51,308 bases of DNA, from contig CAITWF010000033.1 of the NCBI GenBank assembly GCA_903896015.1, positions 1-51,308 of the forward strand, read 5' to 3'. The DNA is from an uncultured Opitutia bacterium. GTDB lineage: Bacteria; Verrucomicrobiota; Verrucomicrobiia; Opitutales; Opitutaceae. Position numbers and translations under genes: made by a program. Below, piece after piece: positions 1 to 51,308 of this stretch (positions are counted from its first letter, which is position 1; every line of letters begins with the position of its first letter). The notes below the pieces were generated by a model. The model did no database searches, had not been told where the DNA came from, and saw only the letters and a program-made list of their open reading frames with translations.

Positions 1-328
1 TCCCGGCGCGGCTCATACTGCGCTCGATGCCGGCAGCGTCCAAGGCTTTGATGTAATCGGCGTCGACGTATTGGCTGCCGCGATCGGAGTGATGCAAGAG
101 CCCCTTTGGCGGGCGACGGCGTTTCAAGGCGTCGTGGAGACCTTCGCGGATGGCTGCTGACATCGCGGGTGTTTCAAAGTCGGGCTTGACCGGCGCCGGG
201 TTGGGTTCGCGTGTTGCTGGCGTCCGGTTGACAACCCTGCCAACGGTGACAGCGGTTCTTTGTTTTTCTTGGAGTCGGGCGCCTTCTTTCCGGGGGGCGC
301 CCGTTCCGTTTTCAGGTGGCGCGCTCAT
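1..328 (-). CDS. Chimeric ORF: short leader fused in frame to an IS3-family transposase fragment (partial)
   Basis: Reading the minus strand from ATG at 328 gives an open frame that runs off the window edge at 1. The first 55 or so residues are Pro/Arg-rich, of no recognised family, starting MSAPPENGTG. From about position 165 downward the translation becomes the DDE integrase core of IS3-type OrfB: the block LLHHSDRGSQY (about 70-101) contains the second catalytic Asp, followed by GIERSMSRAG. The IS3 part lacks its N-terminal half, including the first catalytic Asp. Its start ATG overlaps the stop of the upstream HTH gene in an ATGA, so the leader probably belongs to the original element gene and a broken IS copy has joined it. 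I infer a degenerate fusion, not a working transposase. The element may continue to the left. Confidence 0.6.
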   Translation of the reverse strand, partial: MSAPPENGTGAPRKEGARLQEKQRTAVTVGRVVNRTPATREPNPAPVKPDFETPAMSAAIREGLHDALKRRRPPKGLLHHSDRGSQYVDADYIKALDAAGIERSMSRAG

Positions 329-552
329 GACGAGGCCTTTCGTTCGTGAACGGTAAACCGCGTGGCAAGTGCGGCGCGCACTTGGTCGGGATCGAAGCGC
401 ACGAACTTCCCGACCTTGATAAACGGAATGGCGCGGCGCTTTTGCTGCTCACGTAGCCAGCGAAGCGACGGACGCGAATCTGATGCGAAGAGGATTTCGA
501 GCAGGCCCTCGGCTGCGACAAGCTTGTTGTCTGATGATTGTATGGCGTTCAC
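325..552 (-). CDS. Small helix-turn-helix (excisionase-like) protein
   Basis: A 75-residue protein starting at GTG (no ATG is available in frame). The central part, with SLRWLREQQKRRAIPFIKVG then FVRFDPDQVRAAL, has the pattern of the HTH_17/MerR-like excisionase fold: a helix, a turn with Pro, and the phrase 'K.G..VRFDP..V', which is typical of small DNA-binding proteins coded beside tyrosine integrases. It lies about 370 bp downstream of the integrase on the same strand and overlaps the next reading frame by 4 nt. A 17-bp sequence upstream of it (561-577) is repeated exactly in front of the integrase. The likely job is directing excision or controlling integrase expression; that role is inferred from fold and context. 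Confidence 0.6.
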   Translation of the reverse strand: MNAIQSSDNKLVAAEGLLEILFASDSRPSLRWLREQQKRRAIPFIKVGKFVRFDPDQVRAALATRFTVHERKASS

Positions 553-560
553 ACAGGAAC

Positions 561-577
561 GCGGGGTGTCAACTCAC
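561..577. repeat. 17-bp exact direct repeat, copy 1 (upstream of HTH gene)
   Basis: GCGGGGTGTCAACTCAC occurs here, 9 bp before the GTG start of the HTH gene, and again at 2148-2164 just before the integrase start. On the coding (minus) strand it reads GTGAGTTGACACCCCGC. Identity ends at both flanks, so this is a discrete repeat. It could be an integrase arm-type or excisionase-binding site, or a shared operator. Confidence 0.6.
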
Positions 578-691
578 CGCACGTTCCAGCACCCAAGCGT
601 CACACAAAAGTGCCGCGTCAAACGCTGGCAGCGCGATGGTGCAGATAAGTCGCTGAGTGAGTTCGCTGCGATTTACGCGAGGACACGAGGC

Positions 692-931
692 ATGAATGAA
701 GATGCAACGCAGCATAAAGCATCAGTGAGTCAATTATTTGCAGTGGTAAATCGGTGTACCAGCCCCATCACATGGACCCATCATTATATCATTTGGTCTT
801 CTGGTAAGACGGGCAAAGACGCACTGCAATGGCTTGCTCGCGCATCCAAGGGCCACACGAGCGGCCCAAAGAAAGGCCAAGCATGGTCAACAGGCGACCT
901 GCGAAAGATAGGCGCCGGCTCTACGCCGTGA
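692..931 (+). CDS. Hypothetical 79-residue protein in the integrated element
   Basis: An open frame begins at ATG 692 with a good Shine-Dalgarno (GAGGA at 679-683, 8 nt before the ATG), which is rare in this window. The translation begins MNEDATQHKASV and has a Lys/Gly-rich second half (KGHTSGPKKGQAW). I recognise no family, transmembrane segment or signal. Codons are less G+C-rich than those of neighbours, and the stretch around 640-830 is visibly more A+T-rich than the rest of the window. It is convergent with the integrase and overlaps its 3' end by 11 bp. It may be an orphan accessory protein or merely open by chance. The rest of this interval (553-691) holds only the 17-bp repeat and no gene I can support. 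Confidence 0.3.
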   Translation: MNEDATQHKASVSQLFAVVNRCTSPITWTHHYIIWSSGKTGKDALQWLARASKGHTSGPKKGQAWSTGDLRKIGAGSTP

Positions 932-2138
932 TTTCGATAACCTCGCCCGTCTTCACGCCCGGCTCAATCGCCCAAAACGCTTCGGCGTCGGCTGCGCTGA
1001 CGGTGTTGTAGTAGTGGTCGCGAATCATCCGCTCGGAATTCCCGGCCTGAAGTGCGGCGGCGCCCATCGATTGAAACTTTCCGCAGTGCATCGAAATGAA
1101 CGTATGCCGGAGCACGTCGTGACCGATTCCGAATTTGATTTTGATTTCCCTGATCATGCGAACCGCATTCGGCGGAATGATGGGGAATTTCTTGATCGGG
1201 TAACGCATCAGCCACGCCGCGAGGTTCGGCTGAATTGTCACAGAGCGAACCCGCTTCACCTTTGAAATCTCCGGCTCGATGCGAATCGCGCCCAACTCCA
1301 GGTTGATCGGCTTTGACGGATCGGGAAGCTTGGCGAGCTTCGCGATCTCCCCTTCTTTGACCGATGGGCGCAGTCCCGCGAATAGCGCGAGCGCGAAATA
1401 AGGAACGAGACAACCGGCGGCCAATTCCGAGTTCTCTCCGCCTTTGTAGGCCTCAACGTACTCCATCAACTGCGCGGCCTTCTGCGCGGTGATGATTTCG
1501 GGCGATGCGTGCGTGAGCTTGAACGCGGGGATTGGCGTGACCGGATTCTCGGCGATCCATTGTTGCGGCGCACGCTGGCAGAAAGTGAAGATCGTGTGCA
1601 GGTCGCCGCGGAGGTTATTGAATCGCTTTTTCCCAACGTCGCGGCTCGCGAGTAGCGTCTGAATATCCGCGGTCGTGATCTCGTGAACGCACTTCGAGGG
1701 AAACGCAGCCTCTAGCCACTTTGTCGTGTTCCCGTAGTTCTTGAAGACAACCGCCGAGACGCGCTTTTTCCGATCAGCCATGAACGCGGTGATGGCGTCG
1801 CCGAAAGGTTTCGCGGTCGAGGGCGGCCGATACGTTTCCAGATACCATGTAACGGCGCCGGAAAGCGACTTGCCCCCTAGCCTCGTAAACGCGGCCTCTG
1901 CCTCGGCGAGCTGCGATTCGCTCAAACGGGTGACTCGCGAGCGCGTGTTGCCGTCCAGATTCGCGGCCTCGATTTCCAACTCTGTTTTCGCGTGGAAGGC
2001 CTCGGTGCGATTCTTGAACTGGCGGCGCACCCGTTGGCCGTTAAGCCAACCGCGCAGCAAGTAGGAGTCATACGTGAAGCCGTGATTGGAAAGCGTCTGC
2101 TTCTCAATCGTGAACCCGTCCGCTTTTTTCGCCCGCAT
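921..2138 (-). CDS. Tyrosine recombinase (phage/island integrase)
   Basis: A site-specific recombinase that would integrate and excise the element at the neighbouring tRNA-Gly gene. From the ATG at 2138 it is 405 residues; an upstream TTG (2159) in frame would add seven residues but lies inside the 17-bp repeat. The N-terminal half looks like an arm-binding plus core-binding SAM-like region. The C-terminal half is the catalytic domain: Arg in FAGLRPS (about residue 255), the HDVLRHTF box (about 337) and the nucleophile Tyr in RDHYYN (about 374). The usual second His of the GHS motif is Asn here (AGNSERM); I have the impression that this is common in integrases of this bacterial group. Length is normal and the frame is intact. 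Gene start faces the tRNA 3' end, the usual layout of tRNA-integrated islands. Confidence 0.88.
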   Translation of the reverse strand: MRAKKADGFTIEKQTLSNHGFTYDSYLLRGWLNGQRVRRQFKNRTEAFHAKTELEIEAANLDGNTRSRVTRLSESQLAEAEAAFTRLGGKSLSGAVTWYLETYRPPSTAKPFGDAITAFMADRKKRVSAVVFKNYGNTTKWLEAAFPSKCVHEITTADIQTLLASRDVGKKRFNNLRGDLHTIFTFCQRAPQQWIAENPVTPIPAFKLTHASPEIITAQKAAQLMEYVEAYKGGENSELAAGCLVPYFALALFAGLRPSVKEGEIAKLAKLPDPSKPINLELGAIRIEPEISKVKRVRSVTIQPNLAAWLMRYPIKKFPIIPPNAVRMIREIKIKFGIGHDVLRHTFISMHCGKFQSMGAAALQAGNSERMIRDHYYNTVSAADAEAFWAIEPGVKTGEVIEITA

Positions 2139-2147
2139 TAACGTCCG

Positions 2148-2164
2148 GCGGGGTGTCAACTCAC
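2148..2164. repeat. 17-bp exact direct repeat, copy 2 (upstream of integrase)
   Basis: Second copy of GCGGGGTGTCAACTCAC (first at 561-577). It ends 10 bp before the integrase ATG at 2138. It contains TTGACA on the coding strand, but that lies too close to the ATG to act as a -35 box for a normal leader, so a protein-binding site is more likely than a promoter. Confidence 0.6.
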
Positions 2165-2189
2165 TCCTGCCACCAATTCTGGCAGGAGT
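2163..2189. promoter_or_regulatory. Inverted repeat in front of the integrase (candidate operator or recombinase site)
   Basis: ACTCCTGCCA (2163-2172) and TGGCAGGAGT (2180-2189) form a perfect 10-bp inverted repeat around a 7-bp centre. It touches the 17-bp repeat and sits between the integrase start and the tRNA 3' end. There is no T-run, so a terminator is unlikely. A dimeric repressor site or a recombinase core/arm site fits the position better. Confidence 0.45.
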
Positions 2190-2224
2190 TAGCGTGTCTT
2201 TGTCCGATTTACCTCTGGGAGAGT

Positions 2225-2299
2225 TGGTGCGGGCGGAGGGAGTCGAACCCTCGTTTCATGCTTGGGAAGCACACGTGATAGCCGTTATACTACGCCCGC
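2225..2299 (-). tRNA. tRNA-Gly (anticodon CCC)
   Basis: On the minus strand the sequence folds as a standard tRNA: acceptor GCGGGCG/CGCCCGC, T arm GAGGG-TTCGACT-CCCTC, and anticodon loop TTCCCAA between a 5-bp stem, giving anticodon CCC (reads GGG glycine codons). Discriminator A and an encoded CCA (2225-2227) follow. The 3' end faces the integrase gene, which marks it as the probable attachment site of the element on the left. Confidence 0.93.
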
Positions 2300-2344
2300 G
2301 AAAGCGTGCTGGTTTCTTGGCCGCCTACCCCGTCGGTGACAATG

Positions 2345-2367
2345 AAAAATCTTCGCCCTTTCGGCGA
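2345..2367 (-). terminator. Candidate Rho-independent terminator after recR
   Basis: On the minus strand, just past the recR stop, TCGCC-GAAAG-GGCGA forms a 5-bp stem with a small loop followed by AGATTTTT. The stem is short but well placed between recR and the tRNA. Confidence 0.45.
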
Positions 2368-2371
2368 CCGC

Positions 2372-2968
2372 TCACTGAAAACTCCGGCGGCCTTCCAGCG
2401 CGCTCCTAAGCGTCACCGAGTCCGCATACAGCACGCCGCCTCCGCTGGGCAGCCCAAAGCCGATCCGTGTAATCTTCACGTCGCGCCCCTTCGTGATATA
2501 TTCAGTGAGATAGTGGCAGGTGGCCTCTCCCTCCACGTCGTTCGACAACGCTAGGATCAATTCACCGACCCCACCCGTTTCGATTCGGTCAATGAGCGCG
2601 CCGAAATTGAGCTGCTCGGGACCGACGCCTTGGATCGGCGAAAGCTTTCCGTGTAGGACGTGATACGAGCCGCGAAACGCGCCGCTCCGCTCGATCGCGA
2701 CGAGGTCTGGCACGTGCTCGACCACACAAACGACGGTCTGATCGCGGCGTTCGTCCGCGCAGAGGCCGCACAATTCCTCCTCGGCGAGATTGCCACAGCG
2801 AGTGCAACGTCGCACAGCCCGGGCCGCTTCCTCGAGCGCCGCGACCAGCGCGGGAAGCTGGGCGGGCTTCTCGACGAGCAAGTGCAGCGCGATCCGTTCC
2901 GAGGAGCGGTAACCGAGACCCGGCAGTTGCTTGAGGTGCTTCTGCAGTTTTTCGAACGCCGGCGTCAT
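2372..2968 (-). CDS. recR: Recombination mediator protein RecR
   Basis: RecR works with RecO (and RecF) to load RecA on SSB-coated single-stranded DNA during gap repair. The 198-residue length is typical. Seen in order: an N-terminal helix-hairpin-helix (LPGLGYRSSER, residues 15-25), a four-Cys zinc finger (C55, C58, C67, C70), then a Toprim domain beginning near residue 78 (VVEHVPDLVAIE) and the conserved C-terminal G.P.GG pattern (FGLPSGGG). It lies 32 bp after ybaB on the same strand, the widespread ybaB-recR pairing, and is probably co-transcribed with it. A hairpin with a T-run follows the stop. Confidence 0.97.
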   Translation of the reverse strand: MTPAFEKLQKHLKQLPGLGYRSSERIALHLLVEKPAQLPALVAALEEAARAVRRCTRCGNLAEEELCGLCADERRDQTVVCVVEHVPDLVAIERSGAFRGSYHVLHGKLSPIQGVGPEQLNFGALIDRIETGGVGELILALSNDVEGEATCHYLTEYITKGRDVKITRIGFGLPSGGGVLYADSVTLRSALEGRRSFQ

Positions 2969-3000
2969 GCGCTTCCGTTTTCAGCGTCGCGAGCCTGCGC

Positions 3001-3309
3001 TCACATGAAGCCGGGCACTTGAAACGCCGACGTCACCTTCTGCATTTCGGCGTCGTTGTAGTCCTTGGCCTGCTTGGCCGCGTCCTGCACCGCCGCGAGA
3101 ATCGTTTCGCCAACAACCTTGGCGTCCTCCTTCAGAAACTCGGGATCGAGCGTGAGCGTGAGAAATTTTCCAGCGCCGTTGACTTTGAGTTTCACCGCGC
3201 CGCCCGCGGTGGAGACTTCGATCTCCTTCGCCTCGAGCTGGGTTTGGAGCGCTTCGATTCCGCGCTGCATTTTCTGGGCTTGTTTGAGGAGTTTGCCGAC
3301 GCCAGCCAT
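3001..3309 (-). CDS. Nucleoid-associated protein, YbaB/EbfC family
   Basis: A 102-residue DNA-binding protein of the YbaB/EbfC family, which forms dimers shaped like tweezers and is usually coded directly before recR, as here. The sequence shows the expected opening MAGVGKLLKQAQKMQ, the amphipathic helix region EALQTQLEAKEIEV, the beta segment VKLKVNGAGKFLTLTLDPEFLK and a C-terminal helix with AVQDAAKQAK. The ATG at 3309 gives the family's usual N-terminus. dnaX, often upstream, is not here; an epimerase gene is instead. Confidence 0.95.
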   Translation of the reverse strand: MAGVGKLLKQAQKMQRGIEALQTQLEAKEIEVSTAGGAVKLKVNGAGKFLTLTLDPEFLKEDAKVVGETILAAVQDAAKQAKDYNDAEMQKVTSAFQVPGFM

Positions 3310-3363
3310 GGTGAAAAGGTGGTTGAGGTTTTAGTGAAAGCAGAGAGTTGAGCGAACCCACGC

Positions 3364-4266
3364 TCACGAACGCGACAAAATAGTTTCGTAGCCCTCGCGA
3401 AACGTCGGATAATGCGGCTGCCAGCCGAGCACCCGTTTAATCCGACCGTTGCCCACGATGCGGTCGGGGGCGGCGGCACGGCGGCCTGTCACCGGCTCGC
3501 CGGTGAAGCGGGGCACGGGCAACGCGAGCCGTGCAGCAAGCCAGGCGGCCATGTCGGATTTTCGCGCAGCGCCATCGTCGGCGACGTTGAAGATCTCGTC
3601 GGCCACGTTCGATGGAGCACCCAGCGCCAGCCAAATCGCAGCACAGATGTCGTCGCGATGCACAAGATTGAGCCGGTGATCGCCCCGCCCCGTGATTTCT
3701 CCCGAGCGAACTTGATCGAGCAAGCCATGACGGCCGGGGCCATAGATTCCTGCGAGCCGAAGCACGAACCAGCGACGACACGCCTGATCGCTCGCGCGAA
3801 GTTGCGCTTCAGCCTGAAGCAAAATTTGCGCACGGTCAGACCCGCCGTGGGTCGACGCCGTCTCGTCGATGCGCACACCGCCGTCCTGCGGATAGACCGA
3901 CGTGCTGCCCGTGTAGAGCAGCGTGCCCACCGCGCCGCGCGAACAAGCCCATCGCAGAATCGACGCCATCCCGTCCACATAGCTGCGCCGGTAGCCCTCC
4001 AGCCCCGCGCCACCCGAACTCACGCAATTTACGGCAAACTCCGCACCGCCATCGATTCGCGCGTGCCAGTCGTCCCCCGCAAGATCTGCCACGACAACCT
4101 CCGCACCAATCTCCCGCAACGCCTCGGCCGTTTTTCGATTGCGCGTGAGCGCCGTGACGCGAAGCCCACGCGCGATCCCCTGACGCGCCAGTTCGCCACC
4201 GATGTAGCCGCTGCCGAAAATCGCAAGGCGTTTTCCCAAAAAATTTCCGTGTGCATCCAAGGTCAT
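3364..4266 (-). CDS. NAD(P)-dependent epimerase/reductase of the SDR superfamily
   Basis: A 300-residue extended short-chain dehydrogenase-like protein. The Rossmann motif is GSGYIGG (residues 18-24), and the strand-4 motif is LLYTGSTSVYP (about 116-126). The canonical YxxxK active site is not clear: the region after the Ser/Thr block reads RAQILLQAEAQL, as in atypical members, so the catalytic activity is uncertain. LRLAGIYGPGR (about 168) and NLVHRDDICAAI (about 200) are the normal substrate-side motifs of sugar-nucleotide epimerase relatives. It starts 15 bp from the divergent DJ-1 gene and lies 54 bp upstream of ybaB. It is not in the glycan operon, so a link to sugar synthesis is only possible. 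Confidence 0.82.
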   Translation of the reverse strand: MTLDAHGNFLGKRLAIFGSGYIGGELARQGIARGLRVTALTRNRKTAEALREIGAEVVVADLAGDDWHARIDGGAEFAVNCVSSGGAGLEGYRRSYVDGMASILRWACSRGAVGTLLYTGSTSVYPQDGGVRIDETASTHGGSDRAQILLQAEAQLRASDQACRRWFVLRLAGIYGPGRHGLLDQVRSGEITGRGDHRLNLVHRDDICAAIWLALGAPSNVADEIFNVADDGAARKSDMAAWLAARLALPVPRFTGEPVTGRRAAAPDRIVGNGRIKRVLGWQPHYPTFREGYETILSRS

Positions 4267-4281
4267 GCGTGTTCAACTCAC

Positions 4282-4830
4282 ATGATGCCCACGGTTCTCG
4301 CAATCCTGGCGGCTGGTTTTGAGGAAATTGAGACGGTCACGCCGATCGACCTCTTGCGGCGCGCTGGCGCGGAAGTCACAACCGCAGCGCTCGGCGACGG
4401 CATTCACGTGACCGGCCGGAGCGGAATCACGCTGCACGCCGACACGACGCTGGCCGCGATCACGGCGGCCGCGCGCGATTTCGATTGCGTCTTCCTGCCG
4501 GGTGGGCCGGGGGTAAAACACCTCCGCGACGACCCGCGTGTGCGAGCGATCGTGCTGCGCCAACATGCCGCGCAACACTGGTTGGCGGCAATCTGCGCCG
4601 CCCCGACCGTTTTGAATGATGCCGGGGTGCTCGCCGGGCGACGCTTCACCGGGCATTTTTCGGTGGCGGCGGAGTTACCCTCGCTGCTCGCAGGCGAACG
4701 CGTGGTGGCCGACGGCCACCTCCTCACGTCACGCGGCGCCGGCACCGCACTCGATTTCAGTTTGCTGCTCGTTGAAAAGCTTTTCTCGGCGGAAAAATCA
4801 CTCGAGATCGCTACTTCCGTTTGCGCCTGA
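4282..4830 (+). CDS. DJ-1/PfpI family protein
   Basis: A 182-residue protein of the DJ-1/ThiJ/PfpI superfamily (glyoxalase III/deglycase or redox-stress protein types). Seen: the conserved acidic residue after the first strand (AGFEEIE, 11-17), LPGGPG (72-77) and the nucleophile-elbow Cys in AAICAAP (C105). The C-terminus keeps the LTSRGAGTALDF segment typical of the DJ-1 branch. Two ATG codons in a row (4282, 4285) can start it; the long open frame upstream is the shadow of the opposite epimerase gene. Only 15 bp separate it from the divergent epimerase start, so its promoter must lie within that coding sequence. No Shine-Dalgarno is visible. Confidence 0.9.
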   Translation: MMPTVLAILAAGFEEIETVTPIDLLRRAGAEVTTAALGDGIHVTGRSGITLHADTTLAAITAAARDFDCVFLPGGPGVKHLRDDPRVRAIVLRQHAAQHWLAAICAAPTVLNDAGVLAGRRFTGHFSVAAELPSLLAGERVVADGHLLTSRGAGTALDFSLLLVEKLFSAEKSLEIATSVCA

Positions 4831-4871
4831 AAATACGCTTTATCAACGGGATTGCCAATTTAAGGGGCTTG

Positions 4872-4890
4872 CATTGGCTTGTTACCAATG
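4872..4890. promoter_or_regulatory. Inverted repeat upstream of the polysaccharide island
   Basis: CATTGG (4872-4877) and CCAATG (4885-4890) are perfect inverted halves around 7 bp, in the 169-bp gap between the DJ-1 gene and asnB. It is a candidate operator for the start of the island or a weak transcript end for the DJ-1 gene (no T-run). I see no convincing -10/-35 pair nearby. Confidence 0.3.
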
Positions 4891-4999
4891 AGGGGTAGAC
4901 CCCACCCTCATTTTCATTTTGCCGATCTCCGAAACCAGCCGATCCGGTCGCTGCACTCCGGCAGTGACGGGGCGAAGCTTACGATAAACCCCTCGCGCC

Positions 5000-6958
5000 A
5001 TGTGTGGCATCGCCGGAGTTATTGATCCCCATCTCGCCCCCACGGATCGCGTGGCGGCCATCACAGGCTCGTGTGATGCAATGCTGCATCGCGGCCCTGA
5101 TGACAGCGGGATCGAGACGCGCGGCGATGCCACGCTCGGGATGCGCCGACTGGCCATTTTTGACCCGGCAAACGGCCATCAGCCGATGATGTCGCCGGAT
5201 GGTCGGTTCACCCTAATCTTTAATGGTGCTGTCTACAATTTTCGTGCGCTGCGCGAAGAACTCGCCGCCGGCGGGGGCTGGTCTTTTCGCACGCACTGCG
5301 ACACCGAGGTGCTGCTCGCGGCGTTTGCGCGCTGGGGTGAGCGCTGCCTTGCGCGCCTGCGCGGGATGTTCGCCTTCGCCGTGTGGGACGCGCAGGAGCA
5401 GTCGCTCTTCCTCGCCCGGGATCCCTTCGGGATCAAACCGCTCTACTACCGTCATGAAGGCGCACAGCTGATTTTTGCGTCGGAGCTCAATGCACTCTTC
5501 GCGTCCGGCCTCGCCGTCGCCGAAATCGATCCACTCTCGGTCGGCGACTACCTGGCGTGGTTGGCGGTGCCCGCGCCGCGGACGATTTATCGCGGCGTGT
5601 TCAGTCTGCGGCCCGGAGAATGCGCCACGTTTCGCGCCGGCCGCCTCGACATCCGATCGGCGTGGAGCTACCGCGCGATCTCCAGCGACTCCAAACCGTG
5701 TGCAACACGCACCGAGTTTACGCATGAACTCCGCGCGCGCCTTGACGATTCCATTCGCGCCCACGTCGTGGCCGATGTGCCAGTTGGCGCGTTTCTTTCC
5801 GGCGGCCTCGACTCCGCCGCGATCGTCGGGCTCATGTCTCGCGCGACAGACACGCAACTCCGCACGTTCTCGATCGATTTCGCGGAGGCCGGCTATTCCG
5901 AGGCGAATCACGCCGCAGCCACCGCCCAGCACTTCGGCACCCTGCATCGCACGACCGTGCTCACCGGCACGGAGGTCGCGCGCGACGTCGAAACCCTCCT
6001 CGCCGCACTCGATCAACCGACCGGCGATGGCATCAATACCTACTACGCCAGTCGCGCTGCCCGCGCGGGTGGCGTTACTGTAGCGCTATCGGGCCTCGGA
6101 GGCGACGAACTCTTCGGCGGTTATCCGTCCTTTCGCGATCTGCCACGACTCGCGCGCTGGTTGCCGCTCTGGCGCTCGCTGCCGGGCCGCCTTCGCCGCG
6201 GTCTCGTCACCTGGCTCCAACGCGGCGACACCCGTCAGCGCAAACTCGCTGATTTTCTCGCGCACGCCCGGTCGCTGCACGAACTCGGTGCACTCCAACG
6301 CCGTGTGTTCGCCGAGCCCACGCGCCACGCGCTCCTCAGCACGGAGGCGCGCGCCTCACTCGCTGGACGCGCGCCATTTCATCCCGAACTCGCCACGCTC
6401 TCCGCGGACCTTGCAACCGCCGGCACCTTCGAGGCGATTAGTGCCTGGGAACTCCGCACCTACATGGCCGACGTGCTGCTGCGCGACAGCGATGTCATGA
6501 GCATGCGTCACTCCCTCGAGTTACGCGTCCCCTTCGTCGATCGCCCGTTGATCGAGTGGCTCTGGCAACAACCCGCCGCATTCAAAGATGACCCAGCGCA
6601 TCCCAAACGGGCGTTGCGTGAAGCCGTGCGCGACCTGCTTCCTCCCGGGCTCGCCGATCGTCGCAAACAAGGCTTCACCCTCCCTTTCCCCATCTGGATG
6701 AAGCGCGAACTCCGGCCGTTTCTCGACGCAACCTTCTCCGACGACAGCGTCGATCGCAGCCAGCTTTTCGCGCGCGACGAAGTGCAAAAACTCTGGCGCG
6801 GCTTCCTCGCGGGCGATGATAACCGCGAATGGTCGCGGGTCTGGAGCCTCGCTGTGCTGGTCGCATTTACCAACCGCCGCGTTGCGCACTCCTCTCGGCG
6901 GCCCGAACGATCGAGCATCAAGATTGGCGCCGCACCGACGTTTCCCACTCCGCGCTAG
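5000..6958 (+). CDS. asnB: Asparagine synthetase B-like glutamine amidotransferase (island type)
   Basis: The protein uses glutamine-derived ammonia and ATP to amidate a carboxyl group. It begins MCGIAGV, so Cys2 is the class II glutaminase nucleophile once Met is removed. The glutaminase domain runs to about residue 210 (RDPFGIKPLYY near 140). The synthetase domain has the ATP pyrophosphatase loop SGGLDS at 267-272, ALSGLGGDELFGGYPSF near 360 and the C-terminal block MSMRHSLELRVPFVDRPL. At 652 residues it is slightly long, with a basic, low-complexity tail of about 30 residues. AsnB homologues of this kind often lie in surface-polysaccharide loci and amidate uronic acids, and here it is the first plus-strand gene of the island, 16 bp before a glycosyltransferase. 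Sugar amidation is therefore as likely as asparagine synthesis. Confidence 0.9.
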   Translation: MCGIAGVIDPHLAPTDRVAAITGSCDAMLHRGPDDSGIETRGDATLGMRRLAIFDPANGHQPMMSPDGRFTLIFNGAVYNFRALREELAAGGGWSFRTHCDTEVLLAAFARWGERCLARLRGMFAFAVWDAQEQSLFLARDPFGIKPLYYRHEGAQLIFASELNALFASGLAVAEIDPLSVGDYLAWLAVPAPRTIYRGVFSLRPGECATFRAGRLDIRSAWSYRAISSDSKPCATRTEFTHELRARLDDSIRAHVVADVPVGAFLSGGLDSAAIVGLMSRATDTQLRTFSIDFAEAGYSEANHAAATAQHFGTLHRTTVLTGTEVARDVETLLAALDQPTGDGINTYYASRAARAGGVTVALSGLGGDELFGGYPSFRDLPRLARWLPLWRSLPGRLRRGLVTWLQRGDTRQRKLADFLAHARSLHELGALQRRVFAEPTRHALLSTEARASLAGRAPFHPELATLSADLATAGTFEAISAWELRTYMADVLLRDSDVMSMRHSLELRVPFVDRPLIEWLWQQPAAFKDDPAHPKRALREAVRDLLPPGLADRRKQGFTLPFPIWMKRELRPFLDATFSDDSVDRSQLFARDEVQKLWRGFLAGDDNREWSRVWSLAVLVAFTNRRVAHSSRRPERSSIKIGAAPTFPTPR

Positions 6959-6973
6959 CCGACCCACGCACCG

Positions 6974-8077
6974 TTGCCGAGCCCTCAGGCAAAAACTAAG
7001 ATCACCACGCGCACGCTCCTGCTCGCGCCGGAAATCTTTGCCTCGGAAGGCGGCATCCCCCGCATCCTACAAATTTACCTCCGCGCACTCTGCGAATTCG
7101 GCCGCCCCGGACACGCCGTCCGCCTCTTGGCGCTAAACGACTCTGCGATCGATTCCGGCGACTTGCGGCGCAACGCCCCCGGAGGCCTCGAAGATTGGTA
7201 TGTATGCGCGCGAAACAAATCCCGTTTCGTGCGCGCCGCGCTCCGCCTCAGCCGTGGCTGCGATCGACTGATTTGCGGGCACGTGGCGCAGTTGCCTGTC
7301 GCGTGGCTCGCGAAGCGCCTCAATCCCCGACTGCGCTACTATCTCGTCGCCCATGGCATCGAAGTCTGGCGACCCTTTACTCTCGCCGAGCGACTCGCGC
7401 TGCGCGGAGCGGAGAAAATTTTCTGCGTGAGCGACTATACGCGCGGAGAACTTCTGAAATACTGCCCGCTACCCGCCGGCCGCGCCGTCGTACTGCACAA
7501 CGCTCTCGCCCCCTCCTTCGAGGTGAACAGCGGCACGCCGCTGTCCACCTGCCAGCCTGTAATCCTCGTCGTCACGCGGTTGACCTACTCTGATCGCTAC
7601 AAGGGCGTGCAGCACGTGATCGAAGCAATGCCCGCGATCCGCGCCGCGATTCCCGACGCCAAACTTCGAATCGTGGGTCGTGGCGACGACCTACCTCGGC
7701 TGCAAACACTGCGCCACCAACTCGGCCTCGCCGACGCCGTCGAGTTTCTCGGCTTCGTACCCGATCGTCGCCTAACGGAAGAGTTGCGAAACTGCCGGCT
7801 CTTCGCATTGCCCAGCAAAAAGGAAGGGTTCGGCCTGGTATTTCTTGAGGCAATGGCGCACGGCCGGCCATGCCTCGGCGCCCGTGCCGGTGGCGTGCCC
7901 GAGGTCATCACACCCGAATCCGGCCTGCTCGCCGAGTATGGCGACGTGCCCGGCATCGCCGCCGCCGCGATCGCCGCGCTCCAGAACCCGTGGGACGAGT
8001 CCGCCATTCTCGCCCGCGCCCACGAGTTTTCTTATTCGCCGTTCAAGGAGCGTCTGACAAAGCTGCTCGACCTGTGA
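6974..8077 (+). CDS. GT4-type glycosyltransferase
   Basis: A 367-residue retaining glycosyltransferase with GT-B fold. The N-terminal domain contains the acceptor-side loop SEGGIPR. The C-terminal nucleotide-sugar domain starts near VILVVTRLTYSDRYKGV and carries the EX7E motif (E284 to E292, in KEGFGLVFLEAM) followed by GVPEVI. The only supported start is TTG 6974; no ATG lies before the first conserved strand (TTRTLLLAPE). It ends in a GTGA overlap with the ABC permease gene. The ILVVTRL.YSDRYKGV segment resembles mannosyl- or rhamnosyltransferases of O-antigen loci, but the sugar cannot be read from sequence. Confidence 0.9.
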   Translation: MPSPQAKTKITTRTLLLAPEIFASEGGIPRILQIYLRALCEFGRPGHAVRLLALNDSAIDSGDLRRNAPGGLEDWYVCARNKSRFVRAALRLSRGCDRLICGHVAQLPVAWLAKRLNPRLRYYLVAHGIEVWRPFTLAERLALRGAEKIFCVSDYTRGELLKYCPLPAGRAVVLHNALAPSFEVNSGTPLSTCQPVILVVTRLTYSDRYKGVQHVIEAMPAIRAAIPDAKLRIVGRGDDLPRLQTLRHQLGLADAVEFLGFVPDRRLTEELRNCRLFALPSKKEGFGLVFLEAMAHGRPCLGARAGGVPEVITPESGLLAEYGDVPGIAAAAIAALQNPWDESAILARAHEFSYSPFKERLTKLLDL

Positions 8078-8937
8078 CGCCCCCCGAATCTTCCGCACCC
8101 GAAATCGTGATCGAGCCGACTCACGGCTTTCACTTCGTCAAGTGGCGCGATCTGTACGCGTATCGCGACCTGATGTGGCTGCTCGTCTGGCGCGATTTCG
8201 CGACACGCTACAAGCAGACGATACTCGGCCCGCTCTGGCATGTTTTCCAACCGCTGCTGACCACCGTCGTCTTCGCCGTGATTTTTGGCCAGATCGCAAA
8301 ACTGCCCACCGACGATCTGCCACCGACCCTCTTCTATCTTTGCGGGCTGCTGGCCTGGAACTATTTCTCGCAAACCTTCAACTCCACCTCGTCGACACTG
8401 ATCGCCAATGCGGCGCTGTTCGGCAAAGTTTACTTTCCGCGGCTCATTGTGCCGCTCGCGAACGTCGTCTCCAACTGCTTTTCATTCGTGATCCAACTTC
8501 TGTCGTTTTTCGCGGTGCTCCTGACCTACCAGTGGGCCCACCCCGGGGCGGCCTTCGGTCCGCGCTGGGAAGCGATCGTGTTTCTACCTCTAGTGCTGCT
8601 CCAACTCGCCGCCTTCAGCCTTGGCATCGGCTTGTGGCTCGCCGCGCTGACCTCGAAGTTCCGTGACTTCGCCGTGCTCTCAGGTTTTCTCATCCAACTA
8701 TGGATGTATGTGACGCCCATCATCCTCCCGCTCACGAAAGTCCCGCCCCAATGGCACATCTATGTGGCGCTGAACCCGGTCACGATGCCCGTGGAATGTT
8801 TTCGCTACCTCCTGCTCGGCACGGGTTGGATTAATCCGACGCTCATTCTTGTTTCACTCGCAACCACCGGCGCCACCCTGGTGAGCGGGATCCTCCTCTT
8901 TCAGCGGGTAGAGAAAAGCTTTGTGGACGTTGTATGA
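8074..8937 (+). CDS. wzm: Polysaccharide ABC exporter, permease subunit (Wzm type)
   Basis: The inner-membrane half of an ABC-2 type exporter for O-antigen, capsule or teichoic-acid-like chains. From GTG 8074 it is 287 residues. The cytosolic N-terminal segment shows the family signature of an amphipathic helix and WRDFATRYKQTILGPLWHVFQPL (reported here as the block at residues 39-61), followed by about six hydrophobic segments including LPPTLFYLCGLLAWNYF and the late VTPIILPL loop. The start overlaps the stop of the preceding GT gene (GTGA), and its end overlaps the ATPase gene (ATGA). The open frame further upstream is a shadow of the GT gene. Confidence 0.95.
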   Translation: MTPPESSAPEIVIEPTHGFHFVKWRDLYAYRDLMWLLVWRDFATRYKQTILGPLWHVFQPLLTTVVFAVIFGQIAKLPTDDLPPTLFYLCGLLAWNYFSQTFNSTSSTLIANAALFGKVYFPRLIVPLANVVSNCFSFVIQLLSFFAVLLTYQWAHPGAAFGPRWEAIVFLPLVLLQLAAFSLGIGLWLAALTSKFRDFAVLSGFLIQLWMYVTPIILPLTKVPPQWHIYVALNPVTMPVECFRYLLLGTGWINPTLILVSLATTGATLVSGILLFQRVEKSFVDVV

Positions 8938-10175
8938 CGAAGCCCATCATCGAAGTTCGCAACCTTTCAAAGCGCTACCAGCTTGGTTCGATCGGCACGA
9001 CTTCGCTCCGAGAGGAATCGAGCCGGCTTTGGGATCGTCTCCGGGGCGTGCCTCATCCTGATCGCCAGGAATTTTGGGCGCTGCGTGACGTGTCGTTCGA
9101 TATACTGCCCGGTGAAGTAATTGGGCTCGTCGGCCGCAACGGCGCTGGGAAATCAACCCTGCTAAAGATCCTTTCGCGAATCACGGAGCCGACTTCCGGT
9201 CACGTCCGCCTTCGCGGGCGAGTTGCGTCGCTGCTGGAAGTTGGTACGGGATTTCATCCCGAGCTGACTGGACGCGAAAATGTCTACCTTAACGGCGCCA
9301 TCCTTGGCATGACCCGCGCCGAGGTTGCACGAAAATTCGATCAGATCGTCGCTTTTGCCGAAGTGGACCAGTTCATCGACACCCCGGTGAAACGCTACTC
9401 GAGTGGCATGTATGTGCGCCTCGCGTTTGCCGTCGCCGCGCACCTCGATCCCGAAATTCTCGTCGTCGACGAGGTCCTTGCGGTCGGCGACACCGCCTTC
9501 CAAAAAAAATGCCTCGATCGCATGCAATCGATTGCCGCAGACGAGCATCGCACCGTAATCCTCGTCTCGCACAACTTGAATGCGGTCGTCCAGCTTTGCA
9601 CCCGCGCGATCTTTTTGAACGCCGGCCGTCTCGGGGCCGTCGGCCCTCCGTCCGAGGTGATCCGGAATTATTTCGGCACACCCAACTCCGTTGAACCGAC
9701 CATCGATCTCGCTGGGCGGTCGCGCAGCGGCCATCTCCTCGCCCGCGCGCGATTCGGCTCAGTCCGCATGGTTGGCTCCGTCGATGCTCACGCCTGGAAG
9801 GTTCCTTTCGAGGACGATGTCATCCTCGAGTTTGAGCTCACTGTGCGCGAGACGGTCAAGCAGCTTGAACTGGGCACCAGTTTTTTCAATCTTCAGGGCG
9901 TGGAAATTTGCTCCAGCCTGAGCTCGTGGAGCGGGAAGATCGGCCCGACTAAACCCGGCAACTATCGCCTGACGGCGCGTTTTCCTTCGCTGCGACTGCT
10001 GCCTCGCACCTACCGGGTGGGAATCGGTCTTCGATCGGAGCGGGACATGGAGGACTACCTTGGCGAGGCGTTCGATCTCGAAATCATCAACTCGACGCGC
10101 ACGAAGCGCGAAAACCTCGCGACCGTCCATGGCGCCGTCGCCGTCGACGTGGTCACCGAACTAACCGCCCTCTAA
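8934..10175 (+). CDS. wzt: Polysaccharide ABC exporter, ATPase subunit with Wzt C-terminal domain
   Basis: The ATPase that powers Wzm, 413 residues. Walker A is GRNGAGKS (67-74), the signature is YSSGMYVRL (155-163), Walker B is ILVVDE (175-180) and the H-loop is SHN (212-214). After residue 250 or so there is an extra domain of about 150 residues, rich in beta strands (VILEFELTVRE, GNYRLTARFPSL), matching the Wzt carbohydrate-binding domain that in E. coli O8/O9a recognises the modified non-reducing end of the finished chain. A TylF-type methyltransferase gene follows directly, so a methylated end is a sensible candidate ligand. That link is inference. Confidence 0.95.
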   Translation: MTKPIIEVRNLSKRYQLGSIGTTSLREESSRLWDRLRGVPHPDRQEFWALRDVSFDILPGEVIGLVGRNGAGKSTLLKILSRITEPTSGHVRLRGRVASLLEVGTGFHPELTGRENVYLNGAILGMTRAEVARKFDQIVAFAEVDQFIDTPVKRYSSGMYVRLAFAVAAHLDPEILVVDEVLAVGDTAFQKKCLDRMQSIAADEHRTVILVSHNLNAVVQLCTRAIFLNAGRLGAVGPPSEVIRNYFGTPNSVEPTIDLAGRSRSGHLLARARFGSVRMVGSVDAHAWKVPFEDDVILEFELTVRETVKQLELGTSFFNLQGVEICSSLSSWSGKIGPTKPGNYRLTARFPSLRLLPRTYRVGIGLRSERDMEDYLGEAFDLEIINSTRTKRENLATVHGAVAVDVVTELTAL

Positions 10176-10309
10176 ACCCCATCATGATTATTTGCCGCAT
10201 AAGATGTCCGGCGCGGCCTCTATTCCGGTTGGAAACAACTGCCGCCCGTGACCGGCCGCCATTGGCACCCGACGCGTCGGCCCCGACAAACTAACACCGG
10301 ATCGAATCC

Positions 10310-11140
10310 ATGGAGATCCCCCAGCCAAAACGAGAAAACCTGCTGCGGCGCGCTCGCCACCTGATCAAAAAGTTCCTCAAGGGGAAATTTCCAAACCATT
10401 TCCCCGATCCGGTCACGTTTGAATCCACCGCGCGCAATGCTTTGAACTACCAGTGCGACCTGCAATATTTCATGGACATTGATCCGGCCGCCAAGGGGTT
10501 CGCGCCGCAATTTGTGAGCCGTTTCGGAGGCTTCCATCCCCCAGGCGAGCAACGTGCGCTCAATCGCATCGACATCGGCGATCGCGTTCGCGCCGACATG
10601 CTGTTGCTGCTGCTGCGTGAAATCACCGTGCGGCGCGTGCCCGGCGCACTGGCTGAACTCGGCGTTTACCGGGGGACGTCGGCTAGGCTGCTGCACCATT
10701 ACTGCCCGGAGCGAAAACTTTATCTCTTCGACACGTTTTCGGGATTTGCCGCAAAGGATTTTGAAAAAGAGTCCCTCAACGTCGGCTACAACCAGCAGCA
10801 GCAATTCACCGACACGAGTCTGGATGTAGTCCTGCAAACCGTCTCACCGCTCAACGCCCACGTGATTCCGATTGTAGGATTTTTCCCTGAGTCGGCCACG
10901 ACTGCAGCCGTCGCTGAGAACTACGCGCTGGTGCACTTGGACGCCGACCTCGAGGCTCCGATCGCGGCCGGTCTGGACTTCTTCTGGCCGCGCTTGAATC
11001 CAGGCGGGTTTGTGGTCGTCCACGACTATAACTCATGGCCGGGCTCCCGTCTCGCCGTTGATCGTTTCCTGGCCGGGCAGCGCGCCGTCGCGGTGCCGAT
11101 GCCCGACAAATCAGGCTCCATCGTGCTTGGCAAAACCTGA
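10310..11140 (+). CDS. TylF/MycF-type O-methyltransferase
   Basis: A 276-residue SAM-dependent methyltransferase of the macrocin O-methyltransferase (TylF) type, which methylates sugar hydroxyls. Motifs: AELGVYRGTSARLL (SAM-binding loop, about 117-130), LFDTFSGF (139-146), and HLDADLEAP with D211 and D213 in the metal/catalytic site, then GGFVVVHDYNSWPG near 236. The N-terminal 60 residues are basic. It is 134 bp after wzt, one of the wider gaps in the island; I see no gene in that gap. By family it most likely methylates a sugar of the exported chain; its position after a Wzt with a carbohydrate-binding domain suggests a chain-capping role (inferred). Confidence 0.88.
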   Translation: MEIPQPKRENLLRRARHLIKKFLKGKFPNHFPDPVTFESTARNALNYQCDLQYFMDIDPAAKGFAPQFVSRFGGFHPPGEQRALNRIDIGDRVRADMLLLLLREITVRRVPGALAELGVYRGTSARLLHHYCPERKLYLFDTFSGFAAKDFEKESLNVGYNQQQQFTDTSLDVVLQTVSPLNAHVIPIVGFFPESATTAAVAENYALVHLDADLEAPIAAGLDFFWPRLNPGGFVVVHDYNSWPGSRLAVDRFLAGQRAVAVPMPDKSGSIVLGKT

Positions 11141-11158
11141 TCGCGTCCAGGCAGGCGC

Positions 11159-12136
11159 GTGCGCATGACTAAAATTTTGCATTGGTCGCGGCGTCTGTGG
11201 CGCGGTCTCTATTGGTGGCGCGAAGATCGCGCGGCGCGCAGCGCATTCCGCGGCGTGCAGCACGCGGTTTATTTCGGCGGCAACGGGATCGGTGACGAGC
11301 TGTTGTGCTCCGCTCCGCTGCATGAACTGCGCCGCCGCGGCGGAACCGGCCTATGCGCCCTGACGAATCGGCCGGAATTTTTCCTGCATTCGCCCGATGT
11401 CGATTTCGTCAAAGCGATTGATCACAGTCAGGTGGCCTTCATCTCGCGCATCGGGGTGCGCGCTTCTTCCACCAGCTACATTCATGAGCAGCGTCCGCCC
11501 GATATCGACCTGCCACCGCCGCGGCACATCATCGCCGAAATGTGCCGACGCTGTGGCATCACCGGCGTCATCGAGCTGCGTCCTTGGCTTTGGCTTACGG
11601 AAGCTGAGCGGACCGCCGCAAGCCGTTTCGCCGGGTGTGTCGTAGTGCAGTCGTCGCGCCGTTCCGCATCGCTCACGATCGGAAACAAAGAGTGGTTGCC
11701 CGAGCGGTTTCAGGCCGTGGTCGACGCACTCGTTCCCCGTCACCGTGTGGTCCAACTCGGACTCCCCGACGATCCGCCTCTCCGCGGCGCCGAGGATCTG
11801 CGCGGGAGAACCTCCATTCGCGAAAGCGCGGCCGTTCTCGCAAACGCCTCTGCGTTTGTTGGACTCGTGGGCTTCATGATGCACCTCGCCCGCGCCGCGG
11901 AATGCCCCGCCGTGATCGTTTACGGCGGGCGTGAGCATCCGTCGCAAAGCGGTTATGTCTGCAACGAAAACCTCTTCACCACGCTCCCCTGCTCCCCATG
12001 TTGGCGCTGGAATTCGTGCGACTTCGAACATCGATGCATGACGGCGATTGAATCGGTCGATGTGAGCCGTGCCCTTCATCGACTCCTCGACCGACAGCTA
12101 GCACCACTCGCGGTCGAACGCGTCGCCTTATCGTGA
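11159..12136 (+). CDS. GT9-type (heptosyltransferase-like) glycosyltransferase
   Basis: A 325-residue GT-B protein resembling ADP-heptose:LPS heptosyltransferases. The N-terminal domain has HAVYFGGNGIGDELLCSAPL (acceptor domain). The C-terminal part has the typical DLRGRTSIRESAAVLANASAFVG with GFMMHLARAAECPAVIVYGG. Near the end a Cys-rich stretch, LPCSPCWRWNSCDFEHRCM, matches the GT9 habit of having C..C near the carboxyl end. GTG 11159 and ATG 11165 are both possible starts. No upstream activation genes for heptose are in the window, so the donor is unknown. It ends in GTGA overlap with the acyltransferase. Confidence 0.85.
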   Translation: MRMTKILHWSRRLWRGLYWWREDRAARSAFRGVQHAVYFGGNGIGDELLCSAPLHELRRRGGTGLCALTNRPEFFLHSPDVDFVKAIDHSQVAFISRIGVRASSTSYIHEQRPPDIDLPPPRHIIAEMCRRCGITGVIELRPWLWLTEAERTAASRFAGCVVVQSSRRSASLTIGNKEWLPERFQAVVDALVPRHRVVQLGLPDDPPLRGAEDLRGRTSIRESAAVLANASAFVGLVGFMMHLARAAECPAVIVYGGREHPSQSGYVCNENLFTTLPCSPCWRWNSCDFEHRCMTAIESVDVSRALHRLLDRQLAPLAVERVALS

Positions 12137-13272
12137 CGTACTCTTCTATGGAAAAAGACGGCCGATCCACCGGCTTTTATGCGCCCGAACTCGACGGTCT
12201 GCGCTGGTTCGCAGTGGCCGGCGTGATGATTACCCACTTTTCGTGGACGTGGAAAAACCTTGCCAACTGGGGTACACCAGGTGTGCGGCTATTCTTTGTC
12301 CTTAGCGGTTTCCTCATAACCCTGCTGCTCCTCCGCGCCCGCGCCAAAATTGAAGCGGGATGCGACACGGCAAAGGCCGCCCTGTTGCGTTTCTGGATTC
12401 GGCGCGTTTTCCGACTATGGCCGCTGTATTTCGCAAGTCTCGGGATCAGCTATGCACTCCATGTCGACGGCACCGAGTCCTCATTTGCGTGGCACGCAAC
12501 GTTCGCCACTAACATTTACGTGTTCGCCCACCAGCGTTGGCCAGGACTTCTCTCTCATTACTGGACCTTGGCCGTCGAACAACAGTTCTATTTCCTCTGG
12601 CCGGTCGTTGTGCTCGGATGCTCTCATGGCGCCCTCCGGATAGTTCTCGTCCTGATGGCAATCGCGGGCCCGTTTTCACGCTGGTTGCCACTTTTTCTCG
12701 GCACCGTCAGGCCTGAATACGACGTGCTCCTATTCGGGTGTCTCGATTTCTTTGCCTGCGGCGCGGCGGTGGCGCTACTGGTTGACAGCGGGCTGATCCA
12801 ATCCCTCGTGTCAAAGACCGTTCTCATTGCCGGGATGATTTTCACCGCATTTTGGCTGGCCTTTGGATCGTGGCTTTGGAGGCACGGGCACGGCATCTAC
12901 CCGACCTATTACATCGTCTACGACGGCAGCATCCAGGCTATGGGGTTTGCGCTCTTGGTCGTATACGTCATCCGGCACCCAACCGAACTCCTGCCCACTT
13001 GTCTTCGATGGCGGCCCTTTGTCTTCCTCGGCAAGATCAGTTACGGAATCTATATTCTACACAATTTGAGCCATCGGATCGGCCCCTCCCTGACGCGTCA
13101 GGTCACGGGCAAGAACTACCTCGATCATGAATTCGCAAATGTGCTCGGGTATGTCACGCTCAGCATCGGGGCGGCGACGATCACTTATTTCTGCTTCGAA
13201 GAGCCGCTGCGTCGGCTGGGCCAGCGACTCACGCGTCCAACCACTAACCCGCGCCCGCTAGTCCAGCCATGA
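12133..13272 (+). CDS. Membrane acyltransferase 3 family (OafA-like) protein
   Basis: An integral membrane O-acyltransferase of the acyltransferase-3 family, which moves acetyl (or other acyl) groups to sugars from the cytosol side. It is 379 residues with about ten hydrophobic segments. Motifs: ELDGLRWFAVAGVMITHF near residue 16-33 with the family His, GVRLFFVLSGFLITLLL near 50, RR...R loop RFWIRRVFRLWPLYF near 85-100, and HYWTLAVEQQFYFLWP near 138. GTG 12133 overlaps the preceding stop; ATG 12148 is the alternative start. Found in an O-antigen-like island, it is probably an O-acetylation enzyme of the glycan. Confidence 0.92.
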   Translation: MTYSSMEKDGRSTGFYAPELDGLRWFAVAGVMITHFSWTWKNLANWGTPGVRLFFVLSGFLITLLLLRARAKIEAGCDTAKAALLRFWIRRVFRLWPLYFASLGISYALHVDGTESSFAWHATFATNIYVFAHQRWPGLLSHYWTLAVEQQFYFLWPVVVLGCSHGALRIVLVLMAIAGPFSRWLPLFLGTVRPEYDVLLFGCLDFFACGAAVALLVDSGLIQSLVSKTVLIAGMIFTAFWLAFGSWLWRHGHGIYPTYYIVYDGSIQAMGFALLVVYVIRHPTELLPTCLRWRPFVFLGKISYGIYILHNLSHRIGPSLTRQVTGKNYLDHEFANVLGYVTLSIGAATITYFCFEEPLRRLGQRLTRPTTNPRPLVQP

Positions 13273-15059
13273 CGTCTGCCCGCACTTGTATTATGGTATC
13301 GTGTGCCGCGGGCTTGGTCGCCGGGGCTCTACTCGCTGCGGCGAGCGTAATGGGAGCTCCGCACGTCGGCTTCGATTTCTGCTATTTCTTGCCGCGTCTC
13401 ATTGATGTCTACCTGCATCAGCGAACGGAAGGTCTGTGGACAATCCAGTGGTGGACGCCTTCGTTTGGGGCCGGCCTGCCGGCATTTTTCAACCCCCAGC
13501 ACACTCAATTCATGCTCGCGCAGTGGCTGCTGCACTGGCTCGGTCCATGGCAGGCCGCGGTCGCCCAAGCGGCATTGTTCAACGCTTTCGGCTGCGCCAT
13601 GCTGGTCTGGATTTGTGCCCGCCGAATGGGTTACGGGCTTGGAGCGTCACTGTTGGCCGGAGCCACTTTTGCGACGAGTGGTTTCATGTGGGAACACACG
13701 CTCGCGGGTCACATGAGCTTCAATGTATTTCCGGTGGTCGCGATCGTGCCGGAGGCGCTGCATCGCGGCGTTTCGACCTTGCGGGCGGTGGCTTGGCTGG
13801 CGCTCGGTGTAGCGGTCATGGTGTATGGTGCCGGCTACACCGTGATTATCACGTTCGGGCTGACGTGCCTCCTGCTTGCCGGTTTGCTGCCGTGGGCCTG
13901 GCCCGAATGCTATCGCGTGTCTGACGTCACGAGGAAACTGGTCTTCGGTGCCGCCGCCGCCACTGCTACGGTCGCGATAAAAGTGAGTGCGGCGCTGCTG
14001 TTCCTTTCGTCGTTTCCCCGTCTCGTCGATTCGCACTACGATGGCCGGGGCTTTCTCGCCGTGCCCTCGCTGCTCTGGCAACTCTTTGGGCGCCGGATGT
14101 TCCTTGGCTTGGCTCTTTGGTTCCCGTTTTCCGGCGATGAACTGCAACCGCTGCTCGGTCACGGTGAGGACGTCGGCTACGGGTTGGTAACTCTCCTGAT
14201 TCTCCTGTTTGGAGCGACGCGATTCCACCGCCAGCAACTGGATTCACCTCGCCGCGAATCAAGCTGGCCTCTTGTCCTCGCCGTTGCGGGAGCGATTTGG
14301 ATCACCACGGAATTCACGCTCGGGCGCGGCCTGGTGTGGCCGATCCTAAAGCCTCTTCCTTTTTTGCGAAGCCTGAATGAAAATCACCGCCTGGCGGCAT
14401 CGTTCGCGTTGCCGCTCGCGCTGTGCGTTGCACCGTGCTGGAGCGCGTTGATCAAAGGCCGTAGCCGACTGGCGGTCCTGGCCGCCACCGTCGTCGCGAT
14501 CGTCGGCACCCTTGCATCGGTCGTTCCCTACTTTCGTGCCCGCACGACGACCTTCTGGTTCAGCTCCTATGATGTCAGCTCCATCGCCACGACTTGGAAC
14601 CGCCTCGAGGCCGCACCGGAAGAACATTTTCCAATCGAACGGGTGTCCGATCTGCGGGACGACGCAACATTTCTTGCGCACGCGAGCAGCTGGAAACCCT
14701 ACGAGCCGATCTTTGGCTACGGCTACGGCGGGTCGGAATTTCAAGCGCCCTTCCCACCGGGCGAAATCGAACGCTTGTCTCAAAATCCGGTCACTTGGAG
14801 GTTTCATGATCCCCGGCGCCTGCTCGTGCCCGGAATTGCAACCCGCGATCGCTTCGCTCCGTGGAACGGCGACGACGCGGCCGGATTGAGGCAACTGCTC
14901 GATCGTCGCCAGCCCGCCTGGACGTTGCCCACGATCATTTATGTCGGAACGGTAACTACGCTTGCGGCGATTCTTGCACTCACATTCTACATTCTCGCGA
15001 GTTCACTTCGTGCGATCAGAGAACTGTCCAAGCGTCCCTCTCTACCCGAAATCCGATGA
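13269..15059 (+). CDS. Large multi-pass membrane protein, GT-C-like, unassigned
   Basis: A 596-residue protein with many (about ten to twelve) hydrophobic segments, of no family that I can name with confidence. The N-terminal segment is a membrane anchor and is followed by a luminal loop with GFDFCYFLPRLIDVY and PSFGAGLPAFFNPQHTQF, a layout similar to YfhO/GT-C membrane glycosyltransferases, where an acidic residue in loop 1 is catalytic (GFDF here). A hydrophilic periplasmic stretch of about 100 residues (RTTTFWFSSYDVSS onwards) precedes a last transmembrane helix and a short basic tail. It overlaps both neighbours by 4 nt. A lipid-linked-sugar transferase is plausible; a polymerase-like role is the alternative. 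Confidence 0.6.
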   Translation: MTSARTCIMVSCAAGLVAGALLAAASVMGAPHVGFDFCYFLPRLIDVYLHQRTEGLWTIQWWTPSFGAGLPAFFNPQHTQFMLAQWLLHWLGPWQAAVAQAALFNAFGCAMLVWICARRMGYGLGASLLAGATFATSGFMWEHTLAGHMSFNVFPVVAIVPEALHRGVSTLRAVAWLALGVAVMVYGAGYTVIITFGLTCLLLAGLLPWAWPECYRVSDVTRKLVFGAAAATATVAIKVSAALLFLSSFPRLVDSHYDGRGFLAVPSLLWQLFGRRMFLGLALWFPFSGDELQPLLGHGEDVGYGLVTLLILLFGATRFHRQQLDSPRRESSWPLVLAVAGAIWITTEFTLGRGLVWPILKPLPFLRSLNENHRLAASFALPLALCVAPCWSALIKGRSRLAVLAATVVAIVGTLASVVPYFRARTTTFWFSSYDVSSIATTWNRLEAAPEEHFPIERVSDLRDDATFLAHASSWKPYEPIFGYGYGGSEFQAPFPPGEIERLSQNPVTWRFHDPRRLLVPGIATRDRFAPWNGDDAAGLRQLLDRRQPAWTLPTIIYVGTVTTLAAILALTFYILASSLRAIRELSKRPSLPEIR

Positions 15060-15982
15060 ACCTGTCGGCCGTGATTTGCACCCACAACCCGCGCGCTGAC
15101 TACATGGCGCGGACCCTGGCCGGTCTTCAGCAACAATCACTGTCGACCGCTCAATGGGAACTCGTACTGGTGGATAACGCCTCGCGCGAGCCACTTGCCG
15201 CCCGTCTCGATCTGCGCTGGCATCCTGCCGCCAGGATAGTCGCCGAGATCGAGCTTGGCCTGACCGCCGCCCGCCTGCGTGGGATCGAGGAAGCCCGCGC
15301 CCCACTACTGGTTTTTGTCGATGATGACAACGTCTTGGCGCCGGATTATCTCGCGCGGGCCCTGGACATCAGCCTCGCACGCGCCGATCTCGGCGTGTGG
15401 GGTTGCGGACACTACACGCCGGAATGGGAAAGGGTGCCGCCTCCGGACTTCGCTCCCTACCTCGAATATCTGGCCGTGGGACAATCCTCGGAAGATCGCT
15501 GGAGCCTTCGGGCGTTCGACTATGCCGCGACTCCCGCCGGAGCCGGCCTCTGCGTGCGGGATATCGTCGCCAGAAAATACGCCGGCCTGGTGCGCGGCGA
15601 TCCACGTCGCAAACTACTCGGACGCACCGGCAGTGGCCTGGCCGGATGCGAAGATTTCGACCTCGCCCAGACCGCCATCGATCTTGGTCTTGGCTCGGGA
15701 GTTTTCTCCGGGCTGCGCATGCAGCACTTGATGCCGAGCGGCCGCGTCGAGGAATCATATCTGCTGCGCTTGGTTGAGGGACACGCGTGCTCGACTGTGT
15801 TGCTGCACGCCTTGCGGCAGCCAGAAGCCACACCGCGGCCCTCGGGTATTATTGCCCGCCTGCGGGAATGGCGTTTCCGTCGTTCGCTGGCGCCCATCCC
15901 TCTGAAAATTCATCTGGCCCGGCGCCGTGGTGAGCAGCGGGGCTGGGAACAGTTCAAGTCCACCCAGCTTGTGACCCAGTGA
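15056..15982 (+). CDS. GT2-type glycosyltransferase (first of a paralogous pair)
   Basis: A 308-residue inverting GT-A glycosyltransferase. It opens MNLSAVICTHNPRADYM and continues with ELVLVDNAS, ELGLTAARLRGI and the metal-binding VDDDN (about residues 86-90). Later ATPAGAGLCVR and GCEDFDLAQTAIDLG replace the usual acceptor-side ED motif. The C-terminal third is basic and helix-rich. The start at 15056 is fixed by the ATGA overlap with the membrane protein; the open frame before it is a shadow. It closely resembles, in order and wording, the GT2 at 18139 (VDNAS, GLTSARLRGI, VDDDN, GAGMCVR), so the two arose by duplication. Confidence 0.92.
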   Translation: MNLSAVICTHNPRADYMARTLAGLQQQSLSTAQWELVLVDNASREPLAARLDLRWHPAARIVAEIELGLTAARLRGIEEARAPLLVFVDDDNVLAPDYLARALDISLARADLGVWGCGHYTPEWERVPPPDFAPYLEYLAVGQSSEDRWSLRAFDYAATPAGAGLCVRDIVARKYAGLVRGDPRRKLLGRTGSGLAGCEDFDLAQTAIDLGLGSGVFSGLRMQHLMPSGRVEESYLLRLVEGHACSTVLLHALRQPEATPRPSGIIARLREWRFRRSLAPIPLKIHLARRRGEQRGWEQFKSTQLVTQ

Positions 15983-17172
15983 AACTGCGCCGCAGCGTCT
16001 TGCAGTCGGTGCGAGGGAGTTCCACGATCGGGCGATTGCTGCGAACGATGCCCGGCAAATCCTCGCGATTCGGTCCGCCGCGTCACGGTACCACCACCGC
16101 GGATTACGCCCGTGCCCATGGCCTGAAATGCGTCGAGGTAATCCCGCCGCGCACGGTCTCGCGAACTGCTGCCCTTGGATTCGGTTCCCCCCATCCGCTC
16201 GTGCCGTCTTGGTGTCCGGCGCCCCAGCCCGCCGTTCAAATCGCCACATTGCCCGGTGGCCGATTGCTCTGGCCCGATTGCTCCGTCGTCACGGCCGACG
16301 ACACGCTGCTGACCGACACTTCATTCTGGGCACTCTGTGATCAGGGCGGCCTCCACCGCCACCCGCTTGGCACGCGTTGGCTGGCACCCCGGCAACAGCG
16401 CCTTCGCGGTCGTGTGCTTTCGCTGGCCTCGGATCACGCAAACAGTTCGTTCGGGCACTTCCTGCTCGATGCCCTTCCTCGCTTGGCTTACGCGCAAAAA
16501 GCCGGATGTCGCCTCGAAGATTTCGACTTCATCGTGCTGCCGCACCCCGAGTCTCAAACGGCTAATCGCCTGCTGGCCGCGGCCCGGCTCACACCACCCC
16601 AACTCCTTCGTCCCAGGGCCCGCGAGGATTTTGTTTGCGACGAGCTCGTCTCTATTACCTTTCCCGGTGCGCCGGGTTTCTATCCGCCCGAGCTGCCCGC
16701 ATTCTACCGTCAGCTGCTCGCGCTGCCTCCGGCTGGAGGCCATCGCCGGATTTATCTTTCCCGCCAAAGCCAGACGCGCCGTCGCATCGCCAACGCGTCC
16801 GAGGCCGAGGCTGTGTTCGCCCGGCATGGGTTTGAAACCGTCTACCCGGAAAGCGATCCGGACGTGGTGCGAAAATGCGCCGAGGCTGACTTCATTGTCG
16901 GCGTGGAGGGCTCCAATTTCACCAACCAAGTGTTTGCTCCGGCCGGCGGCGCCGTGCTGGTCTTGCTCGCCGAAAACTGGGCTGACCTGCCCTACGTTTA
17001 CAGTGTCGCCACTGCCGCCGGCAAACGCGTCTATGCGCTGACGTGCCGCGCCCACGTTGACCCTTCTGACCGCCGCTCGCACTGGACCAATCCCTACGAT
17101 CTTATTGTTGATTGCGGTGAGCTCGAAACGGCAATCAATGCGATGCTCGGATCAGTCTCCGCCGCCAATTAA
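15979..17172 (+). CDS. GT61-type glycosyltransferase (DUF563)
   Basis: A 397-residue protein with the features of the GT61/DUF563 family: SFGHFLLDALPRLAYAQK (about residues 155-172), RRIYLSRQSQTRRRI (about 257), and near the C-terminus FIVGVEGSNFTNQVFAPAG (about 307-325). The donor cannot be deduced; plant members are xylosyl- or arabinosyltransferases, and bacterial ones occur in capsule and O-antigen loci. It starts at GTG in a GTGA overlap with the GT2 and is followed after 42 bp by a methyltransferase. No membrane segment is seen, so it acts in the cytosol or at the membrane face. Confidence 0.85.
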   Translation: MKLRRSVLQSVRGSSTIGRLLRTMPGKSSRFGPPRHGTTTADYARAHGLKCVEVIPPRTVSRTAALGFGSPHPLVPSWCPAPQPAVQIATLPGGRLLWPDCSVVTADDTLLTDTSFWALCDQGGLHRHPLGTRWLAPRQQRLRGRVLSLASDHANSSFGHFLLDALPRLAYAQKAGCRLEDFDFIVLPHPESQTANRLLAAARLTPPQLLRPRAREDFVCDELVSITFPGAPGFYPPELPAFYRQLLALPPAGGHRRIYLSRQSQTRRRIANASEAEAVFARHGFETVYPESDPDVVRKCAEADFIVGVEGSNFTNQVFAPAGGAVLVLLAENWADLPYVYSVATAAGKRVYALTCRAHVDPSDRRSHWTNPYDLIVDCGELETAINAMLGSVSAAN

Positions 17173-17214
17173 ATCCGCGACCGATCTCGCTCGCAGACAC
17201 CCGCCCCACAGAAC

Positions 17215-17814
17215 ATGGCCTCTATCATCAACTTGCTTCGGCACCGCTGGAAGCATTTTCGTTTTCAGCCGCGCGCTGCGCTCGCGCGCTATCATCTCGC
17301 CATGATCGACTTCACCACCGGGCTCGGCAATTCCGCCTGGCTTCTCTACGGGCTCACGCGTTCGTTGAAGCCTGCGACGTGCGTCGAAATTGGATCGGCC
17401 ACCGGATGTTCGGCTTGCCACATCGGCCTTGCGCAGCGGGAAAATGTCGCCGGCCGCCTCTTCGCCATCGATCCCCACACCGCGACCGACTGGAACGATC
17501 CTGGCTCGGTCGACACGCTTGCGCTTCTCCAGCACAACCTCCGCCGCTGCGGCGTCGATCGCTACGTCGACGTCGTGTGCGCGACATCGGAGCAGGAGGA
17601 ACGCGATTGGACGCGTCCGATCGATTTAATCTTTATCGACGGCGATCACTCTTATGACGGCGTGAAGCACGACGGGAACTTGTTTTCCCGTCACCTTGCA
17701 CCGTTCGGCGTCGCGGTCTTTCACGATACCACGTGGGAACTGCACGCCGCTGCGCGAACCGACATAGGTGTCCCGCGTTTCTTGGACGAGTTGCGACGGG
17801 CGGGCCACCCGTGA
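17215..17814 (+). CDS. Class I SAM-dependent methyltransferase with a shortened end
   Basis: A 199-residue Methyltransf_24-type protein: SAM-binding motif CVEIGSATGCSACHI (about 59-73), the acidic motif LFAIDPH, LIFIDGDHSYDGVKHD (about 139-154) and GVAVFHDT (about 164). It ends HP followed by TGA. The very next frame continues for 24 codons with VITLDRDHCLSLVQV, the sort of closing strand (V.ltld...GLglv) normal for this family, and stops at 17885. The gene therefore looks as if a single base (a G near 17811) was lost, either in nature or in the assembly. The fold core is complete, so activity may remain. Part of the island; it probably methylates a sugar hydroxyl. Confidence 0.85.
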   Translation: MASIINLLRHRWKHFRFQPRAALARYHLAMIDFTTGLGNSAWLLYGLTRSLKPATCVEIGSATGCSACHIGLAQRENVAGRLFAIDPHTATDWNDPGSVDTLALLQHNLRRCGVDRYVDVVCATSEQEERDWTRPIDLIFIDGDHSYDGVKHDGNLFSRHLAPFGVAVFHDTTWELHAAARTDIGVPRFLDELRRAGHP

Positions 17815-17885
17815 TCACGCTTGATCGGGATCACTGCCTCAGCCTCGTGCAAGTCCGCCCCGGCGGCGAACCCTTGATCCGTTGA
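17811..17885 (+). other. Out-of-frame C-terminal tail of the 17215 methyltransferase
   Basis: Starting at the GTG that overlaps the methyltransferase stop codon, 24 codons (V I T L D R D H C L S L V Q V ... L I R) run to TGA at 17883-17885. They read as the missing last strand of the methyltransferase fold. One inserted base near 17811 would join the two frames. It has no independent start signal. Confidence 0.55.
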
Positions 17886-18138
17886 AGAGATTCCACGAAA
17901 AATCCTCTCCAATGTCGCAGCACAAGCCTGAGTGTGGCGCGCTGCCTCTTGTCCCTTGAAGCGCATTCAACTCGTCCGTCAAACCTGACCAACGAGTGCG
18001 ACGGGATTGACGAGCGGGCCCGCCAACGCTCAGCGCGAACCCACCGTCCAACGCAGCTGACTGCGAGACAATATCCGTCGAGTGCCACGCCGACTCTTTG
18101 GCGAAAAGTCCACTGAACTTTAGCCGCAGTCAATTGCC
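17886..18138. other. 253-bp intergenic gap inside the island
   Basis: I see no gene, RNA fold, repeat or clear promoter here. It is the longest break in the otherwise tightly packed operon, so it is the likeliest place for an internal promoter or for the remains of a lost gene. Short frames exist in both strands, but none has a family signature. Confidence 0.5.
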
Positions 18139-19074
18139 ATGCCGCTGATCTCCGTCCTGATCCCAACGCACGAGCCCCAACCATCGCGCCTGCAACGCAC
18201 GCTCTCGGCACTGCGTGCCCAGACGCTGGCAAGCACCAGTTGGGAGACAATCCTAGTCGACAACGCGTCGCCCGCTCCCCTCAGCGAAACAATCCTCTCC
18301 GCGTGCGCCCCCGCCAACCTCACCGTCGTTCGCGAGCCCAAGCTCGGCCTCACTTCGGCACGGCTGCGCGGCATTCGCAGCGCTCGCGGCGATCTTCTCG
18401 TGTTCGTCGATGACGATAACATTCTGAACCCGCAGTTTCTTGAGGTGGTCCAGCGCATTTTCACCGCCCATCCGCGTCTCGGCGCGGCCGGCGGCCCCAT
18501 CGCGGGTGATTTCGAATGCTCGCCTCCGAATTGGGTGCCCGAGTTCTTCGGTCTCCTCGCGCTGCGCGATCTTGGGCGCAAAGAAATCATCGCGCCCGGC
18601 GGGGACGCCTCGGCGTGGCCGGACTGCGCTCCGGTCGGCGCCGGGATGTGCGTGCGCCGCAACGTCGCCGAAATTTACGCCGAGCAGCTAAGCCATGATC
18701 CCGCGCGACTCACGCTTGACCGCGCCGGACAGTCACTTGCTTCGGGCGGCGACAACGATCTCGTTTTCACCGTGCTCCAAGCCGGCTGGGAGGTTGGTTA
18801 TTTTCCCGGTCTGGCGCTCACCCATCTGATACCAGCGGGACGTTTGGAGCCGGACTATCTCGCGCGGTTAAACCGCGGGGTGATGCGCACGTGGGTGCGG
18901 GTTCTCGCTCTTCACGGCCAGTTTCCGTGGCCAAAAATTTCCCGCTCGACGGTGCGGCTCCGGCAACTACGGGCATGGTGGCGATTCCGGGCCTGGCAGT
19001 CCGCCGCGCACCGGATCCGGTGGCAGGGAGCCTGCGGCCAGCTAGAGGGCCAGGCCGACTTGGCCGATCTTTGA
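18139..19074 (+). CDS. GT2-type glycosyltransferase (second of the paralogous pair)
   Basis: A 311-residue inverting GT-A enzyme. Motifs in order: ISVLIPTHEP (4-13), ETILVDNAS (36-44), KLGLTSARLRGIRSARG (74-90), VDDDN (about 95-99), GAGMCVRRNVAE (about 172-183) and GGDNDLVFTVLQ (about 204). The C-terminal region after LTHLIPAGRLEPDYL is basic, as in the paralogue at 15056. There is no Shine-Dalgarno before the ATG, and the gene follows a 253-bp gap, so it may have its own promoter. It lies 4 bp before the next gene. The duplication probably gave two linkages for the same or similar donors. Confidence 0.92.
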   Translation: MPLISVLIPTHEPQPSRLQRTLSALRAQTLASTSWETILVDNASPAPLSETILSACAPANLTVVREPKLGLTSARLRGIRSARGDLLVFVDDDNILNPQFLEVVQRIFTAHPRLGAAGGPIAGDFECSPPNWVPEFFGLLALRDLGRKEIIAPGGDASAWPDCAPVGAGMCVRRNVAEIYAEQLSHDPARLTLDRAGQSLASGGDNDLVFTVLQAGWEVGYFPGLALTHLIPAGRLEPDYLARLNRGVMRTWVRVLALHGQFPWPKISRSTVRLRQLRAWWRFRAWQSAAHRIRWQGACGQLEGQADLADL

Positions 19075-19078
19075 ACAA

Positions 19079-20716
19079 ATGAATCTCGCGACATTAACCG
19101 CCCCAAGCAAACGCCTCACCCGATGGGGCGGGTGGGCCATCGTCGCGTTGCTGCTCGGCTGGATGGTGTGGGGCGCTCTGCCATTCTCACCGGTCGAGGG
19201 CGATGAGATGGCGGTCGTCAATGGCCTCCATCTTCGGGCGAGTGGTGATCTCGCCTGGCAAAAAGGGAGCTACCTCTACACGGTTCAGCCGGGGAGCTAT
19301 TGGGTGATCATTGCGGCGTCACGGTTGGGGTCGGCGGATTTCTTCACCGCGTTTGCGCTGGTCAGCGTCGTCAGTGCGGTGGCTTTTGTCCTTCTGGCCG
19401 GGCTGTTGCTTGCGCGGGTGCAGGACATCCCGTGGCCGTGGGCGATCTGCGCGATCGTGTTGCTCGCGCAAGAAACTTCCGCTGCGGCGGCCTACGCCAA
19501 CACCAGCACTTTCGCCGGCATCGCCGCGCTGGGTGGCTTGGTGATGTTCAAGAACGGTAGCACCAGCTGGCGCGCAGCTGCCACGGGCGTCGGCCTCGGG
19601 CTCGCTGGCTGGCTGAGATTCGACGCGCTGCTGATCGCTCCGACGGTGGCGGTGCTCGCCACACCAAACGCAAAGGGGATCAGGTCGGTCGTCATCGCCA
19701 CGTTGACGGCGGTGCTCGTGCTGGCCGCCGCCTACTTGGCGAGCGGAGTGCGACTTCCCGAGATTTGGCAAACGTATGCCGCGAAGGAGGTCGATCTAGG
19801 CTATGGCGCGCTGCTGAAGAACCTGCCCTTTTTGCTTTCCTACAGTGGCATCGTGCTCGGGCTTGCCGGGGTTTGCTGGTTGATGGTCCGTCGCGAATGG
19901 CGGCTGCTCGTGCTCGTCGTAGTCGGCGTCGCGCCATCTGTCGTTGTTCATGGCCGATCAATCACCACGACCAAGTATCTCTACTATACAGTGCCCTTCC
20001 TTTTGTTGCCGGCCGTTGCGCTCGTCCGGCACATACAAATGAATCGAGTCTTAAAGCTAGGGCTCGGTTCCATGCTGCCAACAGCCGCGGTCGTCTCGCT
20101 CATTGGTCTCGAGTGGTTGATCGGGCCCCGGACCACACCGGACGAAATCCGCCGGTTGCCTGTCATCACACTCGCGGCACTCGGCTCGTGGGCGGCGCAA
20201 GGAAACACTCATGCCGTTGTCTTGGGTTCGGGCGACGCGTTCATGAATGATGACGGGCTGCGGGTTCGGGGCGGCTTGGCATTCGCGCCATTCGTCTGGC
20301 GGGCCGCGAAGGTTGGAGTGCTTTCTGCCCGAAGCCGACTCTCCGTGCTGATGCGCACACCGACTGAGTTTGTGCTGATTGCCACCTCCATGAACTCTTT
20401 CAACTGCGCCGGTGATCTGCTCTGGACCGCAGGCTACCACCCTGACCCGAAACACCAAGACCGGGCGGAAGGCTCGGGCGATTTCCAATCTTGGGTCCGA
20501 CTCGATCGTCACGTCGACCTTGGTCTCATCGTCTACGATGACCAAGCCGCTGCGATCTTTGCGCGACTCCTCGTTCAGGGAGTTCGGGCACCGGGCGCCG
20601 CCGTGTTGAACGATCGCGGCTTCGTTCTCGCACGTGATGTTTGGCCAGCCAGCTCAAGCTGGCCGCGACCCGATTACACGCCGCTCGGTTTCATGAACCT
20701 TTTCGAACGTCCGTGA
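19079..20716 (+). CDS. Multi-pass membrane protein, GT-C glycosyltransferase-like
   Basis: A 545-residue membrane protein with about ten hydrophobic segments. After the first membrane helix the outer loop carries SPVEGDEMAVVNGL (about 36-50), fitting the catalytic acidic motif in loop 1 of GT-C glycosyltransferases (dolichyl/undecaprenyl-phosphate sugar dependent), then YTVQPGSYWVI. The last about 170 residues are hydrophilic and probably periplasmic. The family is not recognised with certainty; ArnT-like or PMT-like enzymes are the closest class by layout. It ends in a GTGA overlap with the GT4. It would add a side-chain sugar on the outer face of the membrane (inferred). Confidence 0.65.
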   Translation: MNLATLTAPSKRLTRWGGWAIVALLLGWMVWGALPFSPVEGDEMAVVNGLHLRASGDLAWQKGSYLYTVQPGSYWVIIAASRLGSADFFTAFALVSVVSAVAFVLLAGLLLARVQDIPWPWAICAIVLLAQETSAAAAYANTSTFAGIAALGGLVMFKNGSTSWRAAATGVGLGLAGWLRFDALLIAPTVAVLATPNAKGIRSVVIATLTAVLVLAAAYLASGVRLPEIWQTYAAKEVDLGYGALLKNLPFLLSYSGIVLGLAGVCWLMVRREWRLLVLVVVGVAPSVVVHGRSITTTKYLYYTVPFLLLPAVALVRHIQMNRVLKLGLGSMLPTAAVVSLIGLEWLIGPRTTPDEIRRLPVITLAALGSWAAQGNTHAVVLGSGDAFMNDDGLRVRGGLAFAPFVWRAAKVGVLSARSRLSVLMRTPTEFVLIATSMNSFNCAGDLLWTAGYHPDPKHQDRAEGSGDFQSWVRLDRHVDLGLIVYDDQAAAIFARLLVQGVRAPGAAVLNDRGFVLARDVWPASSSWPRPDYTPLGFMNLFERP

Positions 20717-21897
20717 ATCATCCTTTGAAGATCGGATTGCTGACTCCGGCGTTCGCCAGCGTCACTGGGCTGGACAGCGGAATCGGCACGCACTTTCGGC
20801 ATTTGGCTGACGGTCTCTCGGCAGCAGGCCAGTCGGTGACGGCCATCGTGGTCAGCGACAAGGCCATGTCCGTCCCCAGCCTAGGCTACGACGTGCGGCC
20901 GGTCGTGGTGCCCAAGCCAAAATTTGCGCGCCTGCTCGGCCGCTTGAGCTGGCAACTCCACCAATGGCTTTGTTTGCGTGCCGCGATCTCTGCCGCTACG
21001 CGGACTGCGCGCAGCGTCGACATTGATGTCTGGGAGACGACTAGCACCGGCTCGCTGGCGCTGCACATGCTCGGCCAGGCCCATCCGGCGCCGTTTGCGG
21101 TGCGCGTCTCCACCACCGCCGCGCAACTCTGCGCCACCAACTCCGGAGATCGGCACTGGGTGAGCCGCCGCATCGAGGCCTGGGAGGCTGCGACGGTGCG
21201 GCGCGCGGATCGCGTGTTGACTCATTCCCAGTCGCATCGCGACTCGATCGGGCACGAATTCAGACTCTCCATCGATCGCATTCCGATCATCCCGCACGGA
21301 ATTCCGATCCCGTCCGACCGCGTGAGTCCCCCGCGCGGGGATCGGTGTCGCGTGCTTTTCGTTGGACGCTTTGAGCATCGCAAGGGCATCGATCTAATCA
21401 TGGGCGCGCTCCCGGAATTCCTGAGTGCGACGCCGCACGCCGAGGTTACCCTAGTCGGCGCTGATTCCGGTGATCACTGGCAAATGCACTGGCGCGAGCG
21501 CGGTCCCGCGCCCGTGCGCGATCGAGTGCATTTCACCGGCGTCGTCGATGCCGCGGAACTCTCCCGCCATTACCGCGAAGCGGATCTTTTTGTTGCGCCG
21601 TCCCGCTACGAATCATTCGGCCTCATGTTCGTGGAAGCGATGGGACGCGCGCTGCCAGTCGTGGCCCTGAATGCGCCGGGTGCCTCGGACATGTTCGAAC
21701 ACGACGTCACCGGGGTGCTAGTGCCGCCGGAGAATCCGCAAGCGTTGGCCGCCGCGCTGCAAGCCCTTGCCTGCGATCCTGTTCGCCGTGCCCGCATCGG
21801 AAACGCCGCCCGAAGCGTGATGGAGGAGCGCTACTCGCTCGCCGCATTGACGGGCAATAGCCTGGCCTTTTATCGATCGATGATCGCCGAGCGTTGA
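20713..21897 (+). CDS. GT4-type glycosyltransferase
   Basis: A 394-residue GT-B enzyme. The N-terminal domain opens LKIGLLTPAF and has the loop SGIGTHFRHLADGL (about 22-35). The second domain begins CRVLFVGRFEHRKGIDLI (about 212-229) and carries EX7E as ESFGLMFVEAMG (about 298-309), then APGASDM. GTG 20713 is chosen from the GTGA overlap with the preceding gene; 24 extra codons upstream would lie within that gene. Typical family length. Mannosyl-, glucosyl- or galactosyl-donor use cannot be told apart. Confidence 0.92.
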   Translation: MNHPLKIGLLTPAFASVTGLDSGIGTHFRHLADGLSAAGQSVTAIVVSDKAMSVPSLGYDVRPVVVPKPKFARLLGRLSWQLHQWLCLRAAISAATRTARSVDIDVWETTSTGSLALHMLGQAHPAPFAVRVSTTAAQLCATNSGDRHWVSRRIEAWEAATVRRADRVLTHSQSHRDSIGHEFRLSIDRIPIIPHGIPIPSDRVSPPRGDRCRVLFVGRFEHRKGIDLIMGALPEFLSATPHAEVTLVGADSGDHWQMHWRERGPAPVRDRVHFTGVVDAAELSRHYREADLFVAPSRYESFGLMFVEAMGRALPVVALNAPGASDMFEHDVTGVLVPPENPQALAAALQALACDPVRRARIGNAARSVMEERYSLAALTGNSLAFYRSMIAER

Positions 21898-21975
21898 CAC
21901 CGATCGCCATGCCAACTCACCGCATTCAGCGGCCGCTTGCGGCCAATCGCCGTTCACGTGTCCCCTCGCAGCGCC

Positions 21976-23001
21976 ATGCAGCCTGATCTATCGATCATCA
22001 TTCCCGTCTACAATCGCGGTGACCTGATCCGTTATACACTCGAGAGCATCACCCGGGCGTCGGACGGCCTGAACGTTGAAACGATCATCGTTGATGACGG
22101 CTCGACCACCCCGGTGGCGGATTCTCTGGCGCGAATCGGCTTCTCGCCGTCCCAACTGTTTCGGCAGGAAAACCAAGGGCTTCTTTTTGCCCGCCTCGCG
22201 GGGCTCACGCTGGTGACAGGACGCCACGTCCTGTTTTTGGACTCGGACGATCTCGTGAGCACAGAGAAATTCCGCCTGCAGCTGGCCGCCATGACTGCGA
22301 CGGGCGCAGACATCAGTTACAGCGACACCGCTCGCTGCGAGGTCGCCGGTGACTTTTCGGCCCTGCAATATTTACCGGATCCGCCGACATTCGACACGAC
22401 CGACGGAGCCGAGTTTTGCATTGTCGTCCAGCCGGTGCCGCATTCGCCGATCTTTCGCACGGACTGGCTGCAACGCGCCGTCGACGCCGCTTTTTTTCCC
22501 GCGGACAAGCTCTACAACAGTGTCGCCGAAATTTGGTTTTATCACAATGCGGCGATCCAGCCCGGCCGGAGCGTGCGGGTGCCCGGCCCGCACACGATCA
22601 TCGGCTCCCATCCTGGAGTCCGACTGACCAACAACTGGGAACGCCTCGGCGTCGCCTCCCTCGCGGTCATGGAGGCGTTTGCGCGCGCTTGTCCGAGGAC
22701 GACTGAAACCGTCCGCGTCCGCGCATTGGTCGGTGAAGTCGCTTTTCGATCATGGCGCCGGCTGCCCCGGGATTTTTCCGCGGAGTTCGGTGGGCGCCTG
22801 CTCAAGCTGTGGCGCGAACTTGCCGCCGGGCACCGATCGCCGTCCCTCGGCGGATCTCTCTTTCGCGCCGCTTCCACCTTGGTCGGGGCCGAAAACGCCG
22901 GCCACCTGTTTCGCCGCCTGCAAGCGCAGCCCTACGAGCAATGCCGCACCATGGACGATGCGGCCTTCGGACGATTGCTCCGCGCACTCCCGGCACCATG
23001 A
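21976..23001 (+). CDS. GT2-type glycosyltransferase
   Basis: A 341-residue GT-A enzyme: LSIIIPVYNRGDLI (5-18), ETIIVDDGST (36-45), NQGLLFARLAGL (about 66-77) and the metal-binding FLDSDD (about 87-92). It uses ATG 21976; a TTG 39 bp earlier is possible but has no support. The C-terminal 120 residues are helix-rich with many Arg and Trp and match no part I know. It lies 78 bp after the GT4, and its stop overlaps the next gene's ATG. Confidence 0.9.
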   Translation: MQPDLSIIIPVYNRGDLIRYTLESITRASDGLNVETIIVDDGSTTPVADSLARIGFSPSQLFRQENQGLLFARLAGLTLVTGRHVLFLDSDDLVSTEKFRLQLAAMTATGADISYSDTARCEVAGDFSALQYLPDPPTFDTTDGAEFCIVVQPVPHSPIFRTDWLQRAVDAAFFPADKLYNSVAEIWFYHNAAIQPGRSVRVPGPHTIIGSHPGVRLTNNWERLGVASLAVMEAFARACPRTTETVRVRALVGEVAFRSWRRLPRDFSAEFGGRLLKLWRELAAGHRSPSLGGSLFRAASTLVGAENAGHLFRRLQAQPYEQCRTMDDAAFGRLLRALPAP

Positions 23002-23984
23002 ACACTCTGGTCAAAGCAATGCGACGGGCTGCCAGCGCCCTTGGTTTTGGGCGGCTCATGTATGTTCTCTGGCACGCGCCCCGCGCAGCCATCGCCCGCT
23101 CCATTCGTGCGGGCGGGCCAATCGAACAATGGAACGATTCGCGCGGTCGCGCCGCCATGCAAACTGCGGCCGCAAACCTGCCCCCGTGTCCGGCCGCACC
23201 GGCGAAAGCCGTGGAAGTCTGCTTTCTTACCGGAAAGAAATTCTGGTATCAGACCGCGTGTTGCTGCTGGACGCTGCGCCAGCACGCCAACTTTGATTTG
23301 CGGCCGGTCTTCATCGACGACGGCACGTTCGACGAAGACTTGATCGCGGAGTCCGCGCGAGTTTTTCCCGGCTCGGTTGTTCTTCGCCAAGATGAAATTG
23401 AGCGCCGGCTCGAAGCCTGCCTGCCGGAAGCGAGGTTCCCCGCTTTGCGTGGACAGCGACGGAGCTACGTTCACCTGCGCAAGATCACCGACGCTCACGC
23501 GGGTCATCGCGGCTGGCGGCTTGTCCTCGACTCCGACATGCTTTTTTTCCGACCGCCAACCGAACTGCTCCAATGGCTCGCTGCTCCCGACCGGCCAGTG
23601 CACATGATGGACGTGCACGATGCCTATGGTTATCCCTCGGCCACCCTCGAAGCGCTCACCGGCCACCCACCACCCATGCACTTGAATGTCGGAGTTTGCG
23701 GACTGCAGAGCGACGCGCTCGATTGGGATCAACTTGAATCGTGGTGCGCAGCCCTATTGCGCCAGCATGGTTCCAGTTACTACCTTGAGCAGGCTCTGGT
23801 AGCCATGCTGCTCAGTGCCAGCGAGCCGCTTCGCCTGCCACAAAAAGACTACCTCCTGATGCCGAGTGAAGCCGAATGCCGTGCGCCAACCGCCGTGCTG
23901 CACCACTATGTAGATCAATCCAAGCGCGGCTATTTTCGCTATGGCTGGCGCCGTGCCCTCGGGCCTATCACCACTAGATCCTGA
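22998..23984 (+). CDS. Unassigned GT-A-like glycosyltransferase with DSD motif
   Basis: A 328-residue protein. The part from residue 70 reads as a GT-A fold: VCFLTGKKFWYQTACCCWTL, RPVFIDDGTFDED, then WRLVLDSDMLFFRPP (about 176-190) with the metal-binding D-S-D, and PMHLNVGVCGLQSDA (about 228) plus SYYLEQALVAMLLSA, the positions where GT8-like enzymes have NSGV and DQ. The exact family is not certain. The first 60 residues are basic (KAMRRAASALGFGRL). The start ATG overlaps the GT2 stop (ATGA). It shares the LDSDML block with the next gene but little else. Confidence 0.7.
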   Translation: MNTLVKAMRRAASALGFGRLMYVLWHAPRAAIARSIRAGGPIEQWNDSRGRAAMQTAAANLPPCPAAPAKAVEVCFLTGKKFWYQTACCCWTLRQHANFDLRPVFIDDGTFDEDLIAESARVFPGSVVLRQDEIERRLEACLPEARFPALRGQRRSYVHLRKITDAHAGHRGWRLVLDSDMLFFRPPTELLQWLAAPDRPVHMMDVHDAYGYPSATLEALTGHPPPMHLNVGVCGLQSDALDWDQLESWCAALLRQHGSSYYLEQALVAMLLSASEPLRLPQKDYLLMPSEAECRAPTAVLHHYVDQSKRGYFRYGWRRALGPITTRS

Positions 23985-24014
23985 GCGAGCCAGTAAGGCC
24001 GTCCACCCTCGATC

Positions 24015-24983
24015 ATGAGCAATCGATCTCCCGTATCGCTCCACATCAGTCTTGCCCCACGCGACCTGCGGCACGCGCGAGCGATCCTGCCCCATCAACT
24101 GCGGCAAATCGGCGGCAGTGTGGAGGAGATTGTCTGCACGATTGACACTCTCGGGCGTCCGCCCGCCGAACTCGGCGATGAGTTCGCCGAGTTGGCCGCC
24201 CTGGCGGAGCAATTGTCCGCCGCTGCCCCTTTGCATATCGTACGGGTCGTCGACTATTCACCGGCCCGGCGCGCAACCCTCAGCCGCCAGTTTTTTCGCA
24301 GCGGATCGATCCCCCGACAAACCTATCGGGTCGGTCCCTTTCACGCCTACTTCGATGGCTGGCTGGCGACCACCCGGCCCTACATCTTTCATCTCGATTC
24401 GGACATGCTCATCGGTGGATCGGCCGCCGGCTGGATCGAAGAAGCGATCTCGCTGCTCAGCGCGGACGCATCCGTGTTCACCTGCACGCCGCTGGCGGGG
24501 CCGCCACGCGATGATTTCTGCCTCGCCCAACCCGCCCGCCAACTCGCAACGCCCCGCGGCGCACACGCCCTTGCTGGGATGAGTACGCGGATTTTTTTTC
24601 TCGACCGCGATCGGCTGCTCCAGCCCCAGCCCAAACTGCCGCTGAGCCGGGCTACGTTGCGCGGACAACTCCGCGGTTGGGTCGAGCGCACTTCCCCTTA
24701 CGCCTTGCCGGAAGACATCATCAGTTCGCACATGCAGCGCCTCGGCCAACATCGGGTTGACTTTCTCGGCCGAGCCCCGGGCTGCTGGTCACTGCATCCT
24801 CCGTTTCGAAACACCGAATTCTATCGGCGCCTCGATGAAATTGTCCACCGGGTCGAAACTGGGGATTTGCCAGATGCGCAACGCGGAGACTACGACTTGA
24901 ACGAAAGCGTAATCGATTGGTCCGACGCGAGAGCGGCGATCGCCGGGAACCGCTGGTGGCGGCGCCTGTGGAAAAGTCGATGA
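24015..24983 (+). CDS. Unassigned GT-A-like protein with DSD motif
   Basis: A 322-residue protein. After SLHISLAPRDLRHARAILP it reads EEIVCTIDT (a GT-A second strand) and then GPFHAYFDGWLATTRPYIF directly before HLDSDMLIGG (about 123-132), the metal-binding motif. Next come VFTCTPLAGPP, MSTRIFFLDRDRL (acceptor-side strand) and LPEDIISSHMQRLG. I do not know a family name. The same LDSDML block lies in the preceding gene, so both may be nucleotide-sugar enzymes acting in turn on the same chain. It starts at ATG 24015, 30 bp after its neighbour. Confidence 0.65.
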   Translation: MSNRSPVSLHISLAPRDLRHARAILPHQLRQIGGSVEEIVCTIDTLGRPPAELGDEFAELAALAEQLSAAAPLHIVRVVDYSPARRATLSRQFFRSGSIPRQTYRVGPFHAYFDGWLATTRPYIFHLDSDMLIGGSAAGWIEEAISLLSADASVFTCTPLAGPPRDDFCLAQPARQLATPRGAHALAGMSTRIFFLDRDRLLQPQPKLPLSRATLRGQLRGWVERTSPYALPEDIISSHMQRLGQHRVDFLGRAPGCWSLHPPFRNTEFYRRLDEIVHRVETGDLPDAQRGDYDLNESVIDWSDARAAIAGNRWWRRLWKSR

Positions 24984-25101
24984 AGCCGTCGCGACCCAAA
25001 CGCATCTGCTCTTCAGCAAGCCGCGCCGCACATCGGAGCGGGTTCCGATCCACGGGTAGCCCGGAGCATCGCCCGATCCCTTGTTTGTTGCACCGAACAC
25101 C

Positions 25102-26058
25102 GTGATAACCGATCCGCTAGTCAGCATCCTGATACCATGCTACAACGCCGGGCCCTGGCTCCGGCAGACGCTGGATTCGGCGATCGCTCAAACCTGGCCG
25201 CACCGCGAGATAATCCTCGTGGATGACGGCTCGAACGATGGCAGTCTCTCGATTGCCCGGGAATTTGAGCAGCGCGGTGTCCAGATTCTCACCCAAAAAA
25301 ATGCCGGGGCCAGCGCCGCGCGCAACCGCGCACTCCGCGCCGCGCACGGGGAGTTCATCCAATTCCTTGATGCTGACGATCTGCTGTCAGCCGAGAAGAT
25401 AGCCGCGCAACTCGCCGAACTCGCCGCACGCCCAGCCGGCACCATCGCGTCCTGCGCCTGGGGGCGCTTTCAGGGCAGCCCAGCGAACACCCAGTTCGTC
25501 GACGACTCTGTCTTTCGCGACTTCACTCCGACGGAATTTCTGACGGCAGCCGCCGAGACCGGTGTCATGATGCATCCGTCCGCGTGGCTCGTGCCGCGTG
25601 CGGTGGCAGAGCGCGCCGGCCCCTGGGACGAGACGCTCTCATTGAACGACGATGGAGAATATTTTTGCCGCGTGCTGCTGGCCGGCTCCGGAGTGGGCTT
25701 TTGTCGCGACTCCCGCGCCCGCAGTTTCTACCGGTCCGGCGTGCCCGGCAGTTTGAGCTGCCAAAAAAGCGAGCGGGCGCGTCGATCCCAGTTTCGATCC
25801 TTGGAATTCATCGCGCAACACCTTCTCGCGGCTCAAGACACGCCTCAAGTCCGACGCGCGCTCGGGCACCAGTGGCAGCGCTTCGTCCACGACTATTTTC
25901 CAGCGCCAGTGGACTTGATGCGGCGCGCCGAGGCGCGCGCCGCCGCGCTCGGCGCCGGCGCGCTCGGGCCGCCACCCATGGGTCCAAAAACCGCCGCACT
26001 CTCCCGGCTCATCGGCTGGCGGAACACATGGCGGCTAAAATACCTGCTCCGCCTTTGA
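25102..26058 (+). CDS. GT2-type glycosyltransferase
   Basis: A 318-residue GT-A enzyme from GTG 25102 (an upstream TTG at 25081 would add seven residues). Motifs: VSILIPCYNAGPWL (6-19), EIILVDDGSNDGS (about 36-48), KNAGASAARNRALR (about 66-79), FLDADD (about 90-95) and LNDDGEYFCRVLLAG (about 176-190, the catalytic-base region). There is a gap of 118 bp before it in which I see nothing. The tail is basic and hydrophobic (WRNTWRLKYLLRL). Its end overlaps the next gene. Confidence 0.92.
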   Translation: MITDPLVSILIPCYNAGPWLRQTLDSAIAQTWPHREIILVDDGSNDGSLSIAREFEQRGVQILTQKNAGASAARNRALRAAHGEFIQFLDADDLLSAEKIAAQLAELAARPAGTIASCAWGRFQGSPANTQFVDDSVFRDFTPTEFLTAAAETGVMMHPSAWLVPRAVAERAGPWDETLSLNDDGEYFCRVLLAGSGVGFCRDSRARSFYRSGVPGSLSCQKSERARRSQFRSLEFIAQHLLAAQDTPQVRRALGHQWQRFVHDYFPAPVDLMRRAEARAAALGAGALGPPPMGPKTAALSRLIGWRNTWRLKYLLRL

Positions 26059-27290
26059 GCCGAAAAAAAATTCTTGTCCTGAGTGCGCTGCATTTGTGCC
26101 GCAATCCACGTGTCGTCAAAGAAGCGACGACGCTGGGACAGGCCGGCTATGAAGTGACAGTCATGACCGTCTCAAGTTCCGCGCGCTTCGAGCGCATGGA
26201 CCGCGAGCTCGCGCGCGACTTGCCGTTCCGCCGCATCACGCTCGATCTCGTTGGCCCTGCCATGGCGACGCGCCTGCGTAGTTTCCTCTCCCGGGGTGGC
26301 ACGTGGCTCGCCCGCGCCGCACTCGAATATCTGAGCCTCGAATCCCCTCAGGCGCTCGGCCCGGCGTATGGCTTGCTCGCGATGGCGCGCGGTCATCCCG
26401 CCGATCTCACGATCGTGCACACGGAGATTCCAATCTGGGCCGCGCGCTCGCTGATTCGGGGCGGGCGCCGGGTCGCAGTCGATATCGAGGATTGGTATTC
26501 GGAGGACTTGCTTTACGCCGATCGCCTCAGTCGGCCGCTGCGCCTGCTGCGAAACGTCGAGGACTTCGTGCTCAATCACGCCGTTTACGCCTCTGCTACG
26601 TCGGACAGCATGGCCACCGCGCTGGCCGATCGCTATCACTGCCCGAAACCGATCGTGATTCAGAACACGTTTCCGCTGCAACCCCGCACGCGGCTGGACC
26701 GGCCGATAGGCGAAGAATCGCGCGCCTTCATTTGGTTTTCGCAGACGGTCGGACCCGGTCGCGGCCTTGAATTGTTTTTGTCGGCTTGGAACCGAACCGC
26801 GATTCCCAGCCGCGTCGTCCTGCTCGGAGATGTACGTTCCGGCTACCGCGAACAGTTGCTCGCCAGCGTCGCCGCCGATCGACGCGAGCGGATTATTTTC
26901 TTGCCGCTGGTCCCTCCGGATCAGTTGCCCGATCAACTGGCCACCTTCGATCTCGGTCTCGCCCTTGAGTCGCACTGGCCGCTAAATCGAGACATCACGA
27001 TAACCAACAAAATCCTTCAATATATGAACGCCGGCCTGGCACTGATCGCGACCGACACTGCCGGCCAGACCGAAGTCATACGCGCCGCGCCCGCGAGCGG
27101 CCTGCTGGTCGCCGCGCATGAAACGACCCAACTCGCGAAGGCTCTCGATGCCCTCCTCGCCGACCGCGATCGATTGCGTAACTGCCAGCGCGCTTCGCGC
27201 GCTGCCGCAGAGTCCCGATTCTCATGGGAGTTTGACGCTGAGGTGCTGCTCGCCGCAGTCGCCCGAGCGCTCGCAACCCGCGGCTCTTAA
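26028..27290 (+). CDS. GT4-like glycosyltransferase without the usual EX7E motif
   Basis: A 420-residue GT-B protein. It begins MAAKIPAPPLSRKKILVLS; the ATG at 26028 overlaps the previous gene by 31 bp, while TTG 26055 would give a TTGA overlap and start at LSRKKI. Domain 1 shows RNPRVVKEATTLGQAGYEVTV and VAVDIEDWYSEDLLY, a DIED-type loop. Domain 2 has IWFSQTVGPGRGLELF and TITNKILQYMNAGLALIATDTAGQTEV, which takes the place of the EX7E region, as seen in some N-acetylhexosamine-type GT4 relatives. The donor is unknown. It is followed 1 bp later by the PIG-L gene. Confidence 0.85.
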   Translation: MAAKIPAPPLSRKKILVLSALHLCRNPRVVKEATTLGQAGYEVTVMTVSSSARFERMDRELARDLPFRRITLDLVGPAMATRLRSFLSRGGTWLARAALEYLSLESPQALGPAYGLLAMARGHPADLTIVHTEIPIWAARSLIRGGRRVAVDIEDWYSEDLLYADRLSRPLRLLRNVEDFVLNHAVYASATSDSMATALADRYHCPKPIVIQNTFPLQPRTRLDRPIGEESRAFIWFSQTVGPGRGLELFLSAWNRTAIPSRVVLLGDVRSGYREQLLASVAADRRERIIFLPLVPPDQLPDQLATFDLGLALESHWPLNRDITITNKILQYMNAGLALIATDTAGQTEVIRAAPASGLLVAAHETTQLAKALDALLADRDRLRNCQRASRAAAESRFSWEFDAEVLLAAVARALATRGS

Positions 27291-27291
27291 G

Positions 27292-28149
27292 ATGCCCTCG
27301 TCCGCTCGAAAATTTCCTCCCCCTCCGCGGCCCCCTCATTCCCGGTTGCGCCAGCCCAAGGAGTTCGTACGGATGCTCATGAGCCAGCTGTGCCAACTCG
27401 CTCTCCGCTTCGCGAGCCGCCCCTACGTCGCCCGCTCCGGATCGACCCTCGTCTTTGCTCCACACCCCGATGACGAGACCCTCGGGTGCGGCGCACTGAT
27501 CGCCCGAAAGCGCAACGGCGGACACGCCGTCCACGTCGTATTCTTCACTGATGGGGCCGCGTCGCACCCGTCGCACCCGCGCGTCACCGCATCAGAAATC
27601 GCCGCCATTCGCGCCCAAGAGGCGCGCCGTGTGCTCGCCATCCTCGGCGTCGATTCGACCGCAATTCATTTTTTAAACGAAGCCGACGGCACACTTAATC
27701 GCCTCAATTCCGCCAGCCGCGTCGCGCTAGTCGCTCGCACAACGGCGTTGCTGGACACACTGCAACCCGCCGAAATATTCCTTCCGTCTCATGCCGACGG
27801 CAGCAGCGAGCACGAAGCCGCGTTCCATTTCGTCGCGGAGGCCGTTGCACGCTCACAGCGCGACGCCGCCATCTGGGAGTATCCCGTGTGGCTTTGGTGG
27901 AATCCACTCACTTTGCTCGCACAGATCGTAAAGACCACTGGACGCTACCGCGTGCCGACCGAGGATTTTCTCGATGTGAAACGCCACGCGCTCTTCCGCT
28001 ACCGCTCGCAGCTCGCACCGCTGCCACCGCAGTCCGAACCCGCGCTCCCGCGCGACTTGCTGCGCCTCATCGACACGGAGGCCGAATATTTTTTCCACTC
28101 TACGCTGCTTGAAGCGCGGCCGTCGGGCAGCGCACGGCCCGTCATCTAG
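27292..28149 (+). CDS. PIG-L/LmbE family N-deacetylase
   Basis: A 285-residue zinc-dependent deacetylase of the PIG-L (LmbE) family, which removes acetyl from GlcNAc groups of small molecules or lipid-linked sugars. Seen: FAPHPDDETLGCGALIARK with H58, D60, D61 (zinc and catalytic Asp), the FFTDGAASH loop and the late HADGSSEHEAAFHF with H167, D169 and H174. The first 30 residues are Pro/Arg-rich. It stands between two GT4-type genes; its likely job is to convert an N-acetylamino sugar into a free amine on the growing glycan, giving positive charge or a site for further acylation. That is inferred from family and place. Confidence 0.92.
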   Translation: MPSSARKFPPPPRPPHSRLRQPKEFVRMLMSQLCQLALRFASRPYVARSGSTLVFAPHPDDETLGCGALIARKRNGGHAVHVVFFTDGAASHPSHPRVTASEIAAIRAQEARRVLAILGVDSTAIHFLNEADGTLNRLNSASRVALVARTTALLDTLQPAEIFLPSHADGSSEHEAAFHFVAEAVARSQRDAAIWEYPVWLWWNPLTLLAQIVKTTGRYRVPTEDFLDVKRHALFRYRSQLAPLPPQSEPALPRDLLRLIDTEAEYFFHSTLLEARPSGSARPVI

Positions 28150-28158
28150 CCCCTTCGG

Positions 28159-29481
28159 ATGAAACGCGTCCTCATCGTTAGTCCGCACTTCCCACCGATC
28201 AATTCCCCCGACCACCAGCGGGTGCGTATGAGCCTGCCCTACTATCGCGCCTGTGGTTGGGAGCCCATCGTGCTGTGCGTGACGGACGACCAAGTCGATG
28301 GCGTCCGGGAGCCCGAACTTGAACGCACGATCCCCGGAGAGATAAAAATTTTTCGCGCCGGCGCGCTGCCCCTGCGTTGGCTGCGCCAACTCGGCGTGCG
28401 CAACATCGGCTTGCGCTGCTGGCTGCATTTCTTTTTCGCCGGCGCACGGCTCATCCGCCGCGAAAAAATCGATCTCGTGTTCTTCTCTAACACCCAGTTC
28501 GTCACCTTCCCCCTCGGCCGGTTGTGGCGCGCATGGCTCGGCACGCCCTATGTCTTCGACATGCAGGATCCATGGCGAACTGACTACTACGAACGTGCCG
28601 GATCGCGGCGCCCGCCAGGCGGCTGGAAGTACCAACTCGCCCGATTCATGGCTTGGCTATTGGAGGGCTGGTCATTTCACCGGGTAGCCGCCGTGATGAG
28701 CGTCTCCCCTAGCTACCTTGATGACTTGCGTAGGCGCTATGCGAACTTTGCCAGCGTACCTACCGCCGTGATCGGTTTCGGCGCGACGCGCAACGACATC
28801 ACGATTGCTCGCGCGCTACCATCGCCCTCGGTGCGGTACGAGAGGCAGCGCGGCGAAATCCACCTGCTCTATACCGGTGCTTCCGGACCCGTCATGCCGC
28901 ACTCACTCACCGTCTTGTTCGACGGACTGCGGCTGTATCGGGAAAAAAATCCCGAAGGTGCCCGCCGGTTGCGCTTCCACTTTTTCGGCACAAGCTACGT
29001 GGCATCCGGCCAAGGTAGAAACTCCGTCGTCCCTGTCGCCGAAGCTTGCGGCGTGGCCGATCAAGTCGACGAGATTCCGCACCGACTCGGACACCTCGAA
29101 TGCATTCGCTTGCAACTGGAGGCCGACATCCTGCTCCTGCCGGGGTCTAGTGATCTCGCCTACTCGCCCTCGAAAATTTATCCCTATTTTCTGACCGACC
29201 GTCCAATTCTCGCCGTGGTCTTTCGCGGAAGCGTGCTCGAGCGACTCGTGCAGGAACTGTCCTGTGCGTTCACGGTGGCCACAACCGAACACGGCCCAAA
29301 GGCGGAAGCACACGCTGCGCTCGCCAAGTTTTTCGATCTCGTCCTCGCCGGGCTTCCGGCCGGCTCGCTGCCTAAGCGCGATCAGTCTTATTTCGCGAAA
29401 CATTTTCTCGCTGAAAGTCTGACGCGCGCGCAAGCCGCGTTATTTGATCGCGCGTTGGAGCACGAAGTTCAGTCCGCATGA
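28159..29481 (+). CDS. GT4-like glycosyltransferase (divergent)
   Basis: A 440-residue GT-B protein. The opening MKRVLIVSPHFPPINSPDHQ has the loop seen in many GT4 acceptor domains; VFDMQDPWRTDYY (about 132-145) is the conserved D...W region of the DP(W) GT4 subset; and the second domain has HLLYTGASGPVMP and YSPSKIYPYFLTDRPILAVV, in place of EX7E. No signal or membrane anchor is seen apart from LHFFFAG. Start ATG, 9 bp after the deacetylase. It is longer than its GT4 neighbours. The ATGA overlap with the next gene fixes its end. Confidence 0.82.
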   Translation: MKRVLIVSPHFPPINSPDHQRVRMSLPYYRACGWEPIVLCVTDDQVDGVREPELERTIPGEIKIFRAGALPLRWLRQLGVRNIGLRCWLHFFFAGARLIRREKIDLVFFSNTQFVTFPLGRLWRAWLGTPYVFDMQDPWRTDYYERAGSRRPPGGWKYQLARFMAWLLEGWSFHRVAAVMSVSPSYLDDLRRRYANFASVPTAVIGFGATRNDITIARALPSPSVRYERQRGEIHLLYTGASGPVMPHSLTVLFDGLRLYREKNPEGARRLRFHFFGTSYVASGQGRNSVVPVAEACGVADQVDEIPHRLGHLECIRLQLEADILLLPGSSDLAYSPSKIYPYFLTDRPILAVVFRGSVLERLVQELSCAFTVATTEHGPKAEAHAALAKFFDLVLAGLPAGSLPKRDQSYFAKHFLAESLTRAQAALFDRALEHEVQSA

Positions 29482-30968
29482 AAGAATTTCCCGAAGAACC
29501 GTCCGTCGAGCCTTCGCTCGCGCCCGCTCCAATCCCGTCCGGCTTGGGCAAGGTTAGCACCGGCCCGATCGGCGATCGGTCCGGCCCAAACAAACTTTAC
29601 ACCTATGGCCTGGCAGGCGCTGCCGCGGTCATCGTCTATTATGCGCTAAGCGCCAAGGTCGATGATCCGCTCCACCTCTACCTTGGCTTGCTGATCATCG
29701 TGGGCTCCTTTTATCCCGCCCTGCAGTGGGCCCGGAGAAAGGACGATCGCTTTCCAGTGTTTGAAGTGCTGATGCTCACTTGCCTCAATACTTACGCGGT
29801 GCCGCTCCTCGGCGGCCACCGCGATCTCGGCGCCTATCCGGATGAGACGATCACCGAAGCCGCACTCGGCGTGCTGCTCTACCAAGCCGTCGCGATCGGT
29901 GTCTACTCGCTAACGCGCGCCCGACCCAAGACCACGCCGGCTTGGACGCAGGAAGTGATCAGCCGCGATATCATCAACTATCTCGCACTCGGGATGATTA
30001 TCACGACGGCCTATACGATCATCAGTCTGCTGACCGACTGGATTCCGTCCGACCTCAACGGCCCGCTCCGCGCGGTGTGCTATGGCGTGGGTATCATCAG
30101 CACGTTCATCCAGGCCCGCTTGTGGGGTCAGGGCACGTTTCCACGCACCCGCAAGGCCGCGTTTGTTTTCCAACTAGCACTCCAAGTCATTTTTAGCTGG
30201 GCCGCCTTGTTCCTGATCGGTGGCATCTCGATTCTCGTGCTCGCGCTGCTCGGGTATGTCTCTGGCGGAAAGAAGCTACCTACGCTAGCGCTAGCGATCG
30301 CGCTTCCGATTCTTGGCGTGTTGCACAACGGCAAGAGCCAGATGCGCGAAAAATATTGGGAGGGTGGCGCACCCTCTCCCACTCTGACAACGCTCCCCGC
30401 ATTCTACCAAGAGTGGATCGGCTACGGTCTCCAGGGCGAAAATGCCGATGACGCCACGAAGCCACGCCACGCGAGCAAACTCCTCGAGCGTACCTCGCTC
30501 TTTCACATGATGTGCCTCGTCGTCGACTGCACGCCGTCGCGGCAACCGTTCCTTGAAGGCCTGACCTACTCTTACGTGCCAGGGCAATTTGTCCCGAGCT
30601 TCTTCTGGAAGGGGAAACCGCCCGCCCACGTGGCGACGAACCGCCTCTCGGTCTATTACGGGCTGCAACACGAGGAAGACACCGTGAAGACCACCATCGC
30701 GTTTGGCATGCTGACCGAGGCCTATGCGAACTTCGGATTTTTCGGTATCGCCCTGCTCGGCGCGGCGTTCGGATTTTGGTTAAAGCGACTCGGCGATTGG
30801 GCCACCCATAGTCCCATTTTGTCCTATCCCGGCCTCCTGCTCGTCGTGCTCATGGCATGGTCGTTTCAGAGCGAGCTCACGTTCGCCGCCTGGATCAGCT
30901 CGCTCTATCAAGCGTGCATGGCGGTGCTCGGTGTCCCTTTCCTGATGCGCAACTTCCTCGGCCAATGA
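29478..30968 (+). CDS. Multi-pass membrane protein, O-antigen polymerase-like (Wzy type)
   Basis: A 496-residue membrane protein with about ten hydrophobic segments. The first 40 residues are Pro/Glu-rich and hydrophilic. A large outer loop lies between HNGKSQMREKYW and FGMLTEAYANFGFFGI, with Arg/Lys-rich phrases EGLTYSYVPGQFVPSFFWKGK and RLSVYYGL, a layout like the periplasmic loop of Wzy polymerases; TEAYANFGFFG is a shape often seen in the repeat-unit polymerase group. It starts ATG in an ATGA overlap. Polymerase is the best call, but membrane proteins of this class diverge fast. It sits in the middle of the island with GT4 genes on both sides. Confidence 0.62.
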   Translation: MKEFPEEPSVEPSLAPAPIPSGLGKVSTGPIGDRSGPNKLYTYGLAGAAAVIVYYALSAKVDDPLHLYLGLLIIVGSFYPALQWARRKDDRFPVFEVLMLTCLNTYAVPLLGGHRDLGAYPDETITEAALGVLLYQAVAIGVYSLTRARPKTTPAWTQEVISRDIINYLALGMIITTAYTIISLLTDWIPSDLNGPLRAVCYGVGIISTFIQARLWGQGTFPRTRKAAFVFQLALQVIFSWAALFLIGGISILVLALLGYVSGGKKLPTLALAIALPILGVLHNGKSQMREKYWEGGAPSPTLTTLPAFYQEWIGYGLQGENADDATKPRHASKLLERTSLFHMMCLVVDCTPSRQPFLEGLTYSYVPGQFVPSFFWKGKPPAHVATNRLSVYYGLQHEEDTVKTTIAFGMLTEAYANFGFFGIALLGAAFGFWLKRLGDWATHSPILSYPGLLLVVLMAWSFQSELTFAAWISSLYQACMAVLGVPFLMRNFLGQ

Positions 30969-32185
30969 CGCGTCCCGCCGCCGTTCCCGCCGCACATCGT
31001 CTCGCGATCGTCCTCTCGCACCCCACGCAGTATTACAGCCCGTGGTTTAGCTGGCTGCGTGTGCACACGCCGCTCGTATTTCGCGTGTTTTATCTCTGGG
31101 AATTCGGCGTCACTTCCCAGCGCGATCCGCAGTTTCAAACCTCCTTCCGTTGGGACATTGATCTGCTAGCCGGTTATGATCACGAATTCGTCCCCAACCT
31201 TGCGCGCGATCCGGGCACGCATCACTTCGGCGGATTGCACAACCCCACCTTGCCCGCGCGCCTCGCCGCGTGGCGCCCGACCGCCGTCCTGTTCTTCGGC
31301 TATAACTGGTCGAGCCATGTGCGTGCGATCGTCAGTTTGCGGATGCGGGGCGTACCGCTGCTCTTTCGCGGCGATTCGCACCTGCTTGGTCGTGGCGTAC
31401 CCCGACTGGCGGCACGTGTCGCACTCCGCGCACTCTACTCCCAATTTGCCGCCGTGCTCCCCGTCGGCGCGGCTAACCGTGACTACTTTCTCTCGCTCCA
31501 CGTCCCGGAAAAGAAACTCTTTTTCACACCCCACTCCGTCAACGCCGAGCACTTCGATCCGCAACTCCCGGCGCACCGCGATGCAGCCGCCGCGCTTCGG
31601 TCGCAACTTGGCCTTGCTCCCGACACCCGCGTCGTGCTCTTCGCGGGCAAGTTCACTCCAGCAAAGCAGCCGCGCGAGCTCCTCGCCGCCTTTCTAGCGC
31701 TCAAGCCTGCCGACACCGTGTTCGTGTTTGTCGGCGACGGGCCCGAAAAGGAAGCGCTGATCACTCAGGCCGCCGGCGCCCCCGCGGGCCGCGTTCACTT
31801 CCTGCCCTTCGCCAACCAAACCGAAATGCCCGCGCGCTACCTGCTCGCCGATCTCTTCGTGCTGCCCTCGCGTGGCCACTACGAGACGTGGGGCCTGGCG
31901 GTCAATGAGGCCATGCACCTCGGCGTCCCCGCGCTCGTCAGCAATCTCGTGGGCTGCCAGCGGGACCTCGTGACCGACGGCGAAACGGGTTGGATCTTCG
32001 ACGCCAGTCAGCCTGATGCGCTCGCCGATCAACTTTCAACCGCCCTTACCACCCTCACGCATCGCCACGAACGCGAACGCATCCGCGCAAACGTTGCCGC
32101 GCGTATCGCCGGCTACACCTACGCACAGACCACGGCCGGACTGCTCGCCGCGCTAGCCTCCATCCCAGTGCGTTCGCCTTCGTGA
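30965..32185 (+). CDS. GT4-type glycosyltransferase
   Basis: A 406-residue GT-B enzyme. The N-terminal domain begins LAIVLSHPTQYYSPWFSWL and includes LLFRGDSHLL; the second domain has VVLFAGKFTPAKQPRELLAA, VFVFVGDGPEKEAL, then EX7E as ETWGLAVNEAMHLGVPALVS (about 310-329) and DGETGWIFD. The ATG overlaps the preceding stop. The opening 'SHP.QYYSPWF' is a known shape in sugar-transfer enzymes of O-antigen and EPS loci. It overlaps the next gene by GTGA. Confidence 0.93.
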   Translation: MTRPAAVPAAHRLAIVLSHPTQYYSPWFSWLRVHTPLVFRVFYLWEFGVTSQRDPQFQTSFRWDIDLLAGYDHEFVPNLARDPGTHHFGGLHNPTLPARLAAWRPTAVLFFGYNWSSHVRAIVSLRMRGVPLLFRGDSHLLGRGVPRLAARVALRALYSQFAAVLPVGAANRDYFLSLHVPEKKLFFTPHSVNAEHFDPQLPAHRDAAAALRSQLGLAPDTRVVLFAGKFTPAKQPRELLAAFLALKPADTVFVFVGDGPEKEALITQAAGAPAGRVHFLPFANQTEMPARYLLADLFVLPSRGHYETWGLAVNEAMHLGVPALVSNLVGCQRDLVTDGETGWIFDASQPDALADQLSTALTTLTHRHERERIRANVAARIAGYTYAQTTAGLLAALASIPVRSPS

Positions 32186-33324
32186 AAATTTCTATCGTCA
32201 CAGGATTTTTCCTGCCGGTCCCGCCCGTGCTCGGCGGTGCGACGGAAAAAATCTGGTTTCGGCTTTCCGCTGACTTCGCCGCGGCGGGTCACACGGTCAC
32301 CTTCGTGTCGCGCAACTGGCCCGGCTTTGCCGCGCGCGAAACCATCGCCGGTGTCACGCACCTGCGGGTGCGCGGCCACGATCACACGCTCTCACTTGCG
32401 CTGAACCTGTGGCATGATTTTTGGTGGGGCGTGCGAGTCAGTCGCGCGCTGCCCACCGCCGACGTCACGATCTGCAACAGCCCGACGCTGCCAGCGTGGC
32501 TTGGACGCTTCTGTCCGCGCGCCGGAAAAGTGGTTGCGGTCGTTGCGCGCATGCCCAAGGGCCAGGGCCGCGCATACCGCCGCGTTGATCTTATCCTGGC
32601 GCTGAGTGAAGCCGTGGCCGCGCGGCTCCGCGCCGAGAATCCCGCGCTCGCCGCGCGGATTGCGATGTTTCCCTTTCCGATCGATTGGGCGCAGCACGTG
32701 CGCTACGCGCAAAAAAATCCTCCGCCCGTGCCCGTCACGATCGGCTATATCGGCCGGCTACATCCGGAAAAAGGCCTGCGACTTCTGCTTGCTGCCGCCG
32801 CCCAACTCGCCACGCGAGCCGATCTGCCGCCGTGGCGGATCGAACTCACCGGTCCGATCAGTGTAACGGCGGGCGGTGGCGGCGAGGCGTTTCGCGAAGC
32901 GCTTCTGGCCGAGTTTGGCGGTGCGCTCGGCGATCGGCTCGCGTTTCTCCCGCCCGAATTTGATCCGGAAAAACTGGCCCGCCGCTACGGCCTGCTCGAC
33001 GTTTTCTGCTACCCAAGCCTCGCCGAGCAGGGCGAAACGTTTGGCGTGGCGGTCGCCGAAGGGATGGCAGCCGGATGCGCGCCGGTTGTGTCCGGACTTG
33101 CGTGTTTTCAGGAACTCGTGCGCGACGGCGAGACGGGCCTCGTCTTCGACCACACCGCACCCGATGCCGCTGCGCGGCTCGCCGCGACTCTCGCGCAGCT
33201 CATCGCAGACCCGAAGTTGCGCGGCGAGATCGCGGCGCGCGCGCAATCTCACGCTCGTCATTTCGATTTCGCTGAGTGCGCCCAAACGGTGCTCGCCGAT
33301 CTCGATCGAGCGATCGTTAAGTAG
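32182..33324 (+). CDS. GT4-type glycosyltransferase
   Basis: A 380-residue GT-B enzyme. GTG 32182 starts the sequence MKISIVTGFFLPVPPVLGGA, with the GGAxxKxW loop of the acceptor domain. The second domain begins TIGYIGRLHPEKGLRLLLAA (about 178-197) and carries EX7E as GETFGVAVAEGMAAGCAPVVS (about 282 onward), then DGETGLVFD. Length is usual. The next gene follows after 63 bp that are A+T-rich (33342-33387) and may contain an internal promoter, though no consensus pair stands out. Confidence 0.93.
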   Translation: MKISIVTGFFLPVPPVLGGATEKIWFRLSADFAAAGHTVTFVSRNWPGFAARETIAGVTHLRVRGHDHTLSLALNLWHDFWWGVRVSRALPTADVTICNSPTLPAWLGRFCPRAGKVVAVVARMPKGQGRAYRRVDLILALSEAVAARLRAENPALAARIAMFPFPIDWAQHVRYAQKNPPPVPVTIGYIGRLHPEKGLRLLLAAAAQLATRADLPPWRIELTGPISVTAGGGGEAFREALLAEFGGALGDRLAFLPPEFDPEKLARRYGLLDVFCYPSLAEQGETFGVAVAEGMAAGCAPVVSGLACFQELVRDGETGLVFDHTAPDAAARLAATLAQLIADPKLRGEIAARAQSHARHFDFAECAQTVLADLDRAIVK

Positions 33325-33387
33325 ACACCGCGGCGCCGCACGTGATATTTAACTTTGAAACGCGCACGAATTCCCAATTTTTTTAGC

Positions 33388-33957
33388 ATGACTGACGAGA
33401 CCCCGTTCCTGGGCCAGCACTGCGTGACGCCCTATCCGCGTCGCGAGGTGCTGCTGCGTTGGATGTGGGAATTCGTGCAGGCGACATTGTTTCGCTGGAG
33501 CCCGCGGCCGTGGCACGGATTTCGCGCGCGGTTGCTGCGCGCGTTTGGCGCCGAGATATCCGAGGTGTCGCAAGTTGTCGTCTTTCCCACCGCCCGGATC
33601 ACGTTTCCGTGGCAACTCACGCTGGCGCCCCGCGCGATGATCGGTCCGGAGGTCGTGATCTACAATCTCGCGCGCGTGACGCTCGCCCGCGGCGCCAACC
33701 TCAGCCAGCGCTCGCACCTTTGTGCCGGCACGCACGACTTCCTGCGGTGGAGCATGCCGCTCGTCACTGCGCCGATCGTCGTCGGCGAAAATGCCTGGAT
33801 TGCGGCGGACGTTTTCGTCGGCCCCGGCGTAACGATCGGCGAGTTGTGCGTCGTGGGCGCACGCTCCGTCGTCGTCCGCGACTTACCCGCCCGAAAAGTC
33901 TGCGTCGGTAATCCCTGCCGTCCCATCAAGGATCGGCCAGAGCCGAGCACCGCATGA
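33388..33957 (+). CDS. WcaF-like O-acetyltransferase (hexapeptide repeat)
   Basis: A 189-residue acetyltransferase of the WcaF/LbH class, which moves acetyl from acetyl-CoA to sugar hydroxyls in the cytosol. The N-terminal part RWMWEFVQATLFRWSPRP is the usual entry of the 'colanic acid acetyltransferase' group. The left-handed beta helix follows with VSQVVVFPTARIT, MIGPEVVIYNLARVTLARGA, HLCAGTHDF (catalytic His region), PIVVGENAWIAADVFVGPGVTIGE and the closing GNPCRPIK. ATG 33388 is chosen; an in-frame TTG lies 33 bp upstream. It overlaps the next GT gene by ATGA. Confidence 0.92.
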   Translation: MTDETPFLGQHCVTPYPRREVLLRWMWEFVQATLFRWSPRPWHGFRARLLRAFGAEISEVSQVVVFPTARITFPWQLTLAPRAMIGPEVVIYNLARVTLARGANLSQRSHLCAGTHDFLRWSMPLVTAPIVVGENAWIAADVFVGPGVTIGELCVVGARSVVVRDLPARKVCVGNPCRPIKDRPEPSTA

Positions 33958-35075
33958 AGCTCTGCGAAATGGTGCCGAGTCTTGAGGAGCGGCACGGCGG
34001 TCCTAGTAAATCCATCTACGCGCTGAGCGCAGCATTGGCGCGGAATGGGCACGCCGTCGAGCTGCTCGCAACCGAACCCGGGCGCACCTACGAGAATGTC
34101 GATGGCGGCCTACATGTCCGTATCTTCCCGCGTGACTGGCCGCAGCGGCTTTGTCCTTCCGCGGGGCTGCGCGTGGCGCTCGCAGGCGAGGCCCCGGATA
34201 TCATCCACCATCACTCCCTGTGGCTGCGCACGTTGCACTACGCGCACCAGCGCGCGCAGCAGCTCGACAAGCCGCTCGTTGTTTCACCGCGCGGGATGAT
34301 GAGCCGTTGGGCGATGCGGCATCACGCGTTGCGGAAGAAATTCGCCCGCGCCTTCGTGCATCCGGGTGCGCTCGAAGCGGTCGCCGGCTGGCACGCGACG
34401 AGCACGGAGGAGGCAGCGGAAATCCAAGCGCTTGGTTTTACCCAACCGGTGTGTGTCGCGCCCAATGCCGTCAGCGTCCCGGTGGATGCGGACGCGGTGG
34501 CCGCAGCTGGCTATTGGCAAACCGCCTGCCCCGACGTTGGCCAGCGCCCTGTCGCGCTCTTCTATTCGCGCTTTCACCAGAAAAAACGCATCATCGAGCT
34601 CATCGATCTGTGGCTCGAGCGCGGGCCACGCGACTGGTTGCTACTGCTCGTCGGCATCCCGCAGGACTATTCGCCGGTAGACTTGGAAGACTACATCCTG
34701 CGCAACTCGGGCGTCGGGCGCATCCGCGCCTTCAGTGGTATCGGACGGCCGCCGCCCTATGCCGTGGCGTCGCTCTTCCTGTTGCCCTCGCATAACGAAA
34801 ATTTCGGTCTCGTGATCGCCGAGTCGATGGCCCACGGCGTACCCGCGATCGTCACCGACACGACGCCGTGGACCGCCCTTAACACTGCCGATCGCGGCTG
34901 GTGCGTGCCATGGCGCAGCTTCGGCGACGCATTGGTGGCCGCGGCGGCGGAGGGACCGAGTGCTCTGCGCACCCGCGGTCGGATCGCGCGCGAGTGGGTC
35001 TTGCGGGAATTTTCATGGGAAAAATCCGCCCGCGAACTCGCCGCGTTTTACCAGCAACTGCCGTCCACCGCATGA
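33954..35075 (+). CDS. GT4-type glycosyltransferase
   Basis: A 373-residue GT-B enzyme. Domain 1 starts MKLCEMVPSLEERHGGPSK with the GGP loop and has PDIIHHHSLWLRTLHYA and PLVVSPRGMMSRWA (about 103-116), typical of GT4 members that use this SPRGMM phrase. Domain 2 has ALFYSRFHQKKRIIELID and EX7E as ENFGLVIAESMAHGVPAIVTD (about 282-302). ATG overlaps the WcaF stop; its end overlaps the next gene. It is of normal length and intact. Confidence 0.93.
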   Translation: MKLCEMVPSLEERHGGPSKSIYALSAALARNGHAVELLATEPGRTYENVDGGLHVRIFPRDWPQRLCPSAGLRVALAGEAPDIIHHHSLWLRTLHYAHQRAQQLDKPLVVSPRGMMSRWAMRHHALRKKFARAFVHPGALEAVAGWHATSTEEAAEIQALGFTQPVCVAPNAVSVPVDADAVAAAGYWQTACPDVGQRPVALFYSRFHQKKRIIELIDLWLERGPRDWLLLLVGIPQDYSPVDLEDYILRNSGVGRIRAFSGIGRPPPYAVASLFLLPSHNENFGLVIAESMAHGVPAIVTDTTPWTALNTADRGWCVPWRSFGDALVAAAAEGPSALRTRGRIAREWVLREFSWEKSARELAAFYQQLPSTA

Positions 35076-36604
35076 GTTCATCGCGCCACACCAGCTCCCG
35101 TCCGCCGCATGATCTGAAATACGCTCCTGGGGTCGCCGCGCGCGTGCCATCCAGCCAACGTCCCCTGCGACCCCTCGAGTGGGCCGTGCTAATCCACGTC
35201 GGGATTTTTTTCGTTGCGATCACCTGGGCGTTCGGCGGTGCGGCCGACTGGCTGCGCATCTATTTCGGCTGGTGGGGTGCGCTGGGTGCGTTGCTGACAC
35301 TCACCGCGATCCAGGATCGCGAGGCCCGCGACAACGGATGGCTGCGACCTCTTGCCTGGCTGTGGCCGCTCGCGGTATTTAACGCCTTCGTCCTCGTCGG
35401 CTGCCTCAACCCGAGCTTCAAAGCCGTAAAGTTTGGCATCGAGACGATGTTGGTGAATTCCGGCGGGCACCCGTGGTGGCCCACTTCCGCCCAACCCGGC
35501 GATGCCCTCGGCGCGCTCGCGCTGTTCGACGGGATTTGGATTTCGTGCTTCAACCTCGCGCTCGTCGTGCGGCAGCGTCGCGCTCTGCGCGGCCTTCTGC
35601 TGCTTGCGGCAATCAACGCCGTTGCACTCGCGGTGTTTGGCACAGCGCAAAAGCTCCTGCACGCGACGGGCCTTTTTTTTGATACGGTGGCTTCGCCGCA
35701 GAAATCTTTTTTTGCTTCCTTCGTTTATCACAACCACTGGGGGGCGTTTGTCGTGCTCATGCTCGCCGCGTGCCTCGGGCTCGCGTGGCACTATGGACGG
35801 CGCACCGATGCGCGCGGCTTTTTCCACTCACCGGTATTCACCGGCGCGGTGGCGGTCTTCCTGCTGGCCGTGTCCGTGCCTCTCAGCACTTCGCGCTCCT
35901 GCACGCTGCTTGCAGGCATGCTGCTGGGCACCGCGTTTCTTCACTTGATCGCCACGCTGCTAAAGAAACGCCGCCGGTTCCGCGAATCGATCGCGCTGCC
36001 TGTCGCCGGCGCACTGGTCGCGCTCACACTCGCGCTCGCTGGGGTGTGGCAGTTCGCCCGCGAGAGCTTTCTTCCCCGCATCGATCAGACGCGCGCCCAA
36101 CTCGTCGATATGCGAGAGCGCGGCGGCATCGGGTCACGCTGGATTCTCTATAGTGACACCTGCCGGATGGCGCGAGACAAACTCGCGTTCGGCTGGGGCA
36201 TGGGCTCTTACCCGCACGTCTTCACGCTCTACAATACCCAAAAATCCGTCGATAAACTCCCGGTTTTTTACCGCGACGCGCACAGCGACTGGCTTCAGTC
36301 GTTCGCGGAAAACGGCCTTGTCGGCAGCGCGTTGCTTGCGCTCTGCGCCCTCGTGCCGCTGTGGCGATTGCGCGCCCGGCATCTCGCGAGCGCGCTACCG
36401 AGTTATCTGCTCGGCGGCTGCGCCCTCCTCCTGCTCTACTCCTGGGTCGAGTTTCCCTTTGGCAACCTCGCCGTCACTCTGACGTGGTGGCTCTGTTTCT
36501 TCTGCGCGATTCAATACGCCCGACTCCTTGATCGCGAATCGTACTCGCCGGTCAGGCCTGCCGGCTCCACGCCGCCTGTCGCGCCGAGCACCGCGAGCGC
36601 GTGA
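35072..36604 (+). CDS. O-antigen ligase/polymerase family membrane protein (Wzy_C type)
   Basis: A 510-residue multi-pass membrane protein, from ATG 35072 (ATGA overlap). After a hydrophilic 30-residue start come about eleven hydrophobic segments. The Wzy_C-type segment is seen: ASFVYHNHWGAFVVLMLAAC (family N-H region), STSRSCTLLAGMLLG, and the large outer loop with GWGMGSYPHVF and RDAHSDWLQSFAENGLVG (about 402-419), the conserved 'H.D.L....E.G..G' motif of ligases and polymerases. WaaL, Wzy and PglL enzymes share this, so the exact role (joining to lipid A, chain growth or protein glycosylation) is open. Confidence 0.85.
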   Translation: MSSSRHTSSRPPHDLKYAPGVAARVPSSQRPLRPLEWAVLIHVGIFFVAITWAFGGAADWLRIYFGWWGALGALLTLTAIQDREARDNGWLRPLAWLWPLAVFNAFVLVGCLNPSFKAVKFGIETMLVNSGGHPWWPTSAQPGDALGALALFDGIWISCFNLALVVRQRRALRGLLLLAAINAVALAVFGTAQKLLHATGLFFDTVASPQKSFFASFVYHNHWGAFVVLMLAACLGLAWHYGRRTDARGFFHSPVFTGAVAVFLLAVSVPLSTSRSCTLLAGMLLGTAFLHLIATLLKKRRRFRESIALPVAGALVALTLALAGVWQFARESFLPRIDQTRAQLVDMRERGGIGSRWILYSDTCRMARDKLAFGWGMGSYPHVFTLYNTQKSVDKLPVFYRDAHSDWLQSFAENGLVGSALLALCALVPLWRLRARHLASALPSYLLGGCALLLLYSWVEFPFGNLAVTLTWWLCFFCAIQYARLLDRESYSPVRPAGSTPPVAPSTASA

Positions 36605-37431
36605 CGCCGCCGGTGCACCGCATGTATTCCGTCCTCATCCTGACACTGAACGAAGAGCGCGATCTCCCTCGCTGCCTTGCCTCGATCGCTGGCTGCGACG
36701 ATATCGTCGTTCTCGACTCCGGTTCAACCGATCGCACCGTCGATATCGCGCGCGAGGCGGGCGCACGCGTCTTCACTCGCGGCTTCGATGATTTCGCCGG
36801 CCAGCGTAATTTCGCCCAGCGCGAAATTTCGTTTCGTCATCCTTGGGTTTTTCACCTCGATGCCGATGAACAGTTCACACCCGCGCTCGACACTGAATGT
36901 CGCGCCACCGCCACGCGCACCGATCTCGACGGTTTTCTCGTCGCTCCGCGCATGATGTGGGAAGACCGGTGGATTCCGCACTGCACCGACTTTCCCGCTT
37001 ATCAGGCGAGATTCGTGCGCGCGCCGCAGTTCAGCTTCATCCAAGTCGGCCACGGTCAGCGCGAGGCGCCGACGATGCGCGTGGAGCGGCTCACCGCCAA
37101 CTATCTCCATGATTTGTCGAGCGACGGCGAATCCGGCTGGCTCGAAAAACACCACCGCTACGCCCGCGCCGAAGCTCAGGCGCACCTCGCGAGCGGTTCC
37201 GAAGCCAAACTCGCTGACCTGTTTTCGGGAAAACGTCTCGTCCGGCGCCGCGCGTTGAAACGCCTGAGCTACTCCCTGCCCGGCCGCGGGGCCCTACGAT
37301 TCGCCTATCAATACTTCCTCCGCCGCGGCTTCCTCGACGGCACGGCAGGGCTTCGCTATTGCTGCCTGCTCGCGCGCTACGAGCGGTTCACGAGCGAAGA
37401 ATTGCGACGCCTTAGGGCTGACGCGGCCTAA
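36601..37431 (+). CDS. GT2-type glycosyltransferase (WaaE/KdtX-like)
   Basis: A 276-residue GT-A enzyme of the short WaaE-type. GTG 36601 is in GTGA overlap; ATG 36622 is an alternative start (MYSVLILTLNEERDL). Motifs: ILTLNEERDLPRCL, DDIVVLDSGSTDRTVDIA, DFAGQRNFA, FHLDADEQFTPAL (about 82-94, with the metal-binding DAD), MWEDRWIPHC, then a 'LSSDGESGWLEKHHRYARAEA' stretch typical of this group. The tail is rich in Arg. It adds a single residue to the core or repeat unit; the donor is not readable. Confidence 0.92.
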   Translation: MTPPVHRMYSVLILTLNEERDLPRCLASIAGCDDIVVLDSGSTDRTVDIAREAGARVFTRGFDDFAGQRNFAQREISFRHPWVFHLDADEQFTPALDTECRATATRTDLDGFLVAPRMMWEDRWIPHCTDFPAYQARFVRAPQFSFIQVGHGQREAPTMRVERLTANYLHDLSSDGESGWLEKHHRYARAEAQAHLASGSEAKLADLFSGKRLVRRRALKRLSYSLPGRGALRFAYQYFLRRGFLDGTAGLRYCCLLARYERFTSEELRRLRADAA

Positions 37432-37436
37432 ATCCC

Positions 37437-38630
37437 GTGCGAGTTATTTTTGTCAACCGCTTCTACTGGCCCGACGAACCGGCTACCGCGCAACTCCTCA
37501 CCGATTTCGCGGAGGCCTGCGTCGTCGCCGGACACGACGTCACGGTGGTCACAAGCCACGCCCGCCACGCGAGCGTCTCAACGCGCGAAACACACCGTGG
37601 CGTCCACATCGAGCGGGTCCGCAGCGCGCGCGCCGATCGTCCCGGTGTGATCCACAAGACGATCGACTTTGCGACCTTTCACTTCGCTGCGTTTGTGCGG
37701 TTGCTCATGCTTTCCCGTAGTGGCGACGCGATCGTTGCACTCACCGATCCACCACTCATCGGAGTGACTGCCGCCCTCGTTGCTGCGCTGCGCGGCGCGC
37801 GGCTGTTTCATTGGGTGCAGGACATCTATCCGGAAATCGCGATCGCCCTCACGGGGCGGCGTGCACTCTGTGTCTTCATGCCGGTGCGCAACCGCGCGTG
37901 GCGCCGCGCCGACGCTTGCATCACGCTTGGCACCGACATGGCCAGCGCCGTTGCGGCCGCGAACGTCTCCCCGAAAAGAATCCACATCGTGTCTAACTGG
38001 CCGCCGGCGGGACTCGCACCGCAGCCCGCTGCCGCAGCCGCCGTTCTCCGCTCCGAATGGCACCTCGAAAAAAAATTTGTCGTCGTCTACTCCGGCAATC
38101 TCGGCCGCGTCCACGATCTCGGCCCCGTGCTCGAACTCGCCGCCGCGCTCCGCGACGACCCGCGCATAGCCTTCGTTTTTATCGGTGGTGGAGCGCAGCG
38201 CGCCGCTCTCGAGGCCGAGGCGAGCCGGCACCAACTCAACAACGTTCAGTTCCGCCCGCCGCAACCGCGCGCCCACCTCGCCCGCTCGCTCGCGCTCGGC
38301 GACGTGCATCTCGTCACGTTACGCCCTGGATGCGAACACTCCGTCTTCCCCAGCAAACTCTACGGCATTGCCGCCGTGGGCCGCCCCGCAATCGTGATCG
38401 CACCGCTCGCGTGCGAACTCTCCCGGATCGTCGTGCAGCACCGGTTTGGCCGTGCCTTCGACCGCACCGCCATCCCCGCGCTCGCCGCGGAACTCCGCAC
38501 GCTCGCCGGTGATCCTGCGGAATGCGCCCGGCTGGGCGCAGCGGCGGCGGAGTTCGCCCGCTCCGTCGGTGACGCCGCTTCCGCTCTTGCGCGCTGGCCG
38601 ACACCACTCGGCCGCGCACAGGCTTGCTGA
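37437..38630 (+). CDS. GT4-type glycosyltransferase (WbuB-like)
   Basis: A 397-residue GT-B enzyme from GTG 37437, 5 bp after the previous stop. It begins VRVIFVNRFYWPDEPATAQLL, the opening loop of WbuB/WcaI-type GTs, and continues HWVQDIYPEIAIAL (about 123-136), a strong hallmark of this subgroup, then FVVVYSGNLGRVHDLGPVLE and FPSKLYGIAAVGRPAIV in the place of EX7E. The group includes N-acetylfucosaminyltransferases acting just after chain initiation; its place immediately before the phosphotransferase gene agrees. The identity of the sugar is inferred only. Confidence 0.9.
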   Translation: MRVIFVNRFYWPDEPATAQLLTDFAEACVVAGHDVTVVTSHARHASVSTRETHRGVHIERVRSARADRPGVIHKTIDFATFHFAAFVRLLMLSRSGDAIVALTDPPLIGVTAALVAALRGARLFHWVQDIYPEIAIALTGRRALCVFMPVRNRAWRRADACITLGTDMASAVAAANVSPKRIHIVSNWPPAGLAPQPAAAAAVLRSEWHLEKKFVVVYSGNLGRVHDLGPVLELAAALRDDPRIAFVFIGGGAQRAALEAEASRHQLNNVQFRPPQPRAHLARSLALGDVHLVTLRPGCEHSVFPSKLYGIAAVGRPAIVIAPLACELSRIVVQHRFGRAFDRTAIPALAAELRTLAGDPAECARLGAAAAEFARSVGDAASALARWPTPLGRAQAC

Positions 38631-38664
38631 ACGCCTGCGCCCAATCTTTGCTCACGCTGCCGAA

Positions 38665-40041
38665 ATGAAAACTCCCCGCGCCGTCGCCCTCCTCTTGCTG
38701 GCGCTCGACGTGTTTGCGACCGTCGTCGTCTTCAACGCCATCGGTCACTTCCGCGGCGTCGGCTTCGCGGACCACTTCAACGTTGATGTCCTGCGGTGGC
38801 CGCTCGCGCTGATCGTCTTTTCGATCTATCTCATCGACGGCTACAAGCTGCGCACCGACATGCTAAGTGTCGATTACACGAGCCAGCACACCATCGCGCT
38901 GCTCGGTGCGCTCACGGCCACGTTGCTCTTCACCTTCGCGTTCAACCCCGCCGGCTACGAACTCCAAGCCAGCCGCGTGGTGATTGCGCTTAGTTTTCTC
39001 GCCCTCATTCCACTTACGCTCGGCTACCGCCGGCTTGTCTACCCGCTCATGCTCGGCGCCCGACGCGAGCGCGCCCTGGTTTTTCTTGGTGATCGGGCGA
39101 GCTGCCTCGCCTTTCGCGACGAATGTCGGAAGATGCAGCTAACCCAACCTGTCGTATTCACCGTCGTCACGGAAAGCTCCGCGACGCCGTTCTCCGGCGA
39201 CGACCCTCTGATACTCCGTCCGTTCCCCGCGGTGCTCGCGGAAATCCAATCGGGCGCCCTCGCCGTCGAGGCGATCATTCTCCGCGAATCCGCCCGTGAA
39301 CTCAGCTCAGATATCTCGGGCCAGCTCGTCCAACTCTACTTTGGCGGCGTGCCGACCTACACGCTTGAGCTCTTCCACCAAGTTTACTGGCAAAAAATTC
39401 CCCTCTACCGGCTCAATCAAACTTGGCTTTTTCAGGAAGGCTTTCAGATAGCCCGCGAGCCTGTCTTCGAGCGCCTTAAACGCGCCAGCGACATCGGCCT
39501 CGCGACGATCGGTCTGCTGCTCGCCTCGCCGCTGATTCTTGCCGGTGCGCTCGCGGTGTGGCTCGACGACCGTGGCCCAGTTTTTTTCTTTCAAAAGCGG
39601 ATTGGTAAAAACCACCGGCCGTTCTGGCTCGTGAAATTGCGCACCATGCGCGTCGACCCGGCTGACGGCGATCTCTACACGCAGCCCGGCGATCCGCGCA
39701 TCACGCGCGTGGGAAAATTTCTCCGCACCAGTCGCCTCGACGAACTCCCGCAACTCTGGAACGTTCTCCGCGGCGACATGAGCCTGATCGGCCCGCGCGC
39801 CGAATGGGACCGACTCGTCGAAAACTATGAGCGCGAGATCCATTGCTACCACTTCCGCCACCTCGTCAAACCGGGCATCACCGGCTGGGCGCAGGTCAAC
39901 TACCCCTACGGCGCCAGCATGGAAGACACCCTCCGCAAACTCGAATACGACCTCTACTACATCCGTCATTTCTCCTTCATGCTCGACGCCTCTATCGTCC
40001 TGAAAACGATCCATATCATGCTGTTTGGCAAGGGCCGCTGA
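38665..40041 (+). CDS. Polyprenyl glycosylphosphotransferase (initiating sugar transferase)
   Basis: The enzyme that puts the first sugar-1-phosphate on undecaprenyl phosphate. At 458 residues it has a four-segment N-terminal membrane part, a CoA-binding-like middle domain ([14 protein letters not shown] near 133) and the C-terminal bac_transf domain: a reentrant membrane helix ([15 protein letters not shown]), [39 protein letters not shown] (D359-E360 catalytic pair) and [15 protein letters not shown]. The ending [15 protein letters not shown] is like that of the family found with PEP-CTERM/exosortase systems (TIGR03013 style). The start at 38665 is preferred, since the frame upstream is a shadow. 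It is the last but one gene of the island. Confidence 0.93.
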
Positions 40042-40048
40042 ACGCGCA

Positions 40049-40705
40049 ATGGACACCCGATATTCAGAAAAGGCAGTGACGCTGGCGAAGGCCCTCGCAC
40101 GCTCGCCCCGCGATCTTCCCGGCTATCTCACCCATCTTCCACTATGGGGAAAACGGCCGGTCGACGTGCGGCTCCCGTGGTTTTCAGCCGGTGCCATTCG
40201 GTTCCTGGACGAAAACATTGTTTCAACGGATCGGGTCTTTGAATTCGGCAGCGGCGGTTCGACATTTTTTTTCGCAGAGCGCAGCGCCTCCGTGCTCTCC
40301 GTCGAAAACGATCCGGCATGGCACGCTTTGGTTGTCGAACGCCTCCGCAAGCGCGGACTCGCCAATGCGTCCTGCGAGTTGCATCCACTCGCCGATGATT
40401 CGCTCGCGAGCTTTCAGCACAGCGCCTTCAGCCAGCGTATCTCTTCCGGGACCTGGAATATCGTCATCGTCGACTGCCACCTCGGATTCGATGCGGCCCG
40501 CTATGGCGTCATTCGTCCCGCCGCTTTTGCGATCGCGCGCGAAAGGGTTGCACCCGGCGGTTTCATCGTGCTCGACGATTCGTGGATGTTTCCGGAACTG
40601 CTCCAACCTGCCGACGGCTGGGAGGTCAAAAACTTCATCGGCGTGGGTCCTTGTCGCTATGGCGTCACTTCGACCGCGATCGTTCGCCGTCTCCCCAAGC
40701 CCTGA
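40049..40705 (+). CDS. Class I SAM-dependent methyltransferase-like protein
   Basis: A 218-residue protein. It opens MDTRYSEKAVTLAK and shows the SAM-binding motif VFEFGSGGSTFFFAE (about 61-75), the acidic strand VLSVENDPAWHALV, IVIVDCHLGFDAARYG (about 138-153) and GGFIVLDDSWMFPELL (about 176-191). It follows the phosphotransferase stop by 7 bp, and a TTG 24 bp upstream is in frame. The GSGGS motif is common among uncharacterised methyltransferases of surface-glycan loci. After it the transcript runs into the oxidoreductase gene with no terminator visible (60 bp). Confidence 0.82.
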   Translation: MDTRYSEKAVTLAKALARSPRDLPGYLTHLPLWGKRPVDVRLPWFSAGAIRFLDENIVSTDRVFEFGSGGSTFFFAERSASVLSVENDPAWHALVVERLRKRGLANASCELHPLADDSLASFQHSAFSQRISSGTWNIVIVDCHLGFDAARYGVIRPAAFAIARERVAPGGFIVLDDSWMFPELLQPADGWEVKNFIGVGPCRYGVTSTAIVRRLPKP

Positions 40706-40765
40706 CTCTGCGGCTTGCCCGAAGCTTCACTTCACAGGTTTCAGCGGCGCCCAACCCCAAATTTC

Positions 40766-42151
40766 GTGAAATCCTACGACTTTCTGATCCTCGGCGGTGG
40801 TAGCGCCGGCTTCAACGCCGCCCGCGCCGCCGTCTCCCTCGGTCTCCGCACCGCCATCGTCGATGGCGCGCGCGACCTCGGCGGCCTTTGCATCCTGCGC
40901 GGCTGCATGCCGTCGAAGACGCTGCTCTATATGGCCGACGTTCTGCACCTCGCGCAAAAGGGTAAAACATTCGGACTGAAAATTCCGTCCGCTCGCGCTG
41001 ACATGAAAGCCATTCACGCACGGAAGAAAAAGATCATCGCCGATTTCGCCGGTTACCGGCAACACGCCCTCACCAACGGAAAATACGATCTCATCCGCGC
41101 CCACGCCCGCTTCCTCGATCCGCACACCGTCGAACTCTCCAACGGGAAAAAAGTCGCAGCAAAACACATACTCATCGGCACCGGATCGAAGGTCAGCGTC
41201 CCGCCCGTCCCTGGCCTCGATGCCGCAAAATTCTGGACCAGCGATGACGTGCTCGAACTCGATTTCATCCCGCAGAGCGTAATCGTCCTCGGTGGCGGTA
41301 TCGTCGCGTGCGAACTGGCCCAGTTTCTCCATCGCATCGGCGCACGCGTCACCCTCGTCCAGCGCAGCCCCAACATTCTCCGCGACCACTCCGCGGACGC
41401 CTCGTGTGAGGTCCAAAAGGCGTTCGTCGACGAAGGGATCGAACTCTTCGCCGGCACCCAAATCCAATCGATCGCGCAGGATCAACGCGGCACCGCGATC
41501 ACGTTCCTGCACGACGGGAAAAAGGTCACACGCCGCGCCGCTCACCTCTTCAACGCCCTCGGGCGCGAGCCCAACACCGCCGGACTCAACCTCACAGCCG
41601 CCGGTGTTCGCGCGCGCGCCAACGGCCAAATCATCATCGATAAATTTCAACGCACCAGCGCGTCGCACATTTACGCCGCCGGCGACTGTTCCGGCCCCGC
41701 TGAAATCGTTCACATTGCTATTCAGCAAGGCGAACTCGCCGCGCGTCACGCCGCCGGGGTGAAAAGGCTGAAACCGATCGACTGGTCGCTCCTGCTCAAC
41801 GTTGTCTTCACCGACCCACAGCTCGCCACGATCGGTTTACTCGAGCGCGACCTCGACGAACGCGACAGGCCTTACCTCTGCGCCAGCTATCCCTTCAACG
41901 ATCACGGCAAGTCGATCCTGATGGACGCCACCTACGGCTACGTGAAGGTCATCGCCGACCCGAAGCGCGGCCGCATCCTCGGTGCCGAAATCGTCGGGAA
42001 GGACGCCGGTGAACTCATCCACGCCTTTAGCGGCCCCCTTGCTATGCGCGCCACCGTCTTCGATCTGCTCCGCGCGCCCTGGTATCACCCGACGCTCGCC
42101 GAGATCATCACCTATCCGCTGGAAGAGATCGCGGAGAAAATCAAAGGCTGA
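40766..42151 (+). CDS. Pyridine nucleotide-disulfide oxidoreductase (lipoamide dehydrogenase-like)
   Basis: A 461-residue FAD-dependent dithiol oxidoreductase. Visible: FAD loop LGGGSAG (9-15), the redox disulfide C42-ILRG-C47 followed by MPSKTL, the second Rossmann loop VIVLGGGIVACELAQFL (about 173-189), IYAAGDCSG near residue 306 (FAD second half) and the dimer-interface YHPTLAEIITYP with the catalytic His-Glu pair near the end. The substrate may be lipoamide, mercury or another disulfide; the lack of an N- or C-terminal extra cysteine pair argues against mercuric reductase. GTG 40766 is chosen from the start of the first strand. It ends inside the palindrome shared with hisA. Confidence 0.92.
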   Translation: MKSYDFLILGGGSAGFNAARAAVSLGLRTAIVDGARDLGGLCILRGCMPSKTLLYMADVLHLAQKGKTFGLKIPSARADMKAIHARKKKIIADFAGYRQHALTNGKYDLIRAHARFLDPHTVELSNGKKVAAKHILIGTGSKVSVPPVPGLDAAKFWTSDDVLELDFIPQSVIVLGGGIVACELAQFLHRIGARVTLVQRSPNILRDHSADASCEVQKAFVDEGIELFAGTQIQSIAQDQRGTAITFLHDGKKVTRRAAHLFNALGREPNTAGLNLTAAGVRARANGQIIIDKFQRTSASHIYAAGDCSGPAEIVHIAIQQGELAARHAAGVKRLKPIDWSLLLNVVFTDPQLATIGLLERDLDERDRPYLCASYPFNDHGKSILMDATYGYVKVIADPKRGRILGAEIVGKDAGELIHAFSGPLAMRATVFDLLRAPWYHPTLAEIITYPLEEIAEKIKG

Positions 42152-42164
42152 ACGCGTTCAGCCT
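42145..42164. terminator. Perfect 20-bp palindrome between convergent genes
   Basis: AGGCTGAACG CGTTCAGCCT is its own reverse complement. It holds the TGA of the plus-strand oxidoreductase (42149-42151) and the TGA of the minus-strand hisA (42158-42160). On the minus strand it is followed by TTTGATTTTC, which makes it a plausible hairpin terminator for hisA; the plus-strand side has no T-run. Confidence 0.5.
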
Positions 42165-42886
42165 CGCGCGATCGCGAGCAAGTCCGGCAGATTAACGCGC
42201 TGCTCGTAGAGCGCCTTGCCGACGATCACCCCGTCCAAGTTGGCGTAACGCCGCGCGAGCTCTGCGAGCTTCAAAACGTCTTCGCGCCGGCTCACCCCGC
42301 CGCTCGCGATCACTCGATATTTCCCCGCCCGAAGCATCGCCTCCTGCGCCTGAAAGTTCGGGCCCGTCATCATCCCGTCTGTTCCAATATCGGTGTGAAT
42401 GATCGTGCTCACGCCGAGTACTTCCATCCGCCGCGCCGCCTCCAGCGCGCTCATCCCGGAACTCTCGACCCAGCCCTTGACCGCGACGGTTCCGTTCTTC
42501 GCATCGAGTCCGACCGCGATCTTCTCGCCGAACGCCTGCACCATTTCGCCAACGAAATGATCACTGTCCACCGCCCGCGTGCCAATCACCGCGCGGCTCA
42601 CGCCAAAGCCAAACGCCCGTTCGATTGCCACTCGCGAACGCAATCCGCCGCCGAGTTGCACCTTCATCCCGAGCGCCGCGATCGCCTGCACCGCCGCAAG
42701 ATTCGTCGGCTCACCCGTAAACGCCCCGTCGAGATCCACGACGTGAATCCACTCGCTGCCCGCCGCTTGAAACTGCCGCGCGACGTCTGCCGGATTTTCG
42801 GCGTAGATCGTTTCGGCGTCCGCACGCCCCTGAGTAAGCCTCACACAACGGCCGCCTTTGATATCGATGGCAGGATAGATTTTCAC
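42158..42886 (-). CDS. hisA: Phosphoribosylformimino-5-aminoimidazole carboxamide ribotide isomerase HisA
   Basis: HisA catalyses the fourth step of histidine synthesis (ProFAR to PRFAR). From GTG 42886 it is 242 residues, the typical length. Motifs of the (beta/alpha)8 barrel: VKIYPAIDIKGGRCVRL with catalytic D8, VVDLDGAF (49-56), LGGGLRS, GTRAVDSD, and TDIGTDGMMTGPN (165-177) with the second acid, then ASGGVSRRED and GVIVGKALYE. A longer form from ATG 42925 would add residues that come from a repeat-like hairpin and are not conserved. No other his genes are nearby. It converges on the oxidoreductase gene. Confidence 0.95.
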   Translation of the reverse strand: MKIYPAIDIKGGRCVRLTQGRADAETIYAENPADVARQFQAAGSEWIHVVDLDGAFTGEPTNLAAVQAIAALGMKVQLGGGLRSRVAIERAFGFGVSRAVIGTRAVDSDHFVGEMVQAFGEKIAVGLDAKNGTVAVKGWVESSGMSALEAARRMEVLGVSTIIHTDIGTDGMMTGPNFQAQEAMLRAGKYRVIASGGVSRREDVLKLAELARRYANLDGVIVGKALYEQRVNLPDLLAIARG

Positions 42887-42918
42887 GAGTAGCGAGAGGC
42901 GAAGGGCAAAGCCGTGGA

Positions 42919-42945
42919 GGCGCAAAGAAATTTTTTCTTCGCGCC
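42919..42945. repeat. Imperfect palindromic hairpin between hisA and the M42 gene
   Basis: GGCGCAAAGAAA and TTTTCTTCGCGCC are near-complementary halves, with a further CTTTGCG copy following. It lies in the 88-bp gap between the divergent hisA and peptidase starts. The words 'GGCGCAAAG...CGCCTTTGCG' look like a REP-type repeat. I saw no second copy in the window. Confidence 0.35.
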
Positions 42946-42974
42946 TTTGCGATGCGCCGCTTCAGTCTTTTTTC

Positions 42975-44042
42975 ATGTCCGCCTATCACGTTCCCGTTTT
43001 CCTCGCAGAACTCCTTCACGCTCGCTCGCCCTCCGGCTACGAAGGCGAAGCCCAGGCCGTCTTTGATCGGCACGTGAAACCAGCTGCCGATGCCTATACC
43101 GGCGACGCCCTTGGCAACCGCCTCGCCACGCTCAACCCCGCCGGCGATCCCGTGCTCATGCTCGCCGGCCACATGGACGAACTCGGCCTCATCATCACCT
43201 ACGTCAACAAGGATGGCTTCATCTACTTCGACACGATTGGCGGCCACGATCTGAGCGTCATCTCCGGCCGTCGCGTGATTATTCAGACAGCGAACGGCCT
43301 CGTCAAAGGCGTCACCGGCAAACGGGCCATCCACCTCATGGACGACGAGGACCGGAAGAAAGTCCCGAAGAAGCACGAAATTTGGATCGATATCGGCGTG
43401 AACAGCAAGGCGGAGGCCCTCCAACGCGTGAGCATCGGCGATGTCGCCACCTACGATCACGAGTTCGAACTTTTCTCCGGCTCGATCGGCACCGCGCGCG
43501 CGTTCGACAACAAGGTCGGAGCCTACGTCGTCGGCGAAACGCTGATCCGCCTCGCCAAGGAGAAGAAGAAGCTCGCCGCGAAGGTGGTCAGCGTCGCCAC
43601 GTCACAGGAGGAAATTGGCGTGCGCGGCGCGACCACGTCCACCTATGCCGTGAATCCGCACATCGCCCTCGCGGTCGATGTCGGCCACGCGACCGATCAC
43701 CCGGACTGCGATAACCGGAAGTTCGGCGAAACGAAGCTCGGCGGCGGCCCAATCCTGTGCCGCGGCGCGAACATTAACCCAAAGGTTTTCGATCGCCTCG
43801 TCCGCGCGGCGAAGAAACTAAAAATTCCCTATCAGATCGAAGCCGATCCTCGCCCAACTGGCACGGACGCGCGCGCTATTCAGATGGGCCGCGGTGGCGT
43901 CGCCACCGGCCTCGTTTCCATTCCACTCCGCTACATGCACACGCCAAGTGAAGTCGTCGATCTGGAGGACGTGGAGCGTTGCGTGAAACTATTCGTCGAG
44001 TTTGCGAAGGGGTTGGAAAAAGGCGACTATGCGCACTGGTGA
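42975..44042 (+). CDS. M42 family metallopeptidase (aminopeptidase)
   Basis: A 355-residue zinc aminopeptidase of family M42 (glutamyl/deblocking aminopeptidase, sometimes named cellulase M). Zinc and catalytic residues are in place: LAGHMDELG (H66, D68), AFDNKVG (D178), SQEEIGVRG (E212, E213), DVGHATDHPD (D235) and a C-terminal RYMHTPSEVV (H322). Cytosolic, no signal. It starts divergently from hisA and ends 2 bp from the convergent aas-like gene. No Shine-Dalgarno was seen before the ATG. Confidence 0.95.
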   Translation: MSAYHVPVFLAELLHARSPSGYEGEAQAVFDRHVKPAADAYTGDALGNRLATLNPAGDPVLMLAGHMDELGLIITYVNKDGFIYFDTIGGHDLSVISGRRVIIQTANGLVKGVTGKRAIHLMDDEDRKKVPKKHEIWIDIGVNSKAEALQRVSIGDVATYDHEFELFSGSIGTARAFDNKVGAYVVGETLIRLAKEKKKLAAKVVSVATSQEEIGVRGATTSTYAVNPHIALAVDVGHATDHPDCDNRKFGETKLGGGPILCRGANINPKVFDRLVRAAKKLKIPYQIEADPRPTGTDARAIQMGRGGVATGLVSIPLRYMHTPSEVVDLEDVERCVKLFVEFAKGLEKGDYAHW

Positions 44043-44044
44043 CT

Positions 44045-46282
44045 TCAAACCTTTGCCGAATCGGCCAGCGCGAGTTCGCGACAGGTCTTCAGGTCGAGTT
44101 TACCCGTGCCAAGGACCGGAATCTTTTCCACGCGGCGGACGATCTTGGGAACCCACAGACCGGGCACACCCAAGCCGAGCAGCTTTTCGCGCACTTGGTC
44201 GGCGGTCATCTCGATCGACGTGAGCAGGACGAGCGCCTCGCCCTTGCTCGCGTCCGGCACGCCGACCACGATCACCACATAGCCGGCCGATTGATCGAGA
44301 TCGAAAAGCTCGATGAGCTTCTGCTCGATTGTGCCGTGCGGCACCATTTCGCCGCCGATTTTAGAAAACCGCGAGAGGCGGCCCTCAATGAAGAGAAAGC
44401 CGTCGTCATCAAACCGTCCGAGGTCGCCTGTCACGAACCAACCCTCGCGAAACGCTCCGCGCGTTTTTTCCTCATCGTTAAGGTAGCCGGCGAACACATT
44501 GGCACCGCGGAATAGCACGATACCGGTCGACGTTAGCGGCAGGTCCTGCCCAGTTTCCGGATCGACGATCCGCGCGGTCATGCCAGGCATGAGCCGGCCG
44601 ACCGACCCAAGCTTTTTGCCGAGTTGAAACTCTCCCGTGCTGGTGACGATCGGCGGGTTGGGTTGGTTGATGTTGGTCGCGGGCGTAGTCTCGGTGAGGC
44701 CATATCCCTGATGAATTTCGATGTGAAAATTCTCGAGAAAAGCGTTGAACAACTCGTCGGGCAGCTTCTCCGCTCCCGTCACGATCAGGTCCAGCGTGCG
44801 TAGCTCGCCCGGTCGTGCTTTCTTCAAGATTGGCCGGATGAACGTCGGCGCGCCGAGAAACACCGTCGCCCGCTCATCGCGGATCGCTTCGATGATTTTG
44901 CGCGTGTCGAGCGGGCTCGGCACCGTCACCACATGACAGCCGCGCAACATCGGATACCAGAGCGTGACGGTAAACCCAAAGCTGTGAAAAACCGGCAAGC
45001 AGCCGAGCAGTGAACAAGTTTCCGGCAAAATCGAGAGCGAGGAGATCTGCGCACAGTTCGCGAGTAGGTTGCGATGAGAGAGGACAACGCCCTTGGGCTC
45101 GCCAGAGCTTCCACTTGTGAACAACAATCCCGCCTCCGCGCGGTCGCCGAGCCGTGGCAGGCCAAGCAGCGATGCGCACCACTGATTCGGCAGCAGCCAC
45201 GCGGCGATCAGCCACGGCAGCATTCCACGCTTGCCTCCCGCCGCTGCCATTTCGGCGCGCAAATCCACCGTGCGCGCCGGCCACGGAAAATTAGGGAGCT
45301 TTGATTTCAGCGCGTCGGCCGAAATCACAGTCGCAATTCCGCCGAGCTTTAGGCTCGTCTCGATTGCGTCTCGGCTCGCTGTAAAATTGAGATTCACGGG
45401 CGTCTTCCCCGCGCACATCACGGCGAGATTCGCAATGAAGGCCCCTGCGCCCGGCGGCAGCACGATACCCACCCGCGCCTCCGGCACCGTCGCGCGCAGC
45501 TGTCGCGAAAGCGCCGCCGCCGCCGCGTAAAGTTGCCCACACGCCAGCTGGCTTCGCCCCCCGGTCAAATCGACCACCGCACAGCGCCGCGGATGCCGCG
45601 TGAGCATCCGGACGCATTCGCGCCCAAGATGGCGCTTCAGCCGCGGTCGTTCCTCGAAGGCCACACAGCCAAGATCGAGCAGCTCGCGGCGCGCCCATGC
45701 CGTGCTCACCTCGGATGCGGGCGCAGGCCGGCCGAACGCGATAAACACATCCGTAGGCATCAGTCGCGGCGATTTCCATAGATACTTGTTGCCTGCGAAT
45801 GAAAAAACCGAGCCCCACAATCCGTCGTGAGCCGCCGCCACGACGGGCACGCCACCTTGCCGGGCCATAAGCTCAAAGCCTTTCTTGACCTCCATCAACT
45901 GTCCCGTGCGCGAGATGTGCCCCTCGGGAAACACGCACACAACTTCGCCCGCCTTCAGCGCCCGGGCCGCGATGCGGATCGCTTCAAGCGGCTGCGCCGA
46001 CGAAATCGGAATCACGCCCGCGAGGTCGAAGCACCAGTTAAAAAACCAGCTGCGTTGCAGGCCACGGTAACCGAGGAACCGCACGGGGCGCGGGCATACG
46101 ACCTGGAGTACGCAGACGTCCACATAGGAAATATGATTCGAGATGAGGAGGACGCCGCCCGTCGCCGGAAAATGCTCCAGCCCGCTCGACCGGACGCGAT
46201 AGAGCAGCCGCACAATCGTTCGGGCGATGACTTCGAGAAAATACGGCAGATGCGAGCGCCGTCGAAAAAGGGGTTGGGGCAT
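44045..46282 (-). CDS. Fused acyltransferase/AMP-dependent acyl ligase (Aas-like)
   Basis: A 745-residue two-domain enzyme that is expected to remake phospholipids by acylating lysophospholipids with acyl chains activated by its own ligase half. Domain 1 (about 1-220) is PlsC type: NHISYVD (49-55) and FPEGHIS (118-124). Domain 2 is an ANL ligase: LLFTSGSSGEPKG (386-398), HQGYGLTET near 535, and FVTGDLGRFDDDGFLFIEGRLSR (about 628 onwards) with a closing K (KLD near 728). The major facilitator (LplT-like) domain that some homologues carry is absent, and no lplT is next to it. A candidate promoter lies upstream at 46296-46325. Confidence 0.92.
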   Translation of the reverse strand: MPQPLFRRRSHLPYFLEVIARTIVRLLYRVRSSGLEHFPATGGVLLISNHISYVDVCVLQVVCPRPVRFLGYRGLQRSWFFNWCFDLAGVIPISSAQPLEAIRIAARALKAGEVVCVFPEGHISRTGQLMEVKKGFELMARQGGVPVVAAAHDGLWGSVFSFAGNKYLWKSPRLMPTDVFIAFGRPAPASEVSTAWARRELLDLGCVAFEERPRLKRHLGRECVRMLTRHPRRCAVVDLTGGRSQLACGQLYAAAAALSRQLRATVPEARVGIVLPPGAGAFIANLAVMCAGKTPVNLNFTASRDAIETSLKLGGIATVISADALKSKLPNFPWPARTVDLRAEMAAAGGKRGMLPWLIAAWLLPNQWCASLLGLPRLGDRAEAGLLFTSGSSGEPKGVVLSHRNLLANCAQISSLSILPETCSLLGCLPVFHSFGFTVTLWYPMLRGCHVVTVPSPLDTRKIIEAIRDERATVFLGAPTFIRPILKKARPGELRTLDLIVTGAEKLPDELFNAFLENFHIEIHQGYGLTETTPATNINQPNPPIVTSTGEFQLGKKLGSVGRLMPGMTARIVDPETGQDLPLTSTGIVLFRGANVFAGYLNDEEKTRGAFREGWFVTGDLGRFDDDGFLFIEGRLSRFSKIGGEMVPHGTIEQKLIELFDLDQSAGYVVIVVGVPDASKGEALVLLTSIEMTADQVREKLLGLGVPGLWVPKIVRRVEKIPVLGTGKLDLKTCRELALADSAKV

Positions 46283-46295
46283 GGACGCAGTGCAG

Positions 46296-46325
46296 TTTAT
46301 GCGGGGGCGACCGTGCGGAATTCAA
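46296..46325 (-). promoter_or_regulatory. Candidate sigma70-type promoter for the Aas-like gene
   Basis: On the minus strand TTGAAT (46325-46320), an 18-bp spacer and CATAAA (46301-46296) stand before the ATG at 46282. Each box matches consensus at four of six positions. If used, transcription would start about 7 nt before the ATG, leaving an almost leaderless message. The rest of the 179-bp gap shows no gene. Confidence 0.3.
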
Positions 46326-46461
46326 AACTTTTCTCGCGGGGCACCGCAAAAACCGAATTCCTCGCGAGCGCCTCGAAACCGCGAAAGTCATCCGCCCGGC
46401 ACCGCGAACACGCACTAACCTATCGCTCTGGCCAAGAAACCTCGCAGCCGTCGGCGACCCG

Positions 46462-49400
46462 TCACTTGCCGAAAAGTTTATTCAGCAAGTCGGACGCCTT
46501 GTCGGAGGCGCCGCTTTTTTCAAGCGCGAGCGTCGCAAGCGCCTTGTTCAATTCACTGGTGTCCGGCTTGCCGAGCGTGCCGCCAACCTTCAGCGGAAGC
46601 GTGCACGCCAAATAACCCAGCTCGTCTGCCTGCGCTTCCAGCGCGCCCAAATACTTGAACAAATCTCCCGTGTGGCCCCGCGCCCGGAGCTTGAACTCCA
46701 GCGCCACCGCCTCATCGAACATCGGCGATTTCTCGCGATGCGTCGTACGACCCTGCCCCGCGATTCGCATCTCCGGCGCGATGAGTGTGAAGTCCTTGAT
46801 CACGGTGTTCAGCGAGGCGTCCCGCGTCAGCACGATGTTGAGTTGGTCGTATTGGATGGGTGAAAAAAGTTTGGCGATCTCCGCCACGGCCTGGGCCTTG
46901 TTCGCGATGTCCGCGTATTCCTTCTTGCCGGTGAGCGCGCCGACCACGCTGCTGCCCGTCGCAATAAGATTAGCCAGCCGCCCGCCTTTCTCAGCCAGGC
47001 TGGAAACAGTCACTGGAAGACCGCGATACAAGCCGCCCTTGCTGGAGAGCTGAAAATCTCCGTGCGTCGCCGTCGCGAAATCCCCGAGGTGCGCCGCCGA
47101 GCCGGTGAGTTTGCTGGTAACGTTAAACTTTCCTTCGACGGTCGCTGGGTCACCGGGATTGATTGCTTTGAAAAGCGGCGCCGGATCGAAATCGGCGACA
47201 ACCAGATCGGCGTCGAGGCTGTACGGAACCGCGTCCTTCGCGCTGAACATGACCGCACCGGAAATTTTTGCGTCACTGCCGTCGCCGAGCCCGGCACGCA
47301 ACCCGTCGAACTTCACCGCGCCCGCGTCGATCCGCAGCGTACCCGTGACATCCGTTGCCTGAAAGGTGCCGGAGTAGACCACCTCCTTCAGCGCGAGCGA
47401 AACCTGCCCGTTGACGCCCGCCCACGGCGGCGCGGATTCGCGCGCCACGACTACCGCCGGAGCACCACCAGACGCGGTCGCGGGCGGTGGTGCCAATGGC
47501 GCCCCGAGTATTTGCAAATCCTCGACGAAGAGCTTCGTGCTCGCCACGCGCGCCGCCACCGTGAGCCCTGCCGCGCCCGGCGTGAGCGTGCCCGCGAGAG
47601 AAAGGTCGGATTTGCGCCCGTCGCGCTCGACCTGCAACGGAGCGTTGAACGTGATCGATCCGCCTGGCGCGACATCGGCGCGCACCTCGGCCGTGATCGT
47701 GGGCAACTTTTCGGCGGTGAGTTTCGGATCGGCTTCGAGATTCGTGATCGCGAGCTTCGCCTGGACCGCCTGCGTCGCGCCCAGGGTGGCAAGAAACTCG
47801 CCCGCGAGATCGCCGCGCGTCAACTGGAGCGCGCTGCCCACCGCGGGCTGTGCTAGCAACCCCGGAAGCGACGCGGAAATTTTTCCCGCAACCTTGATCG
47901 GTTGATCGACGCCAGCGAGCTGCCCGGCCTTCGCCTCTATCGTCAGCAGGGTCGCAGCTCCGCTCTTGAGTGTCAGCGGTGCCGCCGACACTTGCCAGCC
48001 GTGTGGCGTGTAGTCGACGGAGGGATTGAGCCCGAGATCAATGGCCCGGAGAAGCGGCTTGCCAGCTTGCGCGACGGACACGCCCGTCGCCGTGAGTGGC
48101 GCTTTCGGCCGTAGCGAAAAGCCATCGTTGCTCGCCGTCGCAGTGAACTCGCCCCGCAAATCACCACCCGCAATCGTCAGTCCCTGCGCAAAGGGTTGCA
48201 TCCAGGCCAGCGGCAATCCCTGCACCACCACTGAAAATAAATCGCGCGCCGGATCGGCGGCAGCGAGGCCGTGCGTCACACGGTTGAACGTGAGCGTTTG
48301 CAGCGCATCGATTCTCGCGACGGGTTGCGCGCCGCTGAGCGTCGCCACGAAACGATCAACGCGCGTCGTCTCGCTTTTTTGCGTGAGATCAAATTCGGCG
48401 ACGACGTGAAGCGCGCCCAGCGCCGTGAGCGCCGGAACATTTCCCACGCCGGGAAGCGGCGCAGTCCCGAGATTCTCGCAGGACGCGTTGAATTTTCCGC
48501 TCGCGTGAACCTCTGTGGAAATTCCATCGAAATCGAACTGCCCCTCGCTGTTCGCCACAAAATGGGGTACGGCCCGCCCCAGGAGAAATGGGGCCACATC
48601 CGCGTCCCGCGCATCGACTTTCCAGACGCCCGCAAGTTTACGCGCACCTGACGGCAAGCTCGCGTTGACGTTGACCAGTTGCTTGTCGGCGGTGGCAAGC
48701 GTGAGCGCATAGGTCTCGCCTGCGGCGGCTCGCACGGCTGAGACGTCAGCGGAAAGCTTCAAGCCTCGCGGAAATTGAGGGCCGGACGCGGTGGCTTCGG
48801 CCTTCACGCCAAGCCGCGTAAACGTCCGCGGAGTGTCCATCGTCGCGGTCACCATCGCCCGCGTGTCGACGGTGGAGACGGTCGTGGACGTCAGCGCCGC
48901 GGTCGCGGAAAATTCAAACTGTGCATCGCGCCCGGCGCCAAGTCCGCCGCCCGATAATGTAAGCCGCGCGTGTCCATGCGCTGCCGGCAAGATCACCTCG
49001 CCCGCGAGATCGGCCCCGTCGACCGCGAGATCGATCGGCAGGGCGAGTTGGGCGAAGATGCCTTGAAAAATTGGCGCGATGGGCTCGGCGGCGCGCGCGG
49101 AAGACAGGAGGGAAAACTCGCGGTCGCCGCCACGGCGCGCGGGTGACGACCGTCCCTTCGTCGCATCGAAAGAAAGCGGGATTGCCTCGGCCAGTTTCGG
49201 CGCCTTCGTGAGATCGAGCGTCCAGCCCTTCGCGACAAGGCGCGTGATCGCGATTTTGTTTTTCAGTCCGGCTGAGATCAACGGCAGCTCGACTTCGAGC
49301 GTCGGGATCGTGAGCACGGCGCCGTGCGACTCGACACGGAGATTCTTGACCTCCACACGACCGGGACCCGCCGAGACCGACGCGAGCGTGACGCCGAGCG

Positions 49401-49530
49401 CGGGCCGCCCCGCGAGCACGCGACGGACGGCCCAGGTTTGGAAGCTTGCATTGAGCGCCAAGACCGCGCCGAGCGCGATCACAGCGGCGAGGGCCGCGAT
49501 GACGATTATGAAAAGCCGGACAGGTTTCAT
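46462..49530 (-). CDS. Large AsmA/TamB-type envelope protein
   Basis: A 1022-residue protein of the AsmA-like superfamily, which bridges inner and outer membranes and is linked to phospholipid transport. From ATG 49530 it has one N-terminal membrane anchor (LFIIVIAALAAVIALGAVLAL), then AVRRVLAGRPALGVTLASVS, a typical AsmA start of the periplasmic part. The long middle consists of repeated beta-strand runs (for example VAPGGSITFNAPLQV, LDADLVVADFDPAPLF), as in repeating beta-groove proteins. The C-terminal part has the AsmA-C-like TVIKDFTLIAPEMRIAGQGR. GTG 49551 is a possible earlier start. It lies between the TolC-like gene and the Aas-like gene, both envelope functions. Confidence 0.85.
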   Translation of the reverse strand: MKPVRLFIIVIAALAAVIALGAVLALNASFQTWAVRRVLAGRPALGVTLASVSAGPGRVEVKNLRVESHGAVLTIPTLEVELPLISAGLKNKIAITRLVAKGWTLDLTKAPKLAEAIPLSFDATKGRSSPARRGGDREFSLLSSARAAEPIAPIFQGIFAQLALPIDLAVDGADLAGEVILPAAHGHARLTLSGGGLGAGRDAQFEFSATAALTSTTVSTVDTRAMVTATMDTPRTFTRLGVKAEATASGPQFPRGLKLSADVSAVRAAAGETYALTLATADKQLVNVNASLPSGARKLAGVWKVDARDADVAPFLLGRAVPHFVANSEGQFDFDGISTEVHASGKFNASCENLGTAPLPGVGNVPALTALGALHVVAEFDLTQKSETTRVDRFVATLSGAQPVARIDALQTLTFNRVTHGLAAADPARDLFSVVVQGLPLAWMQPFAQGLTIAGGDLRGEFTATASNDGFSLRPKAPLTATGVSVAQAGKPLLRAIDLGLNPSVDYTPHGWQVSAAPLTLKSGAATLLTIEAKAGQLAGVDQPIKVAGKISASLPGLLAQPAVGSALQLTRGDLAGEFLATLGATQAVQAKLAITNLEADPKLTAEKLPTITAEVRADVAPGGSITFNAPLQVERDGRKSDLSLAGTLTPGAAGLTVAARVASTKLFVEDLQILGAPLAPPPATASGGAPAVVVARESAPPWAGVNGQVSLALKEVVYSGTFQATDVTGTLRIDAGAVKFDGLRAGLGDGSDAKISGAVMFSAKDAVPYSLDADLVVADFDPAPLFKAINPGDPATVEGKFNVTSKLTGSAAHLGDFATATHGDFQLSSKGGLYRGLPVTVSSLAEKGGRLANLIATGSSVVGALTGKKEYADIANKAQAVAEIAKLFSPIQYDQLNIVLTRDASLNTVIKDFTLIAPEMRIAGQGRTTHREKSPMFDEAVALEFKLRARGHTGDLFKYLGALEAQADELGYLACTLPLKVGGTLGKPDTSELNKALATLALEKSGASDKASDLLNKLFGK

Positions 49531-49633
49531 GCGTGAACCGATCAATGACACCCCGGCGCGCCGTCAGTTGCGAGCCGGAGGTGCGGAAAAATTTTGAACG
49601 CGCGCCGCGCGAAACCGTCGGCGCGCGCCTGCG

Positions 49634-50968
49634 TCACTTCGTGACAAATTCGTCGGCCTGCCCCATCGCCTTGCGCAAGCTCGCGACCGCAACGGTGTAA
49701 TTATAGTAAGCCTGAATCTGGTTCGTGCGTGCCGTAGTCAGATCGGTTTGCGCCTGGAGCAGATCGAGTTGGGTGGCGGTGCCGGCGTTGTAGCGGGCGT
49801 TGGCGAGACGAACGGCCTCCTCGGCCTGTTCGACGACCTTTTTCGAGGCATCCGCCAGTTCAGTCGCCTGCTGCCAATTCGAGAATGCGCGGCGCACCTC
49901 GACCTCGGCAGACAACTGCGCCTCGGTGAAGGTCAGCTTGGTTTGCTCGAGCGCAGAACGGGCCTGCACCACACGGCCGGCAGTCGCACGGCCGTCGAAA
50001 ATGTTCCACTGCGACTGCAAGCCCACGAGCCAGCCGTGGTTGGAGTCACCAAAATCGTTCGTGAAACCCTTGCGCAGCTGCCAGCCGCCAACTGCAGAGA
50101 CCGAGGGATAATAGTTCGCCTTGGCGGCGGTGATCGACTCCTCGCGGGAGGCCGCGAGCTTGGCGAGCCGCTGCAGGTCGGGACGATTGGCGTGCGCCGC
50201 ATCAAACGCCGCCTGCAAATCAAACGTCGCGGGCGTGTAGTCGAGCGTGCCGATAAAGGTCGGAATTTTCCGAATCGCCTCGTCGCGGTTGGTAGTGAAT
50301 CCGAGGGCCTGCCGGAGCGCCTCGATCGCGAGGCGGTAGTCGTTCTTCGCCGTGATGAGCGGCACCTTGGCGTTGGCCACGGAGACCTCGGCGCGGAGTT
50401 TTTCGAAACTCGAGACCGTGCCTGCATCGAAGCGATCGGTGGTCGTCTTTAGCTGCGACTGCAGCAGTTCAAGGTTCTTTTCCTGCACCGTGATTTTTTC
50501 CCGGGCGAGGATTACGTTGTAGAACGACGTCCGCACCTGCAGCAGCGCATCGTTGATCGCCGACTGGAGATCGAGCACTGCGGCTTCGCGCGCCAGTTGC
50601 GAACTCTTGATCGTTGAGCGCACGCCGCCGCCGGCAAACAGCACCTGCGAGGCGGTGAGGTTGATCGTCCAGTAACGGTCGCTTGGCGGGGACTGCAGCG
50701 TGATGGGCGTCTGGTTGTTCTGATAGGAGCCGGTCGCTGCGACGTTGGGAATTTGGCGCGCAGAGACTTCGATCACGACGCCCTCCTGCTGCTTGATGCG
50801 CTCGCGCGCCTGCCGGATGGAGAAGTTGTTCTCAAGCGCGAAGCCAATCGCGGTCTTGAGATCGAGCTGATCGGGCACCGGCTGCTGCGGCATGGGCTGC
50901 GCAGAGAGGGACGCGGCGGCCAGCGCGAGCGCGGCGACGGGGGAGAGGTGGTGGCGGGCGATTTTCAT
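49634..50968 (-). CDS. TolC-family outer membrane channel
   Basis: A 444-residue outer membrane efflux protein. It begins with a signal peptide (MKIARHHLSPVAALALAAASLSAQ). The mature part has two long coiled-coil regions typical of the family: LKTAIGFALENNFSIRQARERIK near the start and RLANARYNAGTATQLDLLQAQTDL near the end, with the phrase RFDAGTVSSFEKLRAEVSVANAK in the middle repeat. It starts 2 bp after the RND gene, so RND pump and channel are co-transcribed. Together with a periplasmic adaptor (outside the window) they would form a tripartite exporter. Confidence 0.95.
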   Translation of the reverse strand: MKIARHHLSPVAALALAAASLSAQPMPQQPVPDQLDLKTAIGFALENNFSIRQARERIKQQEGVVIEVSARQIPNVAATGSYQNNQTPITLQSPPSDRYWTINLTASQVLFAGGGVRSTIKSSQLAREAAVLDLQSAINDALLQVRTSFYNVILAREKITVQEKNLELLQSQLKTTTDRFDAGTVSSFEKLRAEVSVANAKVPLITAKNDYRLAIEALRQALGFTTNRDEAIRKIPTFIGTLDYTPATFDLQAAFDAAHANRPDLQRLAKLAASREESITAAKANYYPSVSAVGGWQLRKGFTNDFGDSNHGWLVGLQSQWNIFDGRATAGRVVQARSALEQTKLTFTEAQLSAEVEVRRAFSNWQQATELADASKKVVEQAEEAVRLANARYNAGTATQLDLLQAQTDLTTARTNQIQAYYNYTVAVASLRKAMGQADEFVTK

Positions 50969-50970
50969 GG

Positions 50971-51308
50971 TTACTTGGCGAGGACGGGCGTGGCGGAGAG
51001 CTCGGCAGAGCCGGCGGCCGCTCGTTCACGATCGTGAGTGTGGTCTTTGGCGATGAGAATGTAGAGCGAAGGCAGCACGAAGAGCGTGAAGATAGTGCCG
51101 ATGGTCATGCCGCCGACAAGCACAAGGCCGATGGAATTACGGGCGGCCGCGCCTGCGCCCGTGACGAGCGTCAGCGGAAAGTGACCCGCGATCGTGGCGA
51201 CCGAGGTCATCAGCACGGGACGGAGGCGCGTCATGGATGCGAGCCGCACGGCGTCGAGCTTGGCATGGCCCTCCTCCTGGAGTTTGTTGGCAAACTCCAC
51301 GATCAGGA
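50971..51308 (-). CDS. RND efflux pump, C-terminal end (partial)
   Basis: The last 112 residues of an RND (AcrB/MexB-type) transporter; the rest lies beyond the window edge. LIVEFANKLQEEGHAKLDAVRLA, RLRPVLMTSVATIAGHFPL and GLVLVGGMTIGTIFTLFVLPSLY are the classic last transmembrane helices of the family. The tail after IAKDHTHD is hydrophilic and rich in Ala/Glu. The stop is 2 bp before the TolC-like gene. Confidence 0.95.
   Translation of the reverse strand, partial: LIVEFANKLQEEGHAKLDAVRLASMTRLRPVLMTSVATIAGHFPLTLVTGAGAAARNSIGLVLVGGMTIGTIFTLFVLPSLYILIAKDHTHDRERAAAGSAELSATPVLAK

Follow-up and report, generated by a model that had tools for sequence, protein, structure and literature searches.

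Does a hexamer encoded by two neighbouring genes reflect common descent of the two proteins, or is it a generic motif of their fold? The question is raised by a stretch of 51,308 nucleotides from an uncultured Opitutia bacterium (contig CAITWF010000033.1; the whole stretch analysed is hereafter the window). Two adjacent open reading frames on its + strand, at 22998-23984 (gene A, WRLVLDSDMLFF) and 24015-24983 (gene B, YIFHLDSDMLIG), both carry LDSDML within these segments, as a sequence-only reading of the window had noticed when it proposed that they represent two new GT-A families working in sequence. From alignments and predicted models, we consider it fairly likely that A and B are unrelated GT-A transferases in one surface-polysaccharide cluster, A probably being an alpha-retaining member of the GT8 clan and B another GT-A enzyme.

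Gene A and its kinship with GT8

Gene A (22998..23984, + strand; 328 aa) is identified from its open reading frame, alignment and fold model as a divergent GT8-clan GT-A glycosyltransferase, and its LDSDML contains the DxD residues D178 and D180 (D178-S179-D180, codons 23529..23537, + strand, from sequence and alignment). To describe conservation, we used an alignment of 87 A proteins, made up of the window protein, proteins from all named A loci but one (79 of 80) and 7 that are second copies; L117, whose open frame extends far upstream, was excluded. D178, D180, N230, G232, Q265 and H303 are invariant in all 87 proteins. N230 and G232 lie after the DxD and align with the NxG of a Verrucomicrobial GT8 set, and H303 aligns with the C-terminal metal-binding His of GT8. 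The residue preceding Q265 is Glu in 86 of the 87, where most GT8 proteins have D. The position of K309 is occupied by Lys in 78 proteins and by Arg in 7, but the full KPW is not kept, with Pro following in only 8/87 and the window protein reading KRG. In PMC7185993, the C-terminal His of LgtC is given a metal-binding role, and KPW with its phosphate-binding Lys is described as a clade 9 feature. The likeness of A to GT8 had been put down to NSGV and DQ; A in fact reads NVGV and EQ (NSG is present in some distant relatives of A), yet the likeness itself is strengthened by comparison of folds and profiles.

The predicted model of A (pLDDT 96.5, pTM 0.91) supports, as does that of B, the suggestion of a GT-A place for both motifs, for which structure prediction had been proposed as a check. 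In VIA-align the top match of A is WbbM (6u4b; Z 16.6, rmsd 3.7, 234 aligned), and the model also matches LARGE1 (7ui7; Z 16.4, rmsd 3.8, 230 aligned), LgtC (1g9r; Z 16.1, rmsd 3.5, 217 aligned), GlyE (5gvw; Z 16.1, rmsd 3.5, 209 aligned) and UGGT (7zle; Z 15.5, rmsd 3.6, 230 aligned). The top Foldseek match is glycogenin (E = 8.3e-8). An additional helical N-terminal part, residues ~1-66, is uncovered by the fold matches. Aligning the profile of the 87 A proteins with that of 30 Verrucomicrobial proteins of PF01501 in hhalign gives a probability of 92.5 over 226 columns (87.4 when the direction is reversed), which is a rough value as it comes from a single pair, and the DxD, NxG, (E/D)Q and the C-terminal His and Lys are paired with each other. 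The 11 other profiles compared with A (B and ten GT2, GT4 and GT9 neighbour families) reach at most 31.1.

Family models mostly pass A by. Neither window protein has a significant match in Pfam, NCBIfam or PDB sequences, PDB sequence searches with A, B and their alignments return nothing or chance matches, and no member of the A family clearly reaches a named family by sequence in these three collections. In a smaller set of 33 A-family proteins, PF00535 (GT2) is matched in one (0.003) and PF01501 in none. A could nevertheless be an ordinary CAZy GT8 enzyme that the Pfam GT8 model fails to score, with nothing new about it, as would be suggested by a profile match over the full length, the LgtC-type fold and motifs that correspond one by one, together with weak PF01501 matches listed at E ≤ 1 for 5 of the 87 members (best 1.2e-4). 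However, 82 of the 87, window protein included, have no PF01501 match listed at that threshold, where HMMER filters discard many weak matches, and the window protein has none at E ≤ 10; moreover, the full KPW and DQD are not kept and the N-terminal helices are distinct. We therefore hold the ordinary GT8 reading to be doubtful, and A to be probably a metal-dependent, alpha-retaining transferase of a divergent GT8-like family, as its model and alignment suggest. In such an enzyme, D178, D180 and H303 would bind metal and nucleotide-sugar and K309 the diphosphate, and N230/G232 and E264-Q265 would line the sugar site.

Gene B, a divergent GT-A protein

Gene B (24015..24983, + strand; 322 aa) appears from its open reading frame, alignment and fold model to be a divergent GT-A glycosyltransferase that is loosely related to GT2. 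Its LDSDML contains the DxD residues D128 and D130 (D128-S129-D130, codons 24396..24404, + strand, from sequence and alignment). Conservation was counted on 12 distinct rows, although the B profile used for profile comparison contained the window protein twice. D128, D130 and the C-terminal H261 are present in 12/12 rows and E233 is also kept, but the Asp of the xED motif, which we located by alignment and by the helix start in the predicted model, is not conserved, the residue after E233 being D in only 3/12 rows, window protein included. Because of this variable Asp, both an inverting and a retaining mechanism are possible for B. D128xD130 and H261 would serve the metal, and E233 would stand at the helix start where inverting enzymes carry the base.

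The predicted model of B (pLDDT 86.2) matches GT-A structures at Z 12.4-14.8 with 8-16 percent identity among the best 50 matches, and cellulose synthase (5ej1) at Z 13.0; its closest fold neighbours are of the GT13/GT16/GT27/GT12/GT25/GT2 type. The window protein has no match to a Pfam GT2 model (PF00535 or related) at E ≤ 10. PF00535 is listed below its cut-off of 23.3 bits for 5 of 7 B-family proteins, with the best two at 4.3e-4 (20.7 bits) and 1e-3 (19.5 bits), and in a set of 8 B proteins it is listed for none, one of them having PF13704 at 0.031. With the GT2 neighbour families the B profile scores no higher than 18.4 in hhalign. The earlier proposal of two new families may hold in part: Pfam and NCBIfam models recognise neither protein, but A is a relative of the GT8 clan and B leans weakly toward GT2.

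Alternatively, B might be retaining and akin to GT27, instead of inverting and akin to GT2. C-terminal H261 and E233 are kept while the following Asp is not, the top fold matches include a GT27 structure (Z 13.9), and in PMC7185993 retaining enzymes are described as having a variable xED-Asp and GT27 as having a metal-binding C-terminal His. The same source gives DxH for GT27, in contrast to the DxD in 12/12 B rows, and GT13 and GT16 rank equally high in the fold comparison, so that we regard a GT27-like B as unlikely. Still less probable is that one or both proteins are catalytically dead scaffold subunits: no assay of a closely related enzyme is known to us, but the active-site columns do not vary among the 87 A and 12 B proteins, which come from several phyla, and this points to retained catalysis.

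What the shared LDSDML means

That A and B are unlike each other, as had been stated, is evident in BLASTP (best E 0.15), and profile comparison likewise bears out their difference from the surrounding GT2 and GT4 proteins. The profile-profile match between A and B in hhalign (43.5 percent) covers only 37 columns around the DxD and falls to 23.6 percent with larger alignments, similar to what A gives with c1 (22.7) and c9 (31.1), profiles of GT2 neighbours. LDSD is not confined to the pair, as it also occurs in the GT2 immediately upstream of A (VLFLDSDDL). For two proteins to have a 6-mer in common is unusual without being rare: this holds for 8 of the 406 pairings of window proteins, A with B among them, and for shuffled A and B in 53 of 5000 shuffles. 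Among the 12 distinct B proteins, LDSDML is kept in only three (those of the window, L060 and L063), and the others have MDSDML, ADADIF, FDADVL, YDADML and similar at this site. In A as in B the hexamer sits on the constrained strand of the DxD, and the shared LDSDML is, as judged from these alignments, the generic metal-binding DxD motif of GT-A enzymes. As a sign of common descent of A and B it is rejected, and as a link between the two it is not supported, as the profile match is confined to the DxD strand and the hexamer varies among B relatives. It is hardly credible that A and B form one new family of paralogues, whether of recent or old origin, since beyond LDSDML at the DxD position, the short local hhalign match and the appearance of LARGE1 and the GT8 structure 3tzt lower down among the Foldseek matches of B, nothing but the DxD strand is matched and the top fold neighbours differ (GT8/GT24-type for A).

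The surrounding cluster and known systems

All the following genes of the cluster are on the + strand. A GT2 gene (neighbour family 9; 21937..23001) lies upstream of A and its stop overlaps the start of A by ATGA (22998-23001). Downstream are another GT2 gene (neighbour family 1; 25081..26058), a GT4 gene (neighbour family 2; 26025..27290, with the start chosen in a frame open from 25584), a gene for a PIG-L family deacetylase (neighbour family 14; 27385..28149, with the start chosen in a frame open from 27118), a GT4-like gene (neighbour family 4; 28159..29481) and a gene whose product matches Wzy polymerase weakly, below the cut-off (neighbour family 5; 29478..30968). The same cluster holds an ABC-2 type permease (Wzm-like; 7870..8937) and an ABC ATPase with a Wzt C-terminal domain (8934..10175), and around A and B there are also GT4, GT2, GT9, GT61, acyltransferase and methyltransferase genes. 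The cluster would be a large one for a surface polysaccharide of O-antigen or exopolysaccharide type with a Wzm/Wzt-type exporter.

We compared 80 named loci that were selected for containing A, labelled with profiles and arranged by a quick tree; neighbours were counted among + strand genes scoring 100 or more, and antisense ORFs that recur (neighbour groups 27 and 31-35) were regarded as artefacts and excluded. Neighbour family 1 is found in 73 of the 80 loci, in 51 of which it directly follows A among the counted genes, and the Wzm-type and Wzt-type families are found in 28 and 36, respectively. The A loci have a common surface-glycan gene order in Verrucomicrobiota, Cyanobacteriota (including Nostoc, Calothrix and Lyngbya), Pseudomonadota and Sumerlaeota. 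In the flanking DNA examined, at most 10 kb on either side of A, B is present in 7 of the 80 loci; the + strand count gives 6, the minus-strand B of L108 being outside it, and weak B-profile matches in L050, L053 and L061 (E 2.7e-4 to 8.3e-4) were taken as GT2 cross-matches and not counted. B occurs in 6 of 387 genomes of the phylum. In genome G201 a similar cluster contains B and lacks A. Because most examined A loci are without B, B is not a fixed partner of A; a shared pathway is still plausible, since B is near A in those 7 loci and directly downstream of it in three clusters. As the two genes have one strand and one cluster in common and are repeatedly found near each other, they may act consecutively, as had been proposed, although B follows A directly in no more than those three clusters. 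The A family is a widespread, unnamed branch near GT8, and B is rarer and unrelated to A.

With A as query nothing was found in the plasmid or phage collections, and a Nostoc relative of A as query gives one partial match, in Gloeothece. With B as query the plasmid collection yields one Methylosinus plasmid, and no relative was found in the phage collection or viral contigs; of two other B relatives used as queries, one retrieves the same Methylosinus record and the other nothing. In the literature as far as it was accessible, no paper was recognised as describing A or B proteins, none was found combining Opitutaceae, glycosyltransferase and exopolysaccharide, and for the cyanobacterial A copies no link was found to a named, characterised gene.

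In the proposed pathway, A would use a nucleotide-sugar donor to add one alpha-linked sugar to the growing glycan, as acceptor, in the cytoplasm, which may be a core step of its synthesis, and B might contribute a further sugar to certain versions of that glycan. More tentatively, A could be the founder of a new family in the GT8 clan, forming the linkage that marks a single conserved surface glycan exported by an ABC transporter in the four phyla, with B as a second new GT-A family that lengthens this glycan in the following step in some of the lineages; this is possible, though we would not call it likely. A is unrecognised by Pfam and NCBIfam, yet it sits in a cluster whose gene order around A recurs in four phyla, and it may be used as a marker for this type of surface-glycan cluster. 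Its GT8-clan placement with intact catalytic residues would turn unannotated genes into testable alpha-glycosyltransferases.

Compared with GT8 enzymes (LgtC, the WbbM C-terminal domain, LARGE1, glycogenin and GlyE), the predicted model of A has the same fold (Z 13.9-16.6), and A has the same DxD, NxG, helix-start Gln, C-terminal His and Lys six residues later, but it differs in having EQ rather than DQD, in lacking the full KPW, in its extra N-terminal helices and in being mostly missed by the family model. A is also similar in fold to the catalytic domain of UGGT (GT24; Z up to 15.5), although GT24 has Asp where A keeps the C-terminal His, according to PMC7185993. B shares the GT-A fold with GT13, GT16, GT27 and GT2 enzymes (POMGnT1, GnT-I, MGAT2, GalNAc-T2, and cellulose and hyaluronan synthases) but differs in its low identity (8-16 percent), in matching no Pfam model above the cut-off and in its variable xED Asp; GT13 is described as lacking the C-terminal His in PMC7185993, whereas B has it. 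PMC11231755 places WbbM in an ABC-transporter-dependent O-antigen pathway, and PMC12269835 terms its C-terminal domain a GT8 UDP-Galp transferase. The window cluster resembles ABC-transporter-dependent O-polysaccharide clusters of the Klebsiella type in its Wzm/Wzt pair, Wzt C-terminal domain and many glycosyltransferases, and differs from them by its Wzy-like, Wzy_C and asparagine-synthase-like proteins.

Two adjacent reading frames and their shared hexamer

Two adjacent putative glycosyltransferase genes lie on the forward strand exactly where a sequence-only reading had placed them: A occupies 22998-23984 and encodes 328 aa, B occupies 24015-24983 and encodes 322 aa. In the sequence ATGA, A begins within the stop of the GT2 gene before it, an arrangement that suggests translational coupling, and a gap of 30 bases lies between A and B. 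LDSDML is present in both proteins, for which the sequence-only reading had suggested that they may be two new GT-A families acting in sequence. It is uncommon, not rare, for two proteins to have a 6-mer in common: when 29 window proteins were compared, 8 of 406 pairs did so (A with B among them), as did 53 of 5000 shuffles of A with B, and LDSD occurs too in the GT2 protein adjoining A. The hexamer is found in 46 of 87 A proteins and in 3 of 12 distinct B proteins (those of the window and of the related loci L060 and L063), the others having MDSDML, ADADIF, FDADVL, YDADML, CDADMM and similar at this place. We read LDSDML as a generic GT-A metal-binding motif. A kinship of A and B based on it was rejected, because the hexamer varies among B relatives and nothing outside the block joins the two proteins in BLASTP or profile comparison.

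Family relations and predicted folds

Neither A nor B matched any Pfam family at E <= 10. A had no match in NCBIfam or among PDB sequences, and B had one chance match in NCBIfam (E 0.15) and two among PDB sequences; NCBIfam searches of the A set and the B set gave nothing consistent for either. PF01501 (GT8) was listed at E <= 1 for 5 of the 87 A proteins (best 1.2e-4) and PF03407 for four (best 0.059). In another set, of 33 A proteins and overlapping in part with the first, PF01501 was listed for none, and PF00535 (GT2) and PF03407 for one each (0.003 and 0.058); a PF01501 search of the window's own genome also gave no match.

Profile comparison supports a relation of A to GT8. In hhalign, the 87 A proteins matched 30 PF01501 proteins (stretches from genomes of the phylum) with probability 92.5 over 226 columns (87.4 over 227 when query and target were exchanged), vs at most 31.1 for 11 other profiles (B and ten GT2/GT4/GT9-type families of genes neighbouring A). 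The alignment pairs LDSD with LDxD, N230xG232 with NxG and E264-Q265 with DQ; in the C-terminal KPW stretch, the His and the Lys of the GT8 proteins correspond to H303 and K309. NSGV and DQ had been quoted for A itself, where the sequence is NVGV and EQ. D178, D180, N230, G232, Q265 and H303 are present in all 87 proteins, E264 in 86, and K309 in 78, with Arg instead in seven. For the DxD motif, the Lys of KPW and the His near the C-terminus of LgtC, we follow the roles described in PMC7185993.

The model of A, built with 87 rows (the window plus related loci), is confident (mean pLDDT 96.5, pTM 0.91). Among its 50 Foldseek matches listed are glycogenins (best E 8.3e-8), LARGE1, BoGT6a (a bacterial blood-group-type transferase), xyloside xylosyltransferase 1 and UGGT. 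In VIA-align, four structures are tied within 1 Z, namely WbbM (Z 16.6, rmsd 3.7, 234 aligned, WbbM residues 277-570), LARGE1 (Z 16.4, rmsd 3.8, 230 aligned), LgtC (Z 16.1, rmsd 3.5, 217 aligned) and GlyE (Z 16.1, rmsd 3.5, 209 aligned), with UGGT next (Z 15.5). These matches span residues 68-328 of the model; residues 1-66 form three helices barely covered by fold matches. The profile match, the paired motifs and the predicted fold together suggest that A most likely functions in the manner of GT8 enzymes, as a metal-dependent retaining GT-A transferase.

The model of B (8 sequences) has a mean pLDDT of 86.2. Its best VIA-align row is POMGnT1 (Z 14.8, rmsd 3.4, 202 aligned), followed by GnT-I (14.2), MGAT2 and GalNAc-T2 (both 13.9), B4GALNT1 (13.8), COLGALT1 (13.3), cellulose synthase (13.0) and hyaluronan synthases (12.4-12.7); LARGE1 and one GT8 structure are also listed by Foldseek, lower down. 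PF00535 was listed for 2 of 5 B relatives (best 0.001) and for 5 of 7 in an overlapping set (best 4.3e-4, 20.7 bits vs a cut-off of 23.3), and for none in another set of eight, one of which has PF13704 at 0.031. D44, H126, D128, D130, S190, R192, E233 and H261 are present in all 12 distinct rows, and the residue following E233 is Asp in only three. B is therefore predicted to be a GT-A enzyme. The GT-A folds and the GT8 likeness proposed from sequence stand, and the meaning given to the hexamer and the two quoted motifs do not. A B-like domain (about residues 1109-1402) also occurs with GT2, epimerase and radical-SAM parts in a 1902-aa ORF of genome G376 (L134:6445-12150, reverse strand).

Distribution and gene neighbourhood

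A is present in 30 of 95 relatives and in at least 27 of 387 phylum genomes, distant or weak matches among them, and B in 4 of the 95, all with A, and in at least 6 of the 387; own genome is counted throughout, and the phylum counts may be low because, in most genomes listed, scoring was limited to five candidates each. Four genomes of the phylum sample have both. When the window's genome is left out and the two samples of 387 are treated as identical, 386 genomes remain, of which 26 have A and five have B; three of the five also have A (hypergeometric 0.0025). This value ignores relatedness, and a within-family test would be weaker. Against such pairing, G201 has B and lacks A, and in the stretches examined from G376 and from a Methylosinus plasmid a B-like gene occurs and A does not.

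In a scan of named genomes for A, 189 stretches fit the pattern and 149 encode a relative, of which the 80 best were retained. Going by the titles that submitters gave, 63 of the 87 rows in the alignment are from Verrucomicrobiota, 13 from Cyanobacteriota, 7 from Pseudomonadota and 2 from Sumerlaeota, and 2 have no group (the window being one). A quick tree unites the cyanobacterial rows (support 90) and requires four changes for the Pseudomonadota rows, two of them forced by well-supported branches. The tree suggests transfer of A between phyla but does not establish it, since bins from metagenomes can carry mistaken titles.

Among the 80 loci, which were chosen by presence of A (G201 has one such cluster without it), neighbour family 1 (GT2) occurs in 73; in 51 it comes first among the counted genes that follow the last A, and four loci end before any further counted gene. 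Family 3 (GT2) is found in 67, family 2 (GT4) in 64 and family 4 in 55, whereas Wzt-type genes are present in 36 and Wzm-type genes in 28. Interrupted at some points by other genes, the order 3, A, 1, 2, 4 recurs in Cyanobacteriota (e.g. L093, L078), Pseudomonadota (L120), Sumerlaeota (L085) and Verrucomicrobiota. B lies in the flanks of seven loci (L060, L063, L079, L090, L097, L098, L108), as well as in the window and in regions of G005, G024, G049 and G344; it directly follows A in L060, L063 and the window, and directly precedes it in L090. Many loci end at contig ends, so B and neighbour counts are lower bounds. Two copies of A occur in seven loci (L064, L065, L077, L087, L099, L106, L119), diverged and in several of them adjacent. 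Long antisense ORFs recur opposite conserved GT genes (neighbour groups 27 and 31-35); they are probably codon-usage artefacts and could mislead gene callers.

The window cluster and comparison with known transferases

The window cluster holds GT2, GT4, GT9 and GT61 genes, acyltransferases, methyltransferases and a PIG-L deacetylase. Because it combines a Wzm-like permease and a Wzt-like ATPase (7870-10175) with a protein matching Wzy below the cut-off (29478-30968) and a Wzy_C protein (34901-36604), it is ambiguous by which route the glycan is exported. An asparagine-synthase-like protein encoded upstream of these genes (5000-6958; neighbour family 22, in 13 of 80 A loci) may serve to make an amidated sugar. 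Two further large proteins, which look hydrophobic on inspection, had no Pfam match, at E <= 0.001 for 13269-15059 and at E <= 10 for 19079-20716.

We regard the finding as real but moderate: A represents a widespread unnamed GT8-clan family with active-site residues intact in a recurrent multi-phylum cluster, and B a rarer unassigned GT-A protein. A differs from GT8 in having no PF01501 match at the Pfam criterion and no full KPW. WbbM, which ranks first among the fold matches of A, is the Klebsiella O2a polymerase and has two GT modules (PMC11231755), the C-terminal one being a GT8 UDP-Galp transferase (PMC12269835). By analogy, A may add a single sugar in alpha linkage, such as galactose or glucose, and B would add a further residue in some glycan variants, with donor, acceptor and order of action all inferred.
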